From Janthinobacterium sp. PC23-8 (GTDB lineage: Bacteria > Pseudomonadota > Gammaproteobacteria > Burkholderiales > Burkholderiaceae_D): a stretch of 64,000 bases of DNA. The stretch lies in contig NZ_NJGY01000005.1 in the NCBI RefSeq assembly GCF_002250505.1, positions 87,157-151,156 of the forward strand, given 5' to 3'. A model generated the notes under the pieces. It searched no databases. It saw only the letters and a list, made by a program, of their open reading frames with translations, and was not told the origin of the DNA. Of this stretch, positions 1-64,000 are shown piece after piece (the stretch's first letter is position 1; each line of letters starts with the position of its first letter). A program made the translations under genes and the position numbers.

Positions 1-743
1 CCGAGCGCCCGGCGCGCGCCACGCCGCCGGCCGCCGCCAGGTCGCCCGCGCCATGGGACGATGAACCGGTCCCGGTACCGGTCCCGGTCCCGGCGCCAGC
101 CGTGCTTGTGATGGACACGCCTGCGCCCGCGCGTCAGGCGCCGCCGCAAGCCGAGCCCGATGACGAGTTGCCGCCGTGGGTCACCGAATTTTCCGACGAC
201 AGCGCCTCGGCCGCCGTGCAAAGCGCACCGGCCCAGGCCAGCTGCGAGCAGCCTGCGGTAGTGATGCCGCAGCGCGCGCCCAGGCAGGCCGCGCCCAGCG
301 CGCCGTATGTGATCACGCCCGTGCCGGGCCTGGACTGGGACGGCAACTGGCCGGCCGTGGCGGCCGTGCTGCCGCTGCGCGGCGTGGCCCAGCAGCTGGC
401 CGTGCAGGCCGAGCTGATCGAATGCCTGCACGATGGCGACAGCACCACGTTTCGCCTGCGCGTGCCGATCGATACCTGGCGCAGTCCTGCCAACGTGGAA
501 AAACTGGCGGCGGCGCTGGCCGAGCGCTTTGGCCGCAAAGTCCATGTCGATACGGAACTGGGCGCCGTCTGGTACACGGCCAGCGCCGAAGCGCAGGCGC
601 ACCGCGAAGCGTGCCAGCGGCAAGCTGAAGAAACGATTGAAACCGACCCCTTTGTGCTCGATATGAAGCGTGCCTTCGACGCCTTCGTGGTACCGGGGAC
701 GATTACACCCGCACCGGCCGGCACGGCGCCGACCTTGCATTGA
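1..743 (+). CDS. dnaX: DNA polymerase III subunit gamma/tau, 3' part only
   Basis: The frame is open from the window edge, so the AAA+ clamp-loader domains lie outside. What remains is a proline/alanine-rich linker, including a PV-dipeptide run coded by CCGGTC-like repeats near 66-98, and then a compact C-terminal domain ending in TAPTLH. In the family, this tau-specific end binds the polymerase alpha subunit and the DnaB helicase, joining leading and lagging strand synthesis. The identification rests on the domain's position and composition and on the classical dnaX-ybaB-recR order downstream. A methionine at 102 is internal and not the true start. The short, AT-rich gap before ybaB suggests co-transcription. 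Confidence 0.85.
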   Translation, partial: ERPARATPPAAARSPAPWDDEPVPVPVPVPAPAVLVMDTPAPARQAPPQAEPDDELPPWVTEFSDDSASAAVQSAPAQASCEQPAVVMPQRAPRQAAPSAPYVITPVPGLDWDGNWPAVAAVLPLRGVAQQLAVQAELIECLHDGDSTTFRLRVPIDTWRSPANVEKLAAALAERFGRKVHVDTELGAVWYTASAEAQAHREACQRQAEETIETDPFVLDMKRAFDAFVVPGTITPAPAGTAPTLH

Positions 744-775
744 TTAACTTAATTAAATAATACGGAGCATTTCTC

Positions 776-1102
776 ATGATGAAAAATCAACTGGCTGGCC
801 TGATGAAGCAGGCGCAAGCAATGCAGGACAATATGAAAAAAGCCCAGGAACAACTGGCGCTGGTGGAAGTGGAAGGCCAGTCCGGCGCCGGTCTGGTGAA
901 AATCGTGATGAGCTGCAAGAACGACGTCAAGCGCGTGTCGATCGACCCGTCGCTGCTGGCCGACGACAAGGACATGCTGGAAGACCTGGTGGCCGCCGCC
1001 TTCAACGACGCCGTGCGCAAGGCTGAAGCGACCTCTGCCGAGAAAATGGCAGGCCTGACCGGCGGCATGAACCTGCCAGCCGGCTTCAAAATGCCATTCT
1101 GA
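776..1102 (+). CDS. ybaB: YbaB/EbfC family nucleoid-associated protein
   Basis: A 108-residue protein of the usual family length, with the typical N-terminal amphipathic helix ([19 protein letters not shown]), a central beta region ([14 protein letters not shown]) and a methionine/glycine-rich tail. Members are dimeric DNA-binding proteins coating the nucleoid. The ybaB-recR pairing is very widely conserved and points to a role linked to DNA repair. Two adjacent ATG codons, 776 and 779, could start it. GGAG at 763-766 is compatible with both, with better spacing to the first. It lies 32 bases after dnaX and 47 bases before recR, so one transcription unit is likely. Confidence 0.93.
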
Positions 1103-1149
1103 TGACCAGCCGCATGCGCCCGATCATTGCGGCCGGAGTGGTGTAATCC

Positions 1150-1740
1150 ATGTCCAAGTCGCTGGAATTTCTGACCGAGGCGCTGCGGCGCCTGCCCGGC
1201 GTCGGCCCCAAGTCGGCGCAACGGATGGCGTTTCATTTGTTGCAGCACGACCGGGAAGGCGCGTCCATGCTGTCGCGCGCCCTGTTCCAGGCCGTCGATG
1301 CGGTGCATCACTGCGCCCTGTGCAATACCTTTACCGAACATGAGATCTGCGAAAATTGTCTCGACGAGGCGCGCGACAAGCGCCTGCTGTGCGTGGTGGA
1401 AACCCCCGCCGACCAGTTGATGATCGAGCAGACACTGACCTACAAGGGCCTGTATTTCGTGCTGATGGGGCGCTTGTCGCCCTTGGACGGGATCGGCCCG
1501 AAAGATATCCATCTTGAAAAATTACTGGGCCGCGCCAACGACGGCGTGGTCACCGAAGTGGTGCTGGCCACCAACTTCACCAATGAAGGCGAAGCGACCG
1601 CCCATTACATCAGCGAAATGCTCAAGGCCCGTGGCCTGCGCGTGAGCCGCCTGGCACGCGGCGTGCCGGTGGGCGGCGAACTGGAATACGTCGACGCGGG
1701 CACGATTGCCCGCGCGATGCTCGACCGCAGGGCGACATAA
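1150..1740 (+). CDS. recR: Recombination mediator protein RecR
   Basis: A 196-residue protein, close to the 198-201 usual for RecR. It shows the N-terminal helix-hairpin-helix ([20 protein letters not shown]), a four-cysteine zinc finger ([18 protein letters not shown]) near residues 54-72, a Toprim domain starting at [10 protein letters not shown], and the C-terminal [12 protein letters not shown] motif. RecR works with RecO, and in some species RecF, to load RecA at gapped single-stranded DNA. It is the third gene of the dnaX-ybaB-recR cluster, and the next gene begins three bases after its stop codon. Confidence 0.97.
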
Positions 1741-1743
1741 CAC

Positions 1744-2961
1744 ATGGAAAAAACCACCTCCACGGGACCGTTGGCCGGCATCAAGGTGCTGGAACTGGGC
1801 ACCCTGATCGCAGGCCCTTTTTGTGCCCGCATGCTGGCCGAATTCGGCGCCGACGTGATCAAGATCGAGTCGCCCGACGGTGGCGACCCCATCCGTTCCT
1901 GGCGCGTGCTGAAAGACGGTACTTCGCTGTGGTGGTCGGTGCAGGCACGCAACAAGAAAAGCCTGACGCTGAACCTGAAGGCGCCCGAAGGGCGCGCCAT
2001 CGCCCGCCAGCTGGCGCTCGAAGCGGACATCATCATCGAGAATTACCGCCCCGGCGTGCTGGAAAAGTGGGAGCTCGGCTACGAACAACTCAAGCTGTTG
2101 AAGCCCTCCCTGATCATGGTGCGCCTGTCCGGCTTTGGCCAGACCGGCCCGATGAAAGACTTGCCCGGCTTTGGCGCCATCGGTGAATCGATGGGCGGGC
2201 TGCGCTATGTATCCGGCTTTGCCGACCGCCCGCCGGTGCGCGTGGGGGTGTCGATCGGCGACTCGGTGGCGGCGCTGCACGGCGTGATCGGCGCCATGAT
2301 GGCGCTGCGCCACCGCGACGTGACCGGCGGCAGGGACGGCGGCGAAGGGCAGATGGTCGACGTGGCCCTGTACGAGGCCGTGTTCAACATGATGGAGTCG
2401 CTGGTGCCCGAATACGACCAGGCCGGCGTGGTGCGCGAACGCACGGGCGGCTCCTTGCCCGGCATCGTGCCATCGAACACCTATACCACCGGCGATGGCG
2501 AGAATATCGTGATTGCCGGCAATGGCGACGCCATCTTCAAGCGTTTGATGCTGGCCATGGGCCGCATCGACATGGCTGGCGATGCGCAACTGGCGCGCAA
2601 CGACGGGCGCGTGGCGCGCACGCAGGAAATCGACGACGCCATCGGCGCCTGGTGCGCCACCCACACCATAGACAGCGCGCTGGCCGTCTTGATGGCGGCA
2701 GATGTGCCGGCCGGGAAGATTTATTCGGTGCGCGACATGATGAGCGACCCGCAATTTCTCGCGCGCGACATGTTCGAACAGCACCAGTTCGCCGACGGCA
2801 CCCCCGTCAAGCTGCCGGCGATCACGCCGAAGCTGTCCGCCACGCCGGGCAGGACGCAGTGGCTGGGGCCGAGCCTGGGCCAGCACAACGACGAGGTGCT
2901 GGCGTCGCTGGGGTTTGATGCGGCGGCAATTGCCAGGCTCAAGGCCGATGGGGTGGTGTGA
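1744..2961 (+). CDS. CaiB/BaiF (family III) CoA-transferase
   Basis: A 405-residue protein with the family III signature: the N-terminal GIKVLELGTLIAGPFCARML block with EFGADVIKIESPDGGDP after it, then the KKSLTLNLK and IENYRPGVLEKW motifs. The catalytic aspartate is expected in GQMVDVALYEAVF near residue 215. Such enzymes move CoA between carboxylic acids through an enzyme-bound anhydride or thioester, for example formyl-CoA:oxalate or succinyl-CoA:(R)-citramalate transferases. The true substrate cannot be told from sequence. Its start is three bases after recR, so it may be read from the dnaX operon, although the functions are unrelated. A strong hairpin follows its stop and probably ends the transcript. 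Confidence 0.88.
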   Translation: MEKTTSTGPLAGIKVLELGTLIAGPFCARMLAEFGADVIKIESPDGGDPIRSWRVLKDGTSLWWSVQARNKKSLTLNLKAPEGRAIARQLALEADIIIENYRPGVLEKWELGYEQLKLLKPSLIMVRLSGFGQTGPMKDLPGFGAIGESMGGLRYVSGFADRPPVRVGVSIGDSVAALHGVIGAMMALRHRDVTGGRDGGEGQMVDVALYEAVFNMMESLVPEYDQAGVVRERTGGSLPGIVPSNTYTTGDGENIVIAGNGDAIFKRLMLAMGRIDMAGDAQLARNDGRVARTQEIDDAIGAWCATHTIDSALAVLMAADVPAGKIYSVRDMMSDPQFLARDMFEQHQFADGTPVKLPAITPKLSATPGRTQWLGPSLGQHNDEVLASLGFDAAAIARLKADGVV

Positions 2962-2986
2962 CTTTATTTCAGCCTCGGACCTAAAG

Positions 2987-3022
2987 CTGGGGTCAGACCT
3001 GCCGGGTCTGACCCCAGATTTT
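2987..3022 (+). terminator. 13-bp stem hairpin followed by a short T run
   Basis: CTGGGGTCAGACC at 2987-2999 pairs perfectly with GGTCTGACCCCAG at 3005-3017 around the five-base loop TGCCG, followed by ATTTT. It sits between the CoA-transferase stop and the next gene and could end transcription. The same GGGGTCAGACC hairpin is, from general knowledge, common between genes in beta- and gammaproteobacterial genomes, so it may instead be a REP-like dispersed repeat. No second copy was seen in this window. Confidence 0.6.
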
Positions 3023-3055
3023 ACGTTGTGGTATTAACCGAGCTTAGGAACATCC

Positions 3056-4189
3056 GTGAATTTGCCCCCCCTGTGCGCCGTCTTCGCGCTAGCCGCGTCC
3101 CTGCTGCTGTCTGCCTGCGCCAGCATTCCCGCTGACGCCCCGATCACCAGCCTGCGCCTGATCGGCGAGCAGCGCATCGCCTTGAAGCAGCCGTTCAATG
3201 GCACCCTGGTCGGCGGCCTGTCCGGCATCGATTACGATGCCGCCAGCGGCGACTGGGTGCTGGAAAGCGATGACCGTTCGGAATTCAATCCGGCCCGTTT
3301 CTATCGCGCCAGCCTGAACTACGACAGCAAGCGTTTTTCCGGCGTGACGTTGAACAGCGTGCATTTTTTCCAGCAGGCCAGCGGCGGCAATTATCCGAAC
3401 CTGGCGCACGCCAAACTGGACCGTGGCGAGCAGGTACCCGATATCGAAACCATCCGCGTCGATCCGCTCGATGGCAGCCTCTGGTATGGCAGCGAAGGCA
3501 ACCGCAAGGTGGGGCTCGATCCCTTCGTGGCCCATGCCGGCCGCGACGGCCGCTTTATCGCCACCTTGCCGACGCCGCCCATGTTCAAGGTCAGCAAGGA
3601 AGAGCTTGGCTCGCGCAACAACATGAGCTTTGAAGGCCTGTCGTTTTCAGCCGACGGCAACAGCCTGTGGCTGGGCATGGAAGCGTCGCTGTACCAGGAT
3701 GGACCGCTGGCCACCCCAGAGCACGGTTCGGTGCTGCGCATCACGCAACTGAGCCGCGCCGGCCAGGTACTGGCGCAATATGCCTACGAGATCGAGTCGA
3801 TCGCATCGAAACCTGCGCCGGGGCGCAATGCGGACAATGGCGTGTCCGAAATCCTGGCCATCGACGAGCACCGCTTGCTGGTGCTCGAGCGTGCTGGCGT
3901 GGAAGATGCCGAGGGTGTGTACGTCAACCATGTACGCATCTATGAAATGGATGTCACCGGTGCCACCGATATCAAGGACTTGCCGGCGTTGAAGGGGGCC
4001 AATTACGTGCCGGCGCGCAAGCGTTTGTTGCTGGACCTGGAAAAGATCGGCTTGCCGCGCGTGGACAACCTGGAAGGGATGGCCTGGGGGCCGCGCCTGG
4101 ACCATGGCCGGCGCAGCCTGGTGCTGGTGTCGGACGATAATTTCAATACCCAGCAAGTCACGCAACTCCTCGTCTTCGAAGTCCAGTAA
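3056..4189 (+). CDS. Esterase-like activity of phytase family lipoprotein
   Basis: A 377-residue protein beginning with GTG, with AGGAA suitably placed upstream. Residues 1-22 form a lipoprotein signal ending in the lipobox LLSAC, so it is probably attached to the outer membrane. The rest matches the esterase-like phytase family (a beta-propeller domain): [22 protein letters not shown] at the front, [22 protein letters not shown] in the middle, [17 protein letters not shown] later, and [13 protein letters not shown] with [10 protein letters not shown] at the end. Known members are poorly characterised and may hydrolyse phosphate or other esters. Its last 32 bases overlap the end of the convergent c-di-GMP regulator gene. 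Confidence 0.82.
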
Positions 4190-6320
4190 GGTCGAGCTTG
4201 CCGCCTGGCGGCGGCGCCTGCCGCTCCAGCATGGCCGTGATCGCATCGTGTGGCGACGGGTGGCCCAGAAAATAGCCCTGGGCCATGTCGCAGCCGTATT
4301 CTTCCAGCATCAGCAACTGCTCGTCCGTTTCCACGCCCTCGGCCACCACCACCATTTTCAAGCCGTGCGCCATGGCGATGATGGCGCGCGTGATGGCCGC
4401 GTTTTCCGCGTCCTGCGGCAGGCCGGCGATAAAGCTGCGGTCGATTTTCAAGGCCCGCACGTCGAAGCGTTTCAAGTAATTCATCGATGAGTAGCCGGTG
4501 CCGAAGTCGTCAATCGACAGGTAGACGCCGATGCCGCGCAGTTGCTCCAGGGTCACCATGGTGGCGCGCGCGTCGTCCATCAAGGTACCTTCCGTCAATT
4601 CCAGTTCCAGCAGGCGCGCGTCCAGGCCCGTGTCGGCCAGCGCCGAGAGCACGATCTGCATCAGGTTTTCATCCTTGAATTGCTTGGCCGACAGATTGAC
4701 CGCCATGCGGATGGCCTGCTGGCCGCCGCGCTGCCAGGCCTTGGCCTGGTTGCAGGCCGTGCGCAGCACCCATTCGCCGATCGGCACGATCAGCCCGGTT
4801 TCCTCGGCCAGCGGGATGAACTCGGTGGGCGAGATGATGCCCCGTTCCGGATGGCGCCAGCGCACCAGCGCTTCCACGCCGACGATCTGGGTGCTGGGCA
4901 CGTCGATCTGTGGCTGGTACAGCAAGTACAACTCGTTGTTGCGCAGCGCTTTCCTCAGTCCCACTTCCATCTTCACGTGGCTCATGATTTCCATGGTCAG
5001 CGAAGAACTGTAGAGCTTGGCGTTGTTCTTGCCGCAGTTTTTCGCGTGGTACATGGCCGTGTCGGCGTATTTGAGCAGCGAATTGCAGTCTTCGCCGTCC
5101 TCGGGATACAGCGAAATGCCGATGCTGGCGGTGACGAAAATTTCATGCGCGGCTATCATGAAGGGCCGGCGCATGGCTTCCTTGACCCGGTGCGCCACAT
5201 TGAGCGCGTCTTCCACCCGTTCCAGGTCGGGGATCAGGATGGTGAATTCGTCGCCACCGAGGCGCGCCAGGTTGCTGCCGCCCGGCTGGCCGTCGAGTTC
5301 ATGTTCGGCGCGCAGCACCAGGTCGCTGGGGCGGATGGTTTCGCGCAAGCGCTCGGAGACGATTTTCAGCAGATGGTCGCCGACGTCGTGGCCCAGGGTG
5401 TCGTTGACGCGCTTGAAGGCGTCGAGATCCATGAACAGCACGGCAAATTTCTTGTTGTGTTCTTTCGAACGCACCAGTTCGCGTTCCAGGGTTTCCAGAA
5501 AGGCTTGCCGGTTCGGGATGCCCGTCAGGCTGTCGCAGTAGGCCAGGCGCCGTATCTGTTCTTCCGTGCGCTTGCGTTCGCTGATATCGCGCACCAGGCC
5601 CAGCACTTCGTCCGGCCCGGTCGACACCAGCCGTGCTTCGAAGTGGCGCGTGCTGTCGGCGTGCGTGAGCGTGTAGTCGACCGAGCCGATATGCTGGGTG
5701 GCCAGCACCTTGTGCATCTGCTCGACCAGGCGCGCGGCTATCTCTGCCGGCAAGACTTCGCTGATATGGCTGCCGACGCAATTTTCTATGGAAAAGCCGG
5801 CGCTGGCGTCGTGGCCCTGTTCGTAGTCGAGATAATAACCGTCGCGGTTCAGGCGAAAGAAGGTGTCGGGAATCGCGGCCAGCACGGCGCGGTTATGCGC
5901 ATCGGCAATGCGCAGGCGGGCAATGGCGTCGCTGGCACGCAGCACGTATAACACGCGGTGCCCCAGAATCGGCCAGTTGATCGGCTTGGAAATGAAATCG
6001 GTGGCGCCCACTTCGTAGGCGTGCGTGACGGCCTCGATTTCGTCGCCGCCCGTGACCATGATGATGGGCACGGTGACGTTGCCTTCCTGGCGGCGGATTT
6101 CGCGGCACACGTCAAAGCCGTCCATGGCCGGCATGTCGACGTCGAGCATGACCAGATCCGGGCCCTTGAGCTTGTAGCTGGCCAGCGCCTGCACGCCGTC
6201 TTCGGCCTCGATCACGTCCAGGCCCACTTGCGTGAGCATTTGGCGCATCAGCATGCGCATCACGGGGTCGTCGTCGGCCACCAGTACCAGGCCGCGCTTG
6301 TTGGAAAGAGGCGCTGTCAT
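4158..6320 (-). CDS. Response regulator with REC-PAS-GGDEF-EAL domains
   Basis: A 720-residue protein. The receiver domain (about 12-130) has the DDD acidic triad and a phospho-acceptor aspartate in [12 protein letters not shown] near residue 58. A PAS domain (about 150-265) ends in the linker [18 protein letters not shown] diguanylate cyclase domain follows with an intact RLGGDEF motif near 352. An EAL phosphodiesterase domain has EALVRW near 480 and [16 protein letters not shown]. Both enzymatic motifs look intact, so it may make or break cyclic di-GMP according to phosphorylation. The gene starts one base after the stop of the hybrid kinase, strongly suggesting they form one operon and one phosphorelay. 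Confidence 0.93.
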
Positions 6321-6321
6321 G

Positions 6322-9180
6322 TCAATCTTCCTTCACGAGGAGGCGCTCCAGGGCGTCGCGCACCGCCAGGAATTGCTGGTCCATGGTGTGCAGCAGCCCG
6401 ATCGCGCCATCGGTGCTACCGGCGCGGCCCAGTTTTTCCATCTCCTTGCACTGCAGCGCCAGCGCATCGGCGCCGACGTTGGCGCTGCCGGACTTGAGGC
6501 TGTGCGCGATCTTGCGCATGGCCTCGGTATCGTGCGCGGCGATGGCCGTGCGCAAGCTGGCCAGCTGGCGTGGCGTGTCGGTCGTAAAGGCGTTGATGAC
6601 TTTTTCCAGCAAGGTATTTTCCACGCCGTCACCGCCCGCGCCCGACAGGGCGCGGATATTGTCCAGCGCCTGCCGGTTCAGTTCGTTCGAAGGTGCTGCC
6701 GACGCTGCCGCCGGAGTCAGGTTCGCCGCTTGCGGCCTGGCCGGCGGCGTGTCGATGGCCTCGTCCGCATGGTGCACGGTGGCCGCGCGCGGCAGGGCGA
6801 TCCAGCGCGCCAGCGTGCTGGCCAGTTCCTGCTGGGTAAAAGGCTTGCTCAGGTAGTCGTCCATGCCGGCCGCCAGGCACGCTTCGCGGTCGCCCTGCAG
6901 CGCGTTGGCGGTGATGGCCACGATGGGCAGCATGCGCGCGTGGCCGTGGTGCTGTTCGTGGCGGCGGATTTCCGCCGTGGCCGCAAAGCCATCCATGACC
7001 GGCATCTGGCAATCCATCAGCACCAGGTCGAAGTCCCCGGCCTGTGCCGCATGCAGCGCTTGCTCGCCATTGTGGACGCACACCACGTCCAGGCCCAGAC
7101 TGTCGAGCATGGCCAGCGCCACCTCGACATTGACCGGATTGTCCTCGGCCAGCAGCACGCGGCGCCGTTGGCGGCGGCTGGTTTGCCTCGGCGCATGTGG
7201 CGGATGGACGCGCAGGCTTTCGCTGGCGCGCGGCGGCGTGACGATGCAGTCGAACAGGTCGCATTCGCGCGCCGGCTTGATCAGCTGGAAGGCGACACCG
7301 GCTTCGCGCCGCTGGACCGGATCGGCCGCACCCCGTTCAGTGCTGAGCAACAACAGTTTCAGATCGGCCAGTTGCGGGTCGCTCTTGATGGTGGCGGCCA
7401 GCGCCAGGCCGCTGGTGCGCGGCAACTCCATGTCGAGCAGGGCGACGGTATAGGGCAAGCCGGCGTCCACGGCGGCGCGCAGCCGGGTCAAGCAGTCGCC
7501 GGCCGAACTGGCGCTGTCGCTGGCGATATGCCAGTTGGCCAGCTGGCGTTCGAGTACGGCGCGGGTAGCGGGTGTGTGGTCGACGATCAAGGCGCGTAAC
7601 CCTCGCGTAGTGTTCAGATTGAAAGATGGATCGTCACTGTCGACGCGCCGTTTATCGAAATTTACGTCGAACCAGAAGATGGAGCCTTGCGTTAGAGCAT
7701 TATCGACCCCGATAGTGCCGCCCATCAGCTCCACCAGCTGTTTCGATATTGTCAGGCCCAGGCCGGTGCCGCCATGCTTGCGCGTGGTCGAGCCATCGGC
7801 TTGCGAAAAGGAGTCGAAGATGCGCGAGCGTGCCTCGCTTGACACGCCGATGCCGGTGTCGTGCACCTCGAAGCGCAGGCCGACGCTGGGATTGTCCTCG
7901 CGGCATACTTCCACTTTGACCGTGACCTTGCCGGTTTCCGTAAACTTGATGGCGTTGCCCAGCAGGTTGACGATAATCTGGCGCAGACGGTTCGGGTCGC
8001 CGCAGATGGCGATCGGGATATCGTTGGCGATATCGAATTCCAGGCAGATATGCTTCGCTTGTGCCTGCGGCGCGAACACATGTTCGATATCGTCGAGCAG
8101 CTCGCGGAAATTGAAGCGGATATATTCGACGCTCAGTTTGCCCGCCTCGATCTTGGAAAAGTCGAGGATGTCGTTGATGATGACCAGTAAATTCTGCCCC
8201 GAGCGCTGCACCATGCTGGTGTAATGGCGCTGCTGTGGCGTGAGCTGGCTGGCCAGCAGCAACTCCGTCATGCCCAGCACGCCATTCATGGGGGTGCGGA
8301 TTTCATGGCTCATGGTGGCCAGGAACGCGCTTTTCGCCTGGCTGGCGGCCTCGGCTGCATCCTTGGCTTTTTCCAGCTGCTCGGTGCGCACGCCCACCTG
8401 GCGTTCGAGCTGGTCGCGGTAATTGGCCAGGGTGGCGTCGCGGCTGTCGATCTGCGCCAGCATGTCGTTGAAGCTGTCGATCAGCACGCCGAGCTCGTCG
8501 CTGCGCCGGTGGGCGATGCGGTGGCTGTAGGTCTGGCTGCTCGACACTTTTTTTGCTGTCTCGATCAGCTTGGTAATCGGTTCGGCGATCAGGCTCTTGA
8601 AGCGCCGCGCCAGTATCAGCGCCACCAGGAACGACAGCAAGGTAGCGCTGCTGATGGCGCCCAGGTGGCGCGCAATATCGCGCCACATCTGGTACAGATC
8701 GGTTTCGATCATGATGGCGCCGACCACCTGCTCGTGCTGCCACACCGGACGGTACAGCCGCATCGAACGGGCCAGCGCCACCCGCGCACCGGGCAGCACG
8801 GGCGCGTCGATCAGCTCGGCCAGGCGCTCCGGCGCCATCGCCTCGGCCGGCGCGCTGTCCAGGCGCGGATGCCCGGCGCGGTAGAGGGCAAAGATCTTGC
8901 CATGGCGGTCATACAGGGCCGCCTGCACGATCTCGTCGCGCGCCTGCAAGGCGGCCAGCATCTGCTGCGCCTGGCCCGTCTTGCCGGTCAACAGGGGGCC
9001 AGCCCCGGCCGCGCCGATCACGCCGGCCAGCGACAGCAACTGGCGGCTCTCGTCTTCCTTGTGGCTGATCACGGCGGTGGCGGCAAACGCCATGAACACC
9101 AGCAGCAAGGCGCTGCCGGAGGACAATACCGAAATCATGGTCAGTTTCTGGCTGATGCTGGCGCGTTGAAAGTTGAACAT
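6322..9180 (-). CDS. Hybrid sensor histidine kinase (HAMP-HisKA-HATPase-REC-REC-HPt)
   Basis: A BarA-like kinase of about 952 residues. A first membrane helix near residues 10-40 and a second near 170-195 flank a roughly 130-residue periplasmic sensor. HAMP, a coiled region, HisKA with [14 protein letters not shown] (His near 292), and the ATPase with the DTGIGV and GGTGLGL motifs follow. Then come a first receiver (LLDMELP), a second receiver with [12 protein letters not shown], and a C-terminal HPt domain with [12 protein letters not shown] chose ATG 9180 because GGAGG at 9193-9197 directly abuts the ATG at 9192, which leaves no spacing for that alternative. It is co-transcribed with the downstream REC-PAS-GGDEF-EAL gene, its probable phosphorelay output. 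Confidence 0.92.
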
Positions 9181-9315
9181 GGGGACGGACATCCTCCGGG
9201 GTAATTATTGCTATTCTTTAATTAATTCCCATAGGAAAAATATAAGCGTGATGACGGAGCATCATGTTGATGTGAGTCTAAGTATGGGAAAGGTGGCCGG
9301 GGGGCGGGCAAGCCA

Positions 9316-9345
9316 AAAGAAAAGGCCAGTCTGGAACGACTGGCC
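9316..9345 (-). terminator. Rho-independent terminator of cstA-ybdD
   Basis: On the minus strand GGCCAGTC, six loop bases and GACTGGCC form a perfect 8-bp stem (9324-9331 with 9338-9345), followed by TTTTCTTTT. It lies 18 bases after the ybdD stop. Confidence 0.85.
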
Positions 9346-9363
9346 TCGATCAATACTGCTACA

Positions 9364-9564
9364 TCAGCAACAACCACCACGCTTGCCAGCGCCACCGTAG
9401 CGCGCTTCCTGGCGTTCGCGGAAGAATTCCTCGTACGTCATCATCGGCTCGCCGGGATGGGTCACTTCCCGGTGCGCCACGTAGGTATCGTACTCGGGCA
9501 GGCCGCACATCAGCCGCATGCTTTGCCCCAGATAGCGGCCCGCCTTGAGGATTTCATCGATCAT
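9364..9564 (-). CDS. ybdD: YbdD/YjiX family small protein
   Basis: A 66-residue protein with the family core of an amphipathic helix, YLGQSMRLMCGLPEYDTYVAH, then HPGEPMMTYEEFFRERQEARYG, and a short Gly/Cys tail. Members are nearly always encoded directly after CstA-type transporters and are thought to assist them, with unknown mechanism. Its start overlaps the cstA stop by one base (TGATG), so translation is coupled. A terminator follows immediately. Confidence 0.92.
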   Translation of the reverse strand: MIDEILKAGRYLGQSMRLMCGLPEYDTYVAHREVTHPGEPMMTYEEFFRERQEARYGGAGKRGGCC

Positions 9565-11654
9565 CAGGGCACCGTCGGCATGGCCTGGTATGGGGTTTCC
9601 CTGGTGCTTGGGCGGCTGTCGGCGCGCGCCTTCATGATGGTGCGGATGCCGAACAGCAGCACGCTGATCACCACGATCACGAAGAAGCCGGCCAGGCCCG
9701 CATCGAGGTAATCGTTGAAGATAATCTGCTGCATCTGCGCCACCGACTTGGCTGGCGCCAGCAACTGGCCGGCGTCGAGCGCGGCCGAATATTTGTCGGC
9801 ATGGGCCAGGAAGCCGACGCGCGGATTGGCGTCGAAAATCTTTTGCCAGCCGGCCGTCAGGGTGCACAGCAGCAGCCAGATGGTCGGCGTGATCGTCACC
9901 CACGCATACTGGCCGCGCTTCATCTTGAACAGCACGCAGGTGCCGAGGATCAGCGCAATGGCCGCCAGCATCTGGTTGGCGATGCCGAACAGCGGCCACA
10001 AGGTATTGATGCCGCCCAGCGGATCGACCACGCCCTGGTACAGGAAGTAGCCCCAGGCCGCCACGCACAGGCCCGTGGCCAGCAGGTTGGCGATCACGTT
10101 TTCCGTCTGTTTCAGCGCTGGCACAAAGCTGCCCAGCAAGTCTTGCAGCATGAAGCGGCCGGCGCGCGTGCCCGCATCGACGGCGGTCAGGATGAACAGC
10201 GCTTCGAACAGAATCGCGAAGTGGTACCAGAAGGCCATCATGGCCTTGCCGCCCATGGCGCCGGACAGGATTTGCGCCATGCCCACGGCCAGCGTCGGTG
10301 CGCCGCCGGCGCGCGAGATGATGGTGTGCTCGCCGACGTCCCTGGCGGTCTGCGTCAGCATGTCCGGCGTTACATAAAAGCCCCATTGCGAGATCGCCTG
10401 CGCGGCCGACTCGGCCGTGGTGCCGATCAGCGCGGCCGGGCTGTTCATGGCGAAATAGATGCCCGGCTCGATGGTCGAGGCGGCCACCAGCGCCATGATG
10501 GCGACAAAGGACTCCATCAGCATGGCGCCATAGCCGATAAAGCGGGCGTGGCTTTCGTTTTCGATCATCTTCGGCGTGGTGCCCGACGAGATCAGGGCAT
10601 GGAAGCCCGACACGGCGCCGCAAGCGATGGTAATGAACAGGAAGGGGAACAGATTGCCCGACCAGACCGGGCCGGAGCCGTCGATGAACTTGGTCATGGC
10701 CGGCATTTTCAGGTAGGGCGCGACGACGATGATGCCGATCGCCAGGCCCAGGATGGTGCCGATTTTCAGGAACGTGGACAGATAATCGCGCGGCGCCAGC
10801 AGCAGCCACACCGGCAGCACGGAAGCGATAAAGCCGTAGCCGATCAGCATCCAGGTCAGCTCGGTCCCGGTAAAGGTGAACATGGCGCCCAGCACGGCGT
10901 GTTCCTGCACGTACTGGCCGCCGATAATGGCCAGCATCAGCAACACAAAACCGATGACCGACACTTCGCCGATGCGCCCGACGCGGATAAAGCGCGAGTA
11001 CACGCCCATGAACAGCGCGATGGGAATCGTCGCCATCACGGTAAAGCTGCCCCATGGCGAGCCGGTCAGCGCCTTGACGACGATCAGGGCCAGCACGGCC
11101 AGGATAATCACCATGATCATGAAGCAACCAAGCAGGGCGATCAGGCCGGGAATCTCGCCCAGTTCGGCCTTGATCAGGTCGCCCAGCGAGCGGCCGTCGC
11201 GGCGCATGGAAATGAACAGCACGATAAAGTCCTGCACTGCGCCGGCAAACACCACGCCAGCGAGAATCCACAGCATGCCGGGCAGGTAGCCCATTTGCGC
11301 GGCCAGCACGGGGCCGACCAATGGGCCGGCGCCGGCGATGGCCGCGAAGTGGTGGCCGAACAGCACATATTTATTGGTGGGCACGTGGTCCAGGCCATCG
11401 TTGTGCTTGAAGGCCGGGGTCATGCGGCGTGCATCGAGTCCCAGCACCTTGTCGGCGATAAACAGGCTGTAGAAACGGTAGGCGATCAGATAGACGCAGA
11501 CGGCGGCGATGACGATCCAGATGGCGCTGATCGGTTCGCCGCGCTGCAGGGCGACCACGCCCAGCGACGCCGCGCCGGCCAGCGCAAGCGCTGCCCAGCC
11601 GAGCTGTTTGAAAATGCGGTTCATGCTTCCTCCAGAAATTGACGGGTGCTGCAC
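9564..11654 (-). CDS. cstA: CstA family carbon-starvation / pyruvate-peptide transporter
   Basis: A 696-residue inner membrane protein with many hydrophobic segments. It shows the CstA signatures GHHFAAIAGAGPLVGPVLAAQMGYLPG near the N-terminus, RDGRSLGDLIKAELGEIPG, and SGFHALISSGTTPKMIENESHARFIGYGAMLMES in the centre. E. coli relatives CstA and BtsT take up pyruvate and possibly peptides when carbon is scarce. Its partner ybdD follows with a one-base overlap. It is transcribed away from a sensor kinase/response regulator pair across a 200-base intergenic region. That arrangement resembles control of btsT by a pyruvate-sensing two-component system, but that comparison is inference. Confidence 0.93.
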   Translation of the reverse strand: MQHPSISGGSMNRIFKQLGWAALALAGAASLGVVALQRGEPISAIWIVIAAVCVYLIAYRFYSLFIADKVLGLDARRMTPAFKHNDGLDHVPTNKYVLFGHHFAAIAGAGPLVGPVLAAQMGYLPGMLWILAGVVFAGAVQDFIVLFISMRRDGRSLGDLIKAELGEIPGLIALLGCFMIMVIILAVLALIVVKALTGSPWGSFTVMATIPIALFMGVYSRFIRVGRIGEVSVIGFVLLMLAIIGGQYVQEHAVLGAMFTFTGTELTWMLIGYGFIASVLPVWLLLAPRDYLSTFLKIGTILGLAIGIIVVAPYLKMPAMTKFIDGSGPVWSGNLFPFLFITIACGAVSGFHALISSGTTPKMIENESHARFIGYGAMLMESFVAIMALVAASTIEPGIYFAMNSPAALIGTTAESAAQAISQWGFYVTPDMLTQTARDVGEHTIISRAGGAPTLAVGMAQILSGAMGGKAMMAFWYHFAILFEALFILTAVDAGTRAGRFMLQDLLGSFVPALKQTENVIANLLATGLCVAAWGYFLYQGVVDPLGGINTLWPLFGIANQMLAAIALILGTCVLFKMKRGQYAWVTITPTIWLLLCTLTAGWQKIFDANPRVGFLAHADKYSAALDAGQLLAPAKSVAQMQQIIFNDYLDAGLAGFFVIVVISVLLFGIRTIMKARADSRPSTRETPYQAMPTVP

Positions 11655-11856
11655 CCTGTGTCGGTTACCCTGTGGTGCACTGGTCGTTGCCAGTTTGTTC
11701 AGTCAGCGCAGCTTATGCCGAGTATTCACCAATCGTATAATGCTGGCAAGCGCACCACTACGCAGTCCGCCTCAGTATTACTACGCAGAGCCGGGCCCAG
11801 TAGCCGCGTAAAATCGCAGTTTCGATTGTTTACTTCCACCTCCATTGCGCCAGGTC

Positions 11857-13239
11857 ATGAAACTACGACAGAAAGTCATCTTCCTGGCCATCACGCCGCT
11901 GATCCTGGCCATGTGCGCGATCGCCTTTGCTGTGCGTCACCAGGCCTTGATCCTGGCCGAGCAGCAGCGCGCCACCATCGAGCAGGCGTATCTGGCCAGC
12001 AAGGAATCCGAACTCAAGCACTATGTGACGCTGGCCAGCCACTCGATTGCCAAGCTGGTCAAGTCGGGCCGCAAGGACGCCGCCACGCAAGAGGAAGCCA
12101 AGCGCATCCTGGCCGCGCTCAGCTATGGCGACGACGGCTATTTCTTTATCTACGATCTGCAAGGCAACTCGCTGATGCACCCGCGCCAGCCCGAACTGGT
12201 GGGGCAGAACCTGTGGCAGCTGCGCGATGCGGACGGCAACCTGACCATCCAGCGTCTGATGCAGCGCGCCAGGAGTGGCGGCGGCTTCGAGCGCTACAAC
12301 TGGGTCAAGCCGTCGAGCAATAAATCGGCGCCCAAGCTGGGCTATGTGATCCTGATGCCGGAATGGGGCTGGATGATGGGCACCGGCATTTATATGGACG
12401 ATGTGGACCAGGCGCTGGCCAAGGTCGGCGCCCAGCAGTTCGCCAATATCCGCTCGACCATGCTGTGGATCGCGGCCATTGCCATCCTCGGTTCGCTGGT
12501 GGTGGCCGGCTGCGGCCTGGTACTGAATATCCGCGAACTGCGCGTGGCCGACGCCAAGCTGAAAGTGCTGGCGCAAAGAGTGGTCGAATCGCAGGAGGAA
12601 GAGCGGGCGCGGCTGTCGCGCGATCTGCATGACGGCATCAGCCAGTGGCTGGTATCGATCAAGCTGCAGATCGAGGCCGGCATCGCGCGCCTGGCCGGCA
12701 ATGCCGACCAGCAAGCCCGTGCGCCGGCCACTTTCGAGCGGGCCGCCGAGCAACTGAACAAGGTGCTTGGCGAAGTGCGCCGCATTTCGCACAACCTGCG
12801 CCCGGCCATCCTGGACGACCTGGGCCTGGGCGCGGCGCTGGACCACCTGGTGCACGAATACAATGACAGCAGCCGCGCCCAGGCCGGCTTTGCCGCCAGC
12901 CCGCCAGGGGCCGGCGAAGGCTTGCCCGACATGGTCAACACGGTGCTGTTCCGTATCGCCCAGGAAGCGCTGACCAACAGCGAGCGCCACGCCCATGCCA
13001 GCACGGTCGCGGTCAGCCTGCGCGAAGCGCAGGGGGCGGTCGAGCTGCGCATCGAGGATAATGGCGGCGGTTTCGACGCCGACGGCATCGCCCTGCATCC
13101 GCAGCGCGGCATCGGCCTGCGCAACATGACCGAGCGCATGGAAGCCATCGGCGGCAGCCTGCATATCGCCTCGTCAGCCAGCGGCACGGTGGTGCTGGCG
13201 CGCCTGCCCTTCACTCATAAAGAGATCACAACATCATGA
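11857..13239 (+). CDS. Cache-domain sensor histidine kinase, NarX/UhpB-like
   Basis: About 460 residues. Membrane helices at roughly 7-28 and 201-225 enclose a single Cache-type sensor (YFFIYDLQGNSLMHPRQPELVGQNLW; GYVILMPEWGWMMGTGIYMDDV), a fold that binds small carboxylates in relatives. A HisKA_3 dimerisation domain with RDLHDGISQWL (His near 258) and an HATPase domain with EALTNSERHAHA, DNGGGF and GIGLRNMTERM follow. I chose ATG 11857; a TTG four codons earlier is also possible. A TATAAT at 11736-11741 could be its -10 box, with a poor -35. It overlaps the regulator gene by four bases (ATGA). The neighbouring cstA suggests the signal may be pyruvate or a related acid. Confidence 0.9.
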   Translation: MKLRQKVIFLAITPLILAMCAIAFAVRHQALILAEQQRATIEQAYLASKESELKHYVTLASHSIAKLVKSGRKDAATQEEAKRILAALSYGDDGYFFIYDLQGNSLMHPRQPELVGQNLWQLRDADGNLTIQRLMQRARSGGGFERYNWVKPSSNKSAPKLGYVILMPEWGWMMGTGIYMDDVDQALAKVGAQQFANIRSTMLWIAAIAILGSLVVAGCGLVLNIRELRVADAKLKVLAQRVVESQEEERARLSRDLHDGISQWLVSIKLQIEAGIARLAGNADQQARAPATFERAAEQLNKVLGEVRRISHNLRPAILDDLGLGAALDHLVHEYNDSSRAQAGFAASPPGAGEGLPDMVNTVLFRIAQEALTNSERHAHASTVAVSLREAQGAVELRIEDNGGGFDADGIALHPQRGIGLRNMTERMEAIGGSLHIASSASGTVVLARLPFTHKEITTS

Positions 13240-13871
13240 CCGAAACAATACGCATCCTGCTGGTCGACGATCACCCGCTGGTGCGCGACGGCTTGCGCGC
13301 GCGCCTGGAAGCGGTGCCGCATTTCGATGTGGTGGCCGAGGCCGGCGGTGCGGACGAGGCATTGGAACAGGCGCGCGCGCATCAGGTGGACCTGGTGCTG
13401 ATGGACATCAATATGCGCGGCACCAACGGGATTGAAGCAACCGGCCTGTTCAAGCGGGCGTTTCCGCAGATTGCCGTGCTGATCCTGTCCATGCACGACA
13501 AGCTCGAATACGTATCGCAGGCGATCGCCGCCGGCGCGCGCGGCTATGTGCTGAAGGATGCGCCGGGCAAGGATATCGTCTTCGCCATCGAAACGGTGAT
13601 GTCCGGCGGCATTTATTACAGCGCGGCGCTGGCGCGGCAATTGTCACGCCCGCAAGTGCAAGACACTTTCCTGACCCTGCGCGAACAGCAGGTGCTGCAG
13701 CATATCGCGGCCGGCCAGTCGAACAAGCAGATCGCGCGCGAGCTGGACCTGAGCGTGCGCACGGTGGAAACCCATCGCCTGAACATCAAGCGCAAGCTCG
13801 GTATAGAAGGGCAGGCCGAACTGATCAAATATGCGGTCGAGCACGCGCAATTCGATGGCGGCGGCGCCTGA
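13236..13871 (+). CDS. NarL/FixJ family response regulator
   Basis: A 211-residue DNA-binding regulator. The N-terminal receiver has the acidic pair in LLVDDHPLVRDGL and a phospho-acceptor Asp in VLMDINMRGTNG near residue 56. The C-terminal LuxR-type helix-turn-helix reads LREQQVLQHIAAGQSNKQIA, then a recognition helix with SVRTVETHRLNIKRKLG. The start overlaps the kinase stop (ATGA), so the two are made together. The likely target is the divergent cstA-ybdD promoter region, by position only. Confidence 0.94.
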   Translation: MTETIRILLVDDHPLVRDGLRARLEAVPHFDVVAEAGGADEALEQARAHQVDLVLMDINMRGTNGIEATGLFKRAFPQIAVLILSMHDKLEYVSQAIAAGARGYVLKDAPGKDIVFAIETVMSGGIYYSAALARQLSRPQVQDTFLTLREQQVLQHIAAGQSNKQIARELDLSVRTVETHRLNIKRKLGIEGQAELIKYAVEHAQFDGGGA

Positions 13872-14061
13872 TGGAGACGGCGGCAGATGGTCGTGGTTTC
13901 TTGTTGGAATGTTTTCTGAACATTTATTGCTAATATAAAACTGTTTCATTCGTGAGATTCGGATAGAATGATTCTTGCTGTCGAAGTGTCATGCCTGATG
14001 GCAGTGGCTTATTTGCGGCCAGTTCATGAACACTTTTTGCCTTATCCACACGAGATGATCG

Positions 14062-15249
14062 ATGTCAGCGTCTGAATCAAACCTGTTTCCTTTGGTGGGA
14101 TTACAAGCAGTTGCAAATGCGCACAACGAGTGGGTCGCCGTCAGCTTCCATCTTCCGCCGCAAGCCGGCGAGGCGTTGCTGAGCGCACTGGCTGCGGCCG
14201 ATGTCTACGCTCACCTGGCGCCGCTCGACTGCATCATTCCCCTCAGCGAGCCGCACGGCGCCGATGAACCCTTGCTGGCCCGCTTGTTGCCGCAGCTCCC
14301 GCCACAGCGCACCATTTTCCGCTTGCCCGCCGCCGCTGCCGCCAACGAGCAAGTACAACAACTCTGTTTGCAATGGCGCGAGGCTGGCTACCGCATCGTG
14401 CTCGACGGTCCTGGCGCCGGCCCTGTGGCGGCGGCCCGGATCGACGCGCGCGCGCTGGGCATCGATGCGGCCGGCGAATTGCCGGGCCTGCATCAGCTGA
14501 TGACATTGCCGGGTCCGCACCTGGCCTACAATATTGCCGACAGCGACAGCCTGGCCCGGCTGTCGGCGCTGGGAGTGAGCTGGTTTGCCGGCGACTATGC
14601 GCTGCATGGCGCGCGCCGCCAGAGCGACGCGGAAGAGGGCACCTCGCGCCGCCGCGTGCTGGTGCTGCTGGGCCTGCTGGCGCGCGACGCCGACGTGCAG
14701 GAACTCGAAGTACCGTTGAAGCAAGATCCCGAGCTGGCCTATCATCTGCTCAAGCTGGTCAACTCGGCCGCCTTCGGTTTCACGGCGACTATCACCAGTT
14801 TTCATCAGGCCATCACCCTGCTGGGCCGGCGCCAGCTGCAGCGCTGGCTGCAATTGCTGCTGTATGCGCGTCAGCAGGACGATGGCAAGATCAATGCGCT
14901 GTTGCCGCTGGCGGCCGTGCGCGGGGCGCAGATGGAGTCACTGTGCCAGTTGCGCGGCGGCGAACGCGCGGCGCAAGACCTGGCCTTCATGACCGGCGTG
15001 TTTTCCCTGCTCGACACCTTGCTGGGCATGTCGATGGCCGACATTATCGCCACCCTGAACCTGGACCCTGCCGTCGCCGGCGCCTTGCTCGAACGCAGCG
15101 GCGAACTGGGCGCCATGCTGGCGCTGGCCGAAAGCGGCGCCACGCCGACGCCCGCCAGCCTGGCGCGCGCCGGCGTCGATGGCGCAAGCTATTGGCGCAG
15201 CCTGCTGCAAGCCTATCAGTGGGCCATCACGGTGAGCCGGAACCTCTGA
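14062..15249 (+). CDS. EAL-like/HDOD domain signalling protein
   Basis: A 395-residue soluble protein. The C-terminal half (about 195-390) is an HDOD domain, with [21 protein letters not shown] followed by [24 protein letters not shown]. The N-terminal half aligns in layout with the degenerate EAL part of YuxH-type proteins but lacks the catalytic EAL and DDFGTG motifs, so it probably does not cut cyclic di-GMP. Such proteins act as scaffolds in signalling, motility or stress. The next gene, an active-looking GGDEF-EAL enzyme, begins one base after its stop, so the two form an operon. The 190 bases upstream are AT-rich and probably hold its promoter. Confidence 0.85.
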
Positions 15250-15250
15250 C

Positions 15251-17290
15251 ATGACCATGCTGCCGGTATCGAATACGCTGAGCGACAGCGCCGCCCTGTG
15301 CGACGCGGTGGTACGCCTGCGCGGCGCGGCCCTGGTGACGGAACTGGGCCGTATCGCCGGCAGCGTGATGGCCAGCGCGCACGGCGAGTTCCTGCCGTGC
15401 GCCCTGGGCGACGCACCTGCCGCACTGCTTGTCCCTGAGCCCTCAGGATTACTGCAGGAAATCAGTTTCGACGGCCATTGCTTCGGCCACTATCGCGTGG
15501 CCGGCAAGCACAGCTATAACGAGAGCGACCGCCGCCACCTGTCCAGCCTGGCGTCGCTGACGGCCGGCGTGCTGCAGGTGCACTCGCTGGCGCAGCGCTC
15601 CACGCATGCGTTCGCGCAGGTCGAAGCGTTGCTGGCGCAACAGACGCAGATCCTCGACCAACTGCACGAATCGGTGCTGACGATGGACTTGACGGGCTAT
15701 ATCACCAGCTGGAACAAGGGCGCCGAACGCTTGTTCGGCTACTCGTCGGTGGAAGCGGTGGGCCGCAACATCCTGTTTTTATATGACGACGAAGACACCG
15801 GTTTCCACGACGCCTTCCTGGAGCAGGGCGGGCGCCTGATGGAAGTGCGGCGCAAAAAGAAATCCGGCGAAGTCTTCTGGGCCAGCCTGTCGCTATCGCC
15901 GCTGCGCGACCTCGACGAGCGTCCGGTGGGCCTGATCGCCTACCTGACCGACATTACCGAACGCAAGCTGGCCGAAGAGCGCCTGCATCATCTTGCCTAT
16001 TACGACGCGCTGACCAGCCTGCCGAACCGTACCTTGCTGACCAAACTGGCGGACCAGGCCCTCTCCGTGGCCCTGCGCAGCAAGATGCTTGGCTGCATGC
16101 TGTTCATCGACCTGAACCGCTTCAAGCTGATCAACGATACGCTGGGCCGGCGCATCGGCGACGAACTGCTGCGCCAGGTGTCGGTCCGCTTTCGCAAGGT
16201 GCTGCGCGACCAGGACCTGGTAGCGCGCCTGGGCGGCGATGAATTCGCCGTTGGCCTGTTCGACATCAGCCAGCATTTTGAAGCGAGCACGGTGGCGCAA
16301 AAGCTGTTGGCTTCACTGGTGGAACCGTTCCTGATCGAAGGCCACGACCTGCGCGTGGGCGCCAGCATCGGCATCAGCGTCTACCCGCAAGACGGCCACG
16401 ACGCCGAAACCCTGCTGCGCCTGGCCGACATCGCCATGTACCGGGCCAAGCAGGACGGCGGCGGCGACGCCGAAAGCGTGGCCTTCTACAGCCATGACAT
16501 GAACCTGGGCATGCAAGCGCGCATGCGCCTGGAAACCGGCCTGCGCCAGGCCCTGGCGGAACATCAATTGCTGCTGCACTACCAGCCGAAATACGCACTG
16601 GGCAGTGGGCGCATGATCGGCGCCGAAGCGCTGGTGCGCTGGCGCCACCCGGTGCACGGCATGATTCCGCCGGCCGACTTCATCCCGCTGGCCGAATCGA
16701 CGGGCCTGGTGGTGCAAGTGGGCGAATGGGTGCTGGAAGCGGCCTGCGCCCAGGCGCAAGCGTGGAAACAGGCCGGCCTGTCCCCGATCCGCATCGCCGT
16801 CAACGTTTCCGCCCGCGAATTCACCTCGGCCCTGCCAACCCGGGTGGCCGCGATGCTGGAGCGCTACGGCCTGGACGCCGCCTGGCTGGAACTGGAAATC
16901 ACCGAAAGCACGCTGATGCACAACATCGAGCGCGTGATCGGCATCATGGACCGCATCACGGCGCTGGGCGTGGCGCTGTCGCTGGACGACTTCGGCACCG
17001 GATACTCGAGCCTGTCGTACCTGAAGCGTTTCCCGATCGACACCTTGAAGATCGACCGGTCTTTTACCACCGGCATCCCGTCGGACGCCAGCGACTGCGC
17101 GATTGCCACCACCATCATCAGCATCGCCCAGCAGCTGCATCACAAGGTGATTGCGGAAGGCGTGGAAACGGCGGAGCAGATGGCCTTCCTGAACAGTGCT
17201 GGTTGCGACGAAGTGCAAGGCTACCTGTTCTCGCGCCCGCTGCCGGCCGAAGAGTTCGAACGGGTGTTGCGGAAAAACTGGGACGTGTAA
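15251..17290 (+). CDS. PAS-GGDEF-EAL cyclic di-GMP enzyme
   Basis: A 679-residue cytoplasmic protein without membrane segments. Residues 1-125 form an uncertain, possibly GAF-like domain. PAS occupies about 130-245 ([20 protein letters not shown]; linker [12 protein letters not shown]). GGDEF has an intact [10 protein letters not shown] near 326-335. EAL has [12 protein letters not shown] near 458, EITEST, and [16 protein letters not shown]. Both activities could be present; in many such fusions one domain is regulatory. It is translated directly after the HDOD gene and followed by the tRNA-Ser promoter. Confidence 0.92.
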
Positions 17291-17330
17291 GCCCCGCCAC
17301 CGAAGAATTGCCTCGTTCCTCGTCCATCCA

Positions 17331-17359
17331 TTGGTAAGCCCGCAAGCTTTATGTATAAT
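17331..17359 (+). promoter_or_regulatory. Sigma-70 promoter of tRNA-Ser
   Basis: TTGGTA at 17331-17336 and a consensus TATAAT at 17354-17359 are separated by 17 bases, with the mature tRNA beginning 10 bases after the -10 box. The -35 box differs from TTGACA at two positions. Confidence 0.85.
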
Positions 17360-17368
17360 GCAGGCTCC

Positions 17369-17458
17369 GGAAGCGTGGCCGAGTGGTTGAAGGCACTAGT
17401 CTTGAAAACTAGCGACGGGTTACACTGTTCGTGAGTTCGAATCTCACCGCTTCCGCCA
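17369..17458 (+). tRNA. serT: tRNA-Ser (anticodon TGA)
   Basis: A 90-base class II tRNA with encoded CCA. The acceptor stem pairs GGAAGCG with CGCTTCC. The anticodon loop CTTGAAA has TGA at 17403-17405, reading UCA. A long variable arm (GACGGGTTACACTGTTCGT) and the T-loop TTCGAAT are present. The sequence closely follows the E. coli tRNA-Ser(UGA) pattern. It has its own promoter and terminator. The 3' end is a typical integrase target, and a partial inverted copy lies just downstream. Confidence 0.97.
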
Positions 17459-17467
17459 GGCAATAAG

Positions 17468-17494
17468 AAACCGCCTTCGAGGCGGTTTTTTATT
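17468..17494 (+). terminator. Rho-independent terminator after tRNA-Ser
   Basis: AAACCGCCT (17468-17476), loop TCG, AGGCGGTTT (17480-17488), then more T residues. The hairpin starts 10 bases after the tRNA CCA. It is nested in a longer inverted repeat made by the tRNA 3' end and its reversed copy. Confidence 0.92.
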
Positions 17495-17497
17495 GCC

Positions 17498-17545
17498 TGG
17501 CGGAAGCGAGCAGGGCGCCTGCGCGCCCTGCGTGTGAGATTCGAA
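17498..17545 (-). repeat. Reversed partial copy of the tRNA-Ser 3' end, split by a palindrome
   Basis: TGGCGGAAGCG (17498-17508) and GTGAGATTCGAA (17534-17545) are together the exact reverse complement of the last 23 bases of the tRNA (T-arm plus acceptor strand plus CCA). They are separated by 25 bases holding a perfect 9-bp palindrome, GCAGGGCGC / GCGCCCTGC (17510-17518 with 17523-17531). The copy continues backwards through the bases flanking the terminator (GGCAATAA / TTATTGCC). Confidence 0.9.
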
Positions 17546-17710
17546 GGGCTGGGCCTACCAGCCCAGTCCGCCCCGAATCGCCCATCTGCTGCCGCTGCGC
17601 GGCAGCCCCGCGCGCCGTGGGCGCGCGTTCGTGGTTCCAATCAGGTTTTCGGCTGAACCCGCTTCTACGGTGCCCTTGGCATTACGGATGAAGCGCAGTT
17701 TCCCGGACAC

Positions 17711-19111
17711 TTAAACCACCGCAGCGCTGAACGACTCGGGCCGTCGCGCAAGCAGCTGAGACAGTCGTTGAAGACCTGCCTGCAAGCGTCCACGGTCCTT
17801 GATGCACCCCAAAGAGATCCGAATGGCATTGACCGATCCGCTGCCGGTGGCGAAGGCTTCCGCCGGCGTGACGGCGATGCCGTAGGTAGCGGCCGTACGC
17901 GCAAGCTGGGAGGAGTTCCAGTACGCCGGCAACTCGAGCCATACATGCAGGCCGTCATCAAAGCCGCTGTACCGCCCCGCCAGAATATCGCGCGCCATCC
18001 GGTGGCGCAGGCGCGCTTCCTTGCGTACGCCTTGCACCAATTTGTCAGCCGAACCGTCGAGTATCCACTGCGTGGCCAGTGCGGCCGTCAGAGGCGCGAC
18101 CATCAGCGCAAAGGATCTGAGCGCGACGAGGAACCGTTCGCGCTCAATCGGGTCGCGTATCAGCACGAAGGCGACGCGCAGGCCGGGCGTCAGGCATTTC
18201 GACAGGGTCGAGATGTAGACCACCTGTTCCGGGGCAAACGTGGCAATCGGTGCTGGCGGGGCATCGGCAAGGAGCCAGTAGGGATCGTCCTCGACGATGC
18301 GTACATTGCAGCGCTGCGCGATGCCTGCGAGCTCCTTGCGCCGGCGTTCCGGCATGGTGATGGCGGTCGGGTTCTGTAATGTCGGATTGAGGTAGACCAG
18401 CCCGGGCTTGTGCTGGCGGCATGCTTGTTCGAGCATCTCGGGCACCATCCCGTGCTGGTCCGCTTGCACCGCAATGAGGTGCCGGCCGAATTGGCTCGCC
18501 GCAACACGCAAGCCGGGATAACTCGCTGGCTCTGCCAGGATGACATCGCCAGGCGCCGTCAGCGCAAGGATCAATGCGGCGATAGCCGCCTGCGCGCCCG
18601 GACAGACAAGCAGATGTCGGGTATCGAGCGGTCCGAACATCGGTGCCAGCCATTTGGCGCCAGCCTTGCGGTCGGAGTCGCTGCCCCCGCCCAAGTGGTA
18701 AGTCATCAGCAATTCATTATCTGCCCGCATCAGTACTTGAGACAAACCCTGTTTCAGCATGTCGTCGAAGTCCACGCCATCGGGCGGTGGTGGCGTATTC
18801 ATGGACAGGTCGAGGATGGCGGTCAATTCGACTTTCGGCGCCGCGACATAAGTGCCTCGGGCGCCGCGTCCTTCCAGCAAGTTGCGGCGCCTGGCTTCGT
18901 CGTAGGCGCGCGTGATCGTCGTCAGGTCGACGTCCAGCCGTGCCGCCAACTGGCGCTGCGCAGGCAGACGGTCACCAGGTGTCAACGATCCATCTGCCAC
19001 CGCCGCCTGCAACGCATCGGCAATCTGCAAAAAACGTGGCCCTTTGTTTGCGGCCAAGCGCGGCAACCAGTGCGGCATATTGTCATCTTGTATGGTTTTC
19101 AACTGGGACAT
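17711..19111 (-). CDS. MocR-family (GntR/aminotransferase) transcriptional regulator
   Basis: A 466-residue protein. Residues 20-90 form a GntR-type winged helix (LQAAVADGSLTPGDRLPAQRQLAARL, then TTITRAYDEARRRNLL). The rest is a fold-type I aminotransferase domain with the PLP-binding lysine expected in YISTLSKCLTPGLR near residue 306. MocR proteins such as PdxR and GabR sense PLP or amino acids and usually control a divergent neighbour. Here the divergent gene is a small membrane protein of unknown role, and no vitamin B6 or GABA gene is nearby, so the target is unclear. GACA-TTT-TGTC just ahead of the start could be part of an operator. Confidence 0.9.
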   Translation of the reverse strand: MSQLKTIQDDNMPHWLPRLAANKGPRFLQIADALQAAVADGSLTPGDRLPAQRQLAARLDVDLTTITRAYDEARRRNLLEGRGARGTYVAAPKVELTAILDLSMNTPPPPDGVDFDDMLKQGLSQVLMRADNELLMTYHLGGGSDSDRKAGAKWLAPMFGPLDTRHLLVCPGAQAAIAALILALTAPGDVILAEPASYPGLRVAASQFGRHLIAVQADQHGMVPEMLEQACRQHKPGLVYLNPTLQNPTAITMPERRRKELAGIAQRCNVRIVEDDPYWLLADAPPAPIATFAPEQVVYISTLSKCLTPGLRVAFVLIRDPIERERFLVALRSFALMVAPLTAALATQWILDGSADKLVQGVRKEARLRHRMARDILAGRYSGFDDGLHVWLELPAYWNSSQLARTAATYGIAVTPAEAFATGSGSVNAIRISLGCIKDRGRLQAGLQRLSQLLARRPESFSAAVV

Positions 19112-19389
19112 TTTGTCTCAATGTATGGAAATTGTTTTAAGGTAGTATGCCTCAGCGCGCGCGGCAACACCATCGTTGCATGGCCGTTGCTGACGTTGTC
19201 TCCTCTCTCATCCGCATTGGGCAAATCACTGCGCAAGATGCCATGGCTATTTCATGGCTCGCTATAATGAAAGATTGAACAGGATGCCAGGGGATGGTTC
19301 GAACAAAAAAATGAAGCTGCGCAAGCAGCGTTTTGAGGTAGCGATCCTCACGATAGATAGTGTCAAGTAATAGCCTGGAAATACTCAAA

Positions 19390-19620
19390 ATGATGGATTG
19401 GATTCCTGTAGTCTTCGTTACGTTCAAGGCTCTCGTGCTCGGCACGGGCATGTTCTTTGCCATCAAGTGGCATTACGATCAAGGCAAGAAGAAGGGCAGG
19501 CGCGCGGTGCTGCGCTCGAGTGGCAAGGTGGTTGCAGTCTTCGTGCTGTCGCTGCTGGCCCTGGGGCTTGTCACCTTCCTGCTTGTCAGCAGGCTCGGCA
19601 TGGAAATAGCCTTTTCATGA
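19390..19620 (+). CDS. Small two-helix membrane protein of unknown function
   Basis: About 76 residues from ATG 19390; an in-frame GTG at 19360 would give 86. Two hydrophobic segments, roughly 4-24 (WIPVVFVTFKALVLGTGMFF) and 50-70 (VAVFVLSLLALGLVTFLLV), are joined by a strongly basic loop (DQGKKKGRRAVLR). By the positive-inside rule that loop should face the cytoplasm. I do not recognise the family. It is read divergently from the MocR regulator and may be its target, by position only. The ribosome binding site is weak. Confidence 0.6.
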   Translation: MMDWIPVVFVTFKALVLGTGMFFAIKWHYDQGKKKGRRAVLRSSGKVVAVFVLSLLALGLVTFLLVSRLGMEIAFS

Positions 19621-20043
19621 TGGCAAAGCATCGTCGGCAGTCAGCCAGTGATGGGGCGGCAATGCCGCGCTGCGGCTAGGGGGCGGCAGCGGCAGGCGCT
19701 CCTTGCCGGTGGACCTGAAGGCGTGCCAACACGCCGTCCATTGACCTGTCAAGTGTCGTGTACTGAGCAAGTTCCAGATAGCGAAGCTGCCCCGGAAGCA
19801 GTTCCGCCAGGCGCAGCTTGCCTTTCTGGTGACGAGGATGTTCCTGGCGAAACGGATGGCGACCATGGACCAGTCGCAGGATGGCGAGGACATGGTCCCG
19901 ATCGTCCAAGAGATCAATCCCTTCCCCCCACAACCGTGGCGAACCGGCGCCGCTGGCGGTTTCACTGTGCCCATCACCGCATTCTCCCTCCGGCGATGCA
20001 GGCGTTCACCGACTTGACCCATGAGCTGTTCAGCGACGCCACC
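19621..20043. other. 423-base region without a convincing gene
   Basis: Between the small membrane protein and the tetR stop I see no recognisable gene. A minus-strand frame of about 85-105 codons at 19676-19990 (containing LLDDRDHVLAILRLVHGRHP) has protein-like composition but no recognised family and no clear start. It may be a decayed gene in the same direction as tetR. Confidence 0.4.
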
Positions 20044-20589
20044 TCAAGGCTTCCTGAGCAGTTCTCCCATCAAACCATCCAGTTGCTCGCGCTCTTTGTT
20101 GCCGATCTTATAGGTAGACAGTAAATCCGATAGCCATAAGCCGTCTGCCGCCAGACGAACGAGCAAGGCATTTTCAGTGGGAGCCTGGTCGAGAGAGCGC
20201 TCAATTTCTGCGCGCTCGCTCCACCGCGCCGCCAATCCGCGATCAATGACGGTTGCCACGACCATGGCGCGCCAGCCTTCGGTGTCCTCGTACGAAGTGG
20301 TATTGAGCGACATGCGTGCGTAGCGCAATGCTGGCGGCGCCGACGCATCTTCCAACGCCAATGCTTCGTTGAATTGATCCATATAAAGGTCGAAAAGTGC
20401 GGCAAGCAGCTGTTCTTTGGTGCCGAAATGATGTTGTACCGCACCTTTGCTGACACCGGCGGCACTGGCAATTGCGCCGATAGAAACCGGCTGCCCGGTA
20501 CTTAACAGGACAGTGGCGGCGTGAAAAAGCCTCTTTCTGACTTGGTCAGGTTGTTTCGGAGGCCGGGGAGTGTGTGCTTTAGAAGTCAT
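20044..20589 (-). CDS. TetR family transcriptional repressor
   Basis: A 181-residue regulator. The N-terminal helix-turn-helix reads LLSTGQPVSIGAIASAAGVS, then KGAVQHHFGTKEQLLAALFD, the standard TetR pattern. The C-terminal ligand domain is divergent, as usual. It is read away from an SMR multidrug exporter gene. A perfect 20-bp palindrome at 20619-20638 lies between them, so it very likely represses both itself and the pump until a toxic cation or other ligand binds. AT content is higher than in the surrounding chromosome. Confidence 0.93.
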   Translation of the reverse strand: MTSKAHTPRPPKQPDQVRKRLFHAATVLLSTGQPVSIGAIASAAGVSKGAVQHHFGTKEQLLAALFDLYMDQFNEALALEDASAPPALRYARMSLNTTSYEDTEGWRAMVVATVIDRGLAARWSERAEIERSLDQAPTENALLVRLAADGLWLSDLLSTYKIGNKEREQLDGLMGELLRKP

Positions 20590-20618
20590 ACCTCAATTCT
20601 ACAACGCAAAAAATAAAG

Positions 20619-20638
20619 TACAATACGATCGTATTGTA
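20619..20638. promoter_or_regulatory. Perfect 20-bp palindromic operator (TetR/SMR)
   Basis: TACAATACGATCGTATTGTA is its own reverse complement. It lies 29 bases before the tetR start and 82 bases before the exporter start, in an AT-rich intergenic region. The length and symmetry fit a TetR dimer or paired-dimer (QacR-like) site. Confidence 0.8.
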
Positions 20639-20720
20639 AAAAATCGTCCTGCGAAACAATGAGGACATGAACAACGCCATTCACAATTGCAAAATTAACC
20701 ACGTCAAACAAGAGAAGAAC

Positions 20721-21059
20721 ATGCTTGCAACACACTATATCTGGCTAGGAGCCGCAATCGTATCGGAGGTTGCCGGCAGCGCCTTCCTGGCCAGGTCCGA
20801 ACAGTTTTCACGATTGGTGCCAACCGCGCTGGTGGTTATTTTTTACGGATTCGCATTCTATGGACTCGGCCAGGCACTGAAAGGCTTACCGCTGGCGATC
20901 GCCTACGCCATATGGGGCGGCTTAGGCATCGTCCTGACCGCGCTGCTCGGCGTGCTCGCGTTTAAGCAAAGGCTGGACTTTCCGGCAATCATCGGCATCG
21001 TTCTCATTGTCACCGGAGTGATCGTGATGAACCTGTTTTCAAAGACAGCCTCGCATTAA
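20721..21059 (+). CDS. Small multidrug resistance (SMR) family efflux protein
   Basis: A 112-residue inner membrane protein with four hydrophobic helices, the standard SMR size. The essential membrane-embedded glutamate is in helix 1 (LGAAIVSEVAGSAFLARS, near residue 14), and the helix 3 motif GLPLAIAYAIWGGLGIVLTA is present. EmrE/QacE-type members exchange protons for quaternary ammonium compounds or dyes. I chose ATG 20721 because AGAGAAG sits just upstream; an in-frame ATG at 20667 would add 18 hydrophilic residues absent from the family. The divergent TetR protein and the palindrome between them suggest ligand-induced expression. Confidence 0.93.
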   Translation: MLATHYIWLGAAIVSEVAGSAFLARSEQFSRLVPTALVVIFYGFAFYGLGQALKGLPLAIAYAIWGGLGIVLTALLGVLAFKQRLDFPAIIGIVLIVTGVIVMNLFSKTASH

Positions 21060-21144
21060 CCAGGCGACATTCACTGTCAATTCAAGGAGTCATCATGAAC
21101 AACACACCGCGTACCACCTTCGCCCCGTCCAACGGCGGCCGGCC

Positions 21145-22218
21145 ATGAAGATCGGCGATATTGACCTCAAGCGCAGCTGGCCGGCCCTGGCCGGCATCGG
21201 CGCGATCGTCGCCGTGCTGGCCACGGCCTTTGCCTGGGCTGCCGGTTTGCTTGGCCAGCGCGTGACCAATACGACTTTCCTGGAAGACACGCAACATAAT
21301 TTTCCTGCTGGCTACCGTCGCGCACACGGCAAGGGAGTGTGTTTCGACGGCGTGTTTCGCGCCAGCGGCGCAGTGGCAAGGTACTCCGATGCCAGGGTTT
21401 TCGCTCAGCCGGAGACACGGGCCACAGGACGCTTCTCGATTGGGCACATGAGCCCTTATGCTGCGGATAACTCCACCAGCACCGTCAGCATGGCCATGAT
21501 GCTCACTGCCGATAACGGGCAGCAGTGGCGCATGAAAATGAACAACGAGCCGTATTTCGCCACCCGCGATGCCCCCGGCTTCCTGGCGATGGTCAAGGCT
21601 ACTGCACCTGATCCGGCCACCGGCAAACCCGACCCCCAACACGTGGAGGCTTTCCTCAAGGATTATCCGGAGGCGCGCAAATACATGGAGGCCGATGCCG
21701 TGAAACCCTGGGCCAGCAGCTTCGCCGGCGCCACGTTCTACGCCATCCATGCCTACTTTCTGGTGGCCGAGGATGGGCGACGGCAAGCCATGCGCTGGTC
21801 GCTGCGGCCGCATGCGACATTCACCGCCTGGAGTGCTGAAGAGCGTGCGCGGGCCAGTCACGATGCCTTGTTCACAGATGTAGCGCAACGCCTGACAAAG
21901 GCGCCGTTGCATTGGGATATGGTGATGCAACTGGCCGCGCCAGGCGATCCGGTGGATGATCCATCGCAGCCCTGGCCGGAAACCCGCCAACAGGTAGTGG
22001 CCGGAACGCTGGAAGTGCAGCGGGTCTTCGAGCAGACTGACGGCGTGTGTCGCGACATCAATTTCGATCCCACCTTGATACCGGCCGGCATGGCACTGTC
22101 GAACGATCCGGTATTGGCAACGCGGGCAGGTATTTACGCCCACTCGTACAACGCACGGCTGCACGAAATCGGCTACGGCAAGGCCACCGATGCGGTTGGA
22201 AAGAAGGCAGCACAATGA
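21145..22218 (+). CDS. Catalase-related heme peroxidase (SrpA-like)
   Basis: A 357-residue protein with one N-terminal membrane or signal-anchor helix (about 12-34), so the catalytic part is probably periplasmic. It has the minicatalase pattern: distal histidine in YRRAHGKGVCFDGVF near 60, FSIGHMSPYA, and the proximal heme-tyrosine region RAGIYAHSYNARLHEIGY near 335. It is much shorter than true catalases (over 480 residues), as expected for this peroxidase subgroup. The cytochrome b561 gene overlaps its stop by four bases (ATGA). The pair could form a membrane peroxidase fed by quinol electrons; that coupling is inferred. Confidence 0.9.
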   Translation: MKIGDIDLKRSWPALAGIGAIVAVLATAFAWAAGLLGQRVTNTTFLEDTQHNFPAGYRRAHGKGVCFDGVFRASGAVARYSDARVFAQPETRATGRFSIGHMSPYAADNSTSTVSMAMMLTADNGQQWRMKMNNEPYFATRDAPGFLAMVKATAPDPATGKPDPQHVEAFLKDYPEARKYMEADAVKPWASSFAGATFYAIHAYFLVAEDGRRQAMRWSLRPHATFTAWSAEERARASHDALFTDVAQRLTKAPLHWDMVMQLAAPGDPVDDPSQPWPETRQQVVAGTLEVQRVFEQTDGVCRDINFDPTLIPAGMALSNDPVLATRAGIYAHSYNARLHEIGYGKATDAVGKKAAQ

Positions 22219-22826
22219 CGACCGAAGCCCGCACCGCAAGCAAAACTTTACCAGGCCATGAAGCTGGCCTGCCAGCACAATTCAACCTGCTGGCGCAGTT
22301 GTTGCATTGGACGATGGCGGCGGCCATTCTGGCGATGCTGTTCATCGGCGTAGCCATGATGACGTCGCTGACCTGGCGGCCCTGGCTGCTCGACCTTCAC
22401 CAGCCGCTGGGCATTGCCATCTTGCTGTTGGCGATAGTGCGTTTGCTCAACCGGCTGCGCCATGGTGCGCCAGCGTTGCCCGCCGACATACCACGCTGGC
22501 AAGTCATGTCAGCCAAGGCATCGCACTGGGTGCTGTATGGCTTGATGGTCTCGCTACCGCTGCTCGGCTGGGGTGTACGCTCGGCGGGCGGATGGCCAGT
22601 GACGATGTTGCCGGGTGTCGCGCTGCCGCCCATCGCGCCTGCCGATCCGGTCTGGTACGCGGTGCTGCGTGACGCCCACGGCCTGCTGGCCTGGCTGCTG
22701 TTCGCCGTCGTGCTGATGCATCTTTCCGCCGCACTCATGCATGCCTGGGTGCGCCGTGACGGGGTCTTCTCCAGCATGACGCCAGGTGGCCTTCAGAATC
22801 GTCGTTACCGCCGCAACAGGACATAG
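22215..22826 (+). CDS. Cytochrome b561 (CybB-like)
   Basis: A 203-residue membrane protein with four hydrophobic helices. Histidines suitable for ligating two b-type hemes lie in LLAQLLHWTMAAAIL, LLDLHQPLGIAILLL, KASHWVLYGLMVSLP and AHGLLAWLLFAVVLMHLSAA. The family moves electrons from the quinone pool to partner enzymes. Its start codon overlaps the stop of the catalase-like gene (ATGA), so translation is coupled and the proteins very likely act together. Confidence 0.93.
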   Translation: MTTEARTASKTLPGHEAGLPAQFNLLAQLLHWTMAAAILAMLFIGVAMMTSLTWRPWLLDLHQPLGIAILLLAIVRLLNRLRHGAPALPADIPRWQVMSAKASHWVLYGLMVSLPLLGWGVRSAGGWPVTMLPGVALPPIAPADPVWYAVLRDAHGLLAWLLFAVVLMHLSAALMHAWVRRDGVFSSMTPGGLQNRRYRRNRT

Positions 22827-22918
22827 ATTGGCATCACATTCTGGCGTTTTTATATCGCCTGAACCGCGCGCTTTTCCTCAAGGGGAAGCGCATTATTGAA
22901 ACGTATGGAGCCCACAGA

Positions 22919-23551
22919 ATGAAACTCTACTACAAGCAGGGTGCCTGCTCGCTTTCTCCCCACATCGTTGCAAACGAACTTGGTCTTGATGTTGAATTCA
23001 TCAAGGTTGATCTCAAAGACCATACAACGGCAGAGGGTAAGAATTTTTACAAGGTCAACCCGCATGGCTACATTCCTGCGCTGGAGCTTGATAACGGCGA
23101 CATGCTGATGGAAGGCATTGTCATCGTTCAGTATCTCGCGGACCTGAAGCCCGAAAAGGACCTCGCTCCCGCCAACGGAACGTTTGAACGCTACAAGCTT
23201 CAGGAGATGCTCGCCTTCCTCTCGACGGAAATCCACAAGGGCTTCATTCCGCTTTTCTATGCACCTTCGGCAGGCGGCTATATCGAGATCGCAAGGCCGA
23301 AGCTGGAGCAACGCTACGCCTGGATTAATGACCATCTTGCGGACAAGCAGTTTCTTATGGGCGACAAATTCTCGGTCGCCGACACCTATCTGTTTGCTGT
23401 GACCGGTTGGGGCAAGGCGTCGTGGCTGAAGTCGTACGAGGATACGTCTATTCATTTTGACCATCTTCAGCACCTCCAGGCCTGGTATGAGCGTGTCAAG
23501 AGCCGTGCAGCCGTGCAGAAGTCCATCCTCGAGGAAGGCCTCGACTTGTAA
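22919..23551 (+). CDS. gst: Beta-class glutathione S-transferase
   Basis: A 210-residue protein. The N-terminal thioredoxin-fold domain begins MKLYYKQGACSLSPHI, with Cys10 marking the bacterial beta class. The cis-proline motif is in NPHGYIPALEL, and the glutathione-contact segment is MLMEGIVIVQYLADL. The helical C-terminal domain ends near GDKFSVADTYLFAVTGW, the usual folding motif. It conjugates or reduces electrophiles with glutathione in the cytoplasm. Codon choice is less GC-biased than in the flanking core genes. It stands alone; a hairpin follows the stop codon. Confidence 0.93.
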   Translation: MKLYYKQGACSLSPHIVANELGLDVEFIKVDLKDHTTAEGKNFYKVNPHGYIPALELDNGDMLMEGIVIVQYLADLKPEKDLAPANGTFERYKLQEMLAFLSTEIHKGFIPLFYAPSAGGYIEIARPKLEQRYAWINDHLADKQFLMGDKFSVADTYLFAVTGWGKASWLKSYEDTSIHFDHLQHLQAWYERVKSRAAVQKSILEEGLDL

Positions 23552-23574
23552 GTAAGTGCCAAGAAATTATCCTG

Positions 23575-23602
23575 ATGCCTCGTTGCCTGTGCAGCGAGGC
23601 AT
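23575..23602. terminator. Stem-loop after the GST gene
   Basis: ATGCCTCGTTGC (23575-23586) and GCAGCGAGGCAT (23591-23602) form a 12-bp stem with one G-T wobble and the loop CTGT. No T run follows on the plus strand, so it may stabilise the mRNA 3' end rather than terminate transcription. Confidence 0.45.
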
Positions 23603-23758
23603 GGAACGGCCGGTCTTGGTCCATTCACGCCCTTGGGCAGGAGTTCCAGCATCTCGTCGTTGCGCTGGAAGGGCGCTGCGCTGCAGCGCATCAGCACCAT
23701 GTCCGGGGGCTTTTCGTGCCGATCCCGGCTTGTCCGCAGTCGCCCCAAAGCACCGTGT

Positions 23759-24799
23759 TCAGCCTTGAATGCCGCCCAGGATCTCCCTTCGCACAATCTC
23801 CGCTCCCGCGCTCAGGGCATTCAATTTCCCCCTCGCCACCTCCCTCGGCAACGGCGCCATGCCACAGTTGGTACACGGATACAGCTTGTCCGCATCGACA
23901 AAGCGCAGCGCTTTGCGCAGGGTGCCGGCGACTTCCTCTGGCGTTTCAATGGTGTGGCTTGCCACGTCAATCGCCCCCACCATCACTTTTTTGCCGCGAA
24001 TCAGTTCGATCAGGTCCATCGGCACCTGAGAGTTATGGCATTCCAGCGAGATGATGTCGATACTGGATTTCTGCAGCTTCGGGAAAGATTCTTCATATTG
24101 GCGCCACTCGGACCCCAGCGTCTTTTTCCAGTCAGTATTGGCCTTGATGCCGTAGCCATAGCAAATATGGATGGCGGTTTCGCACTTGAGCCCTTCAATC
24201 GCCCGCTCCAGGGTGGCAATCCCCCAGTCATTGACCTCATCAAAGAAAACATTGAAGGCCGGTTCGTCAAATTGGATGATGTCGACGCCAGCGGCCTCCA
24301 GTTCCCTGGCTTCCTGATTGAGGATCTTGGCGAATTCCCAGGCCAGTTTTTCGCGGCTCTTGTAGTGGCTGTCATAGAGCGTATCGATCATCGTCATCGG
24401 ACCTGGCAACGCCCATTTGATGGGCTGACTGGTTTGCTGACGTAAAAACCTGGCGTCTTCGACAAACACCGGTTTCTGGCGGCTCACTGCGCCTACCACC
24501 GTCGGCACGCTCGCATCATAGCGATCACGAATTCTGACGGTTTCACGTTTTTCAAAATCAACGCCGTTCAGATGCTCAATAAACGTGGTGACAAAATGCT
24601 GGCGGGTTTGTTCGCCGTCGCTGACAATATCGATGCCCGCTTGCTGTTGTTCCTGCAGCGACAGGCGTAAAGCATCGTGTTTGCCCTCAATTAATTGCTC
24701 GTCCTGTAATTTCCACGGCGACCAGAGTTTTTCAGGTTCCGCGAGCCAGGAAGGTTTGGGCAAACTGCCGGCCGTCGACGTAGGCAATAATTTTTTCAT
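23759..24799 (-). CDS. mesD: Folate-independent methionine synthase MesD (core MetE)
   Basis: A 346-residue protein equal to the catalytic C-terminal half of MetE alone. It starts KKLLPTSTAGSLPKP and carries the zinc-site pattern HICYG, SLECHN and PCTNCGMAPL that matches the His-Cys-Glu-Cys ligands of MetE. It lacks the N-terminal half that holds folate in full MetE (about 750 residues). Family knowledge: such core MetE proteins encoded beside DUF1852 were shown in other bacteria to be oxygen-dependent methionine synthases (MesD with MesX) whose methyl donor is not methyl-folate. It follows mesX after 28 bases and shares its lower GC content. The product is methionine from homocysteine. Confidence 0.88.
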   Translation of the reverse strand: MKKLLPTSTAGSLPKPSWLAEPEKLWSPWKLQDEQLIEGKHDALRLSLQEQQQAGIDIVSDGEQTRQHFVTTFIEHLNGVDFEKRETVRIRDRYDASVPTVVGAVSRQKPVFVEDARFLRQQTSQPIKWALPGPMTMIDTLYDSHYKSREKLAWEFAKILNQEARELEAAGVDIIQFDEPAFNVFFDEVNDWGIATLERAIEGLKCETAIHICYGYGIKANTDWKKTLGSEWRQYEESFPKLQKSSIDIISLECHNSQVPMDLIELIRGKKVMVGAIDVASHTIETPEEVAGTLRKALRFVDADKLYPCTNCGMAPLPREVARGKLNALSAGAEIVRREILGGIQG

Positions 24800-24827
24800 G
24801 ATGATTGATTTCTTGTATGGTGGTTGA

Positions 24828-25811
24828 TCAGAGAGCGTAATTGGCAGCCCATTGTTCCAGCACGTTTTTGTATGGCTTGATGAAGTGCTCTTCTGTATAT
24901 TTGCCCTGCTTGATGGCCAGCTGGCTGCGCTCTTCCCGGTCATACACAATCTGAGTCAATGAATAATCCTGGTTCTTCAGGCTGGGCTGATAAATTTTCC
25001 CCGCTGCGGAATTGGCATTGTAAATCTCGGGCCGGTAGATCTTTTGAAATGTTTCCATCGTGCTGATGGTGCCGATCAGTTCAAGATTGGTGTAGTCGCC
25101 AAGCAGGTCGCCGATAAAATAAAAAGCCAGAGGGGCAGAGCTGTTTGGCGGCATGAAGTAGCGCACCTGCATGCCCATTTTTTCGAAATATTGATCGGTC
25201 GGGGAAAACTCATTTTGTTGGTATTCAACGCCCAGGATCGGGTGCTGATTTTCCGTCCGCTGATAGGTCTTGCTGCTCGAGGCGCTGATGCAAATGACCG
25301 GCGGCTTGCTGAAGTGCTGCCGGTAGGTCGTCGATCTTACAAAGTGCTTGAACAGCTTGCCATGAAAATCGCCGAAATTATCGGGAATGTCGAAGGCGGA
25401 TTTATTGTTGTTGTGTTCCGGCAGCAGCACGCTGAAGTCGTAATCGCGCACGTAAGACGAGAAGTTATTGCCCGCAATGCCGTCAATGCGCTCGCCGGTT
25501 TTCTTGTCGATGATATTCGGCTTCAAGATCTCGATCAATGGCAGTGCATTATTGCCGCCTTCGCCATCGATCGTCATTTCAACGGAAATGATTTCGAGCT
25601 CGACAGAGTAGCGGTCGCCCTTGGGGTTGTCCCAGTGGGCCAGGTTGTTGAAGCGACTGTCTATCATCCGCAGGGTATTGCGCAAGTTCTCCTGGCGGCT
25701 CTTTCCTCTGGCCAGATTGGCAAAGTTGGTCGTCAGGCGCGTACTGTCCGAGGGGTGATAGTTTTCATCGAAACGAATGGTCTTGATGCTGAATGAAAAA
25801 TCGTTGCTCAT
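24828..25811 (-). CDS. mesX: MesX (DUF1852), partner of methionine synthase MesD
   Basis: A 327-residue protein matching the DUF1852 family: FSFSIKTIRFDENYHPSDSTRLTTNFANLARG at the start, the HWDNPKGDRYSVELEIISVEM region, and YDREERSQLAIKQGKYTEEHF near the end. No catalytic motif is obvious. In studied bacteria it is required, with oxygen, for methionine synthesis by MesD. Its chemistry is unknown; it may generate the methyl donor. I chose ATG 25811, with AGGA upstream, over an upstream in-frame start that would add 36 low-complexity residues. The operon mesX-mesD is read divergently from metR. Confidence 0.88.
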   Translation of the reverse strand: MSNDFSFSIKTIRFDENYHPSDSTRLTTNFANLARGKSRQENLRNTLRMIDSRFNNLAHWDNPKGDRYSVELEIISVEMTIDGEGGNNALPLIEILKPNIIDKKTGERIDGIAGNNFSSYVRDYDFSVLLPEHNNNKSAFDIPDNFGDFHGKLFKHFVRSTTYRQHFSKPPVICISASSSKTYQRTENQHPILGVEYQQNEFSPTDQYFEKMGMQVRYFMPPNSSAPLAFYFIGDLLGDYTNLELIGTISTMETFQKIYRPEIYNANSAAGKIYQPSLKNQDYSLTQIVYDREERSQLAIKQGKYTEEHFIKPYKNVLEQWAANYAL

Positions 25812-26001
25812 GGTGATCTGGTGTCCTGACTGTTGCGAAAAATATGAATGTTGCTGCTGTGGTGTTTTAGTCTTTTTATGTCCGCCGGAAACCGCGACTG
25901 GCCGAAGTGGACGTGTCATTTTTGCTTTCTGCTGCGGTGAATGCGTGCGGGCCGAACAAGGTCGACAACAAGGGATGGATGATAGCGCCGGGAATCGATG
26001 A

Positions 26002-26033
26002 AGTATAATGGTCTTATTTCATACATCCATGAA
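26002..26033. promoter_or_regulatory. Divergent mesX/metR promoter region with inverted repeat
   Basis: A plus-strand TATAAT at 26004-26009 could be the metR -10 box; the overlapping minus-strand TATACT could serve mesX. Next to them TTCAT (26018-26022) and ATGAA (26029-26033) form an inverted repeat with a 6-base spacer. It resembles the TGAA-N5-TTCA type of MetR site only loosely, with the arms reversed. Assignment to MetR is by position. Confidence 0.45.
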
Positions 26034-26047
26034 TATGGCGCATATAC

Positions 26048-26926
26048 ATGCTTGAACGCATCCACCTCAGCATCGTCCAGCAGGTCGAGAAACAAGGGTC
26101 ACTGACGGCTGCGGCCAGCGTGCTGAACCTGACCCAGTCGGCCCTGAGCCACAGTATGAAGAAACTGGAGCAGCAACTGGGCACCGACGTCTGGCTGCGC
26201 GAAGGGCGCAGCCTGCGCCTGACGCAGGCCGGCCAGTACCTGCTGGCGGTGGCGAACCGGGTGCTGCCGCAACTGGACCTGGCCGAAGAGCGTCTGGGCC
26301 AGTTCGCGCAGGGCGAGCGCGGCGCGCTGCGCATCGGCATGGAATGCCACCCTTGCTACCAGTGGCTGCTCAAAGTGGTGTCGCCCTATCTGGCCGCCTG
26401 GCCCGACGTGGATGTGGACGTCAAGCAGAAGTTCCAGTTCGGCGGGATCGGTGCGCTGTTCGGCTACGAGATCGACCTGCTGGTCACGCCCGACCCTTTG
26501 TTCAAGCCGGGGCTGAAGTTCGAACCGGTGTTCGACTACGAGCAGGTACTGGTGGTGGCCAAGGGCCATGCGCTGGCATCCGTGGATTATGTGCAGCCCC
26601 AGCAGTTGAACCAGGAAGTGCTGATCAGCTATCCCGTCGATATCGAGCGCCTCGACATCTACAATCAGTTCCTGTTGCCGGCCGGGGTCGCGCCCAGGCG
26701 CCACAAGGCCATCGAAACGACCGACATCATGCTGCAGATGGTGGCCAGCGGCCGCGGCGTGGCCGCGCTGCCGCGCTGGCTGGTGGAGGAATATGCGGCC
26801 AAGATGGAGGTGGTGCCGGTGCGGCTGGGCGAGCGCGGCATCGCCAAGCAGATTTTCCTCGGCGCGCGCGAGGCCGACATTGCCATCGACTACGTGCGCG
26901 CTTTTATCGAACTGGCGTCGTCCTGA
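26048..26926 (+). CDS. metR: LysR-type methionine regulator MetR
   Basis: A 292-residue LysR-family activator. The N-terminal helix-turn-helix spans about 1-65 (QVEKQGSLTAAASVLNLTQSALSHSMKKLEQQLGT). The effector domain carries MetR-like signatures, including RIGMECHPCYQWLLKVVSPYLAAWPDVDVDVKQKFQFGGIGAL and the ending region MVASGRGVAALPRWLVEEYAA. MetR uses homocysteine as co-activator for methionine genes. Divergence from mesX-mesD indicates it controls this alternative methionine synthase. It is GC-rich, unlike mesXD, so the regulator may be native and the synthase acquired. No clear Shine-Dalgarno sequence was seen. Confidence 0.92.
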   Translation: MLERIHLSIVQQVEKQGSLTAAASVLNLTQSALSHSMKKLEQQLGTDVWLREGRSLRLTQAGQYLLAVANRVLPQLDLAEERLGQFAQGERGALRIGMECHPCYQWLLKVVSPYLAAWPDVDVDVKQKFQFGGIGALFGYEIDLLVTPDPLFKPGLKFEPVFDYEQVLVVAKGHALASVDYVQPQQLNQEVLISYPVDIERLDIYNQFLLPAGVAPRRHKAIETTDIMLQMVASGRGVAALPRWLVEEYAAKMEVVPVRLGERGIAKQIFLGAREADIAIDYVRAFIELASS

Positions 26927-26964
26927 CCGGTGCGCCGCGCCCTGGCGTCACCGGCCGGGGCGCG

Positions 26965-27969
26965 TCAGAAGCTGTGCCGGACCCCCAGGTTGGCCGCGCG
27001 GTCGCCGCTGCCCCTCTCGGTGGCGCTGCCCACCGTGAAGGCCGCGCCGTTGTCGTTGCCGATCATGGCGTACGCCGCATAGAGGTCGGTGCGCTTGGAC
27101 AGTGCGTATAGATAACCGACACCCCATTGCCGCGCGTCCTGGTTGGCCCTGGCCTTGTCGTCGTGGCGGACATGCGACAGCATCACCTTGTGCCGGCCGA
27201 ACGGTACCAATACGCCGGCCAGGGTGTCGTGGCTGTCGGCCGTGCCGAGCCCCCGGTTGCGCGCGTGCGAGACGTAGGCCTTGACCGTGCTGAAGGTATA
27301 GCTGGCGGCGAGCAGCGTATTGCGGGTGCGGTCGGTACCGGCCGCATTTTCGACCCGGTGGTGGGCGCCTCCCAGCGCCAGCGGGCCGTTGGCATAGGCC
27401 AGCGAGGCGCTCAGGGTGCGGTTCTTGCTGCTGTCGCCGGCCACCTCGCCGGCGCCGTAGGCGAGATCGGTGCGCAGGCCGCTGATAACTGGGCTGACGT
27501 ATTGAACGACGTTGTCGGCGCGGGTGTTGAGCGTCATGATGTTGCCGGCGCGCCCAGCCAGGCTCACCGCCGCGAACGGGTCGCCGACATCGCGCAGCGT
27601 CTTGTAGTAGGGCGTGTACTGGCGCCCCAGCGTCAGCGTGCCGAAGCCGCCGCTCAGGCCGACATACGCCTGGCGCCCGAACAGCACGCCGCCCTGGCCG
27701 ACGGTGCCGGTGTCGGTATTGAAGCCGTTTTCAATCGCGAAGACGGCGGCCAGGCCGCCGCCGAGGTCCTCCCGGCCCCGGAAGCCGAGCCGGGAACTCG
27801 ATGCGACGCCGCTGTTGAGTTTGGTCACGGTGGCGCCGCCGGGGCCGCCACGTTCGTTGACCATGCCGGCATCGACGATGCCGTATATGGTGACGTTGGA
27901 CTGGGCCTGCGCCTGCACGGCCGTCGCGCAAAGCAGCGCCGTGGCGAAGGTGGTCATGGTTTTTTTCAT
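26965..27969 (-). CDS. Gram-negative porin (Burkholderia OmpC/OpcP type)
   Basis: A 334-residue outer membrane protein. A signal peptide of about 22 residues ends in AQAQ, followed by the family start SNVTIYGIVDAGM, alternating beta-strand pattern, GFRGREDLGGGLAAVFAIENGFN, and a C-terminal aromatic residue (GVRHSF) typical for Bam-dependent barrels. The start at 27969 has GGAGAC just upstream. It lies 44 bases after the thiolase gene in the same direction, so it is probably in the IclR-controlled thiolase operon and lets the substrate through the outer membrane. Confidence 0.93.
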   Translation of the reverse strand: MKKTMTTFATALLCATAVQAQAQSNVTIYGIVDAGMVNERGGPGGATVTKLNSGVASSSRLGFRGREDLGGGLAAVFAIENGFNTDTGTVGQGGVLFGRQAYVGLSGGFGTLTLGRQYTPYYKTLRDVGDPFAAVSLAGRAGNIMTLNTRADNVVQYVSPVISGLRTDLAYGAGEVAGDSSKNRTLSASLAYANGPLALGGAHHRVENAAGTDRTRNTLLAASYTFSTVKAYVSHARNRGLGTADSHDTLAGVLVPFGRHKVMLSHVRHDDKARANQDARQWGVGYLYALSKRTDLYAAYAMIGNDNGAAFTVGSATERGSGDRAANLGVRHSF

Positions 27970-28013
27970 TGTGTCTCCTGGTGGTGGTGTGGTGCTGAAA
28001 ATGTGTGCCGGGT

Positions 28014-29216
<1,203 letters not shown>

Positions 29217-29310
29217 GGAGTCTCCTTCCAAATATTGTTATGTGCGCGCCGATACGGCCGTCGCATGCCAAAAAGTCTAGGCCGATACGTCGCGGCGCGC
29301 ATCTACCGGT

Positions 29311-29325
29311 TTCCATTGGGTGGAA
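29311..29325. promoter_or_regulatory. IclR-type operator, copy 1 (thiolase side)
   Basis: TTCCA-TTGGG-TGGAA, a perfect 5+5 palindrome with a 5-base spacer. It lies about 50 bases upstream of the start site predicted from a minus-strand TAGACT (29274-29279). The same palindrome recurs at 29365, 39078 and 40038. Confidence 0.75.
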
Positions 29326-29364
29326 TAAGGGCTGGCATGGCGGGCGCCAGGAATTGCATGTCAA

Positions 29365-29381
29365 ATTCCACTGTGTGGAAT
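29365..29381. promoter_or_regulatory. IclR-type operator, copy 2 (tctC side)
   Basis: ATTCCA-CTGTG-TGGAAT, a perfect 6+6 palindrome. A plus-strand GATAAT at 29410-29415 would place it about 50 bases upstream of the tctC transcription start, fitting an activator site. Confidence 0.78.
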
Positions 29382-29496
29382 AGTGGGGGTGTGTCACCCG
29401 ATGTTAAGGGATAATCTGCATCACATGTGGCAGTTTGCGAAGACAAACGACCCAAGCCGGCCCCTGGCCGGACCCGACACCCATCAAGGAGACACC

Positions 29497-30507
29497 ATGT
29501 ACCAGCGTTCCCATTCCCGTTCCCGTTCCCGTTCCCCATCGCCGGCGCGCCGCGCCATCGTCGCCGGCCTCGCCATCATCGCCACCGCCGCCGCCCTGCC
29601 GGCGTTCGCGGCCTTCCCGGACAAGCCGATCCGCATCGTCGTGCCGTTTTCGCCCGGCGGCGGCACCGACATGGTCGCCCGCGTCGTCGCCGAAGGCATG
29701 TCCAAGGATCTGGGCAAGCCCATCATCGTGGAAAACAAGCCGGGCGCCGGCACCATCATCGGCAGCGACTATGTTGCCAAGAGCGCACCCGACGGCTATA
29801 CCCTGGTGATGGCGACGTTTGCCCACGCCGTCAATCCGAGCATGCAGCCGAAGATGCCGTTCCAGACCGACAAGGCGTTCGCTCCCGTGATCCTGGTCGG
29901 CCGCTCGCCGAACGTGCTGGTGGTGCGTGCCGACCGTCCGTACAAGAGCGTCGCCGATATCCTGGCCGCAGCACGGGCCACGCCGGGCAAGCTGACGTTC
30001 GGTTCCCAGGGCAACGGCACCTCGGCCCACCTCGCCGGCGAGCTGTTCAAGATAACGGGCAAGGTCAACCTGGTGCACGTGCCGTATCGCGGCGCCGGGC
30101 CTGCCATCACCGACATGCTGGGCGGGCAGATCGACATGATGTTCGGCACCGTCGCCGCCGTCGCGCCGTTCATCGCCAGCGGCCAGATGCGCGCCATTGC
30201 GGTCACTACGGCCGAGCGGGCGCCGGCGCTGGCGAAGGTGCCGACCATCGCCGAATCGGGCCTGCCCGGCTATGCCGCCGAAAGCTGGTACGGGCTGTAC
30301 GCGCCGGCCGGCACGCCGCCGGCGGTGATTGCGCGCCTGAACGCGGCAGCCAAGCGCGCCGTCCAGAGCGAGCTGTTCCGCAAGAAGGTGGAGGGCGAGG
30401 GGCTCACGGTCAGCGCCGGCGCGCCAGCCGAACTCGATACCTATGTGCGCGCAGAAACGGCGCGCTGGGAACAAGTGGTGCGCAGCGCCAACATCAAGGC
30501 CGAATGA
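29497..30507 (+). CDS. tctC: Tripartite tricarboxylate transporter substrate-binding protein (Bug/TctC)
   Basis: A 336-residue periplasmic binding protein. A signal peptide ends near ALPAFA. The mature part starts FPDKPIRIVVPFSPGGGTDMVAR, the hallmark of Bug proteins, with VENKPGAGTIIGSDYVAKS and AHLAGELFKITGKVNLVHVPYRG following. These bind carboxylates such as citrate, tartrate, adipate or aromatic acids; the exact ligand is unknown. It is odd that the signal n-region carries a Ser-Arg repeat (HSRSRSRS) coded by hexanucleotide repeats. Start chosen at 29497, with AAGGAGA correctly placed. It heads tctCBA under an IclR-type operator. Confidence 0.93.
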   Translation: MYQRSHSRSRSRSPSPARRAIVAGLAIIATAAALPAFAAFPDKPIRIVVPFSPGGGTDMVARVVAEGMSKDLGKPIIVENKPGAGTIIGSDYVAKSAPDGYTLVMATFAHAVNPSMQPKMPFQTDKAFAPVILVGRSPNVLVVRADRPYKSVADILAAARATPGKLTFGSQGNGTSAHLAGELFKITGKVNLVHVPYRGAGPAITDMLGGQIDMMFGTVAAVAPFIASGQMRAIAVTTAERAPALAKVPTIAESGLPGYAAESWYGLYAPAGTPPAVIARLNAAAKRAVQSELFRKKVEGEGLTVSAGAPAELDTYVRAETARWEQVVRSANIKAE

Positions 30508-30527
30508 GCCGTCCCGGGAACAACACC

Positions 30528-30989
30528 ATGAAAATCATCAATCACAAGGACTTCTGGGCCGGGGTCCTGTTCCTGGCCTTCGGCGCCTTTTTCGCCGGCG
30601 AAGGGGCCAGCTACACCTTCGGCAGCGCCGCCCGCATGGGGCCGGGCTACTTCCCGACGATACTCGGCATGCTGCTGATGCTGTTCGGCCTCATCGTCGC
30701 CGTCGGCGGCATGCGCGCCGGCGCCACCCCCGAAACCGTCGAGCGCTTTTCCTGGCCCACGCTGGCGCTGATCCTCGGGCCGATCGTGCTGTTCGGCCTG
30801 CTGCTCGAACCGCTCGGTCTGATCCTGTCGCTGTTGATGCTCGTGGGCATTTCCAGTTACGCCAGCCACGAGTTCAGCTGGCGTGGCGCGCTGTACAACG
30901 CCGCCTTTTTGATCGGCCTGTGCCTGCTGGTGTTCATCTACGCGCTCGGCTTGCAATTTCAGCTGTGGCCATCGTTCGTTGGTGTTTAA
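30528..30989 (+). CDS. tctB: Tripartite tricarboxylate transporter small membrane subunit
   Basis: A 153-residue inner membrane protein with four hydrophobic segments: near 9-26 (FWAGVLFLAFGAFFAGEG), 45-62 (ILGMLLMLFGLIVAVGGM), 78-105 (LALILGPIVLFGLLLEPLGLILSLLML) and 120-145. The FWAGVLF and RMGPGYFP motifs are typical of TctB. It supports the large TctA permease. It starts 20 bases after tctC and ends 10 bases before tctA, so the three are one transcript. Confidence 0.92.
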   Translation: MKIINHKDFWAGVLFLAFGAFFAGEGASYTFGSAARMGPGYFPTILGMLLMLFGLIVAVGGMRAGATPETVERFSWPTLALILGPIVLFGLLLEPLGLILSLLMLVGISSYASHEFSWRGALYNAAFLIGLCLLVFIYALGLQFQLWPSFVGV

Positions 30990-30999
30990 GGGATAGACC

Positions 31000-32544
31000 A
31001 TGGAAGCTTTTCTCTCTCATATGTCGATCGGTTTCGGCGCGGTGCTCGCGTTTGAACCGGTCTCGCTGCTCGGCATGACCGCCTCATTGCCGATGAACCT
31101 GCTGTACTGTTTCGTCGGCGTCGTCATCGGCACCCTGATCGGCGTGCTGCCAGGGCTCGGCCCGGTCGCCACCATCGCCATGCTGCTGCCGGCCACTTAC
31201 GCGTTGCCGCCGCTGGGCGGGCTGATCATGCTCGCCGGTATCTATTACGGCGCCCAGTATGGCGGCTCGACCACGGCGATCCTGGTCAACCTGCCGGGCG
31301 AGACCTCGTCGGTGGTGACCTGCCTGGACGGCTACCAGATGGCGCGCCGCGGTCGCGCCGGCGTGGCCCTGTCGACCGCCGCCATCGGTTCGTTTTTCGC
31401 CGGCTGCGTCGGTACCTTGCTGCTGGCCGCGTTCGCCGTGCCGCTGGCGGCGCTGGCCTTCAAGTTCGGTCCGGCCGAGTATTTTTCGCTGATGGTGCTC
31501 GGCCTGGTCGGCGCCGTGGTGCTGGCCTCGGGCTCGCTGCTCAAGGCCGTCGCCATGATCTGCCTCGGCCTGCTCGGCGGCCTGGTCGGCACCGACGTGA
31601 CCAGCGGCGTCTCGCGCTACGCCTACGATATCCCGCAGTTGTCGGACGGCATCGGCTTCGTGGCGGTGGCGATGGGGGTGTTCGGTTTTGCCGAGGTGAT
31701 CAAGAACCTGGAACAGAAGGGCGACCGCGAGGTGTTCACCAACAAGGTCACCAGCATGCTGCCGAGCAAGGAAGATTTCCGCCGCATGATAGCGCCGATG
31801 TTGCGCGGTACGCTGCTCGGCTCGGTGCTGGGCATACTGCCCGGCGGTGGCGCGGCGCTGTCGTCGTTCGGTTCCTATTCGCTGGAAAAGAAGGTCGCCA
31901 GGAACCGCGACGAATTCGGCAAGGGCGCCATCGAGGGCGTGGCCGGGCCGGAAGCGGCCAACAACGCGGCCGCGCAAACGTCGTTCATTCCGCTGCTCAC
32001 GCTCGGCATTCCACCCAACGCCGTGATGGCGCTGATGGTCGGCGCCATGATGATCCACAACATCCAGCCCGGGCCACAGGTGATGACCAGCAACCCGACC
32101 CTGTTCTGGGGCCTGGTGGTGTCGATGTGGGTCGGCAACCTGATGCTGGTGGTGCTGAACCTGCCGCTGATCGGCATCTGGGTCAAGTTGCTCAAGGTAC
32201 CGTACCGTCTGCTGTATCCATCGATCCTGGTGTTCTGCTGTATCGGCGTGTACACGGTCAACAACAGCGCCTTCGACGTTTTCATGACGGCCGCGTTCGG
32301 GTTGCTCGGCTATGTGTTCAACAAGCTTGGCTGTGAAGGCGCGCCGCTGTTGCTCGGTTTCGTGCTGGGGCCAATGATGGAGGAGAATTTCCGCCGCTCG
32401 CTGCTGCTGTCGCAGGGCGATTTCTCGGTCTTCTACACGCGCCCGCTGTCGCTGGGCTTGCTGTGCGCCGCCGCCGTGCTGGTACTGGTGGTTACCTTGC
32501 CGTCGATCAAATCGAAGCGGGAAGAGGCCTTCCAGGAAGAGTGA
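31000..32544 (+). CDS. tctA: Tripartite tricarboxylate transporter large permease
   Basis: A 514-residue polytopic membrane protein. Family motifs are GTLIGVLPGLGPVATIAMLLP near 45-66, IYYGAQYGGSTTAILVNLPGE near 85-107, and the repeat-like GTLLGSVLGILPGGGAALSSF near 270. It imports a carboxylate bound by TctC using the ion gradient. It completes the tctCBA operon, and a strong terminator lies 12 bases after its stop, so the chemoreceptor downstream has its own promoter. Confidence 0.95.
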   Translation: MEAFLSHMSIGFGAVLAFEPVSLLGMTASLPMNLLYCFVGVVIGTLIGVLPGLGPVATIAMLLPATYALPPLGGLIMLAGIYYGAQYGGSTTAILVNLPGETSSVVTCLDGYQMARRGRAGVALSTAAIGSFFAGCVGTLLLAAFAVPLAALAFKFGPAEYFSLMVLGLVGAVVLASGSLLKAVAMICLGLLGGLVGTDVTSGVSRYAYDIPQLSDGIGFVAVAMGVFGFAEVIKNLEQKGDREVFTNKVTSMLPSKEDFRRMIAPMLRGTLLGSVLGILPGGGAALSSFGSYSLEKKVARNRDEFGKGAIEGVAGPEAANNAAAQTSFIPLLTLGIPPNAVMALMVGAMMIHNIQPGPQVMTSNPTLFWGLVVSMWVGNLMLVVLNLPLIGIWVKLLKVPYRLLYPSILVFCCIGVYTVNNSAFDVFMTAAFGLLGYVFNKLGCEGAPLLLGFVLGPMMEENFRRSLLLSQGDFSVFYTRPLSLGLLCAAAVLVLVVTLPSIKSKREEAFQEE

Positions 32545-32555
32545 TGAAGGGCATG

Positions 32556-32595
32556 GCCCGTCCGCGCCGTCGGTGCGGACGGGCTTTCTTTTTTT
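32556..32595 (+). terminator. Rho-independent terminator of tctCBA
   Basis: GCCCGTCCGC (32556-32565) pairs with GCGGACGGGC (32575-32584) around a 9-base loop and is followed by TTTCTTTTTTT. Confidence 0.93.
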
Positions 32596-32712
32596 CTGCT
32601 ATTAATTTGACTGTTGGTTCCTGGTAACAGAGTGCCCAATTGCACATACTTACCGGCTAAGATGATCGCCTTGCCGCGCGGCCGCGGCGTGTTTTCCCAT
32701 GGAAAGTCCAGC

Positions 32713-34329
32713 ATGATTGAATTATTCAGCAATATCAGCGTCAAACGGCGCCTCGTCTTCGGCTTTGCCAGCATCCTGTTGTTGTCGCTGATCGCCATCG
32801 TGGTCAGCATCGCGCGCCTGAACGGCGTGGCCGCAGCCACCCGCACGATGATCGACGAGCCGATGGCCACCGAGCGGATCTTGCAAGACTGGTATCGCAA
32901 TATGTTCGCGGCGGTACCGCGCGCCACCTCCATCATCGTCAGCAACGACCCCGGTGTGGCCGAGTTTTTCGCCGCCACCGCCAAGGCCTCGGCCGCCGCC
33001 TCGGAGGGGTTGCAAAAGGAGGTCGAGGCGCGCATGGATACCGACGTCGAGAAGAAGCTGTTCGCAGAACTGGGCGCGCGCCGCAAGGATTTCCTTGGCA
33101 CCCGCGACACCATCATGGCGCTCAAGAAGGAGGGCAAGAGCGACGAGGCGCGCCAGATGCTGCGTGAGATCTACACGCCGAAGAGCGTGGTCTATCTGGC
33201 CGCTGCCGCCGCGCTGCTGGGCGAGCAGCGCCGCCAGATCGACGAGGCTGGCCAGCATATCGAACAAATCAACGTCGCCAGCCGTAACCTGATGATCGCG
33301 CTCGGCGTCACGATCCTGCTGCTGGGCAGCACGCTGGCCATCGCGCTGGGCCGCTCGATCGTGCAGCCGCTCGAACGCGCGGTGGCGCTGGCGCGCCGCG
33401 TGGCCGCCGGCGACCTGACCTCGCGCGTGGAGAACCGGGCGCGCGACGAAACCGGCCAGTTGCTCGATGCGCTGGGCGAGATGAACGGCAGCCTGTCGCA
33501 GCTGGTTGGCGACGTGCGCCTGTCGACCGACACCATCACCGTGGCGGCCCAGGAGATCGCCAGCGGCAACGCCGACCTGTCGGCCCGCACCGAAGCGCAG
33601 GCCGGCGCGCTCGAGGAAACGGCCAGTTCGATGGAGGAACTGACCAGTACCGTGCGGCAGAACGCCGACAATGCCCGCCACGCCAACGAGCTGGTGGTCA
33701 CTGCCAGCGGCATCGCCGTGCGCGGCGGGGCCGTGGTCGGCAAGGTGGTCGAGACCATGGGCTCGATCAAGGCCAGTTCCGGCAAGATCGTCGACATCAT
33801 CGGCGTCATCGACGGCATCGCCTTCCAGACCAATATCCTGGCGCTCAATGCCGCCGTCGAGGCGGCGCGCGCCGGCGAGCAGGGCCGCGGTTTCGCGGTG
33901 GTGGCGTCCGAGGTGCGCAACCTGGCCCAGCGTTCGGCCTCGGCGGCCAAGGAGATCAAGACGCTGATCAACGACTCGGTCGACAAGGTCGACGAGGGCG
34001 GCCGGCTGGTCGACCACGCCGGCCAGACCATGAGCGAGGTGGTCGAGAGCGTGCGCAAGGTGGCCGAGATCATGGGCGAGATCACGCTCGCCAGCGAGCA
34101 GCAAAGCGAGGGCATCGAGCAGGTCAACATGGCCATCGGCCAGATGGACGAGATGACCCAGCAGAATGCCGCGCTGGTCGAACAGGCCGCCGCCGCAGCA
34201 GCGAGCATGCGCGAACAGGCGCAGGCCCTGCTGGGCCAGGTGGGCCGCTTCACGGTGGCCGACACGCCTGCGGCACTGCTGGCCCCGGCGCGGCGCGCGC
34301 CGGTCAGCGCGGCAAATCGACTTCGATAA
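32713..34329 (+). CDS. Methyl-accepting chemotaxis protein
   Basis: A 538-residue receptor. Membrane helices at about 15-35 and 195-215 flank a four-helix-bundle periplasmic sensor. HAMP follows ([22 protein letters not shown]). The cytoplasmic coiled coil has its hairpin tip in [42 protein letters not shown] near 370-400, fully conserved for CheA/CheW contact. No C-terminal NWETF-like tether is present. I chose ATG 32713, which places the membrane helix close to the N-terminus. Its position in the catabolic cluster suggests it senses the same substrate, but no IclR-type operator was seen before it. The last 26 bases overlap the convergent cupin gene. Confidence 0.92.
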
Positions 34330-34714
34330 ACACCGCCGGCTCCTGTTCCAGGTTTTGCAGCGCGTGGCGGCGCGCGCCGTGGGTCTCGTAGGACTGCCCC
34401 GCGCTCAGCCGTCTCGATTCGCCCGTGTCCTCGAACGTCTCGGTCACCGTGCCGCGCAATACATACGACACCGACGGGCGGTCTGCATGGCTGTGCAAGG
34501 GCAGCAGGCCGCCGGGATCGATGGTGACCTGGCGCATGCGTAGGCTGCGCGCCGCGCCGCCGTCGAGCATGTTGGCTAACGGGATGCTCTCAAGCACTTT
34601 GCCGTTCACGCCGACCCGCTGCGCATCGGCGCTTTGCGCCGCCGCCGGGGCGCTCATGAGGGACAGGGCGCAGGCCAGGGCTGCGGCGGTTGCTGCAAGT
34701 TTATAATTTTTCAT
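34304..34714 (-). CDS. Secreted cupin-domain protein
   Basis: A 136-residue protein with a signal peptide of about 26 residues ending in PAAAQ, then a single cupin barrel: [34 protein letters not shown] carries the HxH metal-ligand motif, and [19 protein letters not shown] the second motif. It probably binds a metal ion in the periplasm. Its enzymatic role is unknown; small secreted cupins of this type are found near hydrolases. It is the last gene of the minus-strand group porin-GH3-hydrolase-cupin, 53 bases after the hydrolase. Confidence 0.82.
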
Positions 34715-34767
34715 GGTATTGAGTCGATGGTCGATGGAATGGGGGCCGGCAAATGGGCCGGCCGGCG

Positions 34768-35910
34768 TTACTTGACGTTGTCGGCCAGCCAGCGCTCGAG
34801 GCGTTCGGCGATCAGCAAGTTATTTTTCTCCAGCATCATCAAATGCCCGTTGCCGTGGATGCCTTGCTGTTCGAGGCGCCAGTGCGTGGCGGGCACGCCC
34901 GCTTGCCGCAGAAAGGCGGCGCTGCAATGGTCGTACGGGGCGTGGTACGACGCCTCGCCCGTCACCACCAGCACCGGCGTGGTTTGCAGATGCGTCAGTT
35001 TGCGCGCCGGGCTGCGCTGCAGCCAGCACTTGACCAGATCCTCGCCGTCGGCCGCGCTCTGCTGCTCGATCGCGATGTCGGCCGGATTTGTCACGGCCGG
35101 CGTGTAGGTCACCGCGATATTGGTCAGTCCCCAGGCCAGTTCGCGCACGCTCTGCGTGGCATTCTGAAACGGCGGCCCCGACGGTTCGATGGCGACGATG
35201 GCCTTGACCAGCGCCGGCCGCGCGTCGGCCACCGACCAGCCGAACAAGCCCGCCTGCGAATGCGTGAGCAGCACGGCCGGGCCGATCTTGTCGAGCAGCG
35301 CGACCATCGCTGTTTGCACCAGTTGCTCGCTCTTCGCGTTATCGGCTACCGACGGCACGATGGCGCGATAAAAATCGTCGAACACCGGATCGCCCCGGGT
35401 GGCCGGCGCTTCGCCGCCGCCCGGCCACTGGGTATGGCGCGCTGCCTGCGGCCAGGCCCGGTAGCGCTCGGAGGCCGTAAACAGCCGCTGCACCAGCGCC
35501 ACGTCGCTGGTGCGCAGTTTGTCGGCGCCGGGCAGCGCCGGCGAGCGACCGCGGCTGGGCTGGTCGATCAGGTAGACCACATAACCGTGGTCGACGAAAT
35601 AATCGGCCCATCCCTTGCGTCCGTCCGGCGTGGCCATCCAGTTGACGCCGGTTTGTCCCAGGCCGTGCAGGAACACCAGCGGGTACTTGCGGGTGATCTT
35701 GCGCGGTGCCCAGCCCTCCACATACATCTGGCCGGCCATCAGGTCCTTGCCGTCGGCGCTGACATATTCGCCGCCGACGTAGAACGCCGCATGACGCGCG
35801 ACGCTGGTTTCGATAAACTGCTCCGGGCCGAAATCGGCGCCGCTGGCGGCGCCGCCGACGCCCGCAAGGGTCAGTGCCAGGCCGAACGTCAGCGTGGTGA
35901 ATTTTTTCAT
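34768..35910 (-). CDS. Secreted alpha/beta hydrolase
   Basis: A 380-residue protein with a signal peptide of about 24 residues. It has an alpha/beta hydrolase core: oxyanion HG in LVFLHGLGQTGVNW, GWADYFVDHGYVVYLIDQPSRGRS, the nucleophile serine in VLLTHSQAGLFGW, and a late histidine in GIHGNGHLMMLE. It is probably a periplasmic or exported esterase or lipase-like enzyme; the bond cut is unknown. Located between the GH3 and cupin genes, it may release a carboxylic acid from an ester so that the Tct system can import it. That role is inference from context. Confidence 0.85.
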   Translation of the reverse strand: MKKFTTLTFGLALTLAGVGGAASGADFGPEQFIETSVARHAAFYVGGEYVSADGKDLMAGQMYVEGWAPRKITRKYPLVFLHGLGQTGVNWMATPDGRKGWADYFVDHGYVVYLIDQPSRGRSPALPGADKLRTSDVALVQRLFTASERYRAWPQAARHTQWPGGGEAPATRGDPVFDDFYRAIVPSVADNAKSEQLVQTAMVALLDKIGPAVLLTHSQAGLFGWSVADARPALVKAIVAIEPSGPPFQNATQSVRELAWGLTNIAVTYTPAVTNPADIAIEQQSAADGEDLVKCWLQRSPARKLTHLQTTPVLVVTGEASYHAPYDHCSAAFLRQAGVPATHWRLEQQGIHGNGHLMMLEKNNLLIAERLERWLADNVK

Positions 35911-35942
35911 GATTGCTCCTGTTGAATGTATGGTGGATCGCG

Positions 35943-37946
35943 TCAGTCGCGCAAGCCTTGCCCCATGCGGGTGGCGAGCTGGCCCTGTGGCGCCGGTACG
36001 GTGATCGACAGCGGCAAATCGTAGGGCAGCCGGCCTTCGAACGGCCGCTCCCCTGTCAGCATGTCGAACAGCGCGTCGGCCCCGAGGCCGAAATGGACGA
36101 CGATGGCCGCCGCTGCTGGGATCAAGGCGCTCAGGTCGGCCGGCCGGTCCATATACACCGACACCACCGTGGGCACTTTGGCGCTGATGCGCCTGAAGGC
36201 CTCGTAGCTGGCGCCGCCGGCCTTGAAAGCGGTGTCGCCTTCGCGGTAGCGCGAGCCGAAAAAGTGTTGCGGATGCAGCACTTCGCTGGGCGTGGCGATG
36301 GCCATGATGGCGAAGTCGGCCTGCTCGACGGTGTCGACCACGTTGAAACCGCGCCGCCGCGCGCTGGCCGGATCGATCTGGTACAGGAAGACCTTGCGTG
36401 CGGCCGGCGCCTTCAGCGGCAGCGTGTGGGCCTGGTTCTGCACCAGCACCGCCGAGCGGCGCTGGGCGTCGAGCGCCATCGCCTGGAAGCCGGCGTTGCC
36501 GACCACGCCGCTGGCGGCGTCGACATCGACGTAGGGGGCTTCAAACAGTCCCAGCTGGAATTTCTGCAGCATGATGCGGGTCACCGCGCGGTCCAGCGCG
36601 GCAAGCTGCAAGCGGCCGTTGCGCACCGCCGAGATAATATACTGCGGATCTTTGGCGCCGCCGAACTGGTCGACGCCGGCCTCGACCGCCTTGGCGAAGC
36701 GGCTTTCCTTCGACAGCTCCTCCACGCCCCACGGCATGGCGATGTCGGCCGGGTTGGGTTTCTGGCCGGCGGGTGCGCCGTCGCGGCAGCCGGCGAGGCA
36801 GTCGTCGGTGATCTGCCAGTCGCTCAGCACCACGCCGTCAAAACCGAAGCGCCCGCGCAGCACTTCGCCCAGCATCTGCCGGTTAAAACCGATGCCGACC
36901 TGCTCGATTGGCCCATCGGCGCCTTGCACCATCAGGCCCGGTCCCGGCTGGCCGTAGGTCGGCATGACCGCGCCCACCTGCGCGGCGAAGGCGCCGGTAA
37001 ACGGATAGATATGGTCTTCGATGGTATCGGTCCCGACCTGCATGTGGCGGCCGTAATGGTTGTGGGCGTCATAGCCTTGCGGCCCGGTCGCGCCGTAGCC
37101 GACCCAGTGCTTGACCACCGAGACGACGCTGTCGGCATGCAGCCCGGTCGCGCCGGACTGCATGCCGGTGACGTAGGCGTTGACCAGCCGGCGCGCCGTC
37201 TCGCGGTCGCCGCCAAAGGTGCCGTTGCTGCGGTGCCAGCGCGGATTGATGGCCAGGTCGGCCTGCGGCGACAGCGCCATGCGGATGCCGACGGCCAGGT
37301 ATTCCTGGCGTACGCTGTCGGCGAAGCGTCGCACCAGCTCGGCGTCGCCGGTGGCGGCCATGCCGGCCGGATCTGGCCATTGCGTGAAGCTGCCGGCGCC
37401 CACGCTGATCCCCTGCGAGGACTGGAACTGGTTGCGCGGGTCCGAGCTCAGCGTGACCGGAATGCCGAGCCGTCCCCGTTCGGCCGTTGCCTGCAGTTCA
37501 TTGGCTTGCCGCGCCATGGCGGCGACGTCGGTGTTGAGGCGGTTTAGGAACGCGGTGATGTGTTGGTCGAGCAGTAACTGGTCGATCCCCGGCCGCTCCC
37601 ATGCGGTGCCCGCGCCAGGGATGGTGCCGGAGGCGGTCGACGGCGGATTGGCATGCATCATGGCGCCGGCCTTTTCGTCGAGCGTCATGCGCGCCACCAG
37701 GTCGCGCGCGCGTTGCTGGGCACTGTTGCGCCAGTCCTCGTAGCCGTCGAGCACGCCGTTCTTGTTGTGGTCCTTGAAGCGCAGGCCGTCGACCGTCAGC
37801 ACGGCGATCGTGCGGGTTTGCAGCGGTGCTTGGGCCGACCGGCCGGCCGGGGTGGTGCACGCGCAAAGCGCGGCGATGGCAAGCGCCGGCAAAGCCAGGC
37901 GCGTGGTGTGCAAAATCGGATGGCGGGAGGGCATGGTGATGGTCAT
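35943..37946 (-). CDS. Glycoside hydrolase family 3 beta-glucosidase-like lipoprotein
   Basis: A 667-residue exported protein. The signal ends in an LCAC-like lipobox near residue 30. The GH3 N-terminal domain includes RMTLDEKAGAMMHA, GRLGIPVTLSSDPRN, VKHWVGYGATGPQGYDAHN and the nucleophile aspartate in FDGVVLSDWQ near 372. The C-terminal domain includes RSAVLVQNQAHTLPL and VPTVVSVYMDRPADLS. GH3 enzymes release terminal beta-linked glucose, xylose or similar from oligosaccharides or plant glycosides. ATG 37946 was taken; ATG 37934 is also possible. It follows the porin after 35 bases, and it is unusual to find it in a CoA-thioester catabolic regulon. Confidence 0.9.
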   Translation of the reverse strand: MTITMPSRHPILHTTRLALPALAIAALCACTTPAGRSAQAPLQTRTIAVLTVDGLRFKDHNKNGVLDGYEDWRNSAQQRARDLVARMTLDEKAGAMMHANPPSTASGTIPGAGTAWERPGIDQLLLDQHITAFLNRLNTDVAAMARQANELQATAERGRLGIPVTLSSDPRNQFQSSQGISVGAGSFTQWPDPAGMAATGDAELVRRFADSVRQEYLAVGIRMALSPQADLAINPRWHRSNGTFGGDRETARRLVNAYVTGMQSGATGLHADSVVSVVKHWVGYGATGPQGYDAHNHYGRHMQVGTDTIEDHIYPFTGAFAAQVGAVMPTYGQPGPGLMVQGADGPIEQVGIGFNRQMLGEVLRGRFGFDGVVLSDWQITDDCLAGCRDGAPAGQKPNPADIAMPWGVEELSKESRFAKAVEAGVDQFGGAKDPQYIISAVRNGRLQLAALDRAVTRIMLQKFQLGLFEAPYVDVDAASGVVGNAGFQAMALDAQRRSAVLVQNQAHTLPLKAPAARKVFLYQIDPASARRRGFNVVDTVEQADFAIMAIATPSEVLHPQHFFGSRYREGDTAFKAGGASYEAFRRISAKVPTVVSVYMDRPADLSALIPAAAAIVVHFGLGADALFDMLTGERPFEGRLPYDLPLSITVPAPQGQLATRMGQGLRD

Positions 37947-37981
37947 TGTCTGTCGAGATGGGGGAGGGGACGGCGGCGCGC

Positions 37982-39007
37982 TCAGAAGCGATGGCTGATG
38001 CCGGTTTCGGCGCCGCGCGAGCGCCCGCCCGCGCCCAGTCCCTGGGCGGTGGCGACGGCGAACCTGGCGTTGCCCTGGTTGCGCAGGTCGACGTAGGTGG
38101 CGTACAGCGTGGTGCGGCGCGATACATCGACGGTGTAGCCCACGGCCAGTTGGGTGGCGTCGTCGGCGCCAACCGGCACGCCGGCCAGCGTTCCTGTCGA
38201 GCCGATCCAGGTGTAGTTGGCGCGCAGTTTGCCTACCGGCAGCGGCACGACCGCGCCGATCTGGGTCACCAGTCGCGCCGCGCCCAGGTATTCGTTGCGC
38301 ACCGTCGAGGCGATCAGGGTGGCCATCGGCAAGCTGTACGAGGCCGACAGCGAGGTGCGCCGCAGCATGCCGGCGATGCCGTCGAAATTGCCGATCGCGG
38401 CGCTCAGGTTGAGCTGCTGGTCGGCATAGCCGATACGCGTGCCGCGATACTTTTGCGCCGGCTTGCCCTCGCCGGCGGCGACCGCGACATTGGCGTAAAA
38501 ACCGCCCAGGGTGTCGGGCGTGAAATAGCTGACGATATTGTCGGCGCGCGCCCACAGGCCGGTCGCCTCGATGCCGCTGCCGAACGCGGTCGAGTAGAAT
38601 TTCCCCTGGTCGGCCAGGCCGCTGACGCCGAACACGTCGAATTCGCCGAACGCGGTGTAGCTGGGCGTCAGATCGTGTCCCACGCGCAGTTCGCCGAACT
38701 TCCCGCCCAGGCTGACGGTCGAGCGGCGGTTCCACAGGCGCGCGCTGTTGCCGGTGCCATTGTTGTAGTTGACGGTGCCCTCCATCCATGCGCCTGCGTA
38801 GAGGCCGTCGCCCAACGCTTCCGTGGCGCGCACGCCGATCCGGCTCGCCGCATAGCCGCCGCTGCCGATGGTCCAGGTTCGGGCGCCGTCGTTGTCGAAC
38901 ACGCGCATGGCCGCGTCGGCCACGCCGAAGACGTTGACGCTCGATTGCGCCGTGGCCTGGCCGCAGGCGAGCGCCGCAGCGGCAATCAGAAAGGGGGACA
39001 ACTTCAT
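37982..39007 (-). CDS. Gram-negative porin, second copy
   Basis: A 341-residue outer membrane barrel with signal peptide cleavage near GQATAQ, mature start SSVNVFGVADAAMRVF, conserved SRIGVRATEALGDGLYAGAWMEG, and the C-terminal GISHRF ending in phenylalanine. GAGGAAA precedes the start. It differs clearly from the porin at 26965. It is the first gene of a four-gene group with GH3, hydrolase and cupin genes. Upstream, a minus-strand TTGACA (39055-39060) and an IclR-type operator (39078-39096) mark its promoter. Confidence 0.92.
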   Translation of the reverse strand: MKLSPFLIAAAALACGQATAQSSVNVFGVADAAMRVFDNDGARTWTIGSGGYAASRIGVRATEALGDGLYAGAWMEGTVNYNNGTGNSARLWNRRSTVSLGGKFGELRVGHDLTPSYTAFGEFDVFGVSGLADQGKFYSTAFGSGIEATGLWARADNIVSYFTPDTLGGFYANVAVAAGEGKPAQKYRGTRIGYADQQLNLSAAIGNFDGIAGMLRRTSLSASYSLPMATLIASTVRNEYLGAARLVTQIGAVVPLPVGKLRANYTWIGSTGTLAGVPVGADDATQLAVGYTVDVSRRTTLYATYVDLRNQGNARFAVATAQGLGAGGRSRGAETGISHRF

Positions 39008-39077
39008 GCCATTTTCCTCGGGTAATGTGGTGGAGATCCCGATTATTGTGGCAGTGTCAATTGATTGGCAATGATGT

Positions 39078-39096
39078 AATTCCATGCAGTGGAATT
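39078..39096. promoter_or_regulatory. IclR-type operator, copy 3 (porin-GH3 operon)
   Basis: AATTCCA-TGCAG-TGGAATT, a perfect 7+7 palindrome. It is centred about 50-60 bases upstream of the start site expected from the minus-strand TTGACA or AATAAT elements in front of the porin gene. Confidence 0.8.
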
Positions 39097-39130
39097 GGGC
39101 GCCATGGCGGCGCTGGCGCTGGCGCTGGCA

Positions 39131-39937
39131 CTAGCGGTGCCAGGCAGCCTGGATCGCGTCGCGCAGCGCGAGCAGGGGGCCGCGCAGCTCGTCGACCACC
39201 GAGTCGAACGGTTCGGCCGTGGTCACGCTCATGTTCAGGATGTGGATGGCGCAGTGGGGCATGGCGATCGGCGTCGCCAGGGCGACCACCTCGGGCTGCC
39301 AGGCGGCCGCGCAGTAGCCATGGCGCTGCACGCTGTCGATCGCCGCGAAGATCTCTCCTTCCATCGTCTCGCGGTCCTGCGCCGGCGACTTGGCCGAACC
39401 GCGCGCCTTGAGCCGCGCCAGAAAACGTTCGCGCGCCGGCACCGGCGCCACCGCCAGATAGGCTCTTCCCAGCGACGTCAGTTCGATCGGGATGCGCTGG
39501 CCCGAGACGATGGTGCGCAGCACCACCTTGCGGTTGTAGCGTATCGATTCGAGATACACCATCTCGTCGCCGTCCGCAATGGCCAGGCCGACGTTGACCC
39601 GGAACTTTTCCGAGGCCTCGCGCATCAGCGGTTTGGCCACCTGCAGCGCCTGATTGCTCAAGCGCATCGCCAGCGCCAGACTCAGTACCGCGACGCCGAG
39701 CCGGTAGCCGCGTCGCTGCGGATCGTATTCCAGCATGCCCTCGTGCACCAGCGTCTGCGTCAGGCGGCTCACGGTCGAGCGCGCCAGGCCGGTCTTGTCG
39801 GCGATATCGCCGTTCCCCATCACGTCCGATCCCGGGCGGAAGGCTTTGAGGATCGCCAGGCCCCGTTCGAGCGAGCGATTCTGCGATGGCCGCTCCTGTC
39901 GCGTGACCGCGTTGGCGGGCGTGGAAAGCTGTTTCAT
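39131..39937 (-). CDS. IclR family transcriptional regulator
   Basis: A 268-residue regulator. The N-terminal winged helix (about 20-85) begins QNRSLERGLAILKAF and has the recognition region KTGLARSTVSRLTQTLVHEG. The C-terminal effector domain (about 100-260) binds small acids in relatives such as PcaR, PcaU and PobR. It is read divergently from the acyl-CoA ligase operon, with one TTCCA-N5-TGGAA palindrome in between. Three more palindromes lie before other cluster promoters, so it is the probable regulator of the whole 27-47 kb cluster. The gene ends in a GGCGCT repeat tract that codes the alanine-rich tail. Confidence 0.92.
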   Translation of the reverse strand: MKQLSTPANAVTRQERPSQNRSLERGLAILKAFRPGSDVMGNGDIADKTGLARSTVSRLTQTLVHEGMLEYDPQRRGYRLGVAVLSLALAMRLSNQALQVAKPLMREASEKFRVNVGLAIADGDEMVYLESIRYNRKVVLRTIVSGQRIPIELTSLGRAYLAVAPVPARERFLARLKARGSAKSPAQDRETMEGEIFAAIDSVQRHGYCAAAWQPEVVALATPIAMPHCAIHILNMSVTTAEPFDSVVDELRGPLLALRDAIQAAWHR

Positions 39938-40037
39938 GGTGTGCTCCTGTTTGACCGGCCGATGCGATGGTGAGGAATTTCCCGGCCTGTTGTTGTTTGT
40001 TCTGACCCATGGTAGCGCATGAACGAGTGAGAAAGCA

Positions 40038-40054
40038 ATTCCATTAGATGGAAT
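40038..40054. promoter_or_regulatory. IclR-type operator, copy 4 (iclR / crotonase operon)
   Basis: ATTCCA-TTAGA-TGGAAT, a perfect 6+6 palindrome between divergent iclR and the crotonase gene. A plus-strand TACACT at 40084-40089 would place it about 50 bases upstream of the crotonase operon start. Confidence 0.78.
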
Positions 40055-40201
40055 CTGGCTGATGCGCTCGCAAGAGAATTCACTACACTGTATCCATCAC
40101 CGCACGCGCCGTTCCCCGATGACCGGCGCGCATGAAGAGAGCCGGAATCGGCCCGCCAGGAGATATCACGTGCCCCAATTATTTAATCGAAGGAACATCC
40201 A

Positions 40202-40996
40202 ATGACTGCTCTCACCCTGATCGACCTGCGGGTCGACGCCGGCATCGCGACCATTTATTTCAACCGCCCGGAAAAGCGCAACGCCATGAGCGACGCCATG
40301 CGCAGCGAGTTCATTGCCGCGCTGGAAACAGTTGCCGCCGACAAGGCCATCAAGGCGCTGGTCATCACCGGCAACGGCAAGGGCTTCTGCGCCGGCGGCG
40401 ACATCTCCGGCATGGAGCAACGCATGCAGGCGCCGGCCGGCGATATCGCCTACAACGGCTGGCACCGCCAGCAGCGCGTGCACCACACGCAAGGCCTGCT
40501 GTTTACCATGCCCAAGCCGGTGATTGCCGCCGTCAACGGCGCCGCCTCGGGCCTCGGCGCCGACACCGCGCTGGCGTGCGACTTCATCGTCGCCGCCGAC
40601 GACGCCAGCTTCACCTGGTCGTATATCAACCGCGGCATCATCCCCGATGGCGGCGGCATGTATTTCCTGCCGCGCCGCATCGGCCTGTCGAAAGCCAAGG
40701 ACCTGATTTTCTCGGGCCGCAAGGTCGCCGCGCCCGAAGCGCTGCAACTGGGCATCGCCGACCGCCTGGTGCCCGCCGATCAACTGGTGGCGTCCGCGCA
40801 AGCCTGGGCGGCGGAACTGGGCAAGGGATCGGGCACCGCGCTGGCGCTCGGTAAAACCATCCTCAACCAGAGCTTCGAGCTGTCGGCCACGCAGGTGTTT
40901 GCGATGGGTAGCCAGGCGCAAGGCATCTGCTACACCAGCACCGAACACCGCGCATCGGTGATGGCCTTCCTGGCCAAGGCCGCCGAGAAAAAATAA
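40202..40996 (+). CDS. Enoyl-CoA hydratase/isomerase (crotonase family)
   Basis: A 264-residue enzyme with the crotonase fold: RPEKRNAMSDAMRSEF, the oxyanion-hole motif ITGNGKGFCAGGDISGM, KPVIAAVNGAASGLGADTALACDF, and SYINRGIIPDGGGMYFLPR. The segment holding the catalytic acid reads IPDGGG, like PaaG-type isomerases, instead of the PE...GAGGTQ of classical hydratases, so double-bond isomerisation is as likely as hydration. It opens the operon with the NDP-forming ligase, fusion enzyme, MmgE/PrpD protein and binding protein, and is preceded by an IclR-type operator. Confidence 0.9.
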   Translation: MTALTLIDLRVDAGIATIYFNRPEKRNAMSDAMRSEFIAALETVAADKAIKALVITGNGKGFCAGGDISGMEQRMQAPAGDIAYNGWHRQQRVHHTQGLLFTMPKPVIAAVNGAASGLGADTALACDFIVAADDASFTWSYINRGIIPDGGGMYFLPRRIGLSKAKDLIFSGRKVAAPEALQLGIADRLVPADQLVASAQAWAAELGKGSGTALALGKTILNQSFELSATQVFAMGSQAQGICYTSTEHRASVMAFLAKAAEKK

Positions 40997-41056
40997 GCGA
41001 AAACAGGCAAGCGCGCACCGCGCGCAGCCTTTCAAAGATCAACGACGAGACCAGAC

Positions 41057-43144
41057 ATGAACGCCATTTCCCTTCTTTTCAAACCGCGCAGCGTCGCCAT
41101 CATCGGCGCCTCCGGCGACGCCAGCAAGACCGCCGGACGTCCCATCGCCTACCTGCGCAAGCACGGCTACGCGGGCGAAATCTATCCCGTCAACCCGCGC
41201 GTCGACACCATTGACGGCCTGCGCTGCTACCCCGACATCGCCTCTCTGCCGGCCGCGCCAGACGTCGCCATGGTCTGCGTCGGCGCCGAGCGCGCCATCG
41301 GCGCGGTGCGCGAACTGGCCGCCAGGGGCTGCGCCGCCGCCATCGTGCTGGCCAGCGGCTTCGGCGAGACCGGCGAGGCGGGCCTGCGCCGCCAGCAGGA
41401 ACTGATCGAAGCGGCGGGCAGCATGCGCCTGCTCGGACCGAACACCATCGGCCTGGTCAACCTGACCGACGACATTCCGCTGTCGGCCAGCGGCGCGCTG
41501 GAAATGGATCGCTTCCCGGTTGGTGCGGTGGGACTGGTGTCGCAAAGCGGCGGCATCCTCGGCGCGCTGATGTCGCGCGCGGCCGCGCGCGGCATCGGCA
41601 TGTCCAAGCTGGTCTCGACCAGCAACGAGGTCGACCTGGAACTGGCCGACTTCATCGACTACCTGGTCGACGACGAGGCCACCCGCGTCATCGCGCTGTA
41701 TGTCGAAACCGTGCGCAACCCCGAGAAATTCCGCGCCGCCTGCCTGCGCGCCGCGCAAGCGGGCAAGCCGGTGGTGGCGTTCAAGATCGGCCGCTCCGAA
41801 GCCGGCGCCCGCGCCGCCGTGTCGCATACCGGCGCCATGGCCGGCGCCGACCGCATGTACGACGCCCTGTTCAGGCAGGTCGGCGTGATCCGCGCGCAGA
41901 CCTTCGCCGACTTCCTCGACATTCCTGCCGCGCTGACCAACGGCCGCGTCTTGCGCGGCAAGCGCGTCGCCATTCTTACTTCCACCGGCGGCGCCGGCAC
42001 CCTGATTTCCGATGCGCTGGGCGTGACCGGCTTCGACGCGCCGGCGCCCGACGAAGCCACCGCCGCACGCCTGCGCGCGCTGCAGACGGGCGAGGAGGCG
42101 GCGCTGGACCGCAATCCGATCGATGTCACGCTGGCCGGCCTCAAGCCGGACCTGCTGCGCGGCGCCATCAACGCCTTGCTCGACAGCCCGACCTACGACG
42201 CGCTGATCATCATCGTCGGCTCGTCGGCGCTGGCCATGCCGGAACTGATGGCCGGTGCGATCCAGGACTGCCTGGCCAACAGCGACAAGCCGATCCTGGC
42301 CTACGTCAGCCCGCACGCGCCCGAGCTGATGGCGCTGTTCAACCAGCGCGGCGTGCCGGCCTATACCGCGCCGGAGAGTTGCGCCGCCGCGCTGGGCGCG
42401 ATGCTGCAACTGGCGCGCGCGCCGGCGCAGATCGACAGCGGCGAGCCGTGCAGCCCGGTCGCCATCGACGACTTTGGCTCCGGTTCGCTCGACGAGGCAC
42501 AGGCCAAGGCCCTGTTTGCCCGCTTCGGCGTGCCGTCGGTGCGCGAACAGATTGTCACCACGCCGGCCGAGGCGCAGGCCGCCGCCGCCACGTTCGGCGA
42601 CAAGGTGGTGCTCAAGATCCTGTCGTCCGAGATCACCCATAAAAGCGATGTCGGCGGCGTGGCCGTGGCCGTGCCGGTGGCGCAGGTCGGCGAACGCCTG
42701 GCCCTGATGATCGAGGACGTGACGGCCAGGGCCGGCGTCACGCCGAGCCGCTTCCTGGTGCAGGAGATGGTGTCGGGCGGCGCCGAATTCATCCTCGGCG
42801 TGCACCGCGACGCGCTGGGTACTGCCGTGCTGCTGGGCATGGGCGGCGTGATGGCCGAGCTGTTCAAGGACACCACCATGCGCCTGCTGCCGCCGTCCGG
42901 CGGCTTGAGCCGCGCGGACGCGCTGGAGATGGCGCGCGAACTGAAAACCTGGCCGCTGCTCGACGGCTTCCGCGGCCGCCCGAAGGCCGATGTCAATGCG
43001 CTGGTGGACGCCATCGTCGCGTTCTCGCGCATGGCCTCGCAACTCGGTGAACGCCTGGTGGAAGCGGAAATCAACCCGGTCTTCGTGCTCGAGGTCGGCC
43101 GTGGCGTGCGCGCCGCCGACGGCGTGCTGGTGCTGGGCGCGTGA
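41057..43144 (+). CDS. NDP-forming acyl-CoA synthetase
   Basis: A 695-residue single-chain CoA ligase of the acetate-CoA ligase (ADP-forming) superfamily. It has an N-terminal CoA-binding Rossmann domain (SVAIIGASGDASKTAGRPI). The ligase domain has the phospho-histidine in AAVSHTGAMAGADRMY near residue 257. A C-terminal ATP-grasp domain (about 475-695) includes KVVLKILSSEITHKSDVGGV. It joins a carboxylic acid to CoA using ATP. Relatives act on acetate, pimelate, aryl acids or ferulate, so the substrate is open. It overlaps the next gene by one base (TGATG) and should supply the CoA ester for the beta-oxidation enzymes encoded around it. Confidence 0.92.
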   Translation: MNAISLLFKPRSVAIIGASGDASKTAGRPIAYLRKHGYAGEIYPVNPRVDTIDGLRCYPDIASLPAAPDVAMVCVGAERAIGAVRELAARGCAAAIVLASGFGETGEAGLRRQQELIEAAGSMRLLGPNTIGLVNLTDDIPLSASGALEMDRFPVGAVGLVSQSGGILGALMSRAAARGIGMSKLVSTSNEVDLELADFIDYLVDDEATRVIALYVETVRNPEKFRAACLRAAQAGKPVVAFKIGRSEAGARAAVSHTGAMAGADRMYDALFRQVGVIRAQTFADFLDIPAALTNGRVLRGKRVAILTSTGGAGTLISDALGVTGFDAPAPDEATAARLRALQTGEEAALDRNPIDVTLAGLKPDLLRGAINALLDSPTYDALIIIVGSSALAMPELMAGAIQDCLANSDKPILAYVSPHAPELMALFNQRGVPAYTAPESCAAALGAMLQLARAPAQIDSGEPCSPVAIDDFGSGSLDEAQAKALFARFGVPSVREQIVTTPAEAQAAAATFGDKVVLKILSSEITHKSDVGGVAVAVPVAQVGERLALMIEDVTARAGVTPSRFLVQEMVSGGAEFILGVHRDALGTAVLLGMGGVMAELFKDTTMRLLPPSGGLSRADALEMARELKTWPLLDGFRGRPKADVNALVDAIVAFSRMASQLGERLVEAEINPVFVLEVGRGVRAADGVLVLGA

Positions 43145-45213
43145 TGGGAGCCCCATTGAGCACAGCACAGGTTCGGCTCGAGCGCGATGGCGATATCGCT
43201 GTCATCGTGATCGACAACCCGCCGATCAATGCCGGCTCGGCCGCCGTGCGCGCGGGCCTGCTGGCCGCCATCGACACCGTGGCACACGATGGCACCCTGC
43301 GGGCGGCGGTGATCATCGGCGCCGGCACCACCTTTATCGCCGGCTCCGACCTGAAGGAATTCGGCCAGCCCTTGCAGGACCCGCAACTGCCGGCCATCAT
43401 CAAAGCCATTGAGGGTTGCGGCAAACCGGTGGTGGCGGCGCTGCATGGCGCCGCGCTAGGCGGCGGCTACGAGCTGGCGCTGGGCTGCGACTACCGTATC
43501 GCCGCGCCGGGCACGGTGGTGGGGCTGCCGGAAGTGACTCTGGGCATCATCCCCGGCGCCGGCGGCACCCAGCGCCTGCCGCGCCTGGTCGGCCTGCCCA
43601 AGGCCATCGACCTTGTTTGCAGCGGTGAGCGGGTGGCGGCAAGCGAAGCGCTGGCGCTGGGCATGCTCGACGCCATCGCCGCCGGCGACCTGCGCCAGGA
43701 GGCGCTCGCCTGCGCGCGCCGGCTGATCGGCACCAGGTCGCTGCTGCGCGAGCGCACCGCACCGGCATGCACCGCCGAAGAGCTGGCCGCAGCCTCGGCA
43801 GCCGCCTTGCGCGCCGGCCGCGAGCGTCCCGCCGTGCGGGCCGCGATCGAGGCCGTCGGCCAGGCGGCGCTGGCGGACATGGAGCCAGGCCTCGCCGCCG
43901 AGCGCGCCATGTTCCAGCAATTGCGCCTGTCGGTCGAGGCGCGGGCGCTGCGCCACCTGTTCTTTGCCGAACGGGCCTCGGCCAGGCATCCGGCGCTGGC
44001 CGGCGTGGCGCCGCGCCCGGTCGAGCTGATCGCGGTGCTGGGCGCCGGCACCATGGGCGCCGGCATCGCGATTGCCGCGCTCGATGCCGGCTACCGGGTG
44101 TTGCTGGTCGAGCAGGACCCGGCCGCGCTCGAACGCGGCGGCAACAATATCGCCGACCTGTACGCCGACCGCCTCAAGCGTGGCCGCTTGAGCGCCGAAG
44201 CCGCCGCCCAGCGGCTGGGCAGCCTGGAGCGCAGCCTCGACTGGAGTCGCCTGGCCGAGGCCGACCTGGTGATCGAAGCCGTGTTCGAGGACCTGGCCGT
44301 CAAGCAGCAGGTGTTTGCGCGCCTGGACGCCGTCATGCGCCCCGGCGCCATCCTGGCAAGCAATACCTCCTACCTCGACCTCGACGCGATTGCCGGCGCC
44401 ACCTCGCGCCCGGGCGATGTGCTAGGGCTGCATTTCTTCAGCCCCGCCAACGTCATGCGCCTGCTGGAGGTAGTGCGCGGCGCGGCCACCGCGCCCGAGG
44501 TGCTGGCCACCGGCCTGGCCGTCGGCCGGCGCCTGCGCAAGCTGCCCATCCTGACCGGCAACGCCTTCGGCTTTATCGGCAACCGCGTGTACGCCGCCTA
44601 CCGGCGCCAGTGCGAATTTTTGATCGAGGAGGGCGCATATCCGGAACAGGTGGACGCCGCGCTCGAAGCCTTCGGCTTTGCCATGGGGCCGTTCGCGGTG
44701 GCCGACATGTCCGGCCTCGACATTGCCTGGCGCATGCGCCAGAGCCAGGCCGCCACGCGCGATCCGCGCGCCCGCTATGTCGACATTGCCGACCGCCTGT
44801 GCGAAGCCGGACGCCTGGGACGCAAGACCGGCGCCGGCTACTATCGCTACCAGGCCGGCGCCAGGGGCGGCCAGCCCGATCCCCTGGTGCGCGAGGTGAT
44901 CGAGCAGTCGCGCGCCGCCAACGGCATCGCCGCCCGGCCGCTCGACGATGCCGAAATCGTGCGCCGCGCGCTGCTGGCCATGGTCAACGAAGCGGCGCTG
45001 CTGCTGGCCGAAGGCGTGGCCGGCCACGCGGCCGATGTCGACCTGGTGCTGATCAACGGCTACGGCTTTCCGCGCTGGGAGGGCGGCCCGGTGTTCTGGG
45101 CGCGCGAACGCGGCCGCGCGGCGCTGGAGCACGATCTCGACTGGCTGGCGGCAGTGAGCGCAGCCGGCTTCGTGCGCGGCGACGCCGCCTGCCTGCTGGC
45201 GAAGGAGGACTGA
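43144..45213 (+). CDS. Fused enoyl-CoA hydratase / 3-hydroxyacyl-CoA dehydrogenase
   Basis: A 689-residue bifunctional beta-oxidation enzyme. Residues 1-190 form a crotonase domain with KPVVAALHGAALGGGYELAL and GLPEVTLGIIPGAGGTQRLPR. Residues about 290-470 form the NAD-binding domain (LIAVLGAGTMGAGIAIAAL) with the catalytic histidine in LGLHFFSPANVMRL, followed by two C-terminal dehydrogenase domains (GNAFGFIGNRVYAAYRRQ; GYGFPRWEGGPVFWA). Overall order resembles peroxisomal-type multifunctional enzymes, not FadB with FadA. It hydrates and then oxidises an enoyl-CoA to the 3-oxoacyl-CoA that the cluster thiolase can cleave. ATG 43144 overlaps the ligase stop by one base. Confidence 0.93.
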   Translation: MGAPLSTAQVRLERDGDIAVIVIDNPPINAGSAAVRAGLLAAIDTVAHDGTLRAAVIIGAGTTFIAGSDLKEFGQPLQDPQLPAIIKAIEGCGKPVVAALHGAALGGGYELALGCDYRIAAPGTVVGLPEVTLGIIPGAGGTQRLPRLVGLPKAIDLVCSGERVAASEALALGMLDAIAAGDLRQEALACARRLIGTRSLLRERTAPACTAEELAAASAAALRAGRERPAVRAAIEAVGQAALADMEPGLAAERAMFQQLRLSVEARALRHLFFAERASARHPALAGVAPRPVELIAVLGAGTMGAGIAIAALDAGYRVLLVEQDPAALERGGNNIADLYADRLKRGRLSAEAAAQRLGSLERSLDWSRLAEADLVIEAVFEDLAVKQQVFARLDAVMRPGAILASNTSYLDLDAIAGATSRPGDVLGLHFFSPANVMRLLEVVRGAATAPEVLATGLAVGRRLRKLPILTGNAFGFIGNRVYAAYRRQCEFLIEEGAYPEQVDAALEAFGFAMGPFAVADMSGLDIAWRMRQSQAATRDPRARYVDIADRLCEAGRLGRKTGAGYYRYQAGARGGQPDPLVREVIEQSRAANGIAARPLDDAEIVRRALLAMVNEAALLLAEGVAGHAADVDLVLINGYGFPRWEGGPVFWARERGRAALEHDLDWLAAVSAAGFVRGDAACLLAKED

Positions 45214-45215
45214 GC

Positions 45216-46544
45216 ATGCATGCAACCGAGGTATTGGCGCGCTTCGGCGCCGCCTTCCACGCGCGCAGCGTGGCGCCGGAGGTGATCCATGCCGCCAAGC
45301 GGGCGGTGGTCGACTGGTACGCGTCGGTGTTTCCCGGCTACGCAACGCCGCCGGTGCAGCTGTTGATGGCCACCCTGGCCGACGACCTCGATCGGGGCAA
45401 GTGCCGGCTGGCCACTAGCCAGGCGGCCACGCCGCGCACGGCGGCGCTGATCAACGGCGCGGCGGCGCACGCCGCCGAGGTCGATGACAGTTTTCGCGGC
45501 GCCATGTACCACCCGGGCGCGGCGACCATCGCCGCCGCCCTCGCTGCAGGGCAGGAGGTCGGCGCCGATGGCGCCGAGTTCCTGCGCGCGGTGGTGGTCG
45601 GTTACGAGATCTCGACCCGCATCGGCGTGGTGCTGGGACGCTCGCACTACCGCTACTGGCACAACACGGGCACCGTCGGCGTGTTCGGCGCGGCCGCTGC
45701 CGCAGCGTACCTGTACCGGCTCGACGCCACTGCCTTTGCCCATGCGCTGGCGACGGCGGCGACGTTTTCCGCCGGACTGCAGCAGGCTTTTCGCATGGAT
45801 TCGATGTCCAAGCCGCTGCATCCGGGGCGGGCCGCAGAAGGCGGCCTGCTGGCCGCCGCTCTTGCGGCCAGGGGCGCGACCGGCTCGCTGGACGTGCTCG
45901 ACGGTGAAAACGGCCTGGGACGCGCCATGAGCGACGGCCCGAACTGGTCGCGCATCGGCGCCACCCTGGGCACGGTGTTTCATATCGAGGGACTGACGTT
46001 CAAGAACCATATCGGCTGCGGCCACGTGTTTCCATCCATCGACGGCGTGCTGGCGCTGAGGGAACAATACGGTTTGCGGCCGGACGACATCGAAAGCGTG
46101 AGCGTGGGCACCTACCAGGCCGCCCTCGATATCGCTTGTTACGGCGTACCGGCCAGCGCCAACGAGGCGCGCTTCAGCATGCCCTTCATGCTGGCCACGG
46201 CGCTGGTGCACGGCAGCGTGCGCATGCGCGCCTACGAGGCCGCAGGGCTGGCCGACCCCGGCGTGCATGCGCTGATGCCGCGCATCGCCACGGCGGTCGA
46301 TGCGGAGCTCGACGCGCGCTTTCCGGCGCAGCGCGCAGCGCGCATCGAGATCGTGTGCCGCGACGGCCTGCGCCTGGCGCACTTCCAGCCCAACCGCAAG
46401 GGCGACCCCGAAGATCCGCTCGACGACGCCGACCTCGGCGACAAGCTGCTCGAGCTGGCGACGCCGGTGATCGGCGGCGCGCGCGCGGCAGCGCTGCTGG
46501 CGCGCTTGTGGCAGGCCGACAGCGCTGGTGCGCTCGACTGGTAG
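45216..46544 (+). CDS. MmgE/PrpD family protein
   Basis: A 442-residue protein with the family pattern: AKRAVVDWYASVFPG, ALINGAAAHAAEVDDSF (conserved HxxEVDD-like motif), HPGAATIAAALA, FRMDSMSKPLHPGRAAEGGLLAA, and LTFKNHIGCGHVFPSIDG. Known members are 2-methylcitrate dehydratase and cis-aconitate decarboxylase, both working on tri- or dicarboxylates. Here it may dehydrate, decarboxylate or isomerise an intermediate of the pathway; no prpB or prpC is present, so a methylcitrate role is unlikely. Its ATG is two bases after the fusion enzyme's stop codon. Confidence 0.9.
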   Translation: MHATEVLARFGAAFHARSVAPEVIHAAKRAVVDWYASVFPGYATPPVQLLMATLADDLDRGKCRLATSQAATPRTAALINGAAAHAAEVDDSFRGAMYHPGAATIAAALAAGQEVGADGAEFLRAVVVGYEISTRIGVVLGRSHYRYWHNTGTVGVFGAAAAAAYLYRLDATAFAHALATAATFSAGLQQAFRMDSMSKPLHPGRAAEGGLLAAALAARGATGSLDVLDGENGLGRAMSDGPNWSRIGATLGTVFHIEGLTFKNHIGCGHVFPSIDGVLALREQYGLRPDDIESVSVGTYQAALDIACYGVPASANEARFSMPFMLATALVHGSVRMRAYEAAGLADPGVHALMPRIATAVDAELDARFPAQRAARIEIVCRDGLRLAHFQPNRKGDPEDPLDDADLGDKLLELATPVIGGARAAALLARLWQADSAGALDW

Positions 46545-46614
46545 CAACTCGCGGCAACACCGTCCCGCGCGCCGCGTGGGACGTATTTCAATATAAAAAC
46601 TCAGGAGATCAACC

Positions 46615-47418
46615 ATGCTGTCCCGCAAACTCAACAAAATCGTGCTCGCCGTGTGCGGCGCGTGCGCCTTCGCCAGCGCCAGCGCGGCCCGCGCCGACGA
46701 ACTCAAGGTGCTGACCACCGGCATCATGAAAGGCTCGTTTGCGCACATCGCCGCGCAATTCGAACGCGAAACCGGCCACACGCTGAGCATGTCCTGGGGC
46801 CCGTCGTCGGGCAATTCGCCGGAGGCCAGCCAGGTGCGCATCAAGAGCGGCGAGCAGGTTGACGTGCTGATCATGGTCGACAAGGGGATGGACGAGCTGG
46901 TACGCGGCGGCTATTTCGTGCCCCTGAACCGCCGCGACGTGGCCATCTCGAAGATCGGCGTGGCCGTCAAGACGGGCCACCCGCTGCCCGATATCAGCAG
47001 CGTCGACGCCGTGCGCAAAACCATGCTCGCGGCCAGCTCGATCGCCTATTCGGAAGGCGCCAGCGGCAGCTATATTGCCAACGTCATGCTCAAGAAGCTG
47101 GGCATCGCCGACCAGGTCGCGTCCAAAAGCAAGGTCATCCTTGGCAGGAAATTCGTCGGCGAGGCGCTCGCCAGCGGCGAGGCCGAACTGGGTCTGCAGC
47201 AGCTCAGCGAGCTGCGCCTGGAACCCGGGGTGAGCGTGGTCGGGCCGCTGCCCGACGAACTGCAAAAGGCCAGCCTGGTCACCGCCGCCGTGTCGTCGAA
47301 GGCCAAAAACATCCCGGCGGCGCAGCAGTTCGTCGCTTTCCTGGCCACCCCCTACGCCACCGACGCGATCCGCAACAGCGGCCTGGAACTGCCTGCGCAC
47401 AACCCGGCCATAAAGTAG
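46615..47418 (+). CDS. Periplasmic solute-binding protein (ModA-like fold)
   Basis: A 267-residue protein with a signal peptide cleaved near ASAARA. The mature part begins DELKVLTTGIMKGSFAHIAAQFERETGH, has SGEQVDVLIMVDKGMDELVRGGYF, then SIAYSEGASGSYIANVMLKKLGI, and ends LATPYATDAIRNSGLE. This is the ModA/AccA-like extracellular binding fold. No permease or ATPase gene is adjacent, so it may work as a free sensor, feed a remote transporter, or bind a pathway metabolite. It closes the operon that begins with the crotonase gene; the 70-base gap before it contains a plausible ribosome binding site (AGGAG). Confidence 0.85.
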   Translation: MLSRKLNKIVLAVCGACAFASASAARADELKVLTTGIMKGSFAHIAAQFERETGHTLSMSWGPSSGNSPEASQVRIKSGEQVDVLIMVDKGMDELVRGGYFVPLNRRDVAISKIGVAVKTGHPLPDISSVDAVRKTMLAASSIAYSEGASGSYIANVMLKKLGIADQVASKSKVILGRKFVGEALASGEAELGLQQLSELRLEPGVSVVGPLPDELQKASLVTAAVSSKAKNIPAAQQFVAFLATPYATDAIRNSGLELPAHNPAIK

Positions 47419-47451
47419 CCAGAGCGCTGCGGCGATTGCGGCCGCGCCGGT

Positions 47452-47495
47452 GCAAGCCGGTAGCAAGCCGGTAGCCAGCAGGTAGCCAGCAGCTG
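47452..47495 (+). repeat. Four 11-bp tandem repeats
   Basis: GCAAGCCGGTA twice without change, then GCCAGCAGGTA and GCCAGCAGCTG. The array follows the binding-protein stop codon in a 246-base intergenic region in which no gene was found. Confidence 0.85.
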
Positions 47496-47664
47496 AGGCG
47501 CATGCCAATGCCGGACCGCGTCCTCATGGCACCCGCCAGGCCACAGCCTGGCGGCCAGGAGTCATTCCTGAATCCGGCCGCGACAGGTGCCAAACACAAG
47601 CGTGCATGCCCTCCCCCGGAAGTCTCCTTATATTCATGCTTTCGCCAGCATACGACACTTCAAC

Positions 47665-48336
47665 ATGCCCACTTTGCAATCGCGCTACCTCGCCACCCTC
47701 CTGGGCCTGGCCACCGGTGAGGCCATCGGCATGACAGTGCGCGCCGCGCTCGACAGGTTCGCCGACGCGGGTAATCCCTACAGTGGCGACACGTCCCCGC
47801 GCACGGCCGGCAACGGTTCGCTGATGCGCCTGGCGCCCGTGGTGCTGTTCGCCTGTCCCGATGTCAAAGAAGCGATCCAGCTGGCCGCCGACAGTTCCCG
47901 TACCACGCACGGCGCACCGGAAGCGCTTGAAAGCTGCCAGTTATTCGCAGCTCTGCTGTGCGGCGCGCTGGCGGGAACCAGGAAAGAAGACCTGCTGGCC
48001 AGCATCACGTTCCGGCCAACGGAGCCGAAGCTGAGCGAACTGGCTGGCGGCAGCTTTGTCGCCAAGCCGGAACAGGACATTCGCGGCACCGGCTACTGCG
48101 TCGATTCGCTGGAAGCATCGCTGTGGTGCTTTTTCAATACCGACAGTTTTGAAGCGGCCGTGCTGCGCGCCGCCAATCTGGGCGACGACGCTGATACCAC
48201 GGCCGCGATCACCGGCCAGATCGCCGGCGCCTGGTATGGTGTGGAAGCGATTCCGCAAGCCTGGCTGGAGCCATTGGCGATGCGCGGCGATATCGAGCAA
48301 ATGGCGGTCAAATTGCTGGAGCGGCAGAGAGCGTAG
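47665..48336 (+). pseudogene. ADP-ribosylglycohydrolase with an internal deletion
   Basis: A 223-residue protein of the DraG-type family, which removes ADP-ribose from proteins. The start LATLLGLATGEAIG and the later GNPYSGDTSPRTAGNGSLMRLAPV and NLGDDADTTAAITGQIAGAWYG blocks are good. Between GEAIG and MTVRAAL, however, roughly 80 residues normal for the family are missing. That segment holds the first metal-binding TDDT motif and the region up to the FDIGNT-like block. The reading frame is kept. The join sits at an ATCGGC that would occur in both parental segments, suggesting deletion between short repeats. It is probably inactive as a hydrolase, or an unusual short variant. The upstream ribosome binding site is poor. 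Confidence 0.72.
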
Positions 48337-48477
48337 CTGGCGCTGCCATATGTTAAGATCGCCGCTTGGCAATTGCCGTGGACGCAGCGTCATGCCAGAA
48401 ATTTCAATTGGCTCTGCTTCGCCCATCCGCATGGCTGTCGCGCAGCCACCGCGCGAGTAACCTCACCGGCACGGCCC

Positions 48478-49218
48478 ATGAAATCGATTTTATTTTGCAC
48501 CAGTTATATCAGGAACGAGCAGCAGTGGCAGCAGCGCTATCAGCGCTGGCTCAATTATTACCAGGATGGGCCGATCGAGGCGGTCAGGAAGATCATGATC
48601 GACGACGGCTCGCCATGGTTGCCGACGCCCGACATCATCAAGACGGTTCCCTCGACGGCGTCGCTGTCGCTGTTCAATGACGACAAGGTGATCGTGCGCT
48701 TTGCTGATAACCTGGGGCGGCAAAGCGTGTCGGCCTATCCTGGCTGGTGGCGCAGTTTTTTGCATGGCGTGACCCTGGCCAGGGAACTGGGCGTCGACAA
48801 GATCGTTCATATCGAATCGGACGCGTATATCTTGAGCCAGCACCTGGCCGATTTCATCAACGGCATCGAGTCCGGCTGGCATGTGCTGTGGTGCCAGCGT
48901 TATCGGTTTCCCGAAACGGCGATCCAGGTCATTTGCGGCGATCAGTTCGAGCTCTTCGAACAATTCAAGGCGTGCCAGCCCGATTTGAATGACGGTGACC
49001 TGGCGGAAAACCTGCTGCCATTTACGGCGGTCCACCGCCAGTTCAAGGGCGAGCGCTATAGCGAAGTGCAAAAGAACCGCGGTTTTTTGCGCTCGAAGAA
49101 ATTCGATTTTATCCCGTTTCTCCAGCGGCCGTTCTTCCGTGAATCGATTCCGGACGACGCCGATTTCGTTACGCAAGCCGTGATTTCCCAGCAATTCGCC
49201 TTCCGCAAGAACAGCTGA
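48478..49218 (+). CDS. Glycosyltransferase-like protein of unknown specificity
   Basis: A 246-residue soluble protein. The start MKSILFCTSYIRNE and the segments RKIMIDDGSPWLP near 41 and DKIVHIESDAYILSQ near 105 look like a GT-A fold with a nucleotide-sugar site and an acidic motif at the position of DXD, but I do not recognise a named family. ATG 48478 was chosen because the preceding in-frame residues look non-coding. It stands alone, convergent with the ACT-domain gene, with AGCTGATC repeats between the stops. Lower GC third positions suggest a different history from its neighbours. Confidence 0.6.
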   Translation: MKSILFCTSYIRNEQQWQQRYQRWLNYYQDGPIEAVRKIMIDDGSPWLPTPDIIKTVPSTASLSLFNDDKVIVRFADNLGRQSVSAYPGWWRSFLHGVTLARELGVDKIVHIESDAYILSQHLADFINGIESGWHVLWCQRYRFPETAIQVICGDQFELFEQFKACQPDLNDGDLAENLLPFTAVHRQFKGERYSEVQKNRGFLRSKKFDFIPFLQRPFFRESIPDDADFVTQAVISQQFAFRKNS

Positions 49219-49228
49219 TCAGCTGATC

Positions 49229-49630
49229 TCAGCTGATCAGGACGTGTCCCGCCTCCTTCAGCAAACCCACGGCCGCTGGCAGGTCGCAGGTCTTGAGCAG
49301 CAGATGGTCGCCATCGTAGGTGGAAACGACAAACACGCCCAGGCCGCCTTGCGACAGTGGCCGCACCACCGACAACACGATGCCGGTGGCGCCAAAGGCA
49401 AATGGCCCCACGAAGCGCCAGCAAGTCCACTCCTTTTCCGATACCGTGCCAGCTGGCACGCGCGCGGCCATGCACACGATCGACAACTCATGTGGCGAGC
49501 GGCTGATGCTGACAAAGCCGTCGCCATCGGCCCAGGCCGGAATCGCCGCATTGGCGTCGAGGCGGCTGACCGCATACTCGCCGCCGGCCTGTTCCAAAGT
49601 AATGCTGTGTATCTCTGTCGGGACGTTCAT
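49229..49630 (-). CDS. ACT domain-containing protein
   Basis: A 133-residue protein with two ACT-like halves: EYAVSRLDANAAIPAWADGDGFVSISRSPHELSIVC and FAFGATGIVLSVVRPLSQGGLGVFVVSTYDGDHLLLKTCDLPAAVGLLKEAGH. Proteins of this type (DUF/ACT_7) probably bind an amino acid and may regulate. It lies eight bases after the ArgO-type exporter gene in the same direction, suggesting a shared transcript and a role in basic amino acid balance. Confidence 0.82.
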   Translation of the reverse strand: MNVPTEIHSITLEQAGGEYAVSRLDANAAIPAWADGDGFVSISRSPHELSIVCMAARVPAGTVSEKEWTCWRFVGPFAFGATGIVLSVVRPLSQGGLGVFVVSTYDGDHLLLKTCDLPAAVGLLKEAGHVLIS

Positions 49631-49638
49631 TTTTTTCC

Positions 49639-50250
49639 TTAGTGTATGAAAAGTGAGGCGGCAATCGCCCACATGGTCAGTGCGACCAGGCCGTCGAGCA
49701 CGCGCCAGGCGCGCGGATTGGCGAACACGGGTGCCAGCAGGCGGGCGCCAGCCGCCAGTGCGCCGAACCATAATGCCGAGGCGGTCATGGCGCCTGCCGA
49801 GAACCAGGCGCGGCCGTGTTCCGGTTGCTGCGCGCCTATGGCGCCCAGCAACACCACGGTGTCGAGCCAGGCATGGGGATTGAGCAAGCTGAGCGCGATC
49901 GCCGCGCGCAGGGCCGGGCCTGCTTCGCTGACGGCGCCGCTGGCCGCTTGCAGCGCGCCGCCTTGCCCGCGCCAGGCGGCCCAGGCCGCGCGGCGGCCGT
50001 ATTCGAGCAAAAACAGCGCGCCGGCGATGCGGATCGCGCCCAGCAGCCACGGCGTGGATGCCACCAGGCGCCCGACGCTGCCGGCTCCCAGGCCGATCAG
50101 CAAGATATCGCCGGCGATGCAGGCGGCCGCGCACAGCAGCACGTGCTGGCGTTGTATACCCTGCCGCAATAAAAACGCATTCTGCGCGCCGATGGCGATG
50201 ATCAGTCCGCCGCCCATGGCCATGCCCTTGAAAAAACTGCTGCTCAACAT
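49639..50250 (-). CDS. argO: LysE/ArgO family amino acid exporter
   Basis: A 203-residue inner membrane protein with about six hydrophobic helices. The family signature is at the start: FFKGMAMGGGLIIAIGAQNAFLLRQGIQRQ. Helices follow at LLCAAACIAGDILLIGLGA, IRIAGALFLLEYGRRAAWAAW and LSLLNPHAWLDTVVLLGAIG. It exports arginine or lysine to prevent toxic accumulation. It is read divergently from argP, the standard arrangement in which ArgP activates argO when arginine is high. ATG 50250 was chosen because it gives the normal family N-terminus. Confidence 0.93.
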   Translation of the reverse strand: MLSSSFFKGMAMGGGLIIAIGAQNAFLLRQGIQRQHVLLCAAACIAGDILLIGLGAGSVGRLVASTPWLLGAIRIAGALFLLEYGRRAAWAAWRGQGGALQAASGAVSEAGPALRAAIALSLLNPHAWLDTVVLLGAIGAQQPEHGRAWFSAGAMTASALWFGALAAGARLLAPVFANPRAWRVLDGLVALTMWAIAASLFIH

Positions 50251-50264
50251 TGATGTTTCCCACG

Positions 50265-50294
50265 TAAAAGATGGCAGCATAAAAGATGGCAGCG
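50265..50294. repeat. 15-bp tandem duplication in the argO/argP intergenic region
   Basis: TAAAAGATGGCAGCA is followed directly by TAAAAGATGGCAGCG, identical except for the last base. It lies 14 bases upstream of the argO start codon and just before a plus-strand TATAAT (50301-50306) usable by argP. Confidence 0.85.
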
Positions 50295-50351
50295 TATTAG
50301 TATAATGAATATTATTCGTCATTCATTCGAAAAATTCATGAGGTGGGAACA

Positions 50352-51263
50352 ATGAGCGTGCTCGATTACCGGGGCCTGGCAGCCCTCGATGCGGTGGTGG
50401 AACAGGGCAGTTTCGAGCGTGCCGCGGCCGCCTTGTCGATCACCCAGTCGGCCGTATCGCACCGGCTGCGCGCGCTGGAGGAGGCAACTGGCGAACTGCT
50501 GGTGATCCGCAGCCAGCCGCCACAGGCGACCGCGCGCGGCCACCGCCTGATCGCCCATTACCGGCAAGTATTGTTGCTGGAAGCGGGCTTGCAGGCGCAA
50601 GCGCCCGAGCCGATGGCGCTGCCGCGACTGGCGATTGCCGCCAATGCCGACAGCGCCGCCACCTGGCTGCTCGACGCGCTGGCGTCCGTGCTGGCGGAAC
50701 CGGCTTGCAGGGTCGAAGTAGTGCTGGACGACCAGGACCAGACCCTGCGCCAGCTGCGCGAGGGCAGGGTGGTCGGCTGCATCACCAGTTCGCCCGATGC
50801 CGTGGCCGGCACGTCGGTGGTGGCGCTGGGCACCATGTCGTACCGCTGTGTGGCCACGCCGGCCTTTGCGCGGCGCTGGTTTCCCGATGGCTTGAACCCG
50901 CAGTCCGTCGCTATCGCGCCGGCCGTGATCTACAACCGCAGCGACAGCCTGCATGCGCGCTATCTGGCGCAGATGGGCCTGGATCACAAGGTGCCACACA
51001 GCTACTTTCCCAGCGCCGAAGGCTTTGTGGCGTTTATCCAGGCGGGGTTCGGCTACGGCATGGCGCCCGAGATCCAGGTGCGCGAAGAACTCGCTGACGG
51101 CAGGCTGATCGATCTGGCGCCGGGCACGCAAGTGGACGTGGCCCTGTACTGGCACCGCTGGAATATCCAGACGGCGCTGACCAGGACGCTCAACGACGCC
51201 ATCGTGGCGACGGCCGGAAAATGGCTGGCGGCAGCAGCGCAGTCCCAGGGAACTTCCTGCTGA
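50352..51263 (+). CDS. argP: LysR-type regulator ArgP
   Basis: A 303-residue regulator. It starts MSVLDYRGLAALDAVVEQGSFERAAAALSITQSAVSHRLRALEEATGE, the typical ArgP/IciA helix-turn-helix, and ends with the effector domain containing FPSAEGFVAFIQAGFGYGMAPEIQV. ArgP senses lysine and arginine and activates the divergent argO exporter gene. ATG 50352, with GAGGTGGG upstream, was preferred over the GTG at 50343. Confidence 0.95.
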   Translation: MSVLDYRGLAALDAVVEQGSFERAAAALSITQSAVSHRLRALEEATGELLVIRSQPPQATARGHRLIAHYRQVLLLEAGLQAQAPEPMALPRLAIAANADSAATWLLDALASVLAEPACRVEVVLDDQDQTLRQLREGRVVGCITSSPDAVAGTSVVALGTMSYRCVATPAFARRWFPDGLNPQSVAIAPAVIYNRSDSLHARYLAQMGLDHKVPHSYFPSAEGFVAFIQAGFGYGMAPEIQVREELADGRLIDLAPGTQVDVALYWHRWNIQTALTRTLNDAIVATAGKWLAAAAQSQGTSC

Positions 51264-51326
51264 GTCGGTGTCTAATCATTATTCTCGGTTTGCATGTGGC
51301 GCGGCTTCAATGTTATCGGGGGCAAT

Positions 51327-52058
51327 ATGGTCTGTCTGCTTTGGGGCATTGGCATCGTCATGTTTGTCGCCGGAATGCTTGGTGGCATCGTAAATTATTT
51401 TCTTTCCGAGCCGGCAGAAGAAAGACCCATGCCATGGTGGAAGCACGCAACCATAGGTGTCGCTGCCGCCTTCATGGTTCCGTTGTTCTTGAATATGATT
51501 TCCGGAGATCTGATCGATAAAATATGCGGCACGACAGATTCTTTGCCTGACTACTCCAAGATTTTTGTTTTGGCAGGTTTTTGCCTTGCAGCATCTGTCT
51601 CTTCCAGGGCTTTTATAGGATCAATGTCGAATCGCTTGCTTCAGGCCGTGAAATCGGCCAACGAAAAATCAAGTGATGCGAAAGAATTGGCCGAAGAAGC
51701 AAAAGTAGAAGCAGTGAATGCAGCAGCCCGAGCGGCTGAAGCGAAGGCAGTCGTCGATCCGCTTATCGAAGAAGACGAAAAACAGATCGAGACTGGTCAT
51801 CTGATGATGCCAGCATCCATGATGGAATATGCCCCTACCAAAGACGAGCTTGATGTATTGAAAGCGATGATAGAAAGCCGTTTTACCATGAGGTCCCTAA
51901 GTGGTATTTCAAAAGATAGTGGTGTACCCAAGGAGCGGGTAAATAGTGCCATCTCTACCTTGCTACAAAGCGAACTGATCGGACAGACGATGAGTAACGG
52001 CCAACCACGTTGGTATCCAACACCAAAAGGTAGAGCCGCGCTCGTGGGAGCCGTCTGA
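51327..52058 (+). CDS. Membrane-anchored winged-helix protein, possibly YEATS-associated type
   Basis: A 243-residue protein. Three hydrophobic helices at about 2-24, 38-57 (TIGVAAAFMVPLFLNMIS) and 72-95 (FVLAGFCLAASVSSRAFIGS) are followed by an Ala/Glu/Lys coiled coil (100-155) and a C-terminal winged helix (about 170-243; LSGISKDSGVPKERVNSAISTLLQSELIG). The PLFLNMIS and FCLAASVSSRAFI segments recall a family I know as YEATS-associated helix proteins, linked to bacterial sensing or conflict systems; that match is from memory and uncertain. GGGGGC precedes ATG 51327. GC content is much lower than in the surroundings, and an IS begins 13 bases after its stop codon, so partner genes may have been displaced. 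Confidence 0.6.
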   Translation: MVCLLWGIGIVMFVAGMLGGIVNYFLSEPAEERPMPWWKHATIGVAAAFMVPLFLNMISGDLIDKICGTTDSLPDYSKIFVLAGFCLAASVSSRAFIGSMSNRLLQAVKSANEKSSDAKELAEEAKVEAVNAAARAAEAKAVVDPLIEEDEKQIETGHLMMPASMMEYAPTKDELDVLKAMIESRFTMRSLSGISKDSGVPKERVNSAISTLLQSELIGQTMSNGQPRWYPTPKGRAALVGAV

Positions 52059-52129
52059 TGCTCAGTATAGTGGACCCACGATTTGAGACAGCAGTTTAAG
52101 CTATGGTCCTCACAGGAGGATGGCGGCGA

Positions 52130-52420
52130 ATGGCGGAGATAAAGAAGCGGAAAGTGCACAGCGCGGAGTTCAAGGGAAAGGTCGGTCTTGAGGCCGTGCG
52201 TGGTATCAAAACGGTGAACGAGATCGCGCAGCATCACGGTGTCCATCCTGTGATGGTCAGCCAGTGGAAGAAGGAGATCCTTGCCCGAGCTGGGACCCTG
52301 TTCGAAGGTAAGCGGGGACCGAAAGTGGAGGCGGCACACGAGGACGAAGACCGGCTGTACGGCGAAATTGGTCGCCTTAAGATGGAGTTAGATTGGCTTA
52401 AAAAAAAGTCAGGCCTGTAA
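52130..52420 (+). CDS. IS3-family transposase OrfA (helix-turn-helix)
   Basis: A 96-residue protein with an N-terminal helix-turn-helix (KVGLEAVRGIKTVNEIAQHHGVHPVMVSQWKKEIL) and a leucine-zipper-like tail (EDRLYGEIGRLKMELDWLKKK) used for multimerisation. It binds the terminal repeats. CAGGAGG at 52113-52119 is its ribosome binding site. It ends just after the A8 slippery run where some ribosomes shift to orfB. Confidence 0.92.
   Translation: MAEIKKRKVHSAEFKGKVGLEAVRGIKTVNEIAQHHGVHPVMVSQWKKEILARAGTLFEGKRGPKVEAAHEDEDRLYGEIGRLKMELDWLKKKSGL
52400..52408 (+). other. Programmed -1 frameshift site of the IS
   Basis: Eight A residues and a G (codons AAA AAA AAG of orfA) near the end of orfA. A -1 slip here enters the orfB frame through [13 protein letters not shown] and yields the OrfAB transposase. 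Confidence 0.8.
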
Positions 52421-52428
52421 GCGGCGCG

Positions 52429-53418
52429 GTGCGGTTGGAATGGATCGTCGCCGGCGAGATATCGCTGTCGCGACAATGCGAGTTGGCGGGTGTCTCGAGG
52501 GCGACCGTGTACCGGCCACGGGAGGCGGCGCGTCCTGATGACGATGAGCTGACCTTGTGTGCGCTGATCGATGAAGAATTCACGCGGCATCCGTTCTACG
52601 GGAGCCGGCGGATGGTGGTGATTCTGACGCGGCAAGGTTGGATGGTTAACCGCAAGCATGTGCCGCGATTGATGCGCATGCTCGGGCTGGCGGGGATGGC
52701 GCCGGGGCCGGGCACGGCAGTTCAACATCCAGGGCACAAGGTGTATCCGTATCTACTGCGTGGCGTGGCCATCGTGCGGCCAAACCATGTCTGGAGTACA
52801 GACATCACGTATATCAGGCTGGCACGCGGCTTTGCGTACCTGGTCGCGATCATCGACTGGTACTCGCGGCGCGTGCTGACCTGGCGCATCAGCAACAGCA
52901 TGGACGCGTCATTTTGCGTGGACTGTCTGGAGGAGGCATTGATCGATCACGGCAAGCCTGAGATCTTCAACACCGACCAGGGCAGTCAGTTCACGAGCGT
53001 GGCCTTCACAGGGGTCCTGAAGCGTGCAGGAGTTGACATCAGCATGGACGGGCGGGGCCGTGCATTGGACAACATCTTCGTGGAGCGCCTGTGGCGCAAC
53101 GTCAAGTACGAGGACGTGTACTTGAACGGCTACGCCACGATGGGCGACCTGCATGCAGGATTGACGCGGTACTTCGCCTTTTACAATGGCGAGCGGCCGC
53201 ACCAGGCGTTGAACTATCAGACGCCGGATGTAGTGTACAAAAGTGGCGAAGGCGGTGGTGCCTTGATCCTCGATAAATACGGCAGCGTGCCTGCGCTGGA
53301 ATCACCTGAGACAAAACCAGGGCACGATGCAAGCAGTGCTGGGGAGCATGGGGCTCCGCCCCAAACCCCGCCCTGCCGGGAGCCGACCGAGATGACTCCC
53401 ATGCTCACGGGTGGGTAA
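52429..53418 (+). CDS. IS3-family transposase OrfB (DDE integrase core)
   Basis: A 329-residue frame, expressed mainly as the OrfAB fusion by -1 frameshifting; the GTG at 52429 is only the first possible start. It has HTH_21 ([22 protein letters not shown]) and rve domains. The DDE residues are in [18 protein letters not shown] and NIFVERLWR. The motif [15 protein letters not shown] closes the core. The gene looks intact, so the element may be active. Confidence 0.93.
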
Positions 53419-53668
53419 AATTAAGCAAGACAGGGCAGCGCTGATCTGCTGCATGCAGGATCAAGACCATAGCTTAAATTCAGGCAAAAACTGTCTTGAC
53501 GGATGGGTCCACTTTACAGTCCACTAACGCGATATGCATTATTTTGTTGGCGTAGTCCATGAAATTACTCATCCTTGACCTCGGGCAAGTCGACGTTCCA
53601 ATTTCAATTGCATCGCCCACGTCGCAAGCCTAGAGTGAACGGTGTCGCCTCCAGCCCGGTGCCCTATC

Positions 53669-53869
53669 ATGGCCAAGCCCTTTCCCGTCAACCCCAAAAA
53701 CCCCGAACGCATCTGCTGGGGCTGCGATAAATATTGCTCACCGGACGCCATGGCCTGCGGCAATGGCTCTGAGCGTACCCAGCATCCGATTGAACTTTTC
53801 GGCGAGGGTTGGAATGAGTGGGGGTTGAGCGCGCCGGAGCAGCAGGACAAAGCCAACAAAATGCCGTAG
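53669..53869 (+). CDS. DUF3079 small protein
   Basis: A 66-residue protein with the DUF3079 pattern FPVNPKNPERICWGCDKYCSPDAMACGNGSERTQHPIELFGEGW. Four cysteines (CWGC and two further) could bind a metal. Function is unknown. It is a free-standing gene with a weak ribosome binding site; a further start five codons upstream seems less likely. The 157 bases between the IS and this gene show no other feature. Confidence 0.82.
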   Translation: MAKPFPVNPKNPERICWGCDKYCSPDAMACGNGSERTQHPIELFGEGWNEWGLSAPEQQDKANKMP

Positions 53870-53915
53870 GCAAAGGCAGCTCAGGAAATCCCGGGACGCG
53901 CAATGCGCGGCCTGA

Positions 53916-54389
53916 CTACTGCTTGCTGAAGGCAAACTCCAATACTTCATCGCCATGGGCGTCCGTCTCGCCGGTCGCTGTCCAGCCCAGGTGGCGGTAA
54001 AAACCGTGCGAGCGCGACGCAGGGTCGCTGGAACAGCCGAGGAACAAGCGCTCATGTCCGTGCGCGCGCAGGTCCTGCATCACCAGGTTCAGCAAGGTCT
54101 TGCCGGCGCCCCTGTTTTCCACTGCCGGCAGCAAGGCCAGCACAATGATTTCACCCGTTTCGCGGTCGCCGAAACAATAGCCGGCCAGCACCCCATCAGT
54201 GTGGCAGGTGTAACCAGGCAGATTGCCTGATCGCATCATTTCGGCCCAGGACTCGGCTGTGATGCCGAACTCGGCCAGGCGCTCCGCTGACACCGCGTTT
54301 TGCCGGGTCTGGCCGCGCAGGGTGATAAAGGCGGCCGCGTCTTGCGCCAGGGCCGCTTGAAAGGTCAGAGTGGGGAAGGATGTCGTCAT
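53916..54389 (-). CDS. GNAT family N-acetyltransferase
   Basis: A 157-residue protein with the GNAT fold. Beta 4 is at IIVLALLPAVENRGAGKTLLNLVMQDL, where NRGAGK is the acetyl-CoA pyrophosphate loop (R/Q-x-x-G-x-G/A). The later FLGCSSDPASRSHGFYRHLGW segment matches motif B. The acceptor substrate is unknown. ATG 54389 has AAGAGAC upstream. It is monocistronic, convergent with the DUF3079 gene. Confidence 0.88.
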   Translation of the reverse strand: MTTSFPTLTFQAALAQDAAAFITLRGQTRQNAVSAERLAEFGITAESWAEMMRSGNLPGYTCHTDGVLAGYCFGDRETGEIIVLALLPAVENRGAGKTLLNLVMQDLRAHGHERLFLGCSSDPASRSHGFYRHLGWTATGETDAHGDEVLEFAFSKQ

Positions 54390-54497
54390 AAGGTCTCTTG
54401 CATGTAATGCGTGCAACTTTACCCGGCTTCAACAGAACACTCAAGCCTTGCGCCTGCGTCTGAATATGCCGGCCTGTACGGCAGCGATCCGTACTGA

Positions 54498-55469
54498 TCA
54501 GTCGGGTTTGCGGCCATCCACCTGGCTCAGCACGCCTGCGGCATCAAGTGCATAACTGTCGAAATCGTTCGCCAGGTACAAGCTGCCCGCATAGTGCCGG
54601 CGCGCTTCCGCCTCCAGCTCGGCCATGCCGTCGCGGTGGTGGTAGCGTGCGCTGAAGTGCGTCAGAATCAAATTCGGCATGCCGCAGCGCTCGGCAAACT
54701 GCGCCACTCTTTGCACCGAACTGTGGGTCGGCCCCGGCCCGGCCTTGATCAGCATCGCTTCCGTGTAGGTCGCCTCATGCACCAGCAGTTGCGCACCCTG
54801 GCAGGCCTGCTCGAGCAGGCCTGGCGTGTCGTTGTCGCCGCCGACCACGATGGCGGCCTGGTTTGTCTTCGTGAGGCGAAAGTCGGCGCTGCGCAGCTGG
54901 CGGCCGTCGTCCAGCACCACATCGTGCCCCGCCTGCAACTGTCCCCACACGGGGCCGGACGGCACGCCGTGCGCCAGCAGGGCCGCCTTGTCCAGTGTTG
55001 ACTTATGCGTTTCCAGCGCGAAGCGAAAACCCACGCTGGCGGCGCGGTGCGACAGCGGGTGCCGAGTAATCGTCAAGCCCGCCTCGCTGTGCACGACCTG
55101 CGCGCTATTGACGTCGACATGGATCAGCGGGTAAGTCAGAAACAGTTCCGTATGCAGCAAGGTGGCGTCGAGCCAGGCGCGGATGGCCGGCGGCGCGATG
55201 ATGGTCAGGGGCCGCTTGCGCCCCGTCATCGAGGCGCTGGCCAGCAGGCCCGGCAAGCCATAGCTGTGGTCGCCATGTACATGGGTGATGCAGATGCCGG
55301 CCAGGTCGTGCACGGACAAAGCGATGCGCTGCAGGCGGTGCTGGGTGGCTTCGCCGCAGTCGACCATCCACCAGTCGCGCCCCAGGGCGGTTTGCACGGC
55401 CAGCGCAGTGACGTTGCGGTAGCGGGTGGGCACGCCGGACGAGGTGCCGAGAAAAGTCAGTTTGAACAT
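54498..55469 (-). CDS. rnz: Ribonuclease Z
   Basis: A 323-residue metallo-beta-lactamase-fold enzyme. It begins FKLTFLGTSSGVPTRYRNVTALAV, has the zinc motif CITHVHGDHSYGLPGLL near 62, later metal ligands in VVGGDNDTPG and LVHEATYTEAM, and the terminal LTHFSARYH. It cuts the 3' trailer from tRNA precursors that lack an encoded CCA, or processes other RNA. Length and motifs are normal for the family. ATG 55469 was chosen because the family starts directly with the first beta strand. Confidence 0.93.
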   Translation of the reverse strand: MFKLTFLGTSSGVPTRYRNVTALAVQTALGRDWWMVDCGEATQHRLQRIALSVHDLAGICITHVHGDHSYGLPGLLASASMTGRKRPLTIIAPPAIRAWLDATLLHTELFLTYPLIHVDVNSAQVVHSEAGLTITRHPLSHRAASVGFRFALETHKSTLDKAALLAHGVPSGPVWGQLQAGHDVVLDDGRQLRSADFRLTKTNQAAIVVGGDNDTPGLLEQACQGAQLLVHEATYTEAMLIKAGPGPTHSSVQRVAQFAERCGMPNLILTHFSARYHHRDGMAELEAEARRHYAGSLYLANDFDSYALDAAGVLSQVDGRKPD

Positions 55470-55629
55470 GCTGCGATTATGCTTGACGGCGGGCCACTTG
55501 TGTGTAATTACAACGAAACGTAACGGTGCGTGCAATCCGCGAGTCGAAATGTACAATGAATAAAAACCAGGCAGACGGCGTACGAGCGCCGCTTTTGATG
55601 TTTAATCATATCCCCCCAAGGAGTACACC

Positions 55630-55716
55630 ATGAGCACCCCCACCAAGAAAATCCTCACCGTGCTGGCGTTGACCGCCCTGGTCGTTGCTACCGCAGCCGG
55701 CGTCGGCGGTTTGTAG
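55630..55716 (+). CDS. 28-residue hydrophobic peptide of unknown function
   Basis: A very short frame with an excellent ribosome binding site, AAGGAG, seven bases before ATG. It encodes a hydrophilic start (STPTKK), a hydrophobic stretch (ILTVLALTALVVATAAG) and a VGGL end. A TACAAT at 55552-55557 may be its -10 box. It looks like a single-span membrane peptide or an entericidin-like or leader peptide; the family is not recognised. It stands between divergent rnz and the exporter gene. Confidence 0.6.
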   Translation: MSTPTKKILTVLALTALVVATAAGVGGL

Positions 55717-55862
55717 GTTTGTCATAACAGCACCGGCGCAAGCTGTCTTGTCCAGGCACCGGCTGTCCATGGCCTGTGCCTGTTGCCTGTCCCGCAGTAC
55801 GCCTACTTTCTCGTAGGAAGCCCCCGCACGCGTTAGAATCACGCTTTCCCTTTCGATTCTCC

Positions 55863-57740
55863 ATGCGCATGCAGCAAAGCCACCACTTGTTTTTCCGTCT
55901 GGTCAGCCAATTCTGGCGTTATGGCGGCAGCCTCCTCGTTACCATGCTGGCCGTGGGTGTCGCTTCGGCTACCGATGTGCTGCTGATACGCCAGCTGCAA
56001 AACGTGGTCGACGCCATGCGCGCCGGCGCCAGCGAGCATCTGGCGCCGGCCACCACCGGCATCATGGGGCTGCTGCAGGGCTGGGTCGACCGCTTCCTGC
56101 CGGCGCAGGCGGGCCAGGTCGAACTGTGGGTAATCCCGGCCACCATCCTCGGCCTGTCGGTGATGCGCATGGTGTCGAGCTTTGCCGGCGACTACGGCTC
56201 CGTCTGGCTGTCGAGCCGGGTGCAGGCCGATTTGCGCGAACAAATGTTCGCTACCATCATGCGCCTGCCCAGCCGTTTTTTTGACACCACCACCACCAGC
56301 CTGACGCAGTCGCGCGTGGCCTTCGACGCCAGCCAGGTGTCGCAGGCGGGCCTGAACGTGCTCAACGTGGCGGTGCGCGATTCGGTGGCCACCGTCGGCT
56401 ATCTGGTATTGCTGTTCAGCATAGACGTCAAGCTGGCGCTGTTCTGCATGGCCACCATGCCCATCGTCGCCATCGTCGTAACCCTGGCCGGGCGCCGCAT
56501 GCGCCACCTGAGCAAGAGTTCGCAGCAGGCGGTGGGCGAGCTGACCTCGGTGCTCGACGAGAGCATCGGTGGCCAGCGCGTGGTGAAAATTTTTGGCGGG
56601 CAGGATTACGAGCAGGCGCGCTTTGTCGACGTGGTCAAGCGCAACCGCCAGCTGGCCGTCAAGCATGCGGCCACTTCGGCCATGAATTCCGGCATTATCA
56701 TGATGCTGGTCGGCATTACCTTGTCGTCGGTGATCTATTTCGCCCTGCTGCGCGCGCAAAGCGGCGCCATTACGCCGGGCGCCTTTGTCGCCTTCATGGG
56801 CGCACTGATGGCGATGCAGTCGCCGATCAAGAGCCTGACCAAGATCAATGAACCACTGCAGCGAGGCCTGGCCGCCGCCGAGTCCGTGTTCGACCTGATC
56901 GACACGCCGCTGGAACCCGATCCGGGCCAGGTCGCGCCGGTCGCGGTGCAGGGCAATCTGTCGCTGCAGAACGTCAACTTTCGCTATAACACCGACGACC
57001 CCGACGCGCCGACCGCACTCAGCAATGTTTCGCTCGAGATACAGGCCGGTGAAACGGTGGCGCTGGTGGGCGGCTCGGGCGGTGGCAAGACGACATTGCT
57101 GGGCCTGCTACCGCGCTTCTACGACGTGAGCGGCGGCCAGATCCTGCTCGATGGCGTCGATGTGCGCGACTATCCGTTGCTGGCCCTGCGGCGCCAGTTC
57201 GCCCTGGTCAGCCAGGACGTGATCCTGTTCAACGACACGGTAGCGGCCAATATCGCCTATGGCGATCCGGCGCCGGACCAGGCGCGCATCGAAGCGGCCG
57301 CGCGCGCCGCCCATGCGCACGACTTCATCATGCAGATGGCGCACGGTTATGCAACACAAGCCGGCCAGAACGGTTCGCGCTTTTCCGGCGGCCAGCGCCA
57401 GCGTCTGGCGATTGCCCGGGCGCTGTACAAGGACGCGCCGATTTTGCTGCTCGACGAAGCGACCAGCGCGCTCGATACCGAGTCGGAACGGCAAGTGCAG
57501 GCGGCGCTCGAAGTGCTGATGCGCAACCGCACCACCATCGTGATCGCCCACCGCCTGTCGACCATCGAAAGCGCCGACCGCATTGTCGTGATGCAGGGCG
57601 GGCAACTGGTCGAGTCCGGCAGCCATGCGTCCCTGCTGGCGCGCGGCGGCGCCTATGCGCGCCTGCATGCGAGCCAGCTGTCGCGCGAGCCGGCAGCCTC
57701 GGCATCGGCCGGCGTAACAGGAGGCGCTCATGGAGCCTGA
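55863..57740 (+). CDS. MsbA-like ABC exporter (lipid A / multidrug half-transporter)
   Basis: A 625-residue half-transporter. An N-terminal six-helix membrane domain (about 15-320) precedes a nucleotide-binding domain with Walker [12 protein letters not shown] near 400, signature GSRFSGGQRQRLAIARAL, Walker B ILLLDEATSALD and the switch histidine in VIAHRLST. It resembles MsbA, which flips lipid A to the outer leaflet, though a duplicated drug-type member is equally possible since no lpxK lies beside it. ATG 55863 or 55869 may start it. The MarR gene overlaps its end by 11 bases. Confidence 0.88.
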   Translation: MRMQQSHHLFFRLVSQFWRYGGSLLVTMLAVGVASATDVLLIRQLQNVVDAMRAGASEHLAPATTGIMGLLQGWVDRFLPAQAGQVELWVIPATILGLSVMRMVSSFAGDYGSVWLSSRVQADLREQMFATIMRLPSRFFDTTTTSLTQSRVAFDASQVSQAGLNVLNVAVRDSVATVGYLVLLFSIDVKLALFCMATMPIVAIVVTLAGRRMRHLSKSSQQAVGELTSVLDESIGGQRVVKIFGGQDYEQARFVDVVKRNRQLAVKHAATSAMNSGIIMMLVGITLSSVIYFALLRAQSGAITPGAFVAFMGALMAMQSPIKSLTKINEPLQRGLAAAESVFDLIDTPLEPDPGQVAPVAVQGNLSLQNVNFRYNTDDPDAPTALSNVSLEIQAGETVALVGGSGGGKTTLLGLLPRFYDVSGGQILLDGVDVRDYPLLALRRQFALVSQDVILFNDTVAANIAYGDPAPDQARIEAAARAAHAHDFIMQMAHGYATQAGQNGSRFSGGQRQRLAIARALYKDAPILLLDEATSALDTESERQVQAALEVLMRNRTTIVIAHRLSTIESADRIVVMQGGQLVESGSHASLLARGGAYARLHASQLSREPAASASAGVTGGAHGA

Positions 57741-58209
57741 TGAAAAGCAGGCGCGCAGCCTGGCGCTGCAAAACCTGCGCGTGGTAATGCGCGCCGCGCA
57801 GCGCCATTCGATGCGGATCGAAAAGCAGTGCGGCGTGTCGGGCGCGCAGTTGTGGGTGATGCAGGAAGTGTTCGACCAGTCGGGCCTGCGCATCGGCGAA
57901 CTGGCTTCCAGGATGTCGATCCATCAGACCACGGCCAGCAACCTGGTCGATGCGCTGGTAAGAAAATCGCATCTGCGCAAGGCGCGCGACCAGCCTGATC
58001 AAAGGGTGGTGACCTTGCACCTGACCGATAGCGGCCAGGCCGTGATCGGCGCCGCACCTCAGCCGGCGCGCGGCTTGCTGCCCAGCGCGCTGGGCCGGCT
58101 CGACGCCGCCAGCCTGGCGCAACTGAACGCTGGACTGGCGGCCTTGCTGGCCGTGGTGGCACCCGACGACCGCCAGGCGGGACTGCAGCCGCTGGCGTTC
58201 ACGATGTAG
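57730..58209 (+). CDS. MarR family transcriptional regulator
   Basis: A 159-residue regulator with the winged-helix core QLWVMQEVFDQSGLRIGELASRMSIHQTTASNLVDALVRKSHLRKARDQPDQRVVTLHLT, typical for MarR. It starts inside the last codons of the exporter gene, so both are made from one mRNA, and it may control that operon in response to an exported compound. It is convergent with the ClC gene and overlaps its end by 11 bases. Confidence 0.9.
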   Translation: MEPDEKQARSLALQNLRVVMRAAQRHSMRIEKQCGVSGAQLWVMQEVFDQSGLRIGELASRMSIHQTTASNLVDALVRKSHLRKARDQPDQRVVTLHLTDSGQAVIGAAPQPARGLLPSALGRLDAASLAQLNAGLAALLAVVAPDDRQAGLQPLAFTM

Positions 58210-59548
58210 CTGGCGCGTCTGGCGCGGGCACGGCTGTCTTCGGCAGGCGCTGCAATTGCAGCTGCGCCAGCGCGCCATACAGCGGTTCGCTCAGCACGCG
58301 CGAGACGGTGCTGGCCACCACCGCGCAGGCCATCAGGCTGAGCACCATGCCGTGGCCGTCGACCATTTCCATCACAATAATGAACGCCGTCAACGGCGCC
58401 TGGGTGGCTGCCGCCAGGAATCCCACCATGCCCAGCGCGATCAGGGCCGGCGCGTGCGGATAGTGCAGCAGCAGCGCGATATCGTGGCCGATGCCGGCGC
58501 CGATCGCCAGCGATGGGGCAAAAATGCCGGCCGGCACGCCCGACCAGACCGTCAGCCAGGTCGCCACATATTTGAAGGCGACAAAGGCGGGGGGCACCTC
58601 GGCCGCACCGTCGAGCATGGCGCGGGTGGCCACGGTGCCGCTGCCGAACGTGGCGCCATGGCTGGCCACGCCGATCACCGCCACCGCCAGGCCGCAGACG
58701 GCGGCAAACAGCACTGGCCGGCCCTTGCGCCAGGCCGACAATTTGCCCAATGGATTGCCGCGCGCGGAGGCCAGCAGCAGGCGGGCGAACAGGCCGCCGG
58801 CCACGCCCGCCACCAGGGTCACCAGCAAGCCGGGCAGGGCCAGCGCCAGGCCGATCGGCCCCGGGTGGATCACGCCGAAGTGGGTGGCATTGCCGTGGAT
58901 GGAGACGGCCATCATGCCGGCCAGCACGATGCCTGCGACGATCAGGCCGCTGTTGCGCTGTTCTGGCGAACGCGACAATTCTTCGATGGCGAACATCACG
59001 CCGGCCAGCGGCGTATTGAAGGCGGCGGCGATGCCGGCCGCGCCGCCGGCCACCAGCAGGGAATGGGGCGACACCGCCGACTGGCGCGGCAGCCAGCGCC
59101 GCGCCGCCAGCATCACGCCGGCGGCGATCTGCACCGACGGGCCTTCGCGGCCCAGCGACAAGCCACCCAGCAGGCCGCCCGCCGTCAGCGCGATCTTGGC
59201 GGCCGACAGTTTCAACGACACATACAGCGAGCGCTGTTCGGCGCCCACCGACGGGTACAGCGCCGCCATCACTTGCGGAATGCCGGAGCCGGCCGCGCCG
59301 ATGGCGTAGCGGCGCGTCAGCCACACCAGCACGGCGGCGCACAGGGGCGTCCACAGCAGGGTGAACCACCAGGCTTTGGCATTGAAAAAGTGAAAGACAT
59401 CGAGCGCTTCTTCGGCCAGCCAGGTAAAGCCGACCACCACCAGGCCGGCCATGGCCGCCATGCCGACCACGACAAAGCGCGACCACCACAGGCGTGGGTC
59501 GGCAAATTCATGCTTGAAGGCAGAAGGAATATCGTGCAAGTGCTTCAT
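58199..59548 (-). CDS. clcA: ClC-type chloride channel / H+ antiporter
   Basis: A 449-residue membrane protein with all ClC selectivity motifs: GSGIPQVMAAL near 105, GREGPSVQIAAGVM near 150 with the gating glutamate, and GIFAPSLAIGAGIGHD near 345. FNTPLAGVMFAIEELSR is also conserved. The intact gating Glu fits a proton-coupled antiporter, useful in acid resistance. It has no CBS domains. ATG 59548 follows a purine-rich stretch and gives the usual short cytoplasmic N-terminus. Confidence 0.94.
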   Translation of the reverse strand: MKHLHDIPSAFKHEFADPRLWWSRFVVVGMAAMAGLVVVGFTWLAEEALDVFHFFNAKAWWFTLLWTPLCAAVLVWLTRRYAIGAAGSGIPQVMAALYPSVGAEQRSLYVSLKLSAAKIALTAGGLLGGLSLGREGPSVQIAAGVMLAARRWLPRQSAVSPHSLLVAGGAAGIAAAFNTPLAGVMFAIEELSRSPEQRNSGLIVAGIVLAGMMAVSIHGNATHFGVIHPGPIGLALALPGLLVTLVAGVAGGLFARLLLASARGNPLGKLSAWRKGRPVLFAAVCGLAVAVIGVASHGATFGSGTVATRAMLDGAAEVPPAFVAFKYVATWLTVWSGVPAGIFAPSLAIGAGIGHDIALLLHYPHAPALIALGMVGFLAAATQAPLTAFIIVMEMVDGHGMVLSLMACAVVASTVSRVLSEPLYGALAQLQLQRLPKTAVPAPDAPATS

Positions 59549-59660
59549 GGTGGCAAATCCGGGGAGGGGTGGCGCGTGGCGTCGGGAGAGTTGTAATTGT
59601 ACCGATATATTTGCGCGAATGTATTTCGCTGGCTTATTTTGTGACGCACAGGAAACAATA

Positions 59661-60560
59661 TTACACAAACAGCTCGCGCCGCGCGCTCTGGCTGATGGCT
59701 ACGGTGGCCGGGTGGCTCAGGCGGCGCTCGGTGGTGATCGCATATACCTGCTCGACCAGGCTGTCGACCCTGCCCAGCGGCACCACCGCGTATTGCTGGC
59801 AAACCTGGTGCGCAATCACGGTGGGGGCGAAGAACAGGCCGGCGCCGGACTGGCCGAAGGCCTTCATCATGGCGCTGTCGTCAAATTCGCCGACGATGCG
59901 CGGGTGCAGATTGTTTTCGCTGAGCCACTGCTGCAGGCGCGCATGGATGGCGAAGTCTTCGCCCGGCAGCAGCAGCGGCGCGCGGTGCAGGCAGTGCGGG
60001 AAGTCGCCGCTGAGGGTCGCGGCCAGCGCCCTGCTGCCGAACACGGTCATGCCGCTTTCACCGAGCAGATGGTTAAAGCCGCGCACACTCAGGTGGGCTG
60101 GCATGGGGCGGTCGGCGATGATCAGGTCCAGCCGGTGCACGGCCAGCTCGGCCAGCAGGCTGGCCAGCCGGCCTTCGCGGCAGATGAGGCGCAGCGGTTC
60201 GGTCAGGCCCAGCGCCGGTTCCACCAGGCGGCAGGCGATCAGTTTCGAGACGGAATCGGCGCAGCCGACGCGGAAGGTGGTGGTCGTGGTGCGCGATTGG
60301 TCGCGCACGATTTCCAGCAACTCGTCGCCGGCGCTGAAAATCTCTTCGGCGTGGGAGAGGATGCGCCGGCCCGTGTCGGTCAGTTCCAGCTTGCGCCCTG
60401 CGCGGCGGAACAGCGCCACGCCCAGCGTGTCGGCAAACTCGCTGAGCTGGCCCGAGATCGATTGCGGCGTCAGGTGCAGCTGCTCTGCCGCGCGGGCGAT
60501 GCTGCCGGTTTTGGCGACCATCCAGAAATACCGCAAGTGTTTGAAGTTCAATATGGACAT
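59661..60560 (-). CDS. nhaR: LysR-type regulator NhaR
   Basis: A 299-residue LysR protein whose start, NFKHLRYFWMVAKTGSIARAAEQLHLTPQSISGQLSEF, is the typical NhaR helix-turn-helix. The effector domain has LSVRGFNHLLGESGMTVFG and SGAGLFFAPTVIA. In E. coli NhaR activates nhaA in response to sodium; here no antiporter gene is beside it. It is read divergently from the leader peptide and TerC/Alx gene, making that membrane protein the most likely target. Direct TTCGAT repeats lie in the intergenic region. Confidence 0.92.
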   Translation of the reverse strand: MSILNFKHLRYFWMVAKTGSIARAAEQLHLTPQSISGQLSEFADTLGVALFRRAGRKLELTDTGRRILSHAEEIFSAGDELLEIVRDQSRTTTTTFRVGCADSVSKLIACRLVEPALGLTEPLRLICREGRLASLLAELAVHRLDLIIADRPMPAHLSVRGFNHLLGESGMTVFGSRALAATLSGDFPHCLHRAPLLLPGEDFAIHARLQQWLSENNLHPRIVGEFDDSAMMKAFGQSGAGLFFAPTVIAHQVCQQYAVVPLGRVDSLVEQVYAITTERRLSHPATVAISQSARRELFV

Positions 60561-60593
60561 GGTTGGCGTGCCGACTCTCTATAGATCGGTTTT

Positions 60594-60630
60594 TTCGATG
60601 TATCATTCAATTATATTCGATTTGTTCGAT
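60594..60630. promoter_or_regulatory. Three TTCGAT direct repeats between nhaR and alx
   Basis: TTCGAT at 60594-60599, 60616-60621 and 60625-60630 in an AT-rich stretch. They could be binding sites for NhaR, which is encoded next to them; that is inference from position. A further direct repeat, GCTCATGC, occurs at 60655 and 60669. Confidence 0.4.
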
Positions 60631-60706
60631 GTTCTGATTCGTCCTATGATGGCTGCTCATGCATGGATGCTCATGCGTTACATGTATTTATCAGAGGAGA
60701 AACATC

Positions 60707-60751
60707 ATGTGGTTCAGTATTGATCAATTTGAGCAGGGAGGCTGGCGATGA
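60707..60751 (+). CDS. 14-codon leader peptide coupled to the TerC/Alx gene
   Basis: A tiny frame, MWFSIDQFEQGGWR, with a very strong ribosome binding site (AGAGGAG, 8 bases before ATG). Its stop codon overlaps the start of the next gene as ATGA (60748-60751), and GGGAGG inside it serves as the ribosome binding site for that gene. This arrangement typically couples translation. Two tryptophans in 14 codons may make it sensitive to ribosome speed. No known family was recognised. Confidence 0.6.
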   Translation: MWFSIDQFEQGGWR

Positions 60752-61710
60752 ACGGTTTGGAAAGCATTGCGTCTCTGCCCATGTGGGCCGGTTTTATCGC
60801 CTTCGTGCTGCTGATGCTGGCGCTCGATCTGTTTGTCTTCGGCGGCAACAAGGCACACAAGGTGAGCGTCAAGGAAGCGGCGATCTGGTCGCTGGTCTGG
60901 GTCAGCATGGCGATGATCTTCAACGGTGGCTTGTGGTGGTACCTGAACGGTACTGTCGGCGCCGAGGTCGCCAACCAGAAGGCGCTGGAGTTCTTTTCCG
61001 GCTACCTGATTGAAAAGGCCTTGTCGGTCGATAACGTGTTCGTGTTCCTGCTGATCTTTTCCGCCTTCCAGGTGCCGATCCAGTACCAGCGCCGCGTGCT
61101 GATCTATGGCGTACTGGGCGCGATCGTGATGCGTGCGGTCATGATTTTGGCGGGCGCATGGGTGGTCAGCGAATTTAGCTGGGTGCTGTACCTGTTCGGT
61201 GCCTTCCTGTTGATTACCGGTGTGCGCATGCTGGTGGCGGCCGATTCCGAGCCGGACGTGGCGAACAATCCGGTGCTGCGTTTTGCCCGCCGTCACTTGC
61301 GGGTGGCCGACGGCGACCATGGCGAGAAGTTTATGGTGGTTAAGGATGGCTTGCGCTATGTCACGCCGCTGTTCCTGGTGCTGATCCTGATCGAGGTGAC
61401 CGACCTGATTTTCGCGGTCGATTCGATCCCGGCGATCTTCGCCATCACGACCGACCCGTTCATCGTGTTTACCTCGAACCTGTTTGCGATCCTGGGACTG
61501 CGGGCCTTATACTTCCTGCTGGTGGACGTGGCTGACCGTTTTCACCTGCTCAAGTTTGGCCTGGCGATGGTGCTGGTGTTTATCGGCGCAAAAATGCTGA
61601 TCATGCCGTGGTACCACGTGCCGGTCGAAGCGTCGCTGATGGTGGTGGCCGTGCTGATCGCGTCGAGTTGCCTGGCCAGCGTGTTGATCGCCAAGAAAGA
61701 AGATAAGTAA
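60748..61710 (+). CDS. alx: TerC/Alx family integral membrane protein
   Basis: A 320-residue protein with about nine hydrophobic helices. The TerC pattern is clear: MLALDLFVFGGNKAHKVSVKEA, EKALSVDNVFVFLLIFSAFQVP, and EVTDLIFAVDSIPAIFAITTDPFIVFTSNLFAILGLRALYF with its conserved membrane aspartates. E. coli Alx exports manganese and is controlled by a pH- and manganese-responsive RNA element. I see no such element upstream here; a 14-codon leader takes its place. The divergent nhaR suggests a link to sodium or pH. A TerB-like protein follows. Confidence 0.92.
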   Translation: MNGLESIASLPMWAGFIAFVLLMLALDLFVFGGNKAHKVSVKEAAIWSLVWVSMAMIFNGGLWWYLNGTVGAEVANQKALEFFSGYLIEKALSVDNVFVFLLIFSAFQVPIQYQRRVLIYGVLGAIVMRAVMILAGAWVVSEFSWVLYLFGAFLLITGVRMLVAADSEPDVANNPVLRFARRHLRVADGDHGEKFMVVKDGLRYVTPLFLVLILIEVTDLIFAVDSIPAIFAITTDPFIVFTSNLFAILGLRALYFLLVDVADRFHLLKFGLAMVLVFIGAKMLIMPWYHVPVEASLMVVAVLIASSCLASVLIAKKEDK

Positions 61711-61775
61711 TAACGTCATCCAGCGCGTCCGCAGTGGCGGGCGCGCTCCCTTAATAATTTATGAATGGAATCAAA

Positions 61776-62180
61776 ATGCGTAGCTACCCAAAAAACAGTC
61801 CCCAGGCAGCCGGCCGGCTGCTGGCAGTCATGATGGTGGTCGACGGCAACCTGGCCACCTCCGAGCTGCAGGCGCTGGACCGCAGCAAGATCCTCGACCA
61901 TATCGACCTGGAACTGGTGGCGTTCCGGCGCCTGCTGCAAGATCTGTGCGACGACCTGCTGACTTCTACCGTGCACGGTTCGGTACAACTGAGCAATACC
62001 GTGATCGACAGCCTGCTCGAAGAAATCGATGATCCAGACCTGCGCCGCAAGCTGCTGCAAACCATGTGGAAGATCGCCGACGCCGACGACTGGCTGGCCG
62101 ATGGCGAAGCGGTATTGCTGGCGCGTGCCGGTACGGCGTGGTCGTCGGAAACCAATTTCCGTGAACATGGCACGGTGTAA
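61776..62180 (+). CDS. TerB-like tellurite resistance family protein
   Basis: A 134-residue all-helical protein resembling TerB: MMVVDGNLATSELQALDRSK near the N-terminus and LQTMWKIADADDWLADGEAVLL near the C-terminus, two acidic metal-binding-like helix motifs. TerB proteins act with TerC in metal stress; closeness to the TerC/Alx gene supports that. ATG 61776 was chosen because GGA lies upstream; starts at 61761 are possible. The 65-base gap after alx contains an imperfect GC-rich hairpin. Confidence 0.78.
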   Translation: MRSYPKNSPQAAGRLLAVMMVVDGNLATSELQALDRSKILDHIDLELVAFRRLLQDLCDDLLTSTVHGSVQLSNTVIDSLLEEIDDPDLRRKLLQTMWKIADADDWLADGEAVLLARAGTAWSSETNFREHGTV

Positions 62181-62216
62181 ACTGGCTGGTCTCATCACGC
62201 TATCGAGGAGCCCGAC

Positions 62217-63497
62217 ATGAAGCCAGACCAGCGCCCGCGTGACTTGCTGCACGCCATGTTCACGGCGGCGATCGCCGCGGCCCAGCCGGCCCACTGCGTG
62301 CCGCCCCATCTGCCGGCCGCGCCCAAGGGCCGCCTGATCGTGATCGGCGCCGGCAAGGCCTCGGCCGCCATGGCGCAAGCGGTGGAACAGCACTGGCCAG
62401 GGGAATTGTCCGGCCTGGTGGTCACGCGCTACGGCTATGGCGTGCCATGCGCGCGCATCGAGATCGCCGAAGCCGCGCATCCGGTGCCGGACGCGGCCGG
62501 CATGGACGCCGCGCAGCGCATGCTGGCGCTGGTCGGCACTTTGAATGCCGACGACACGGTGCTGTGCCTGATTTCCGGTGGCGGTTCGGCGCTGCTGGCC
62601 TTGCCCCTGGCAGGCATCACGCTGGCGGAAAAACAGGACCTGAACCGCGCCTTGCTGGCCTCGGGCGCGACCATCGGCGAGATCAATTGCGTGCGGCGCC
62701 ATCTGTCGGCCATCAAGGGCGGCCGCCTGGCCGCCGCCTGCCATCCGGCCCGGCTGCTGACGCTGGCCATTTCCGACGTGCCGGGCGACAAGCCCGGCGA
62801 TATCGCCTCCGGTCCCACGGTGGCCGACGCCACCACCTGCGAGGACGCACTCGATATCGTGCGCCGCTACGGCATCAATCTGCCGGCGAGCATCCGCGAA
62901 GCCCTGGAGAGCGGACGCGGCGAATCGGTCAAGCCCGGCGATGCGCGCCTGGCCCATGCCAGCATCGAGCTGATCGCCACGCCGCAAATGGCGCTTGAAG
63001 CGGCGGCCGAGGTGGCGCGCGCGGCCGGCGTGACGCCGTATATTCTCGGCGACAGCCTGGAAGGCGAGGCGCGCGATGTCGGCAAGGTGATGGCCGGCAT
63101 CGCCCAGCAGGCGGCGCGGCGCGGCCAGCCGTTCGCCACGCCCTGCGTGCTGTTGTCCGGTGGCGAAACCACCGTGACGGTGCGCGGCGATGGCCGTGGC
63201 GGGCGCAATGTGGAATTTTTGCTGGCGCTGGGCATTGCCCTCGATGGCGAAGCGAATGTGCATGCGCTGGCCGGCGACACCGATGGCGTCGATGGACAGG
63301 AAGAGATCGCCGGTGCGTATCTGGCGCCCGACACCTTGCGGCGCGCCTGGGCGCAGGGCAGGCGCCCGCGCGACAGCCTGGATCGCAACGACGGCCACGG
63401 TTTTTTCCAGGCGCTGGGCGACAGCGTGGTGACCGGCCCCACCTTGACCAATGTGAATGATTTCCGGGCCATCTACATTACGGCAAGCGCCAGCTGA
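62217..63497 (+). CDS. Glycerate 2-kinase (DUF4147/MOFRL family)
   Basis: A 426-residue protein. The N-terminal DUF4147 domain has RLIVIGAGKASAAMAQAVEQ, LCLISGGGSALLALPLAG and INCVRRHLSAIKGGRLA. The C-terminal MOFRL domain has VLLSGGETTVTVRGDGRGGRN and AGDTDGVDGQEEIAGA. It phosphorylates glycerate to 2-phosphoglycerate; the same family is sometimes labelled hydroxypyruvate reductase TtuD. No glyoxylate or tartrate genes lie nearby. GAGGAG sits just before the ATG at 62217. Confidence 0.92.
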   Translation: MKPDQRPRDLLHAMFTAAIAAAQPAHCVPPHLPAAPKGRLIVIGAGKASAAMAQAVEQHWPGELSGLVVTRYGYGVPCARIEIAEAAHPVPDAAGMDAAQRMLALVGTLNADDTVLCLISGGGSALLALPLAGITLAEKQDLNRALLASGATIGEINCVRRHLSAIKGGRLAAACHPARLLTLAISDVPGDKPGDIASGPTVADATTCEDALDIVRRYGINLPASIREALESGRGESVKPGDARLAHASIELIATPQMALEAAAEVARAAGVTPYILGDSLEGEARDVGKVMAGIAQQAARRGQPFATPCVLLSGGETTVTVRGDGRGGRNVEFLLALGIALDGEANVHALAGDTDGVDGQEEIAGAYLAPDTLRRAWAQGRRPRDSLDRNDGHGFFQALGDSVVTGPTLTNVNDFRAIYITASAS

Positions 63498-64000
63498 TCA
63501 AAACCCTTCCAGCACGATCTTGCCGCGCGCGGTATTGCTCTCCAGCATGGCGTGCGCGCGTTTCAGATTGGCCGCATCGATCTTGCCGAAGCGCTCGGCC
63601 AGCGTGGTCCTGATGATGCCGGCGTCAACCAGTTGCGCCAGCTCTTCCAGCAGTGCGTGCTGTTTGAGCATGTCATCGGTCTGGAACAGGGAGCGGGTAA
63701 ACATCAGTTCCCAGTGCAGCGACACGCTCTTGCTCTTGAGTTTGCGCACGTCGATCTGCTCGGGATCGTCGATCAGGGCGAACTTGCCTTGCGGCGCGAT
63801 CAGTTCGACGATCTGGTCGAAATGCCTGTCGGTCTGGTTCAGGCTGATTACGTAATCGACCGGCGGCAGCCCCAGGCGCGTGATTTCGGCTGCCAGGGGC
63901 TTGCCGTGATCGATCACGTGATGCGCACCCAGTTCCGCGACCCAGCTTGACGTTTCCGCGCGCGAGGCGGTGCCGATCACCGTCACGCCCGTCAGCTGGC
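63498..64000 (-). CDS. Zinc-type alcohol dehydrogenase-like protein, C-terminal part
   Basis: The gene continues beyond the window end, so the N-terminus is missing. The visible C-terminal 167 residues include the end of the NAD(P)-binding fold (QLTGVTVIGTASRAETSSWVAELGAHHVIDHG), YVISLNQTDRHFDQIVELIAPQGKFALIDD, and the final FGKIDAANLKRAHAMLESNTARGKIVLEGF. This fits the medium-chain zinc-binding alcohol dehydrogenase / quinone oxidoreductase family. Its stop codon abuts the stop of the convergent glycerate kinase gene. Confidence 0.9.
   Translation of the reverse strand, partial: QLTGVTVIGTASRAETSSWVAELGAHHVIDHGKPLAAEITRLGLPPVDYVISLNQTDRHFDQIVELIAPQGKFALIDDPEQIDVRKLKSKSVSLHWELMFTRSLFQTDDMLKQHALLEELAQLVDAGIIRTTLAERFGKIDAANLKRAHAMLESNTARGKIVLEGF

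Follow-up and report, generated by a model that had tools for sequence, protein, structure and literature searches.

Within the window, the 64,000-nucleotide stretch of Janthinobacterium sp. PC23-8 DNA analysed here, four consecutive genes pose the question of which acid is degraded by a β-oxidation-type route that begins with an NDP-forming CoA ligase and includes an MmgE/PrpD-family enzyme. We approached it from the make-up and borders of the locus, its apparent regulation, the MmgE/PrpD protein and the loci of its relatives.

The operon and its island

A sequence-only reading had located a ligase, a crotonase, a hydratase-dehydrogenase fusion and an MmgE/PrpD gene at 40202–46544, and domain matches confirmed all four on the plus strand. 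They form one tight operon, in which the ligase and fusion genes overlap by one base (TGATG) and a gap of two bases separates the fusion gene from MmgE. The thiolase of that reading was correctly typed as a 3-oxoadipyl-CoA thiolase but misplaced: it lies ~11 kb from the operon on the minus strand, adjoining the TctCBA transporter genes. The annotated genes and candidate operators are as follows.

26965..27969, minus strand: porin A, downstream of the thiolase gene on the same strand (PF13609, 3.5e-58)
28014..29216, minus strand: 3-oxoadipyl-CoA thiolase, PcaF type (TIGR02430, 703.8 bits)
29310..29326, no strand: candidate IclR-type operator (palindrome), thiolase/TctC intergenic region
29365..29381, no strand: candidate IclR-type operator (palindrome), thiolase/TctC intergenic region
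29497..30507, plus strand: TctC/Bug periplasmic receptor (PF03401, 4.5e-80)
30528..30989, plus strand: TctB membrane subunit (PF07331, 5e-18)
31000..32544, plus strand: TctA membrane subunit (PF01970, 3.7e-162)
32713..34329, plus strand: methyl-accepting chemotaxis protein, linked to the pathway by position only (PF00015, 7.5e-54)
34768..35910, minus strand: alpha/beta hydrolase (PF12697, 1.9e-08)
35943..37946, minus strand: GH3 glycosidase, its N-terminus resembling that of a lipoprotein (LCAC, by eye; PF00933, 5e-37)
37982..39007, minus strand: porin B, heading the porin-GH3-hydrolase group (PF13609, 3.7e-43)
39079..39095, no strand: candidate IclR-type operator (palindrome), upstream of porin B
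39131..39937, minus strand: IclR-family regulator (HTH_IclR, 2.7e-18; IclR_C, 4.2e-11)
40038..40054, no strand: candidate IclR-type operator, perfect ATTCCAT-N3-ATGGAAT, IclR/crotonase interval
40202..40996, plus strand: crotonase, candidate PaaG-like Δ3-Δ2 isomerase (PF00378, 3.5e-57)
41057..43144, plus strand: NDP-forming acyl-CoA ligase, fused alpha-beta (CoA_binding_2, Succ_CoA_lig, ATP-grasp_5)
43144..45213, plus strand: enoyl-CoA hydratase/3-hydroxyacyl-CoA dehydrogenase fusion (ECH-3HCDH), both hydratase glutamates present
45216..46544, plus strand: MmgE/PrpD-family protein with an epimerase-type active site (PF03972, 2.4e-60; PF19305, 1.6e-39)
46615..47418, plus strand: orphan ModA-like solute-binding protein (PF13531, 1.9e-37)

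The unit is larger than the four genes first proposed. The operon sits in an island at ~26918–47668 (about 20.7–21 kb, 15 annotated genes), which also holds the thiolase, TctCBA, both porins, the GH3 glycosidase and the hydrolase. A sister genome (G363, locus L198) lacks the island; homology ends at 26917 and resumes at 47669, with the two flanks 159 bp apart. The GC content is 0.678 inside the island compared to 0.615 and 0.626 in the flanks, and among 40 genomes of the genus only the source genome has the ligase orthologue. The block is thus best read as a horizontally acquired catabolic island, probably under IclR control.

The thiolase scores above the pcaF cut-off of TIGR02430 (703.8 versus 597 bits); a second thiolase, 78% identical to it, is encoded elsewhere in the source genome. 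The isomerase-like acid motif attributed to the crotonase is present as IPDGGG, and PDxG was also read in the PaaG-type chains aligned with it. Asp and Tyr occupy the two hydratase Glu positions (read by eye), so that the hydratase Glu pair is missing. E. coli PaaG retains one catalytic glutamate (PMC4498308), whereas none was seen in the island crotonase. The protein is closest to the PaaG-type chains 2ej5, 3hrx and 6sl9–6slb and falls below the PaaG equivalog cut-off (TIGR02280, 164.6 versus 345.15 bits); overall, it resembles PaaG-type Δ3-Δ2 isomerases. The ligase has the CoA-binding, succinyl-CoA-ligase-like and ATP-grasp domains of an NDP-forming acyl-CoA synthetase, and scores below the named acetate, 4-hydroxybutyrate and 3-hydroxypropionate ligase models (401.4 versus 1200, 329.5 versus 1300 and 317.5 versus 1300 bits). 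At the level of sequence, a β-oxidation-type route with this ligase at its start and a 3-oxoadipyl-CoA-type thiolase at its end is supported.

TctA, TctB and TctC domains occur together, as in a tripartite tricarboxylate transporter. The TctC receptor matches 11 structural chains (best Bug27, 1.5e-75), most of which carry the name Bug, TctC or terephthalate-binding protein. The ModA-like protein scores below the cut-off of TIGR01256 (51.3 versus 62.5) and is therefore not assigned a function in molybdate handling.

A palindrome common to three promoter regions

Across the 6.39-Mb genome, exact copies of the palindrome TTCCAY-N3-RTGGAA number six. Of these, four fall in three island promoter regions, those of the operon, the porin-GH3-hydrolase group and the thiolase/TctCBA pair; the other two (L166 and L167) apparently lie within genes of unrelated regions, as judged with a simple ORF caller that may have the strand of L166 wrong. 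Allowing one mismatch gave 54 genome sites against 12 for the reversed control, positions being inspected for the six exact ones only, and 5 of 100 window shuffles also yielded at least four matches at three mismatches. In related loci, the palindrome (up to two mismatches) is present in 23 of 46 IclR-crotonase intervals and absent from the other 23, the 46 including two apparent same-genome pairs (L042/L067 and L043/L073), all without a match. These intervals hold 25 matches in 57 kb, compared to 4 in 872 kb outside them, and these four adjoin other TctC genes; in the Hydrogenophaga locus L124, no palindrome was found beyond the IclR-crotonase interval.

Because the shuffle, one-mismatch and absent-interval counts weaken it, the case for a regulon rests on the exactness and position of the palindrome. 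The island genes share one apparent switch, the IclR regulator, and the thiolase is assigned to the same unit as the operon despite its distance because their promoter regions have the palindrome in common. The sequence-only reading depended on the genes being co-regulated, and a single palindrome in the promoter regions of three gene groups suggests that they are.

The MmgE/PrpD protein and its relatives

The island MmgE gene is the only one in the whole genome that matches the MmgE/PrpD N-terminal family. The earlier statement that methylcitrate genes are missing was thereby checked for this family alone. All seven residues of methylsuccinate isomerase (His88, Glu91, His102, Tyr148, His152, Lys202 and Lys266, P. 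aeruginosa numbering; PMC12290011) are found in the island protein as H86, E89, H100, Y146, H150, K200 and K264 in alignment numbering, from which 1 is subtracted for protein numbering. The corresponding H, E, H, Y, H, K and K columns are invariant in alignments A1 and A2 of 14 and 34 sequences, and the two bases, counted from the start Met, are His99 and Tyr145. The best structural fit of the MmgE model is iminodisuccinate epimerase, with a Z-score of 52.4 and 1.8 Å over 436 residues, compared to 48.1 for human cis-aconitate decarboxylase and 36–40 for PrpD entries; the same epimerase is the best sequence match (E 1.2e-62, 28–29% identity). The protein looks like an epimerase of a free acid rather than a propionate-pathway enzyme. 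Of the earlier suggestion of an unusual step on a di- or tricarboxylate, two points are supported at the sequence level: the enzyme is most likely not PrpD, and its substrate is probably of that class.

The synteny search proposed earlier showed that many genera keep the gene order around MmgE homologues. The loci compared (named L062–L141) are the best 80 of 337, picked by MmgE similarity, so MmgE is present in 80 of 80 by construction; several contigs are short, counts refer to the available flanking stretch, and related species are not independent. Within these flanks, an NDP ligase of either of two types occurs in 69 of the 80. Eleven have neither type, among them L071, L079, L110, L126 and L137, which also lack any scored partner gene, and six of the 80 are without ligase, crotonase and acyl-CoA dehydrogenase. 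Where a single ligase type is present, it associates with its partner enzyme in 64 of 67 loci (46 plus 18): type A clusters, like the island, have the PaaG-like isomerase, and type B sister clusters have an acyl-CoA dehydrogenase near the ligase and MmgE.

At a threshold of at least 50% identity, homologues of the TctC receptor occur in 46 of the 80 loci (best 69%), of IclR in 40, and of the fusion and the thiolase in 17 each (best thiolase 79%), which implies that many of these genomes encode the lower steps at another site. TctA is 67% identical in Denitromonas L065 and Thauera L070, where it lies beside a like operon; L065 also encodes a methyl-accepting chemotaxis protein of 29% identity. 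The remaining genes are rarer companions. Porin A has no homologue of 50% identity in the 80 loci. The hydrolase has one (54%, in Variovorax L127, where it lies between the ligase and MmgE genes), and L124 is alone in having a close GH3 homologue beside the operon (61%) and, adjoining it, one of porin B (55%). The ModA-like protein has homologues directly 3' of the thiolase in two loci (67% in L064, 64% in L088). Among 300 genomes of the order, three have a GH3 match at E ≤1e-80, the source genome included, and no plasmid record matched it at 60% identity.

Proposed route, alternatives and known systems

We propose, with a probability of roughly 0.6, that the island encodes IclR-controlled import of an acid, an MmgE step on a 1,4-dicarboxylate, CoA ligation, and β-oxidation to succinyl-CoA and acetyl-CoA. 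A porin and TctCBA would import the carboxylic acid, which the GH3 glycosidase and the hydrolase may release from a plant conjugate. MmgE would act first, on the free acid in the cell before CoA ligation, with His99 and Tyr145 shifting a proton on a carbon alpha to one carboxylate of the 1,4-dicarboxylate unit, either as an epimerisation or as a double-bond move. The ligase would then form the CoA thioester, the PaaG-like crotonase would move a Δ3 double bond to Δ2, the fusion protein would hydrate and then oxidise, and the PcaF-type thiolase would yield acetyl-CoA and succinyl-CoA.

The enzyme set would make sense for C7 tricarboxylates built on a butane-1,2,4-tricarboxylate skeleton, of which triglochinic acid from plants is one. 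MmgE would act at the succinate end of the free acid, and the ligase would load CoA on the longer arm. In type A clusters the PaaG-like isomerase would act on but-2-ene-1,2,4-tricarboxyl-CoA, and in type B clusters the acyl-CoA dehydrogenase would act on the saturated acid, both giving the same Δ2-enoyl-CoA. Hydration and oxidation would lead to 4-carboxy-3-oxoadipyl-CoA, a β-keto acid whose loss of CO2 would provide 3-oxoadipyl-CoA for the thiolase. Triglochinin is suggested as the natural source because GH3 and hydrolase genes lie in the same island; hydrolysis of this plant compound gives triglochinic acid, which is (2E)-but-2-ene-1,2,4-tricarboxylic acid (PMC9063553). That type A and type B clusters represent alternative entries to a single, so far undescribed C7 tricarboxylate pathway, fed by triglochinin here, is a tentative and rather unlikely proposal.

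It is likewise unlikely that the route is a linear C6 one, in which hex-3-enedioate or a conjugate is degraded as in the lower phenylacetate steps and MmgE is accessory, acting on another compound. Those steps run from 3,4-dehydroadipyl-CoA through 2,3-dehydroadipyl-CoA to 3-oxoadipyl-CoA (PMC4498308), an order matched by the crotonase, the hydratase-dehydrogenase and the thiolase. However, the substrates of characterised MmgE/PrpD enzymes have a 1,4-dicarboxylate unit in common (PMC12290011), which hex-3-enedioate and adipate lack; yet the ligase accompanies MmgE in most of the 80 loci.

A simple 2-alkylsuccinate might be epimerised by MmgE and its CoA ester cleaved into succinyl-CoA plus an acyl-CoA, much as in benzylsuccinate β-oxidation, but this seems doubtful here. 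The seven residues common to MmgE and methylsuccinate isomerase speak for it, as does the acyl-CoA dehydrogenase near ligase and MmgE in type B sister clusters. Against it, the 15 annotated island genes include neither itaconyl-CoA hydratase nor citramalyl-CoA lyase, the thiolase belongs to the PcaF type, and MmgE is only 35% identical to its Cupriavidus metallidurans homologue L221, from which it differs at three positions beside the catalytic residues. L221 is a likely member of a methylsuccinate cluster, a name that is a guess, since it was chosen solely for its adjoining FAS1-like dehydratase and acyl-CoA dehydrogenase. The (S)-(R)-methylsuccinate isomerase gene adjoins methylsuccinyl-CoA dehydrogenase (PMC12290011); no acyl-CoA dehydrogenase is among the annotated island genes, although type B relatives have one.

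An ordinary, loose set of β-oxidation genes with MmgE as a bystander would fit the several further Bug receptor genes that these loci carry near genes unrelated to the route and the six loci without ligase, crotonase and acyl-CoA dehydrogenase, but the pairing of ligase type with partner enzyme, the common palindrome and the island borders make this improbable. Methylcitrate dehydratase and cis-aconitate decarboxylase, suggested by the family name and fold, were rejected as highly improbable identities: with the two 2-methylcitrate dehydratase PrpD equivalog models (NCBIfam) MmgE reaches 34.5 bits where the cut-off is 950 and 21.5 bits where it is 575, Cys269 replaces His277, quoted as important in the human decarboxylase (PMC7347537), as Cys also does in iminodisuccinate epimerase, and the two bases of MmgE are missing from L226 and L227, two more distant, uncharacterised MmgE/PrpD proteins (26% identical).

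MmgE/PrpD homologues occur in 19.2% of species and are mostly uncharacterised (PMC12290011). The present clade is a group found in many Betaproteobacteria, and its recurrent setting, predicted reaction type and step order mean that a short substrate panel could assign its function. The mobile, single-regulator layout is convenient for genetics, and the swap between type A isomerase and type B dehydrogenase offers a sharp test of the chemistry. Titles and abstract openings of the papers listed contained no description of this gene set or of butane-1,2,4-tricarboxylate degradation, and no paper was found joining MmgE, PrpD and enoyl-CoA hydratase; MmgE terms had no matches in the papers listed, making this a weak test. 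In a comparison of terms rather than genes for the thiodipropionate and mercaptosuccinate pathways, PrpD is absent from the available part of PMC6370202, and PrpD and MmgE from that of PMC5373536; the available part of the dicarboxylate RB-TnSeq paper PMC12543098 has no PrpD term.

Among known systems, the methylsuccinate branch of the itaconate cluster (PA0881; C. necator Q0K3E6; PMC12290011) likewise has an MmgE/PrpD enzyme acting on the free acid before CoA is attached, and all seven of its residues are paired in the island protein. The island differs in having an NDP ligase instead of a CoA transferase, in lacking citramalyl-CoA lyase, and in adding a PcaF-type thiolase and a hydratase-dehydrogenase; the acyl-CoA dehydrogenase neighbour is found only in type B relatives, and identity to the likely member L221 is ~35%. 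Iminodisuccinate epimerase (2hp0, 2hp3) has the same two bases, His99 and Tyr145 (PMC7347537), but is 28–29% identical and, as far as known, differs in substrate. With PaaG-PaaF-PaaH-PaaJ (PMC4498308) the island shares the isomerase type, hydratase, dehydrogenase and 3-oxoadipyl-CoA thiolase; by contrast, its entry step is a free acid taken up by an NDP ligase, and it has no ring epoxidase among its genes, adds MmgE and fuses hydratase to dehydrogenase. A plasmid cluster of Acinetobacter sp. LoGeW2-3 (L037) brings together MmgE (44–45% identity), NDP ligase, fused dehydrogenase, pcaF and a DcaP porin, with acyl-CoA dehydrogenases replacing the PaaG-like crotonase of the island.

Operon, island borders and gene content

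The genes of the region form a genuine and coherent catabolic unit that is mobile and centred on an uncharacterised MmgE/PrpD clade. Its operon comprises the four genes that the sequence-only reading placed at 40202-46544, which are real and have good family matches. They all run in the same direction, with a gap of 60 bases between the crotonase and ligase genes, a one-base overlap between the ligase and fusion genes, and a spacing of two bases between the fusion and MmgE genes. The thiolase assigned to the same range lies outside it, adjoining the TctC-TctB-TctA transporter, and the unit, probably co-regulated, extends beyond the four genes.

24828-25919, MesX gene (PF08908, 2e-188), a short way left of the island; the stretch matches 33 of 40 genus genomes
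26048-26926, LysR gene beside MesX, left of the island; matched in 4 of 5 compared genomes
28014-29216, minus strand, thiolase gene
40202-46544, plus strand, operon of crotonase, NDP-forming CoA ligase, hydratase-dehydrogenase fusion and MmgE/PrpD genes
47669-48336, ADP-ribosylglycohydrolase gene at the right island border, lacking a ~230-base internal stretch found in the sister genome L198 (3428-3656)
52429-53418, IS3-family transposase gene (266 bits against a cut-off of 160), ~5 kb right of the island

The block is an acquired island. Homology to the sister genome L198 stops at 26917 and restarts at 47669, and the two points are separated by 159 bp in L198, the one genome in which the empty site was seen. 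The left-hand homology likewise stops at 26916-26917 in three further genomes (L200, L201 and L202), and at 25849 in a fourth (L199). The GC content is 0.678 within the island, compared to 0.615 and 0.626 in the flanks. Among 40 genomes of the genus, the island-type ligase was found in this one only, with the best homologues of the others at 36%, and no MmgE match at E ≤1e-60 was found in the 12 other genus genomes listed. The 15 recognised island genes encode two porins, TctCBA, a chemoreceptor, a GH3 enzyme, an α/β hydrolase, an IclR regulator, the four operon proteins, the thiolase and an orphan solute-binding protein, all of which could fit the uptake and degradation of one compound. A second GH3 gene is present in the same genome (G000 C5:593460-595361), with 50% identity to that of the island. 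The island thiolase exceeds the pcaF cut-off; as the genome holds another thiolase elsewhere, 78% identical to it, the island copy may be dedicated to the pathway.

Promoter palindrome and conserved neighbourhood

Co-regulation of the genes, which the sequence-only reading had set as a point to be checked, is indicated, at the sequence level, by a palindrome shared among island promoters. The palindrome ATTCCAY-N3-RTGGAAT lies upstream of the crotonase gene. In the 64-kb window, ATTCCAT-N3-ATGGAAT has four matches at ≤3 mismatches, a count that is weak by itself because as many were obtained in 5 of 100 shuffles. The core TTCCAY-N3-RTGGAA has six exact sites in the 6.39-Mb genome, four of them within three island promoter regions (IclR/crotonase, porin B and thiolase/TctC; 655 bases combined) and two apparently within genes of unrelated regions. 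At ≤1 mismatch the genome has 54 sites versus 12 for the reversed control, the locations looked at being those of the six exact ones. A set of 46 related loci in which the IclR gene is divergently oriented was scanned at ≤2 mismatches: the palindrome sits between the IclR and crotonase genes in 23 and is absent there in 23, with 25 matches in 57 kb of such intervals compared to 4 in 872 kb elsewhere. Two of these four lie between the IclR gene and a TctC gene (L086, L097), and the other two directly ahead of a TctC gene (L087, L096).

A scan for MmgE relatives yielded 337 matching stretches; the comparison covered the best 80 loci among them. The window-type ligase accompanies the crotonase, without acyl-CoA dehydrogenase, in 46 loci, whereas a second ligase type accompanies the dehydrogenase, without crotonase, in 18. 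Both cluster types occur in two loci (L081, L104); the remainder have the first ligase type without crotonase (1), the second without dehydrogenase (2), a dehydrogenase with no ligase within reach (5) or none of the scored genes (6). The isomerase-like crotonase and the acyl-CoA dehydrogenase therefore act as alternatives. Where the first ligase type is present (49 loci), the crotonase occurs in 48, a Bug receptor in 46, IclR in 41, the thiolase in 17 and the fusion in 16. In L104 (1800-20500), where the two cluster types are adjacent, the MmgE gene is present twice (64% and 59%) and the fusion-thiolase pair only once, as expected if both routes have common lower steps. The dehydrogenase version on a plasmid of Acinetobacter sp. 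LoGeW2-3 includes a fused dehydrogenase, pcaF and a DcaP porin.

Other island genes also recur: GH3 and porin B together in Hydrogenophaga (L124), an α/β hydrolase homologue in Variovorax (L127), and solute-binding protein homologues in L064 and L088. Five related loci, including L127 (6888-7715), L121 (18502-19326) and Denitromonas L065 (1934-2728), carry an α/β hydrolase that, judged by eye, we take to resemble the 3-oxoadipate enol-lactonase PcaD, a hint that the substrate may also occur as a lactone.

Proposed pathway and comparison with known enzymes

The most likely order is import, MmgE, ligation, isomerisation, hydration, oxidation and thiolysis. The imported acid would be acted on by MmgE as the free acid, ahead of CoA ligation; a Δ3-Δ2 shift would follow, then hydration and oxidation, and thiolysis would give acetyl-CoA and succinyl-CoA. 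As the island lacks an acyl-CoA dehydrogenase, the substrate is suggested to be already unsaturated. C7 tricarboxylates with a butane-1,2,4-tricarboxylate skeleton are one candidate class that accounts, post hoc, for the whole enzyme set, because they hold the 1,4-dicarboxylate unit common to MmgE enzymes and can undergo β-oxidation once CoA is attached to the longer arm. The 3-keto intermediate, with a carboxylate β to the ketone, would lose CO2 to yield 3-oxoadipyl-CoA, the thiolase substrate. With such acids, the cluster type with the isomerase and that with the dehydrogenase would converge on one enoyl-CoA. A natural unsaturated member of this class, and a candidate substrate by the same post hoc fit, is triglochinic acid, given in an excerpt of PMC9063553 as (2E)-but-2-ene-1,2,4-tricarboxylic acid derived from the plant glucoside triglochinin (for sources of triglochinin, see the excerpt of PMC7866531).

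The crotonase is closest to PaaG-type structures; they have P-D-x-G in common and both lack the hydratase glutamate pair, whereas in the fusion both glutamates are retained within the crotonase domain (positions read by eye). The excerpted text of PMC4498308 describes PaaG as converting 3,4- to 2,3-dehydroadipyl-CoA en route to 3-oxoadipyl-CoA, and E. coli PaaG as retaining one catalytic glutamate.

The closest solved relative of MmgE by sequence is iminodisuccinate epimerase (1.2e-62). The predicted MmgE structure (pLDDT 91.2) is likewise most similar to the epimerase (Z 52.4, 1.8 Å over 436 residues); the human decarboxylase reaches Z 48.1, and PrpD entries lie at 36-40. Methylcitrate dehydratase was rejected as an identity, the scores being far under the cut-offs. 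In the part of PMC12290011 consulted, an MmgE/PrpD protein of the itaconate cluster is shown to be an (S)-(R)-methylsuccinate isomerase acting on the free acid, not the CoA ester, with His102 and Tyr148 as proposed bases and His88, Glu91, His152, Lys202 and Lys266 surrounding the substrate. All seven residues have counterparts in the island MmgE, invariant across alignments of 14 and 34 sequences. In place of His at position 277 of the human decarboxylase, it has Cys. A likely methylsuccinate-type homologue of C. metallidurans (L221, 35% identical) has N, F and F where the island clade has R or K, N and H; these positions are sequence neighbours of catalytic residues, and an extra substrate carboxylate may be one possible reason for the differences.

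Our reading of the island lends itself to a sharp substrate test. The parts of the island are known kinds of enzyme, and a limited literature search found no description of their combination.
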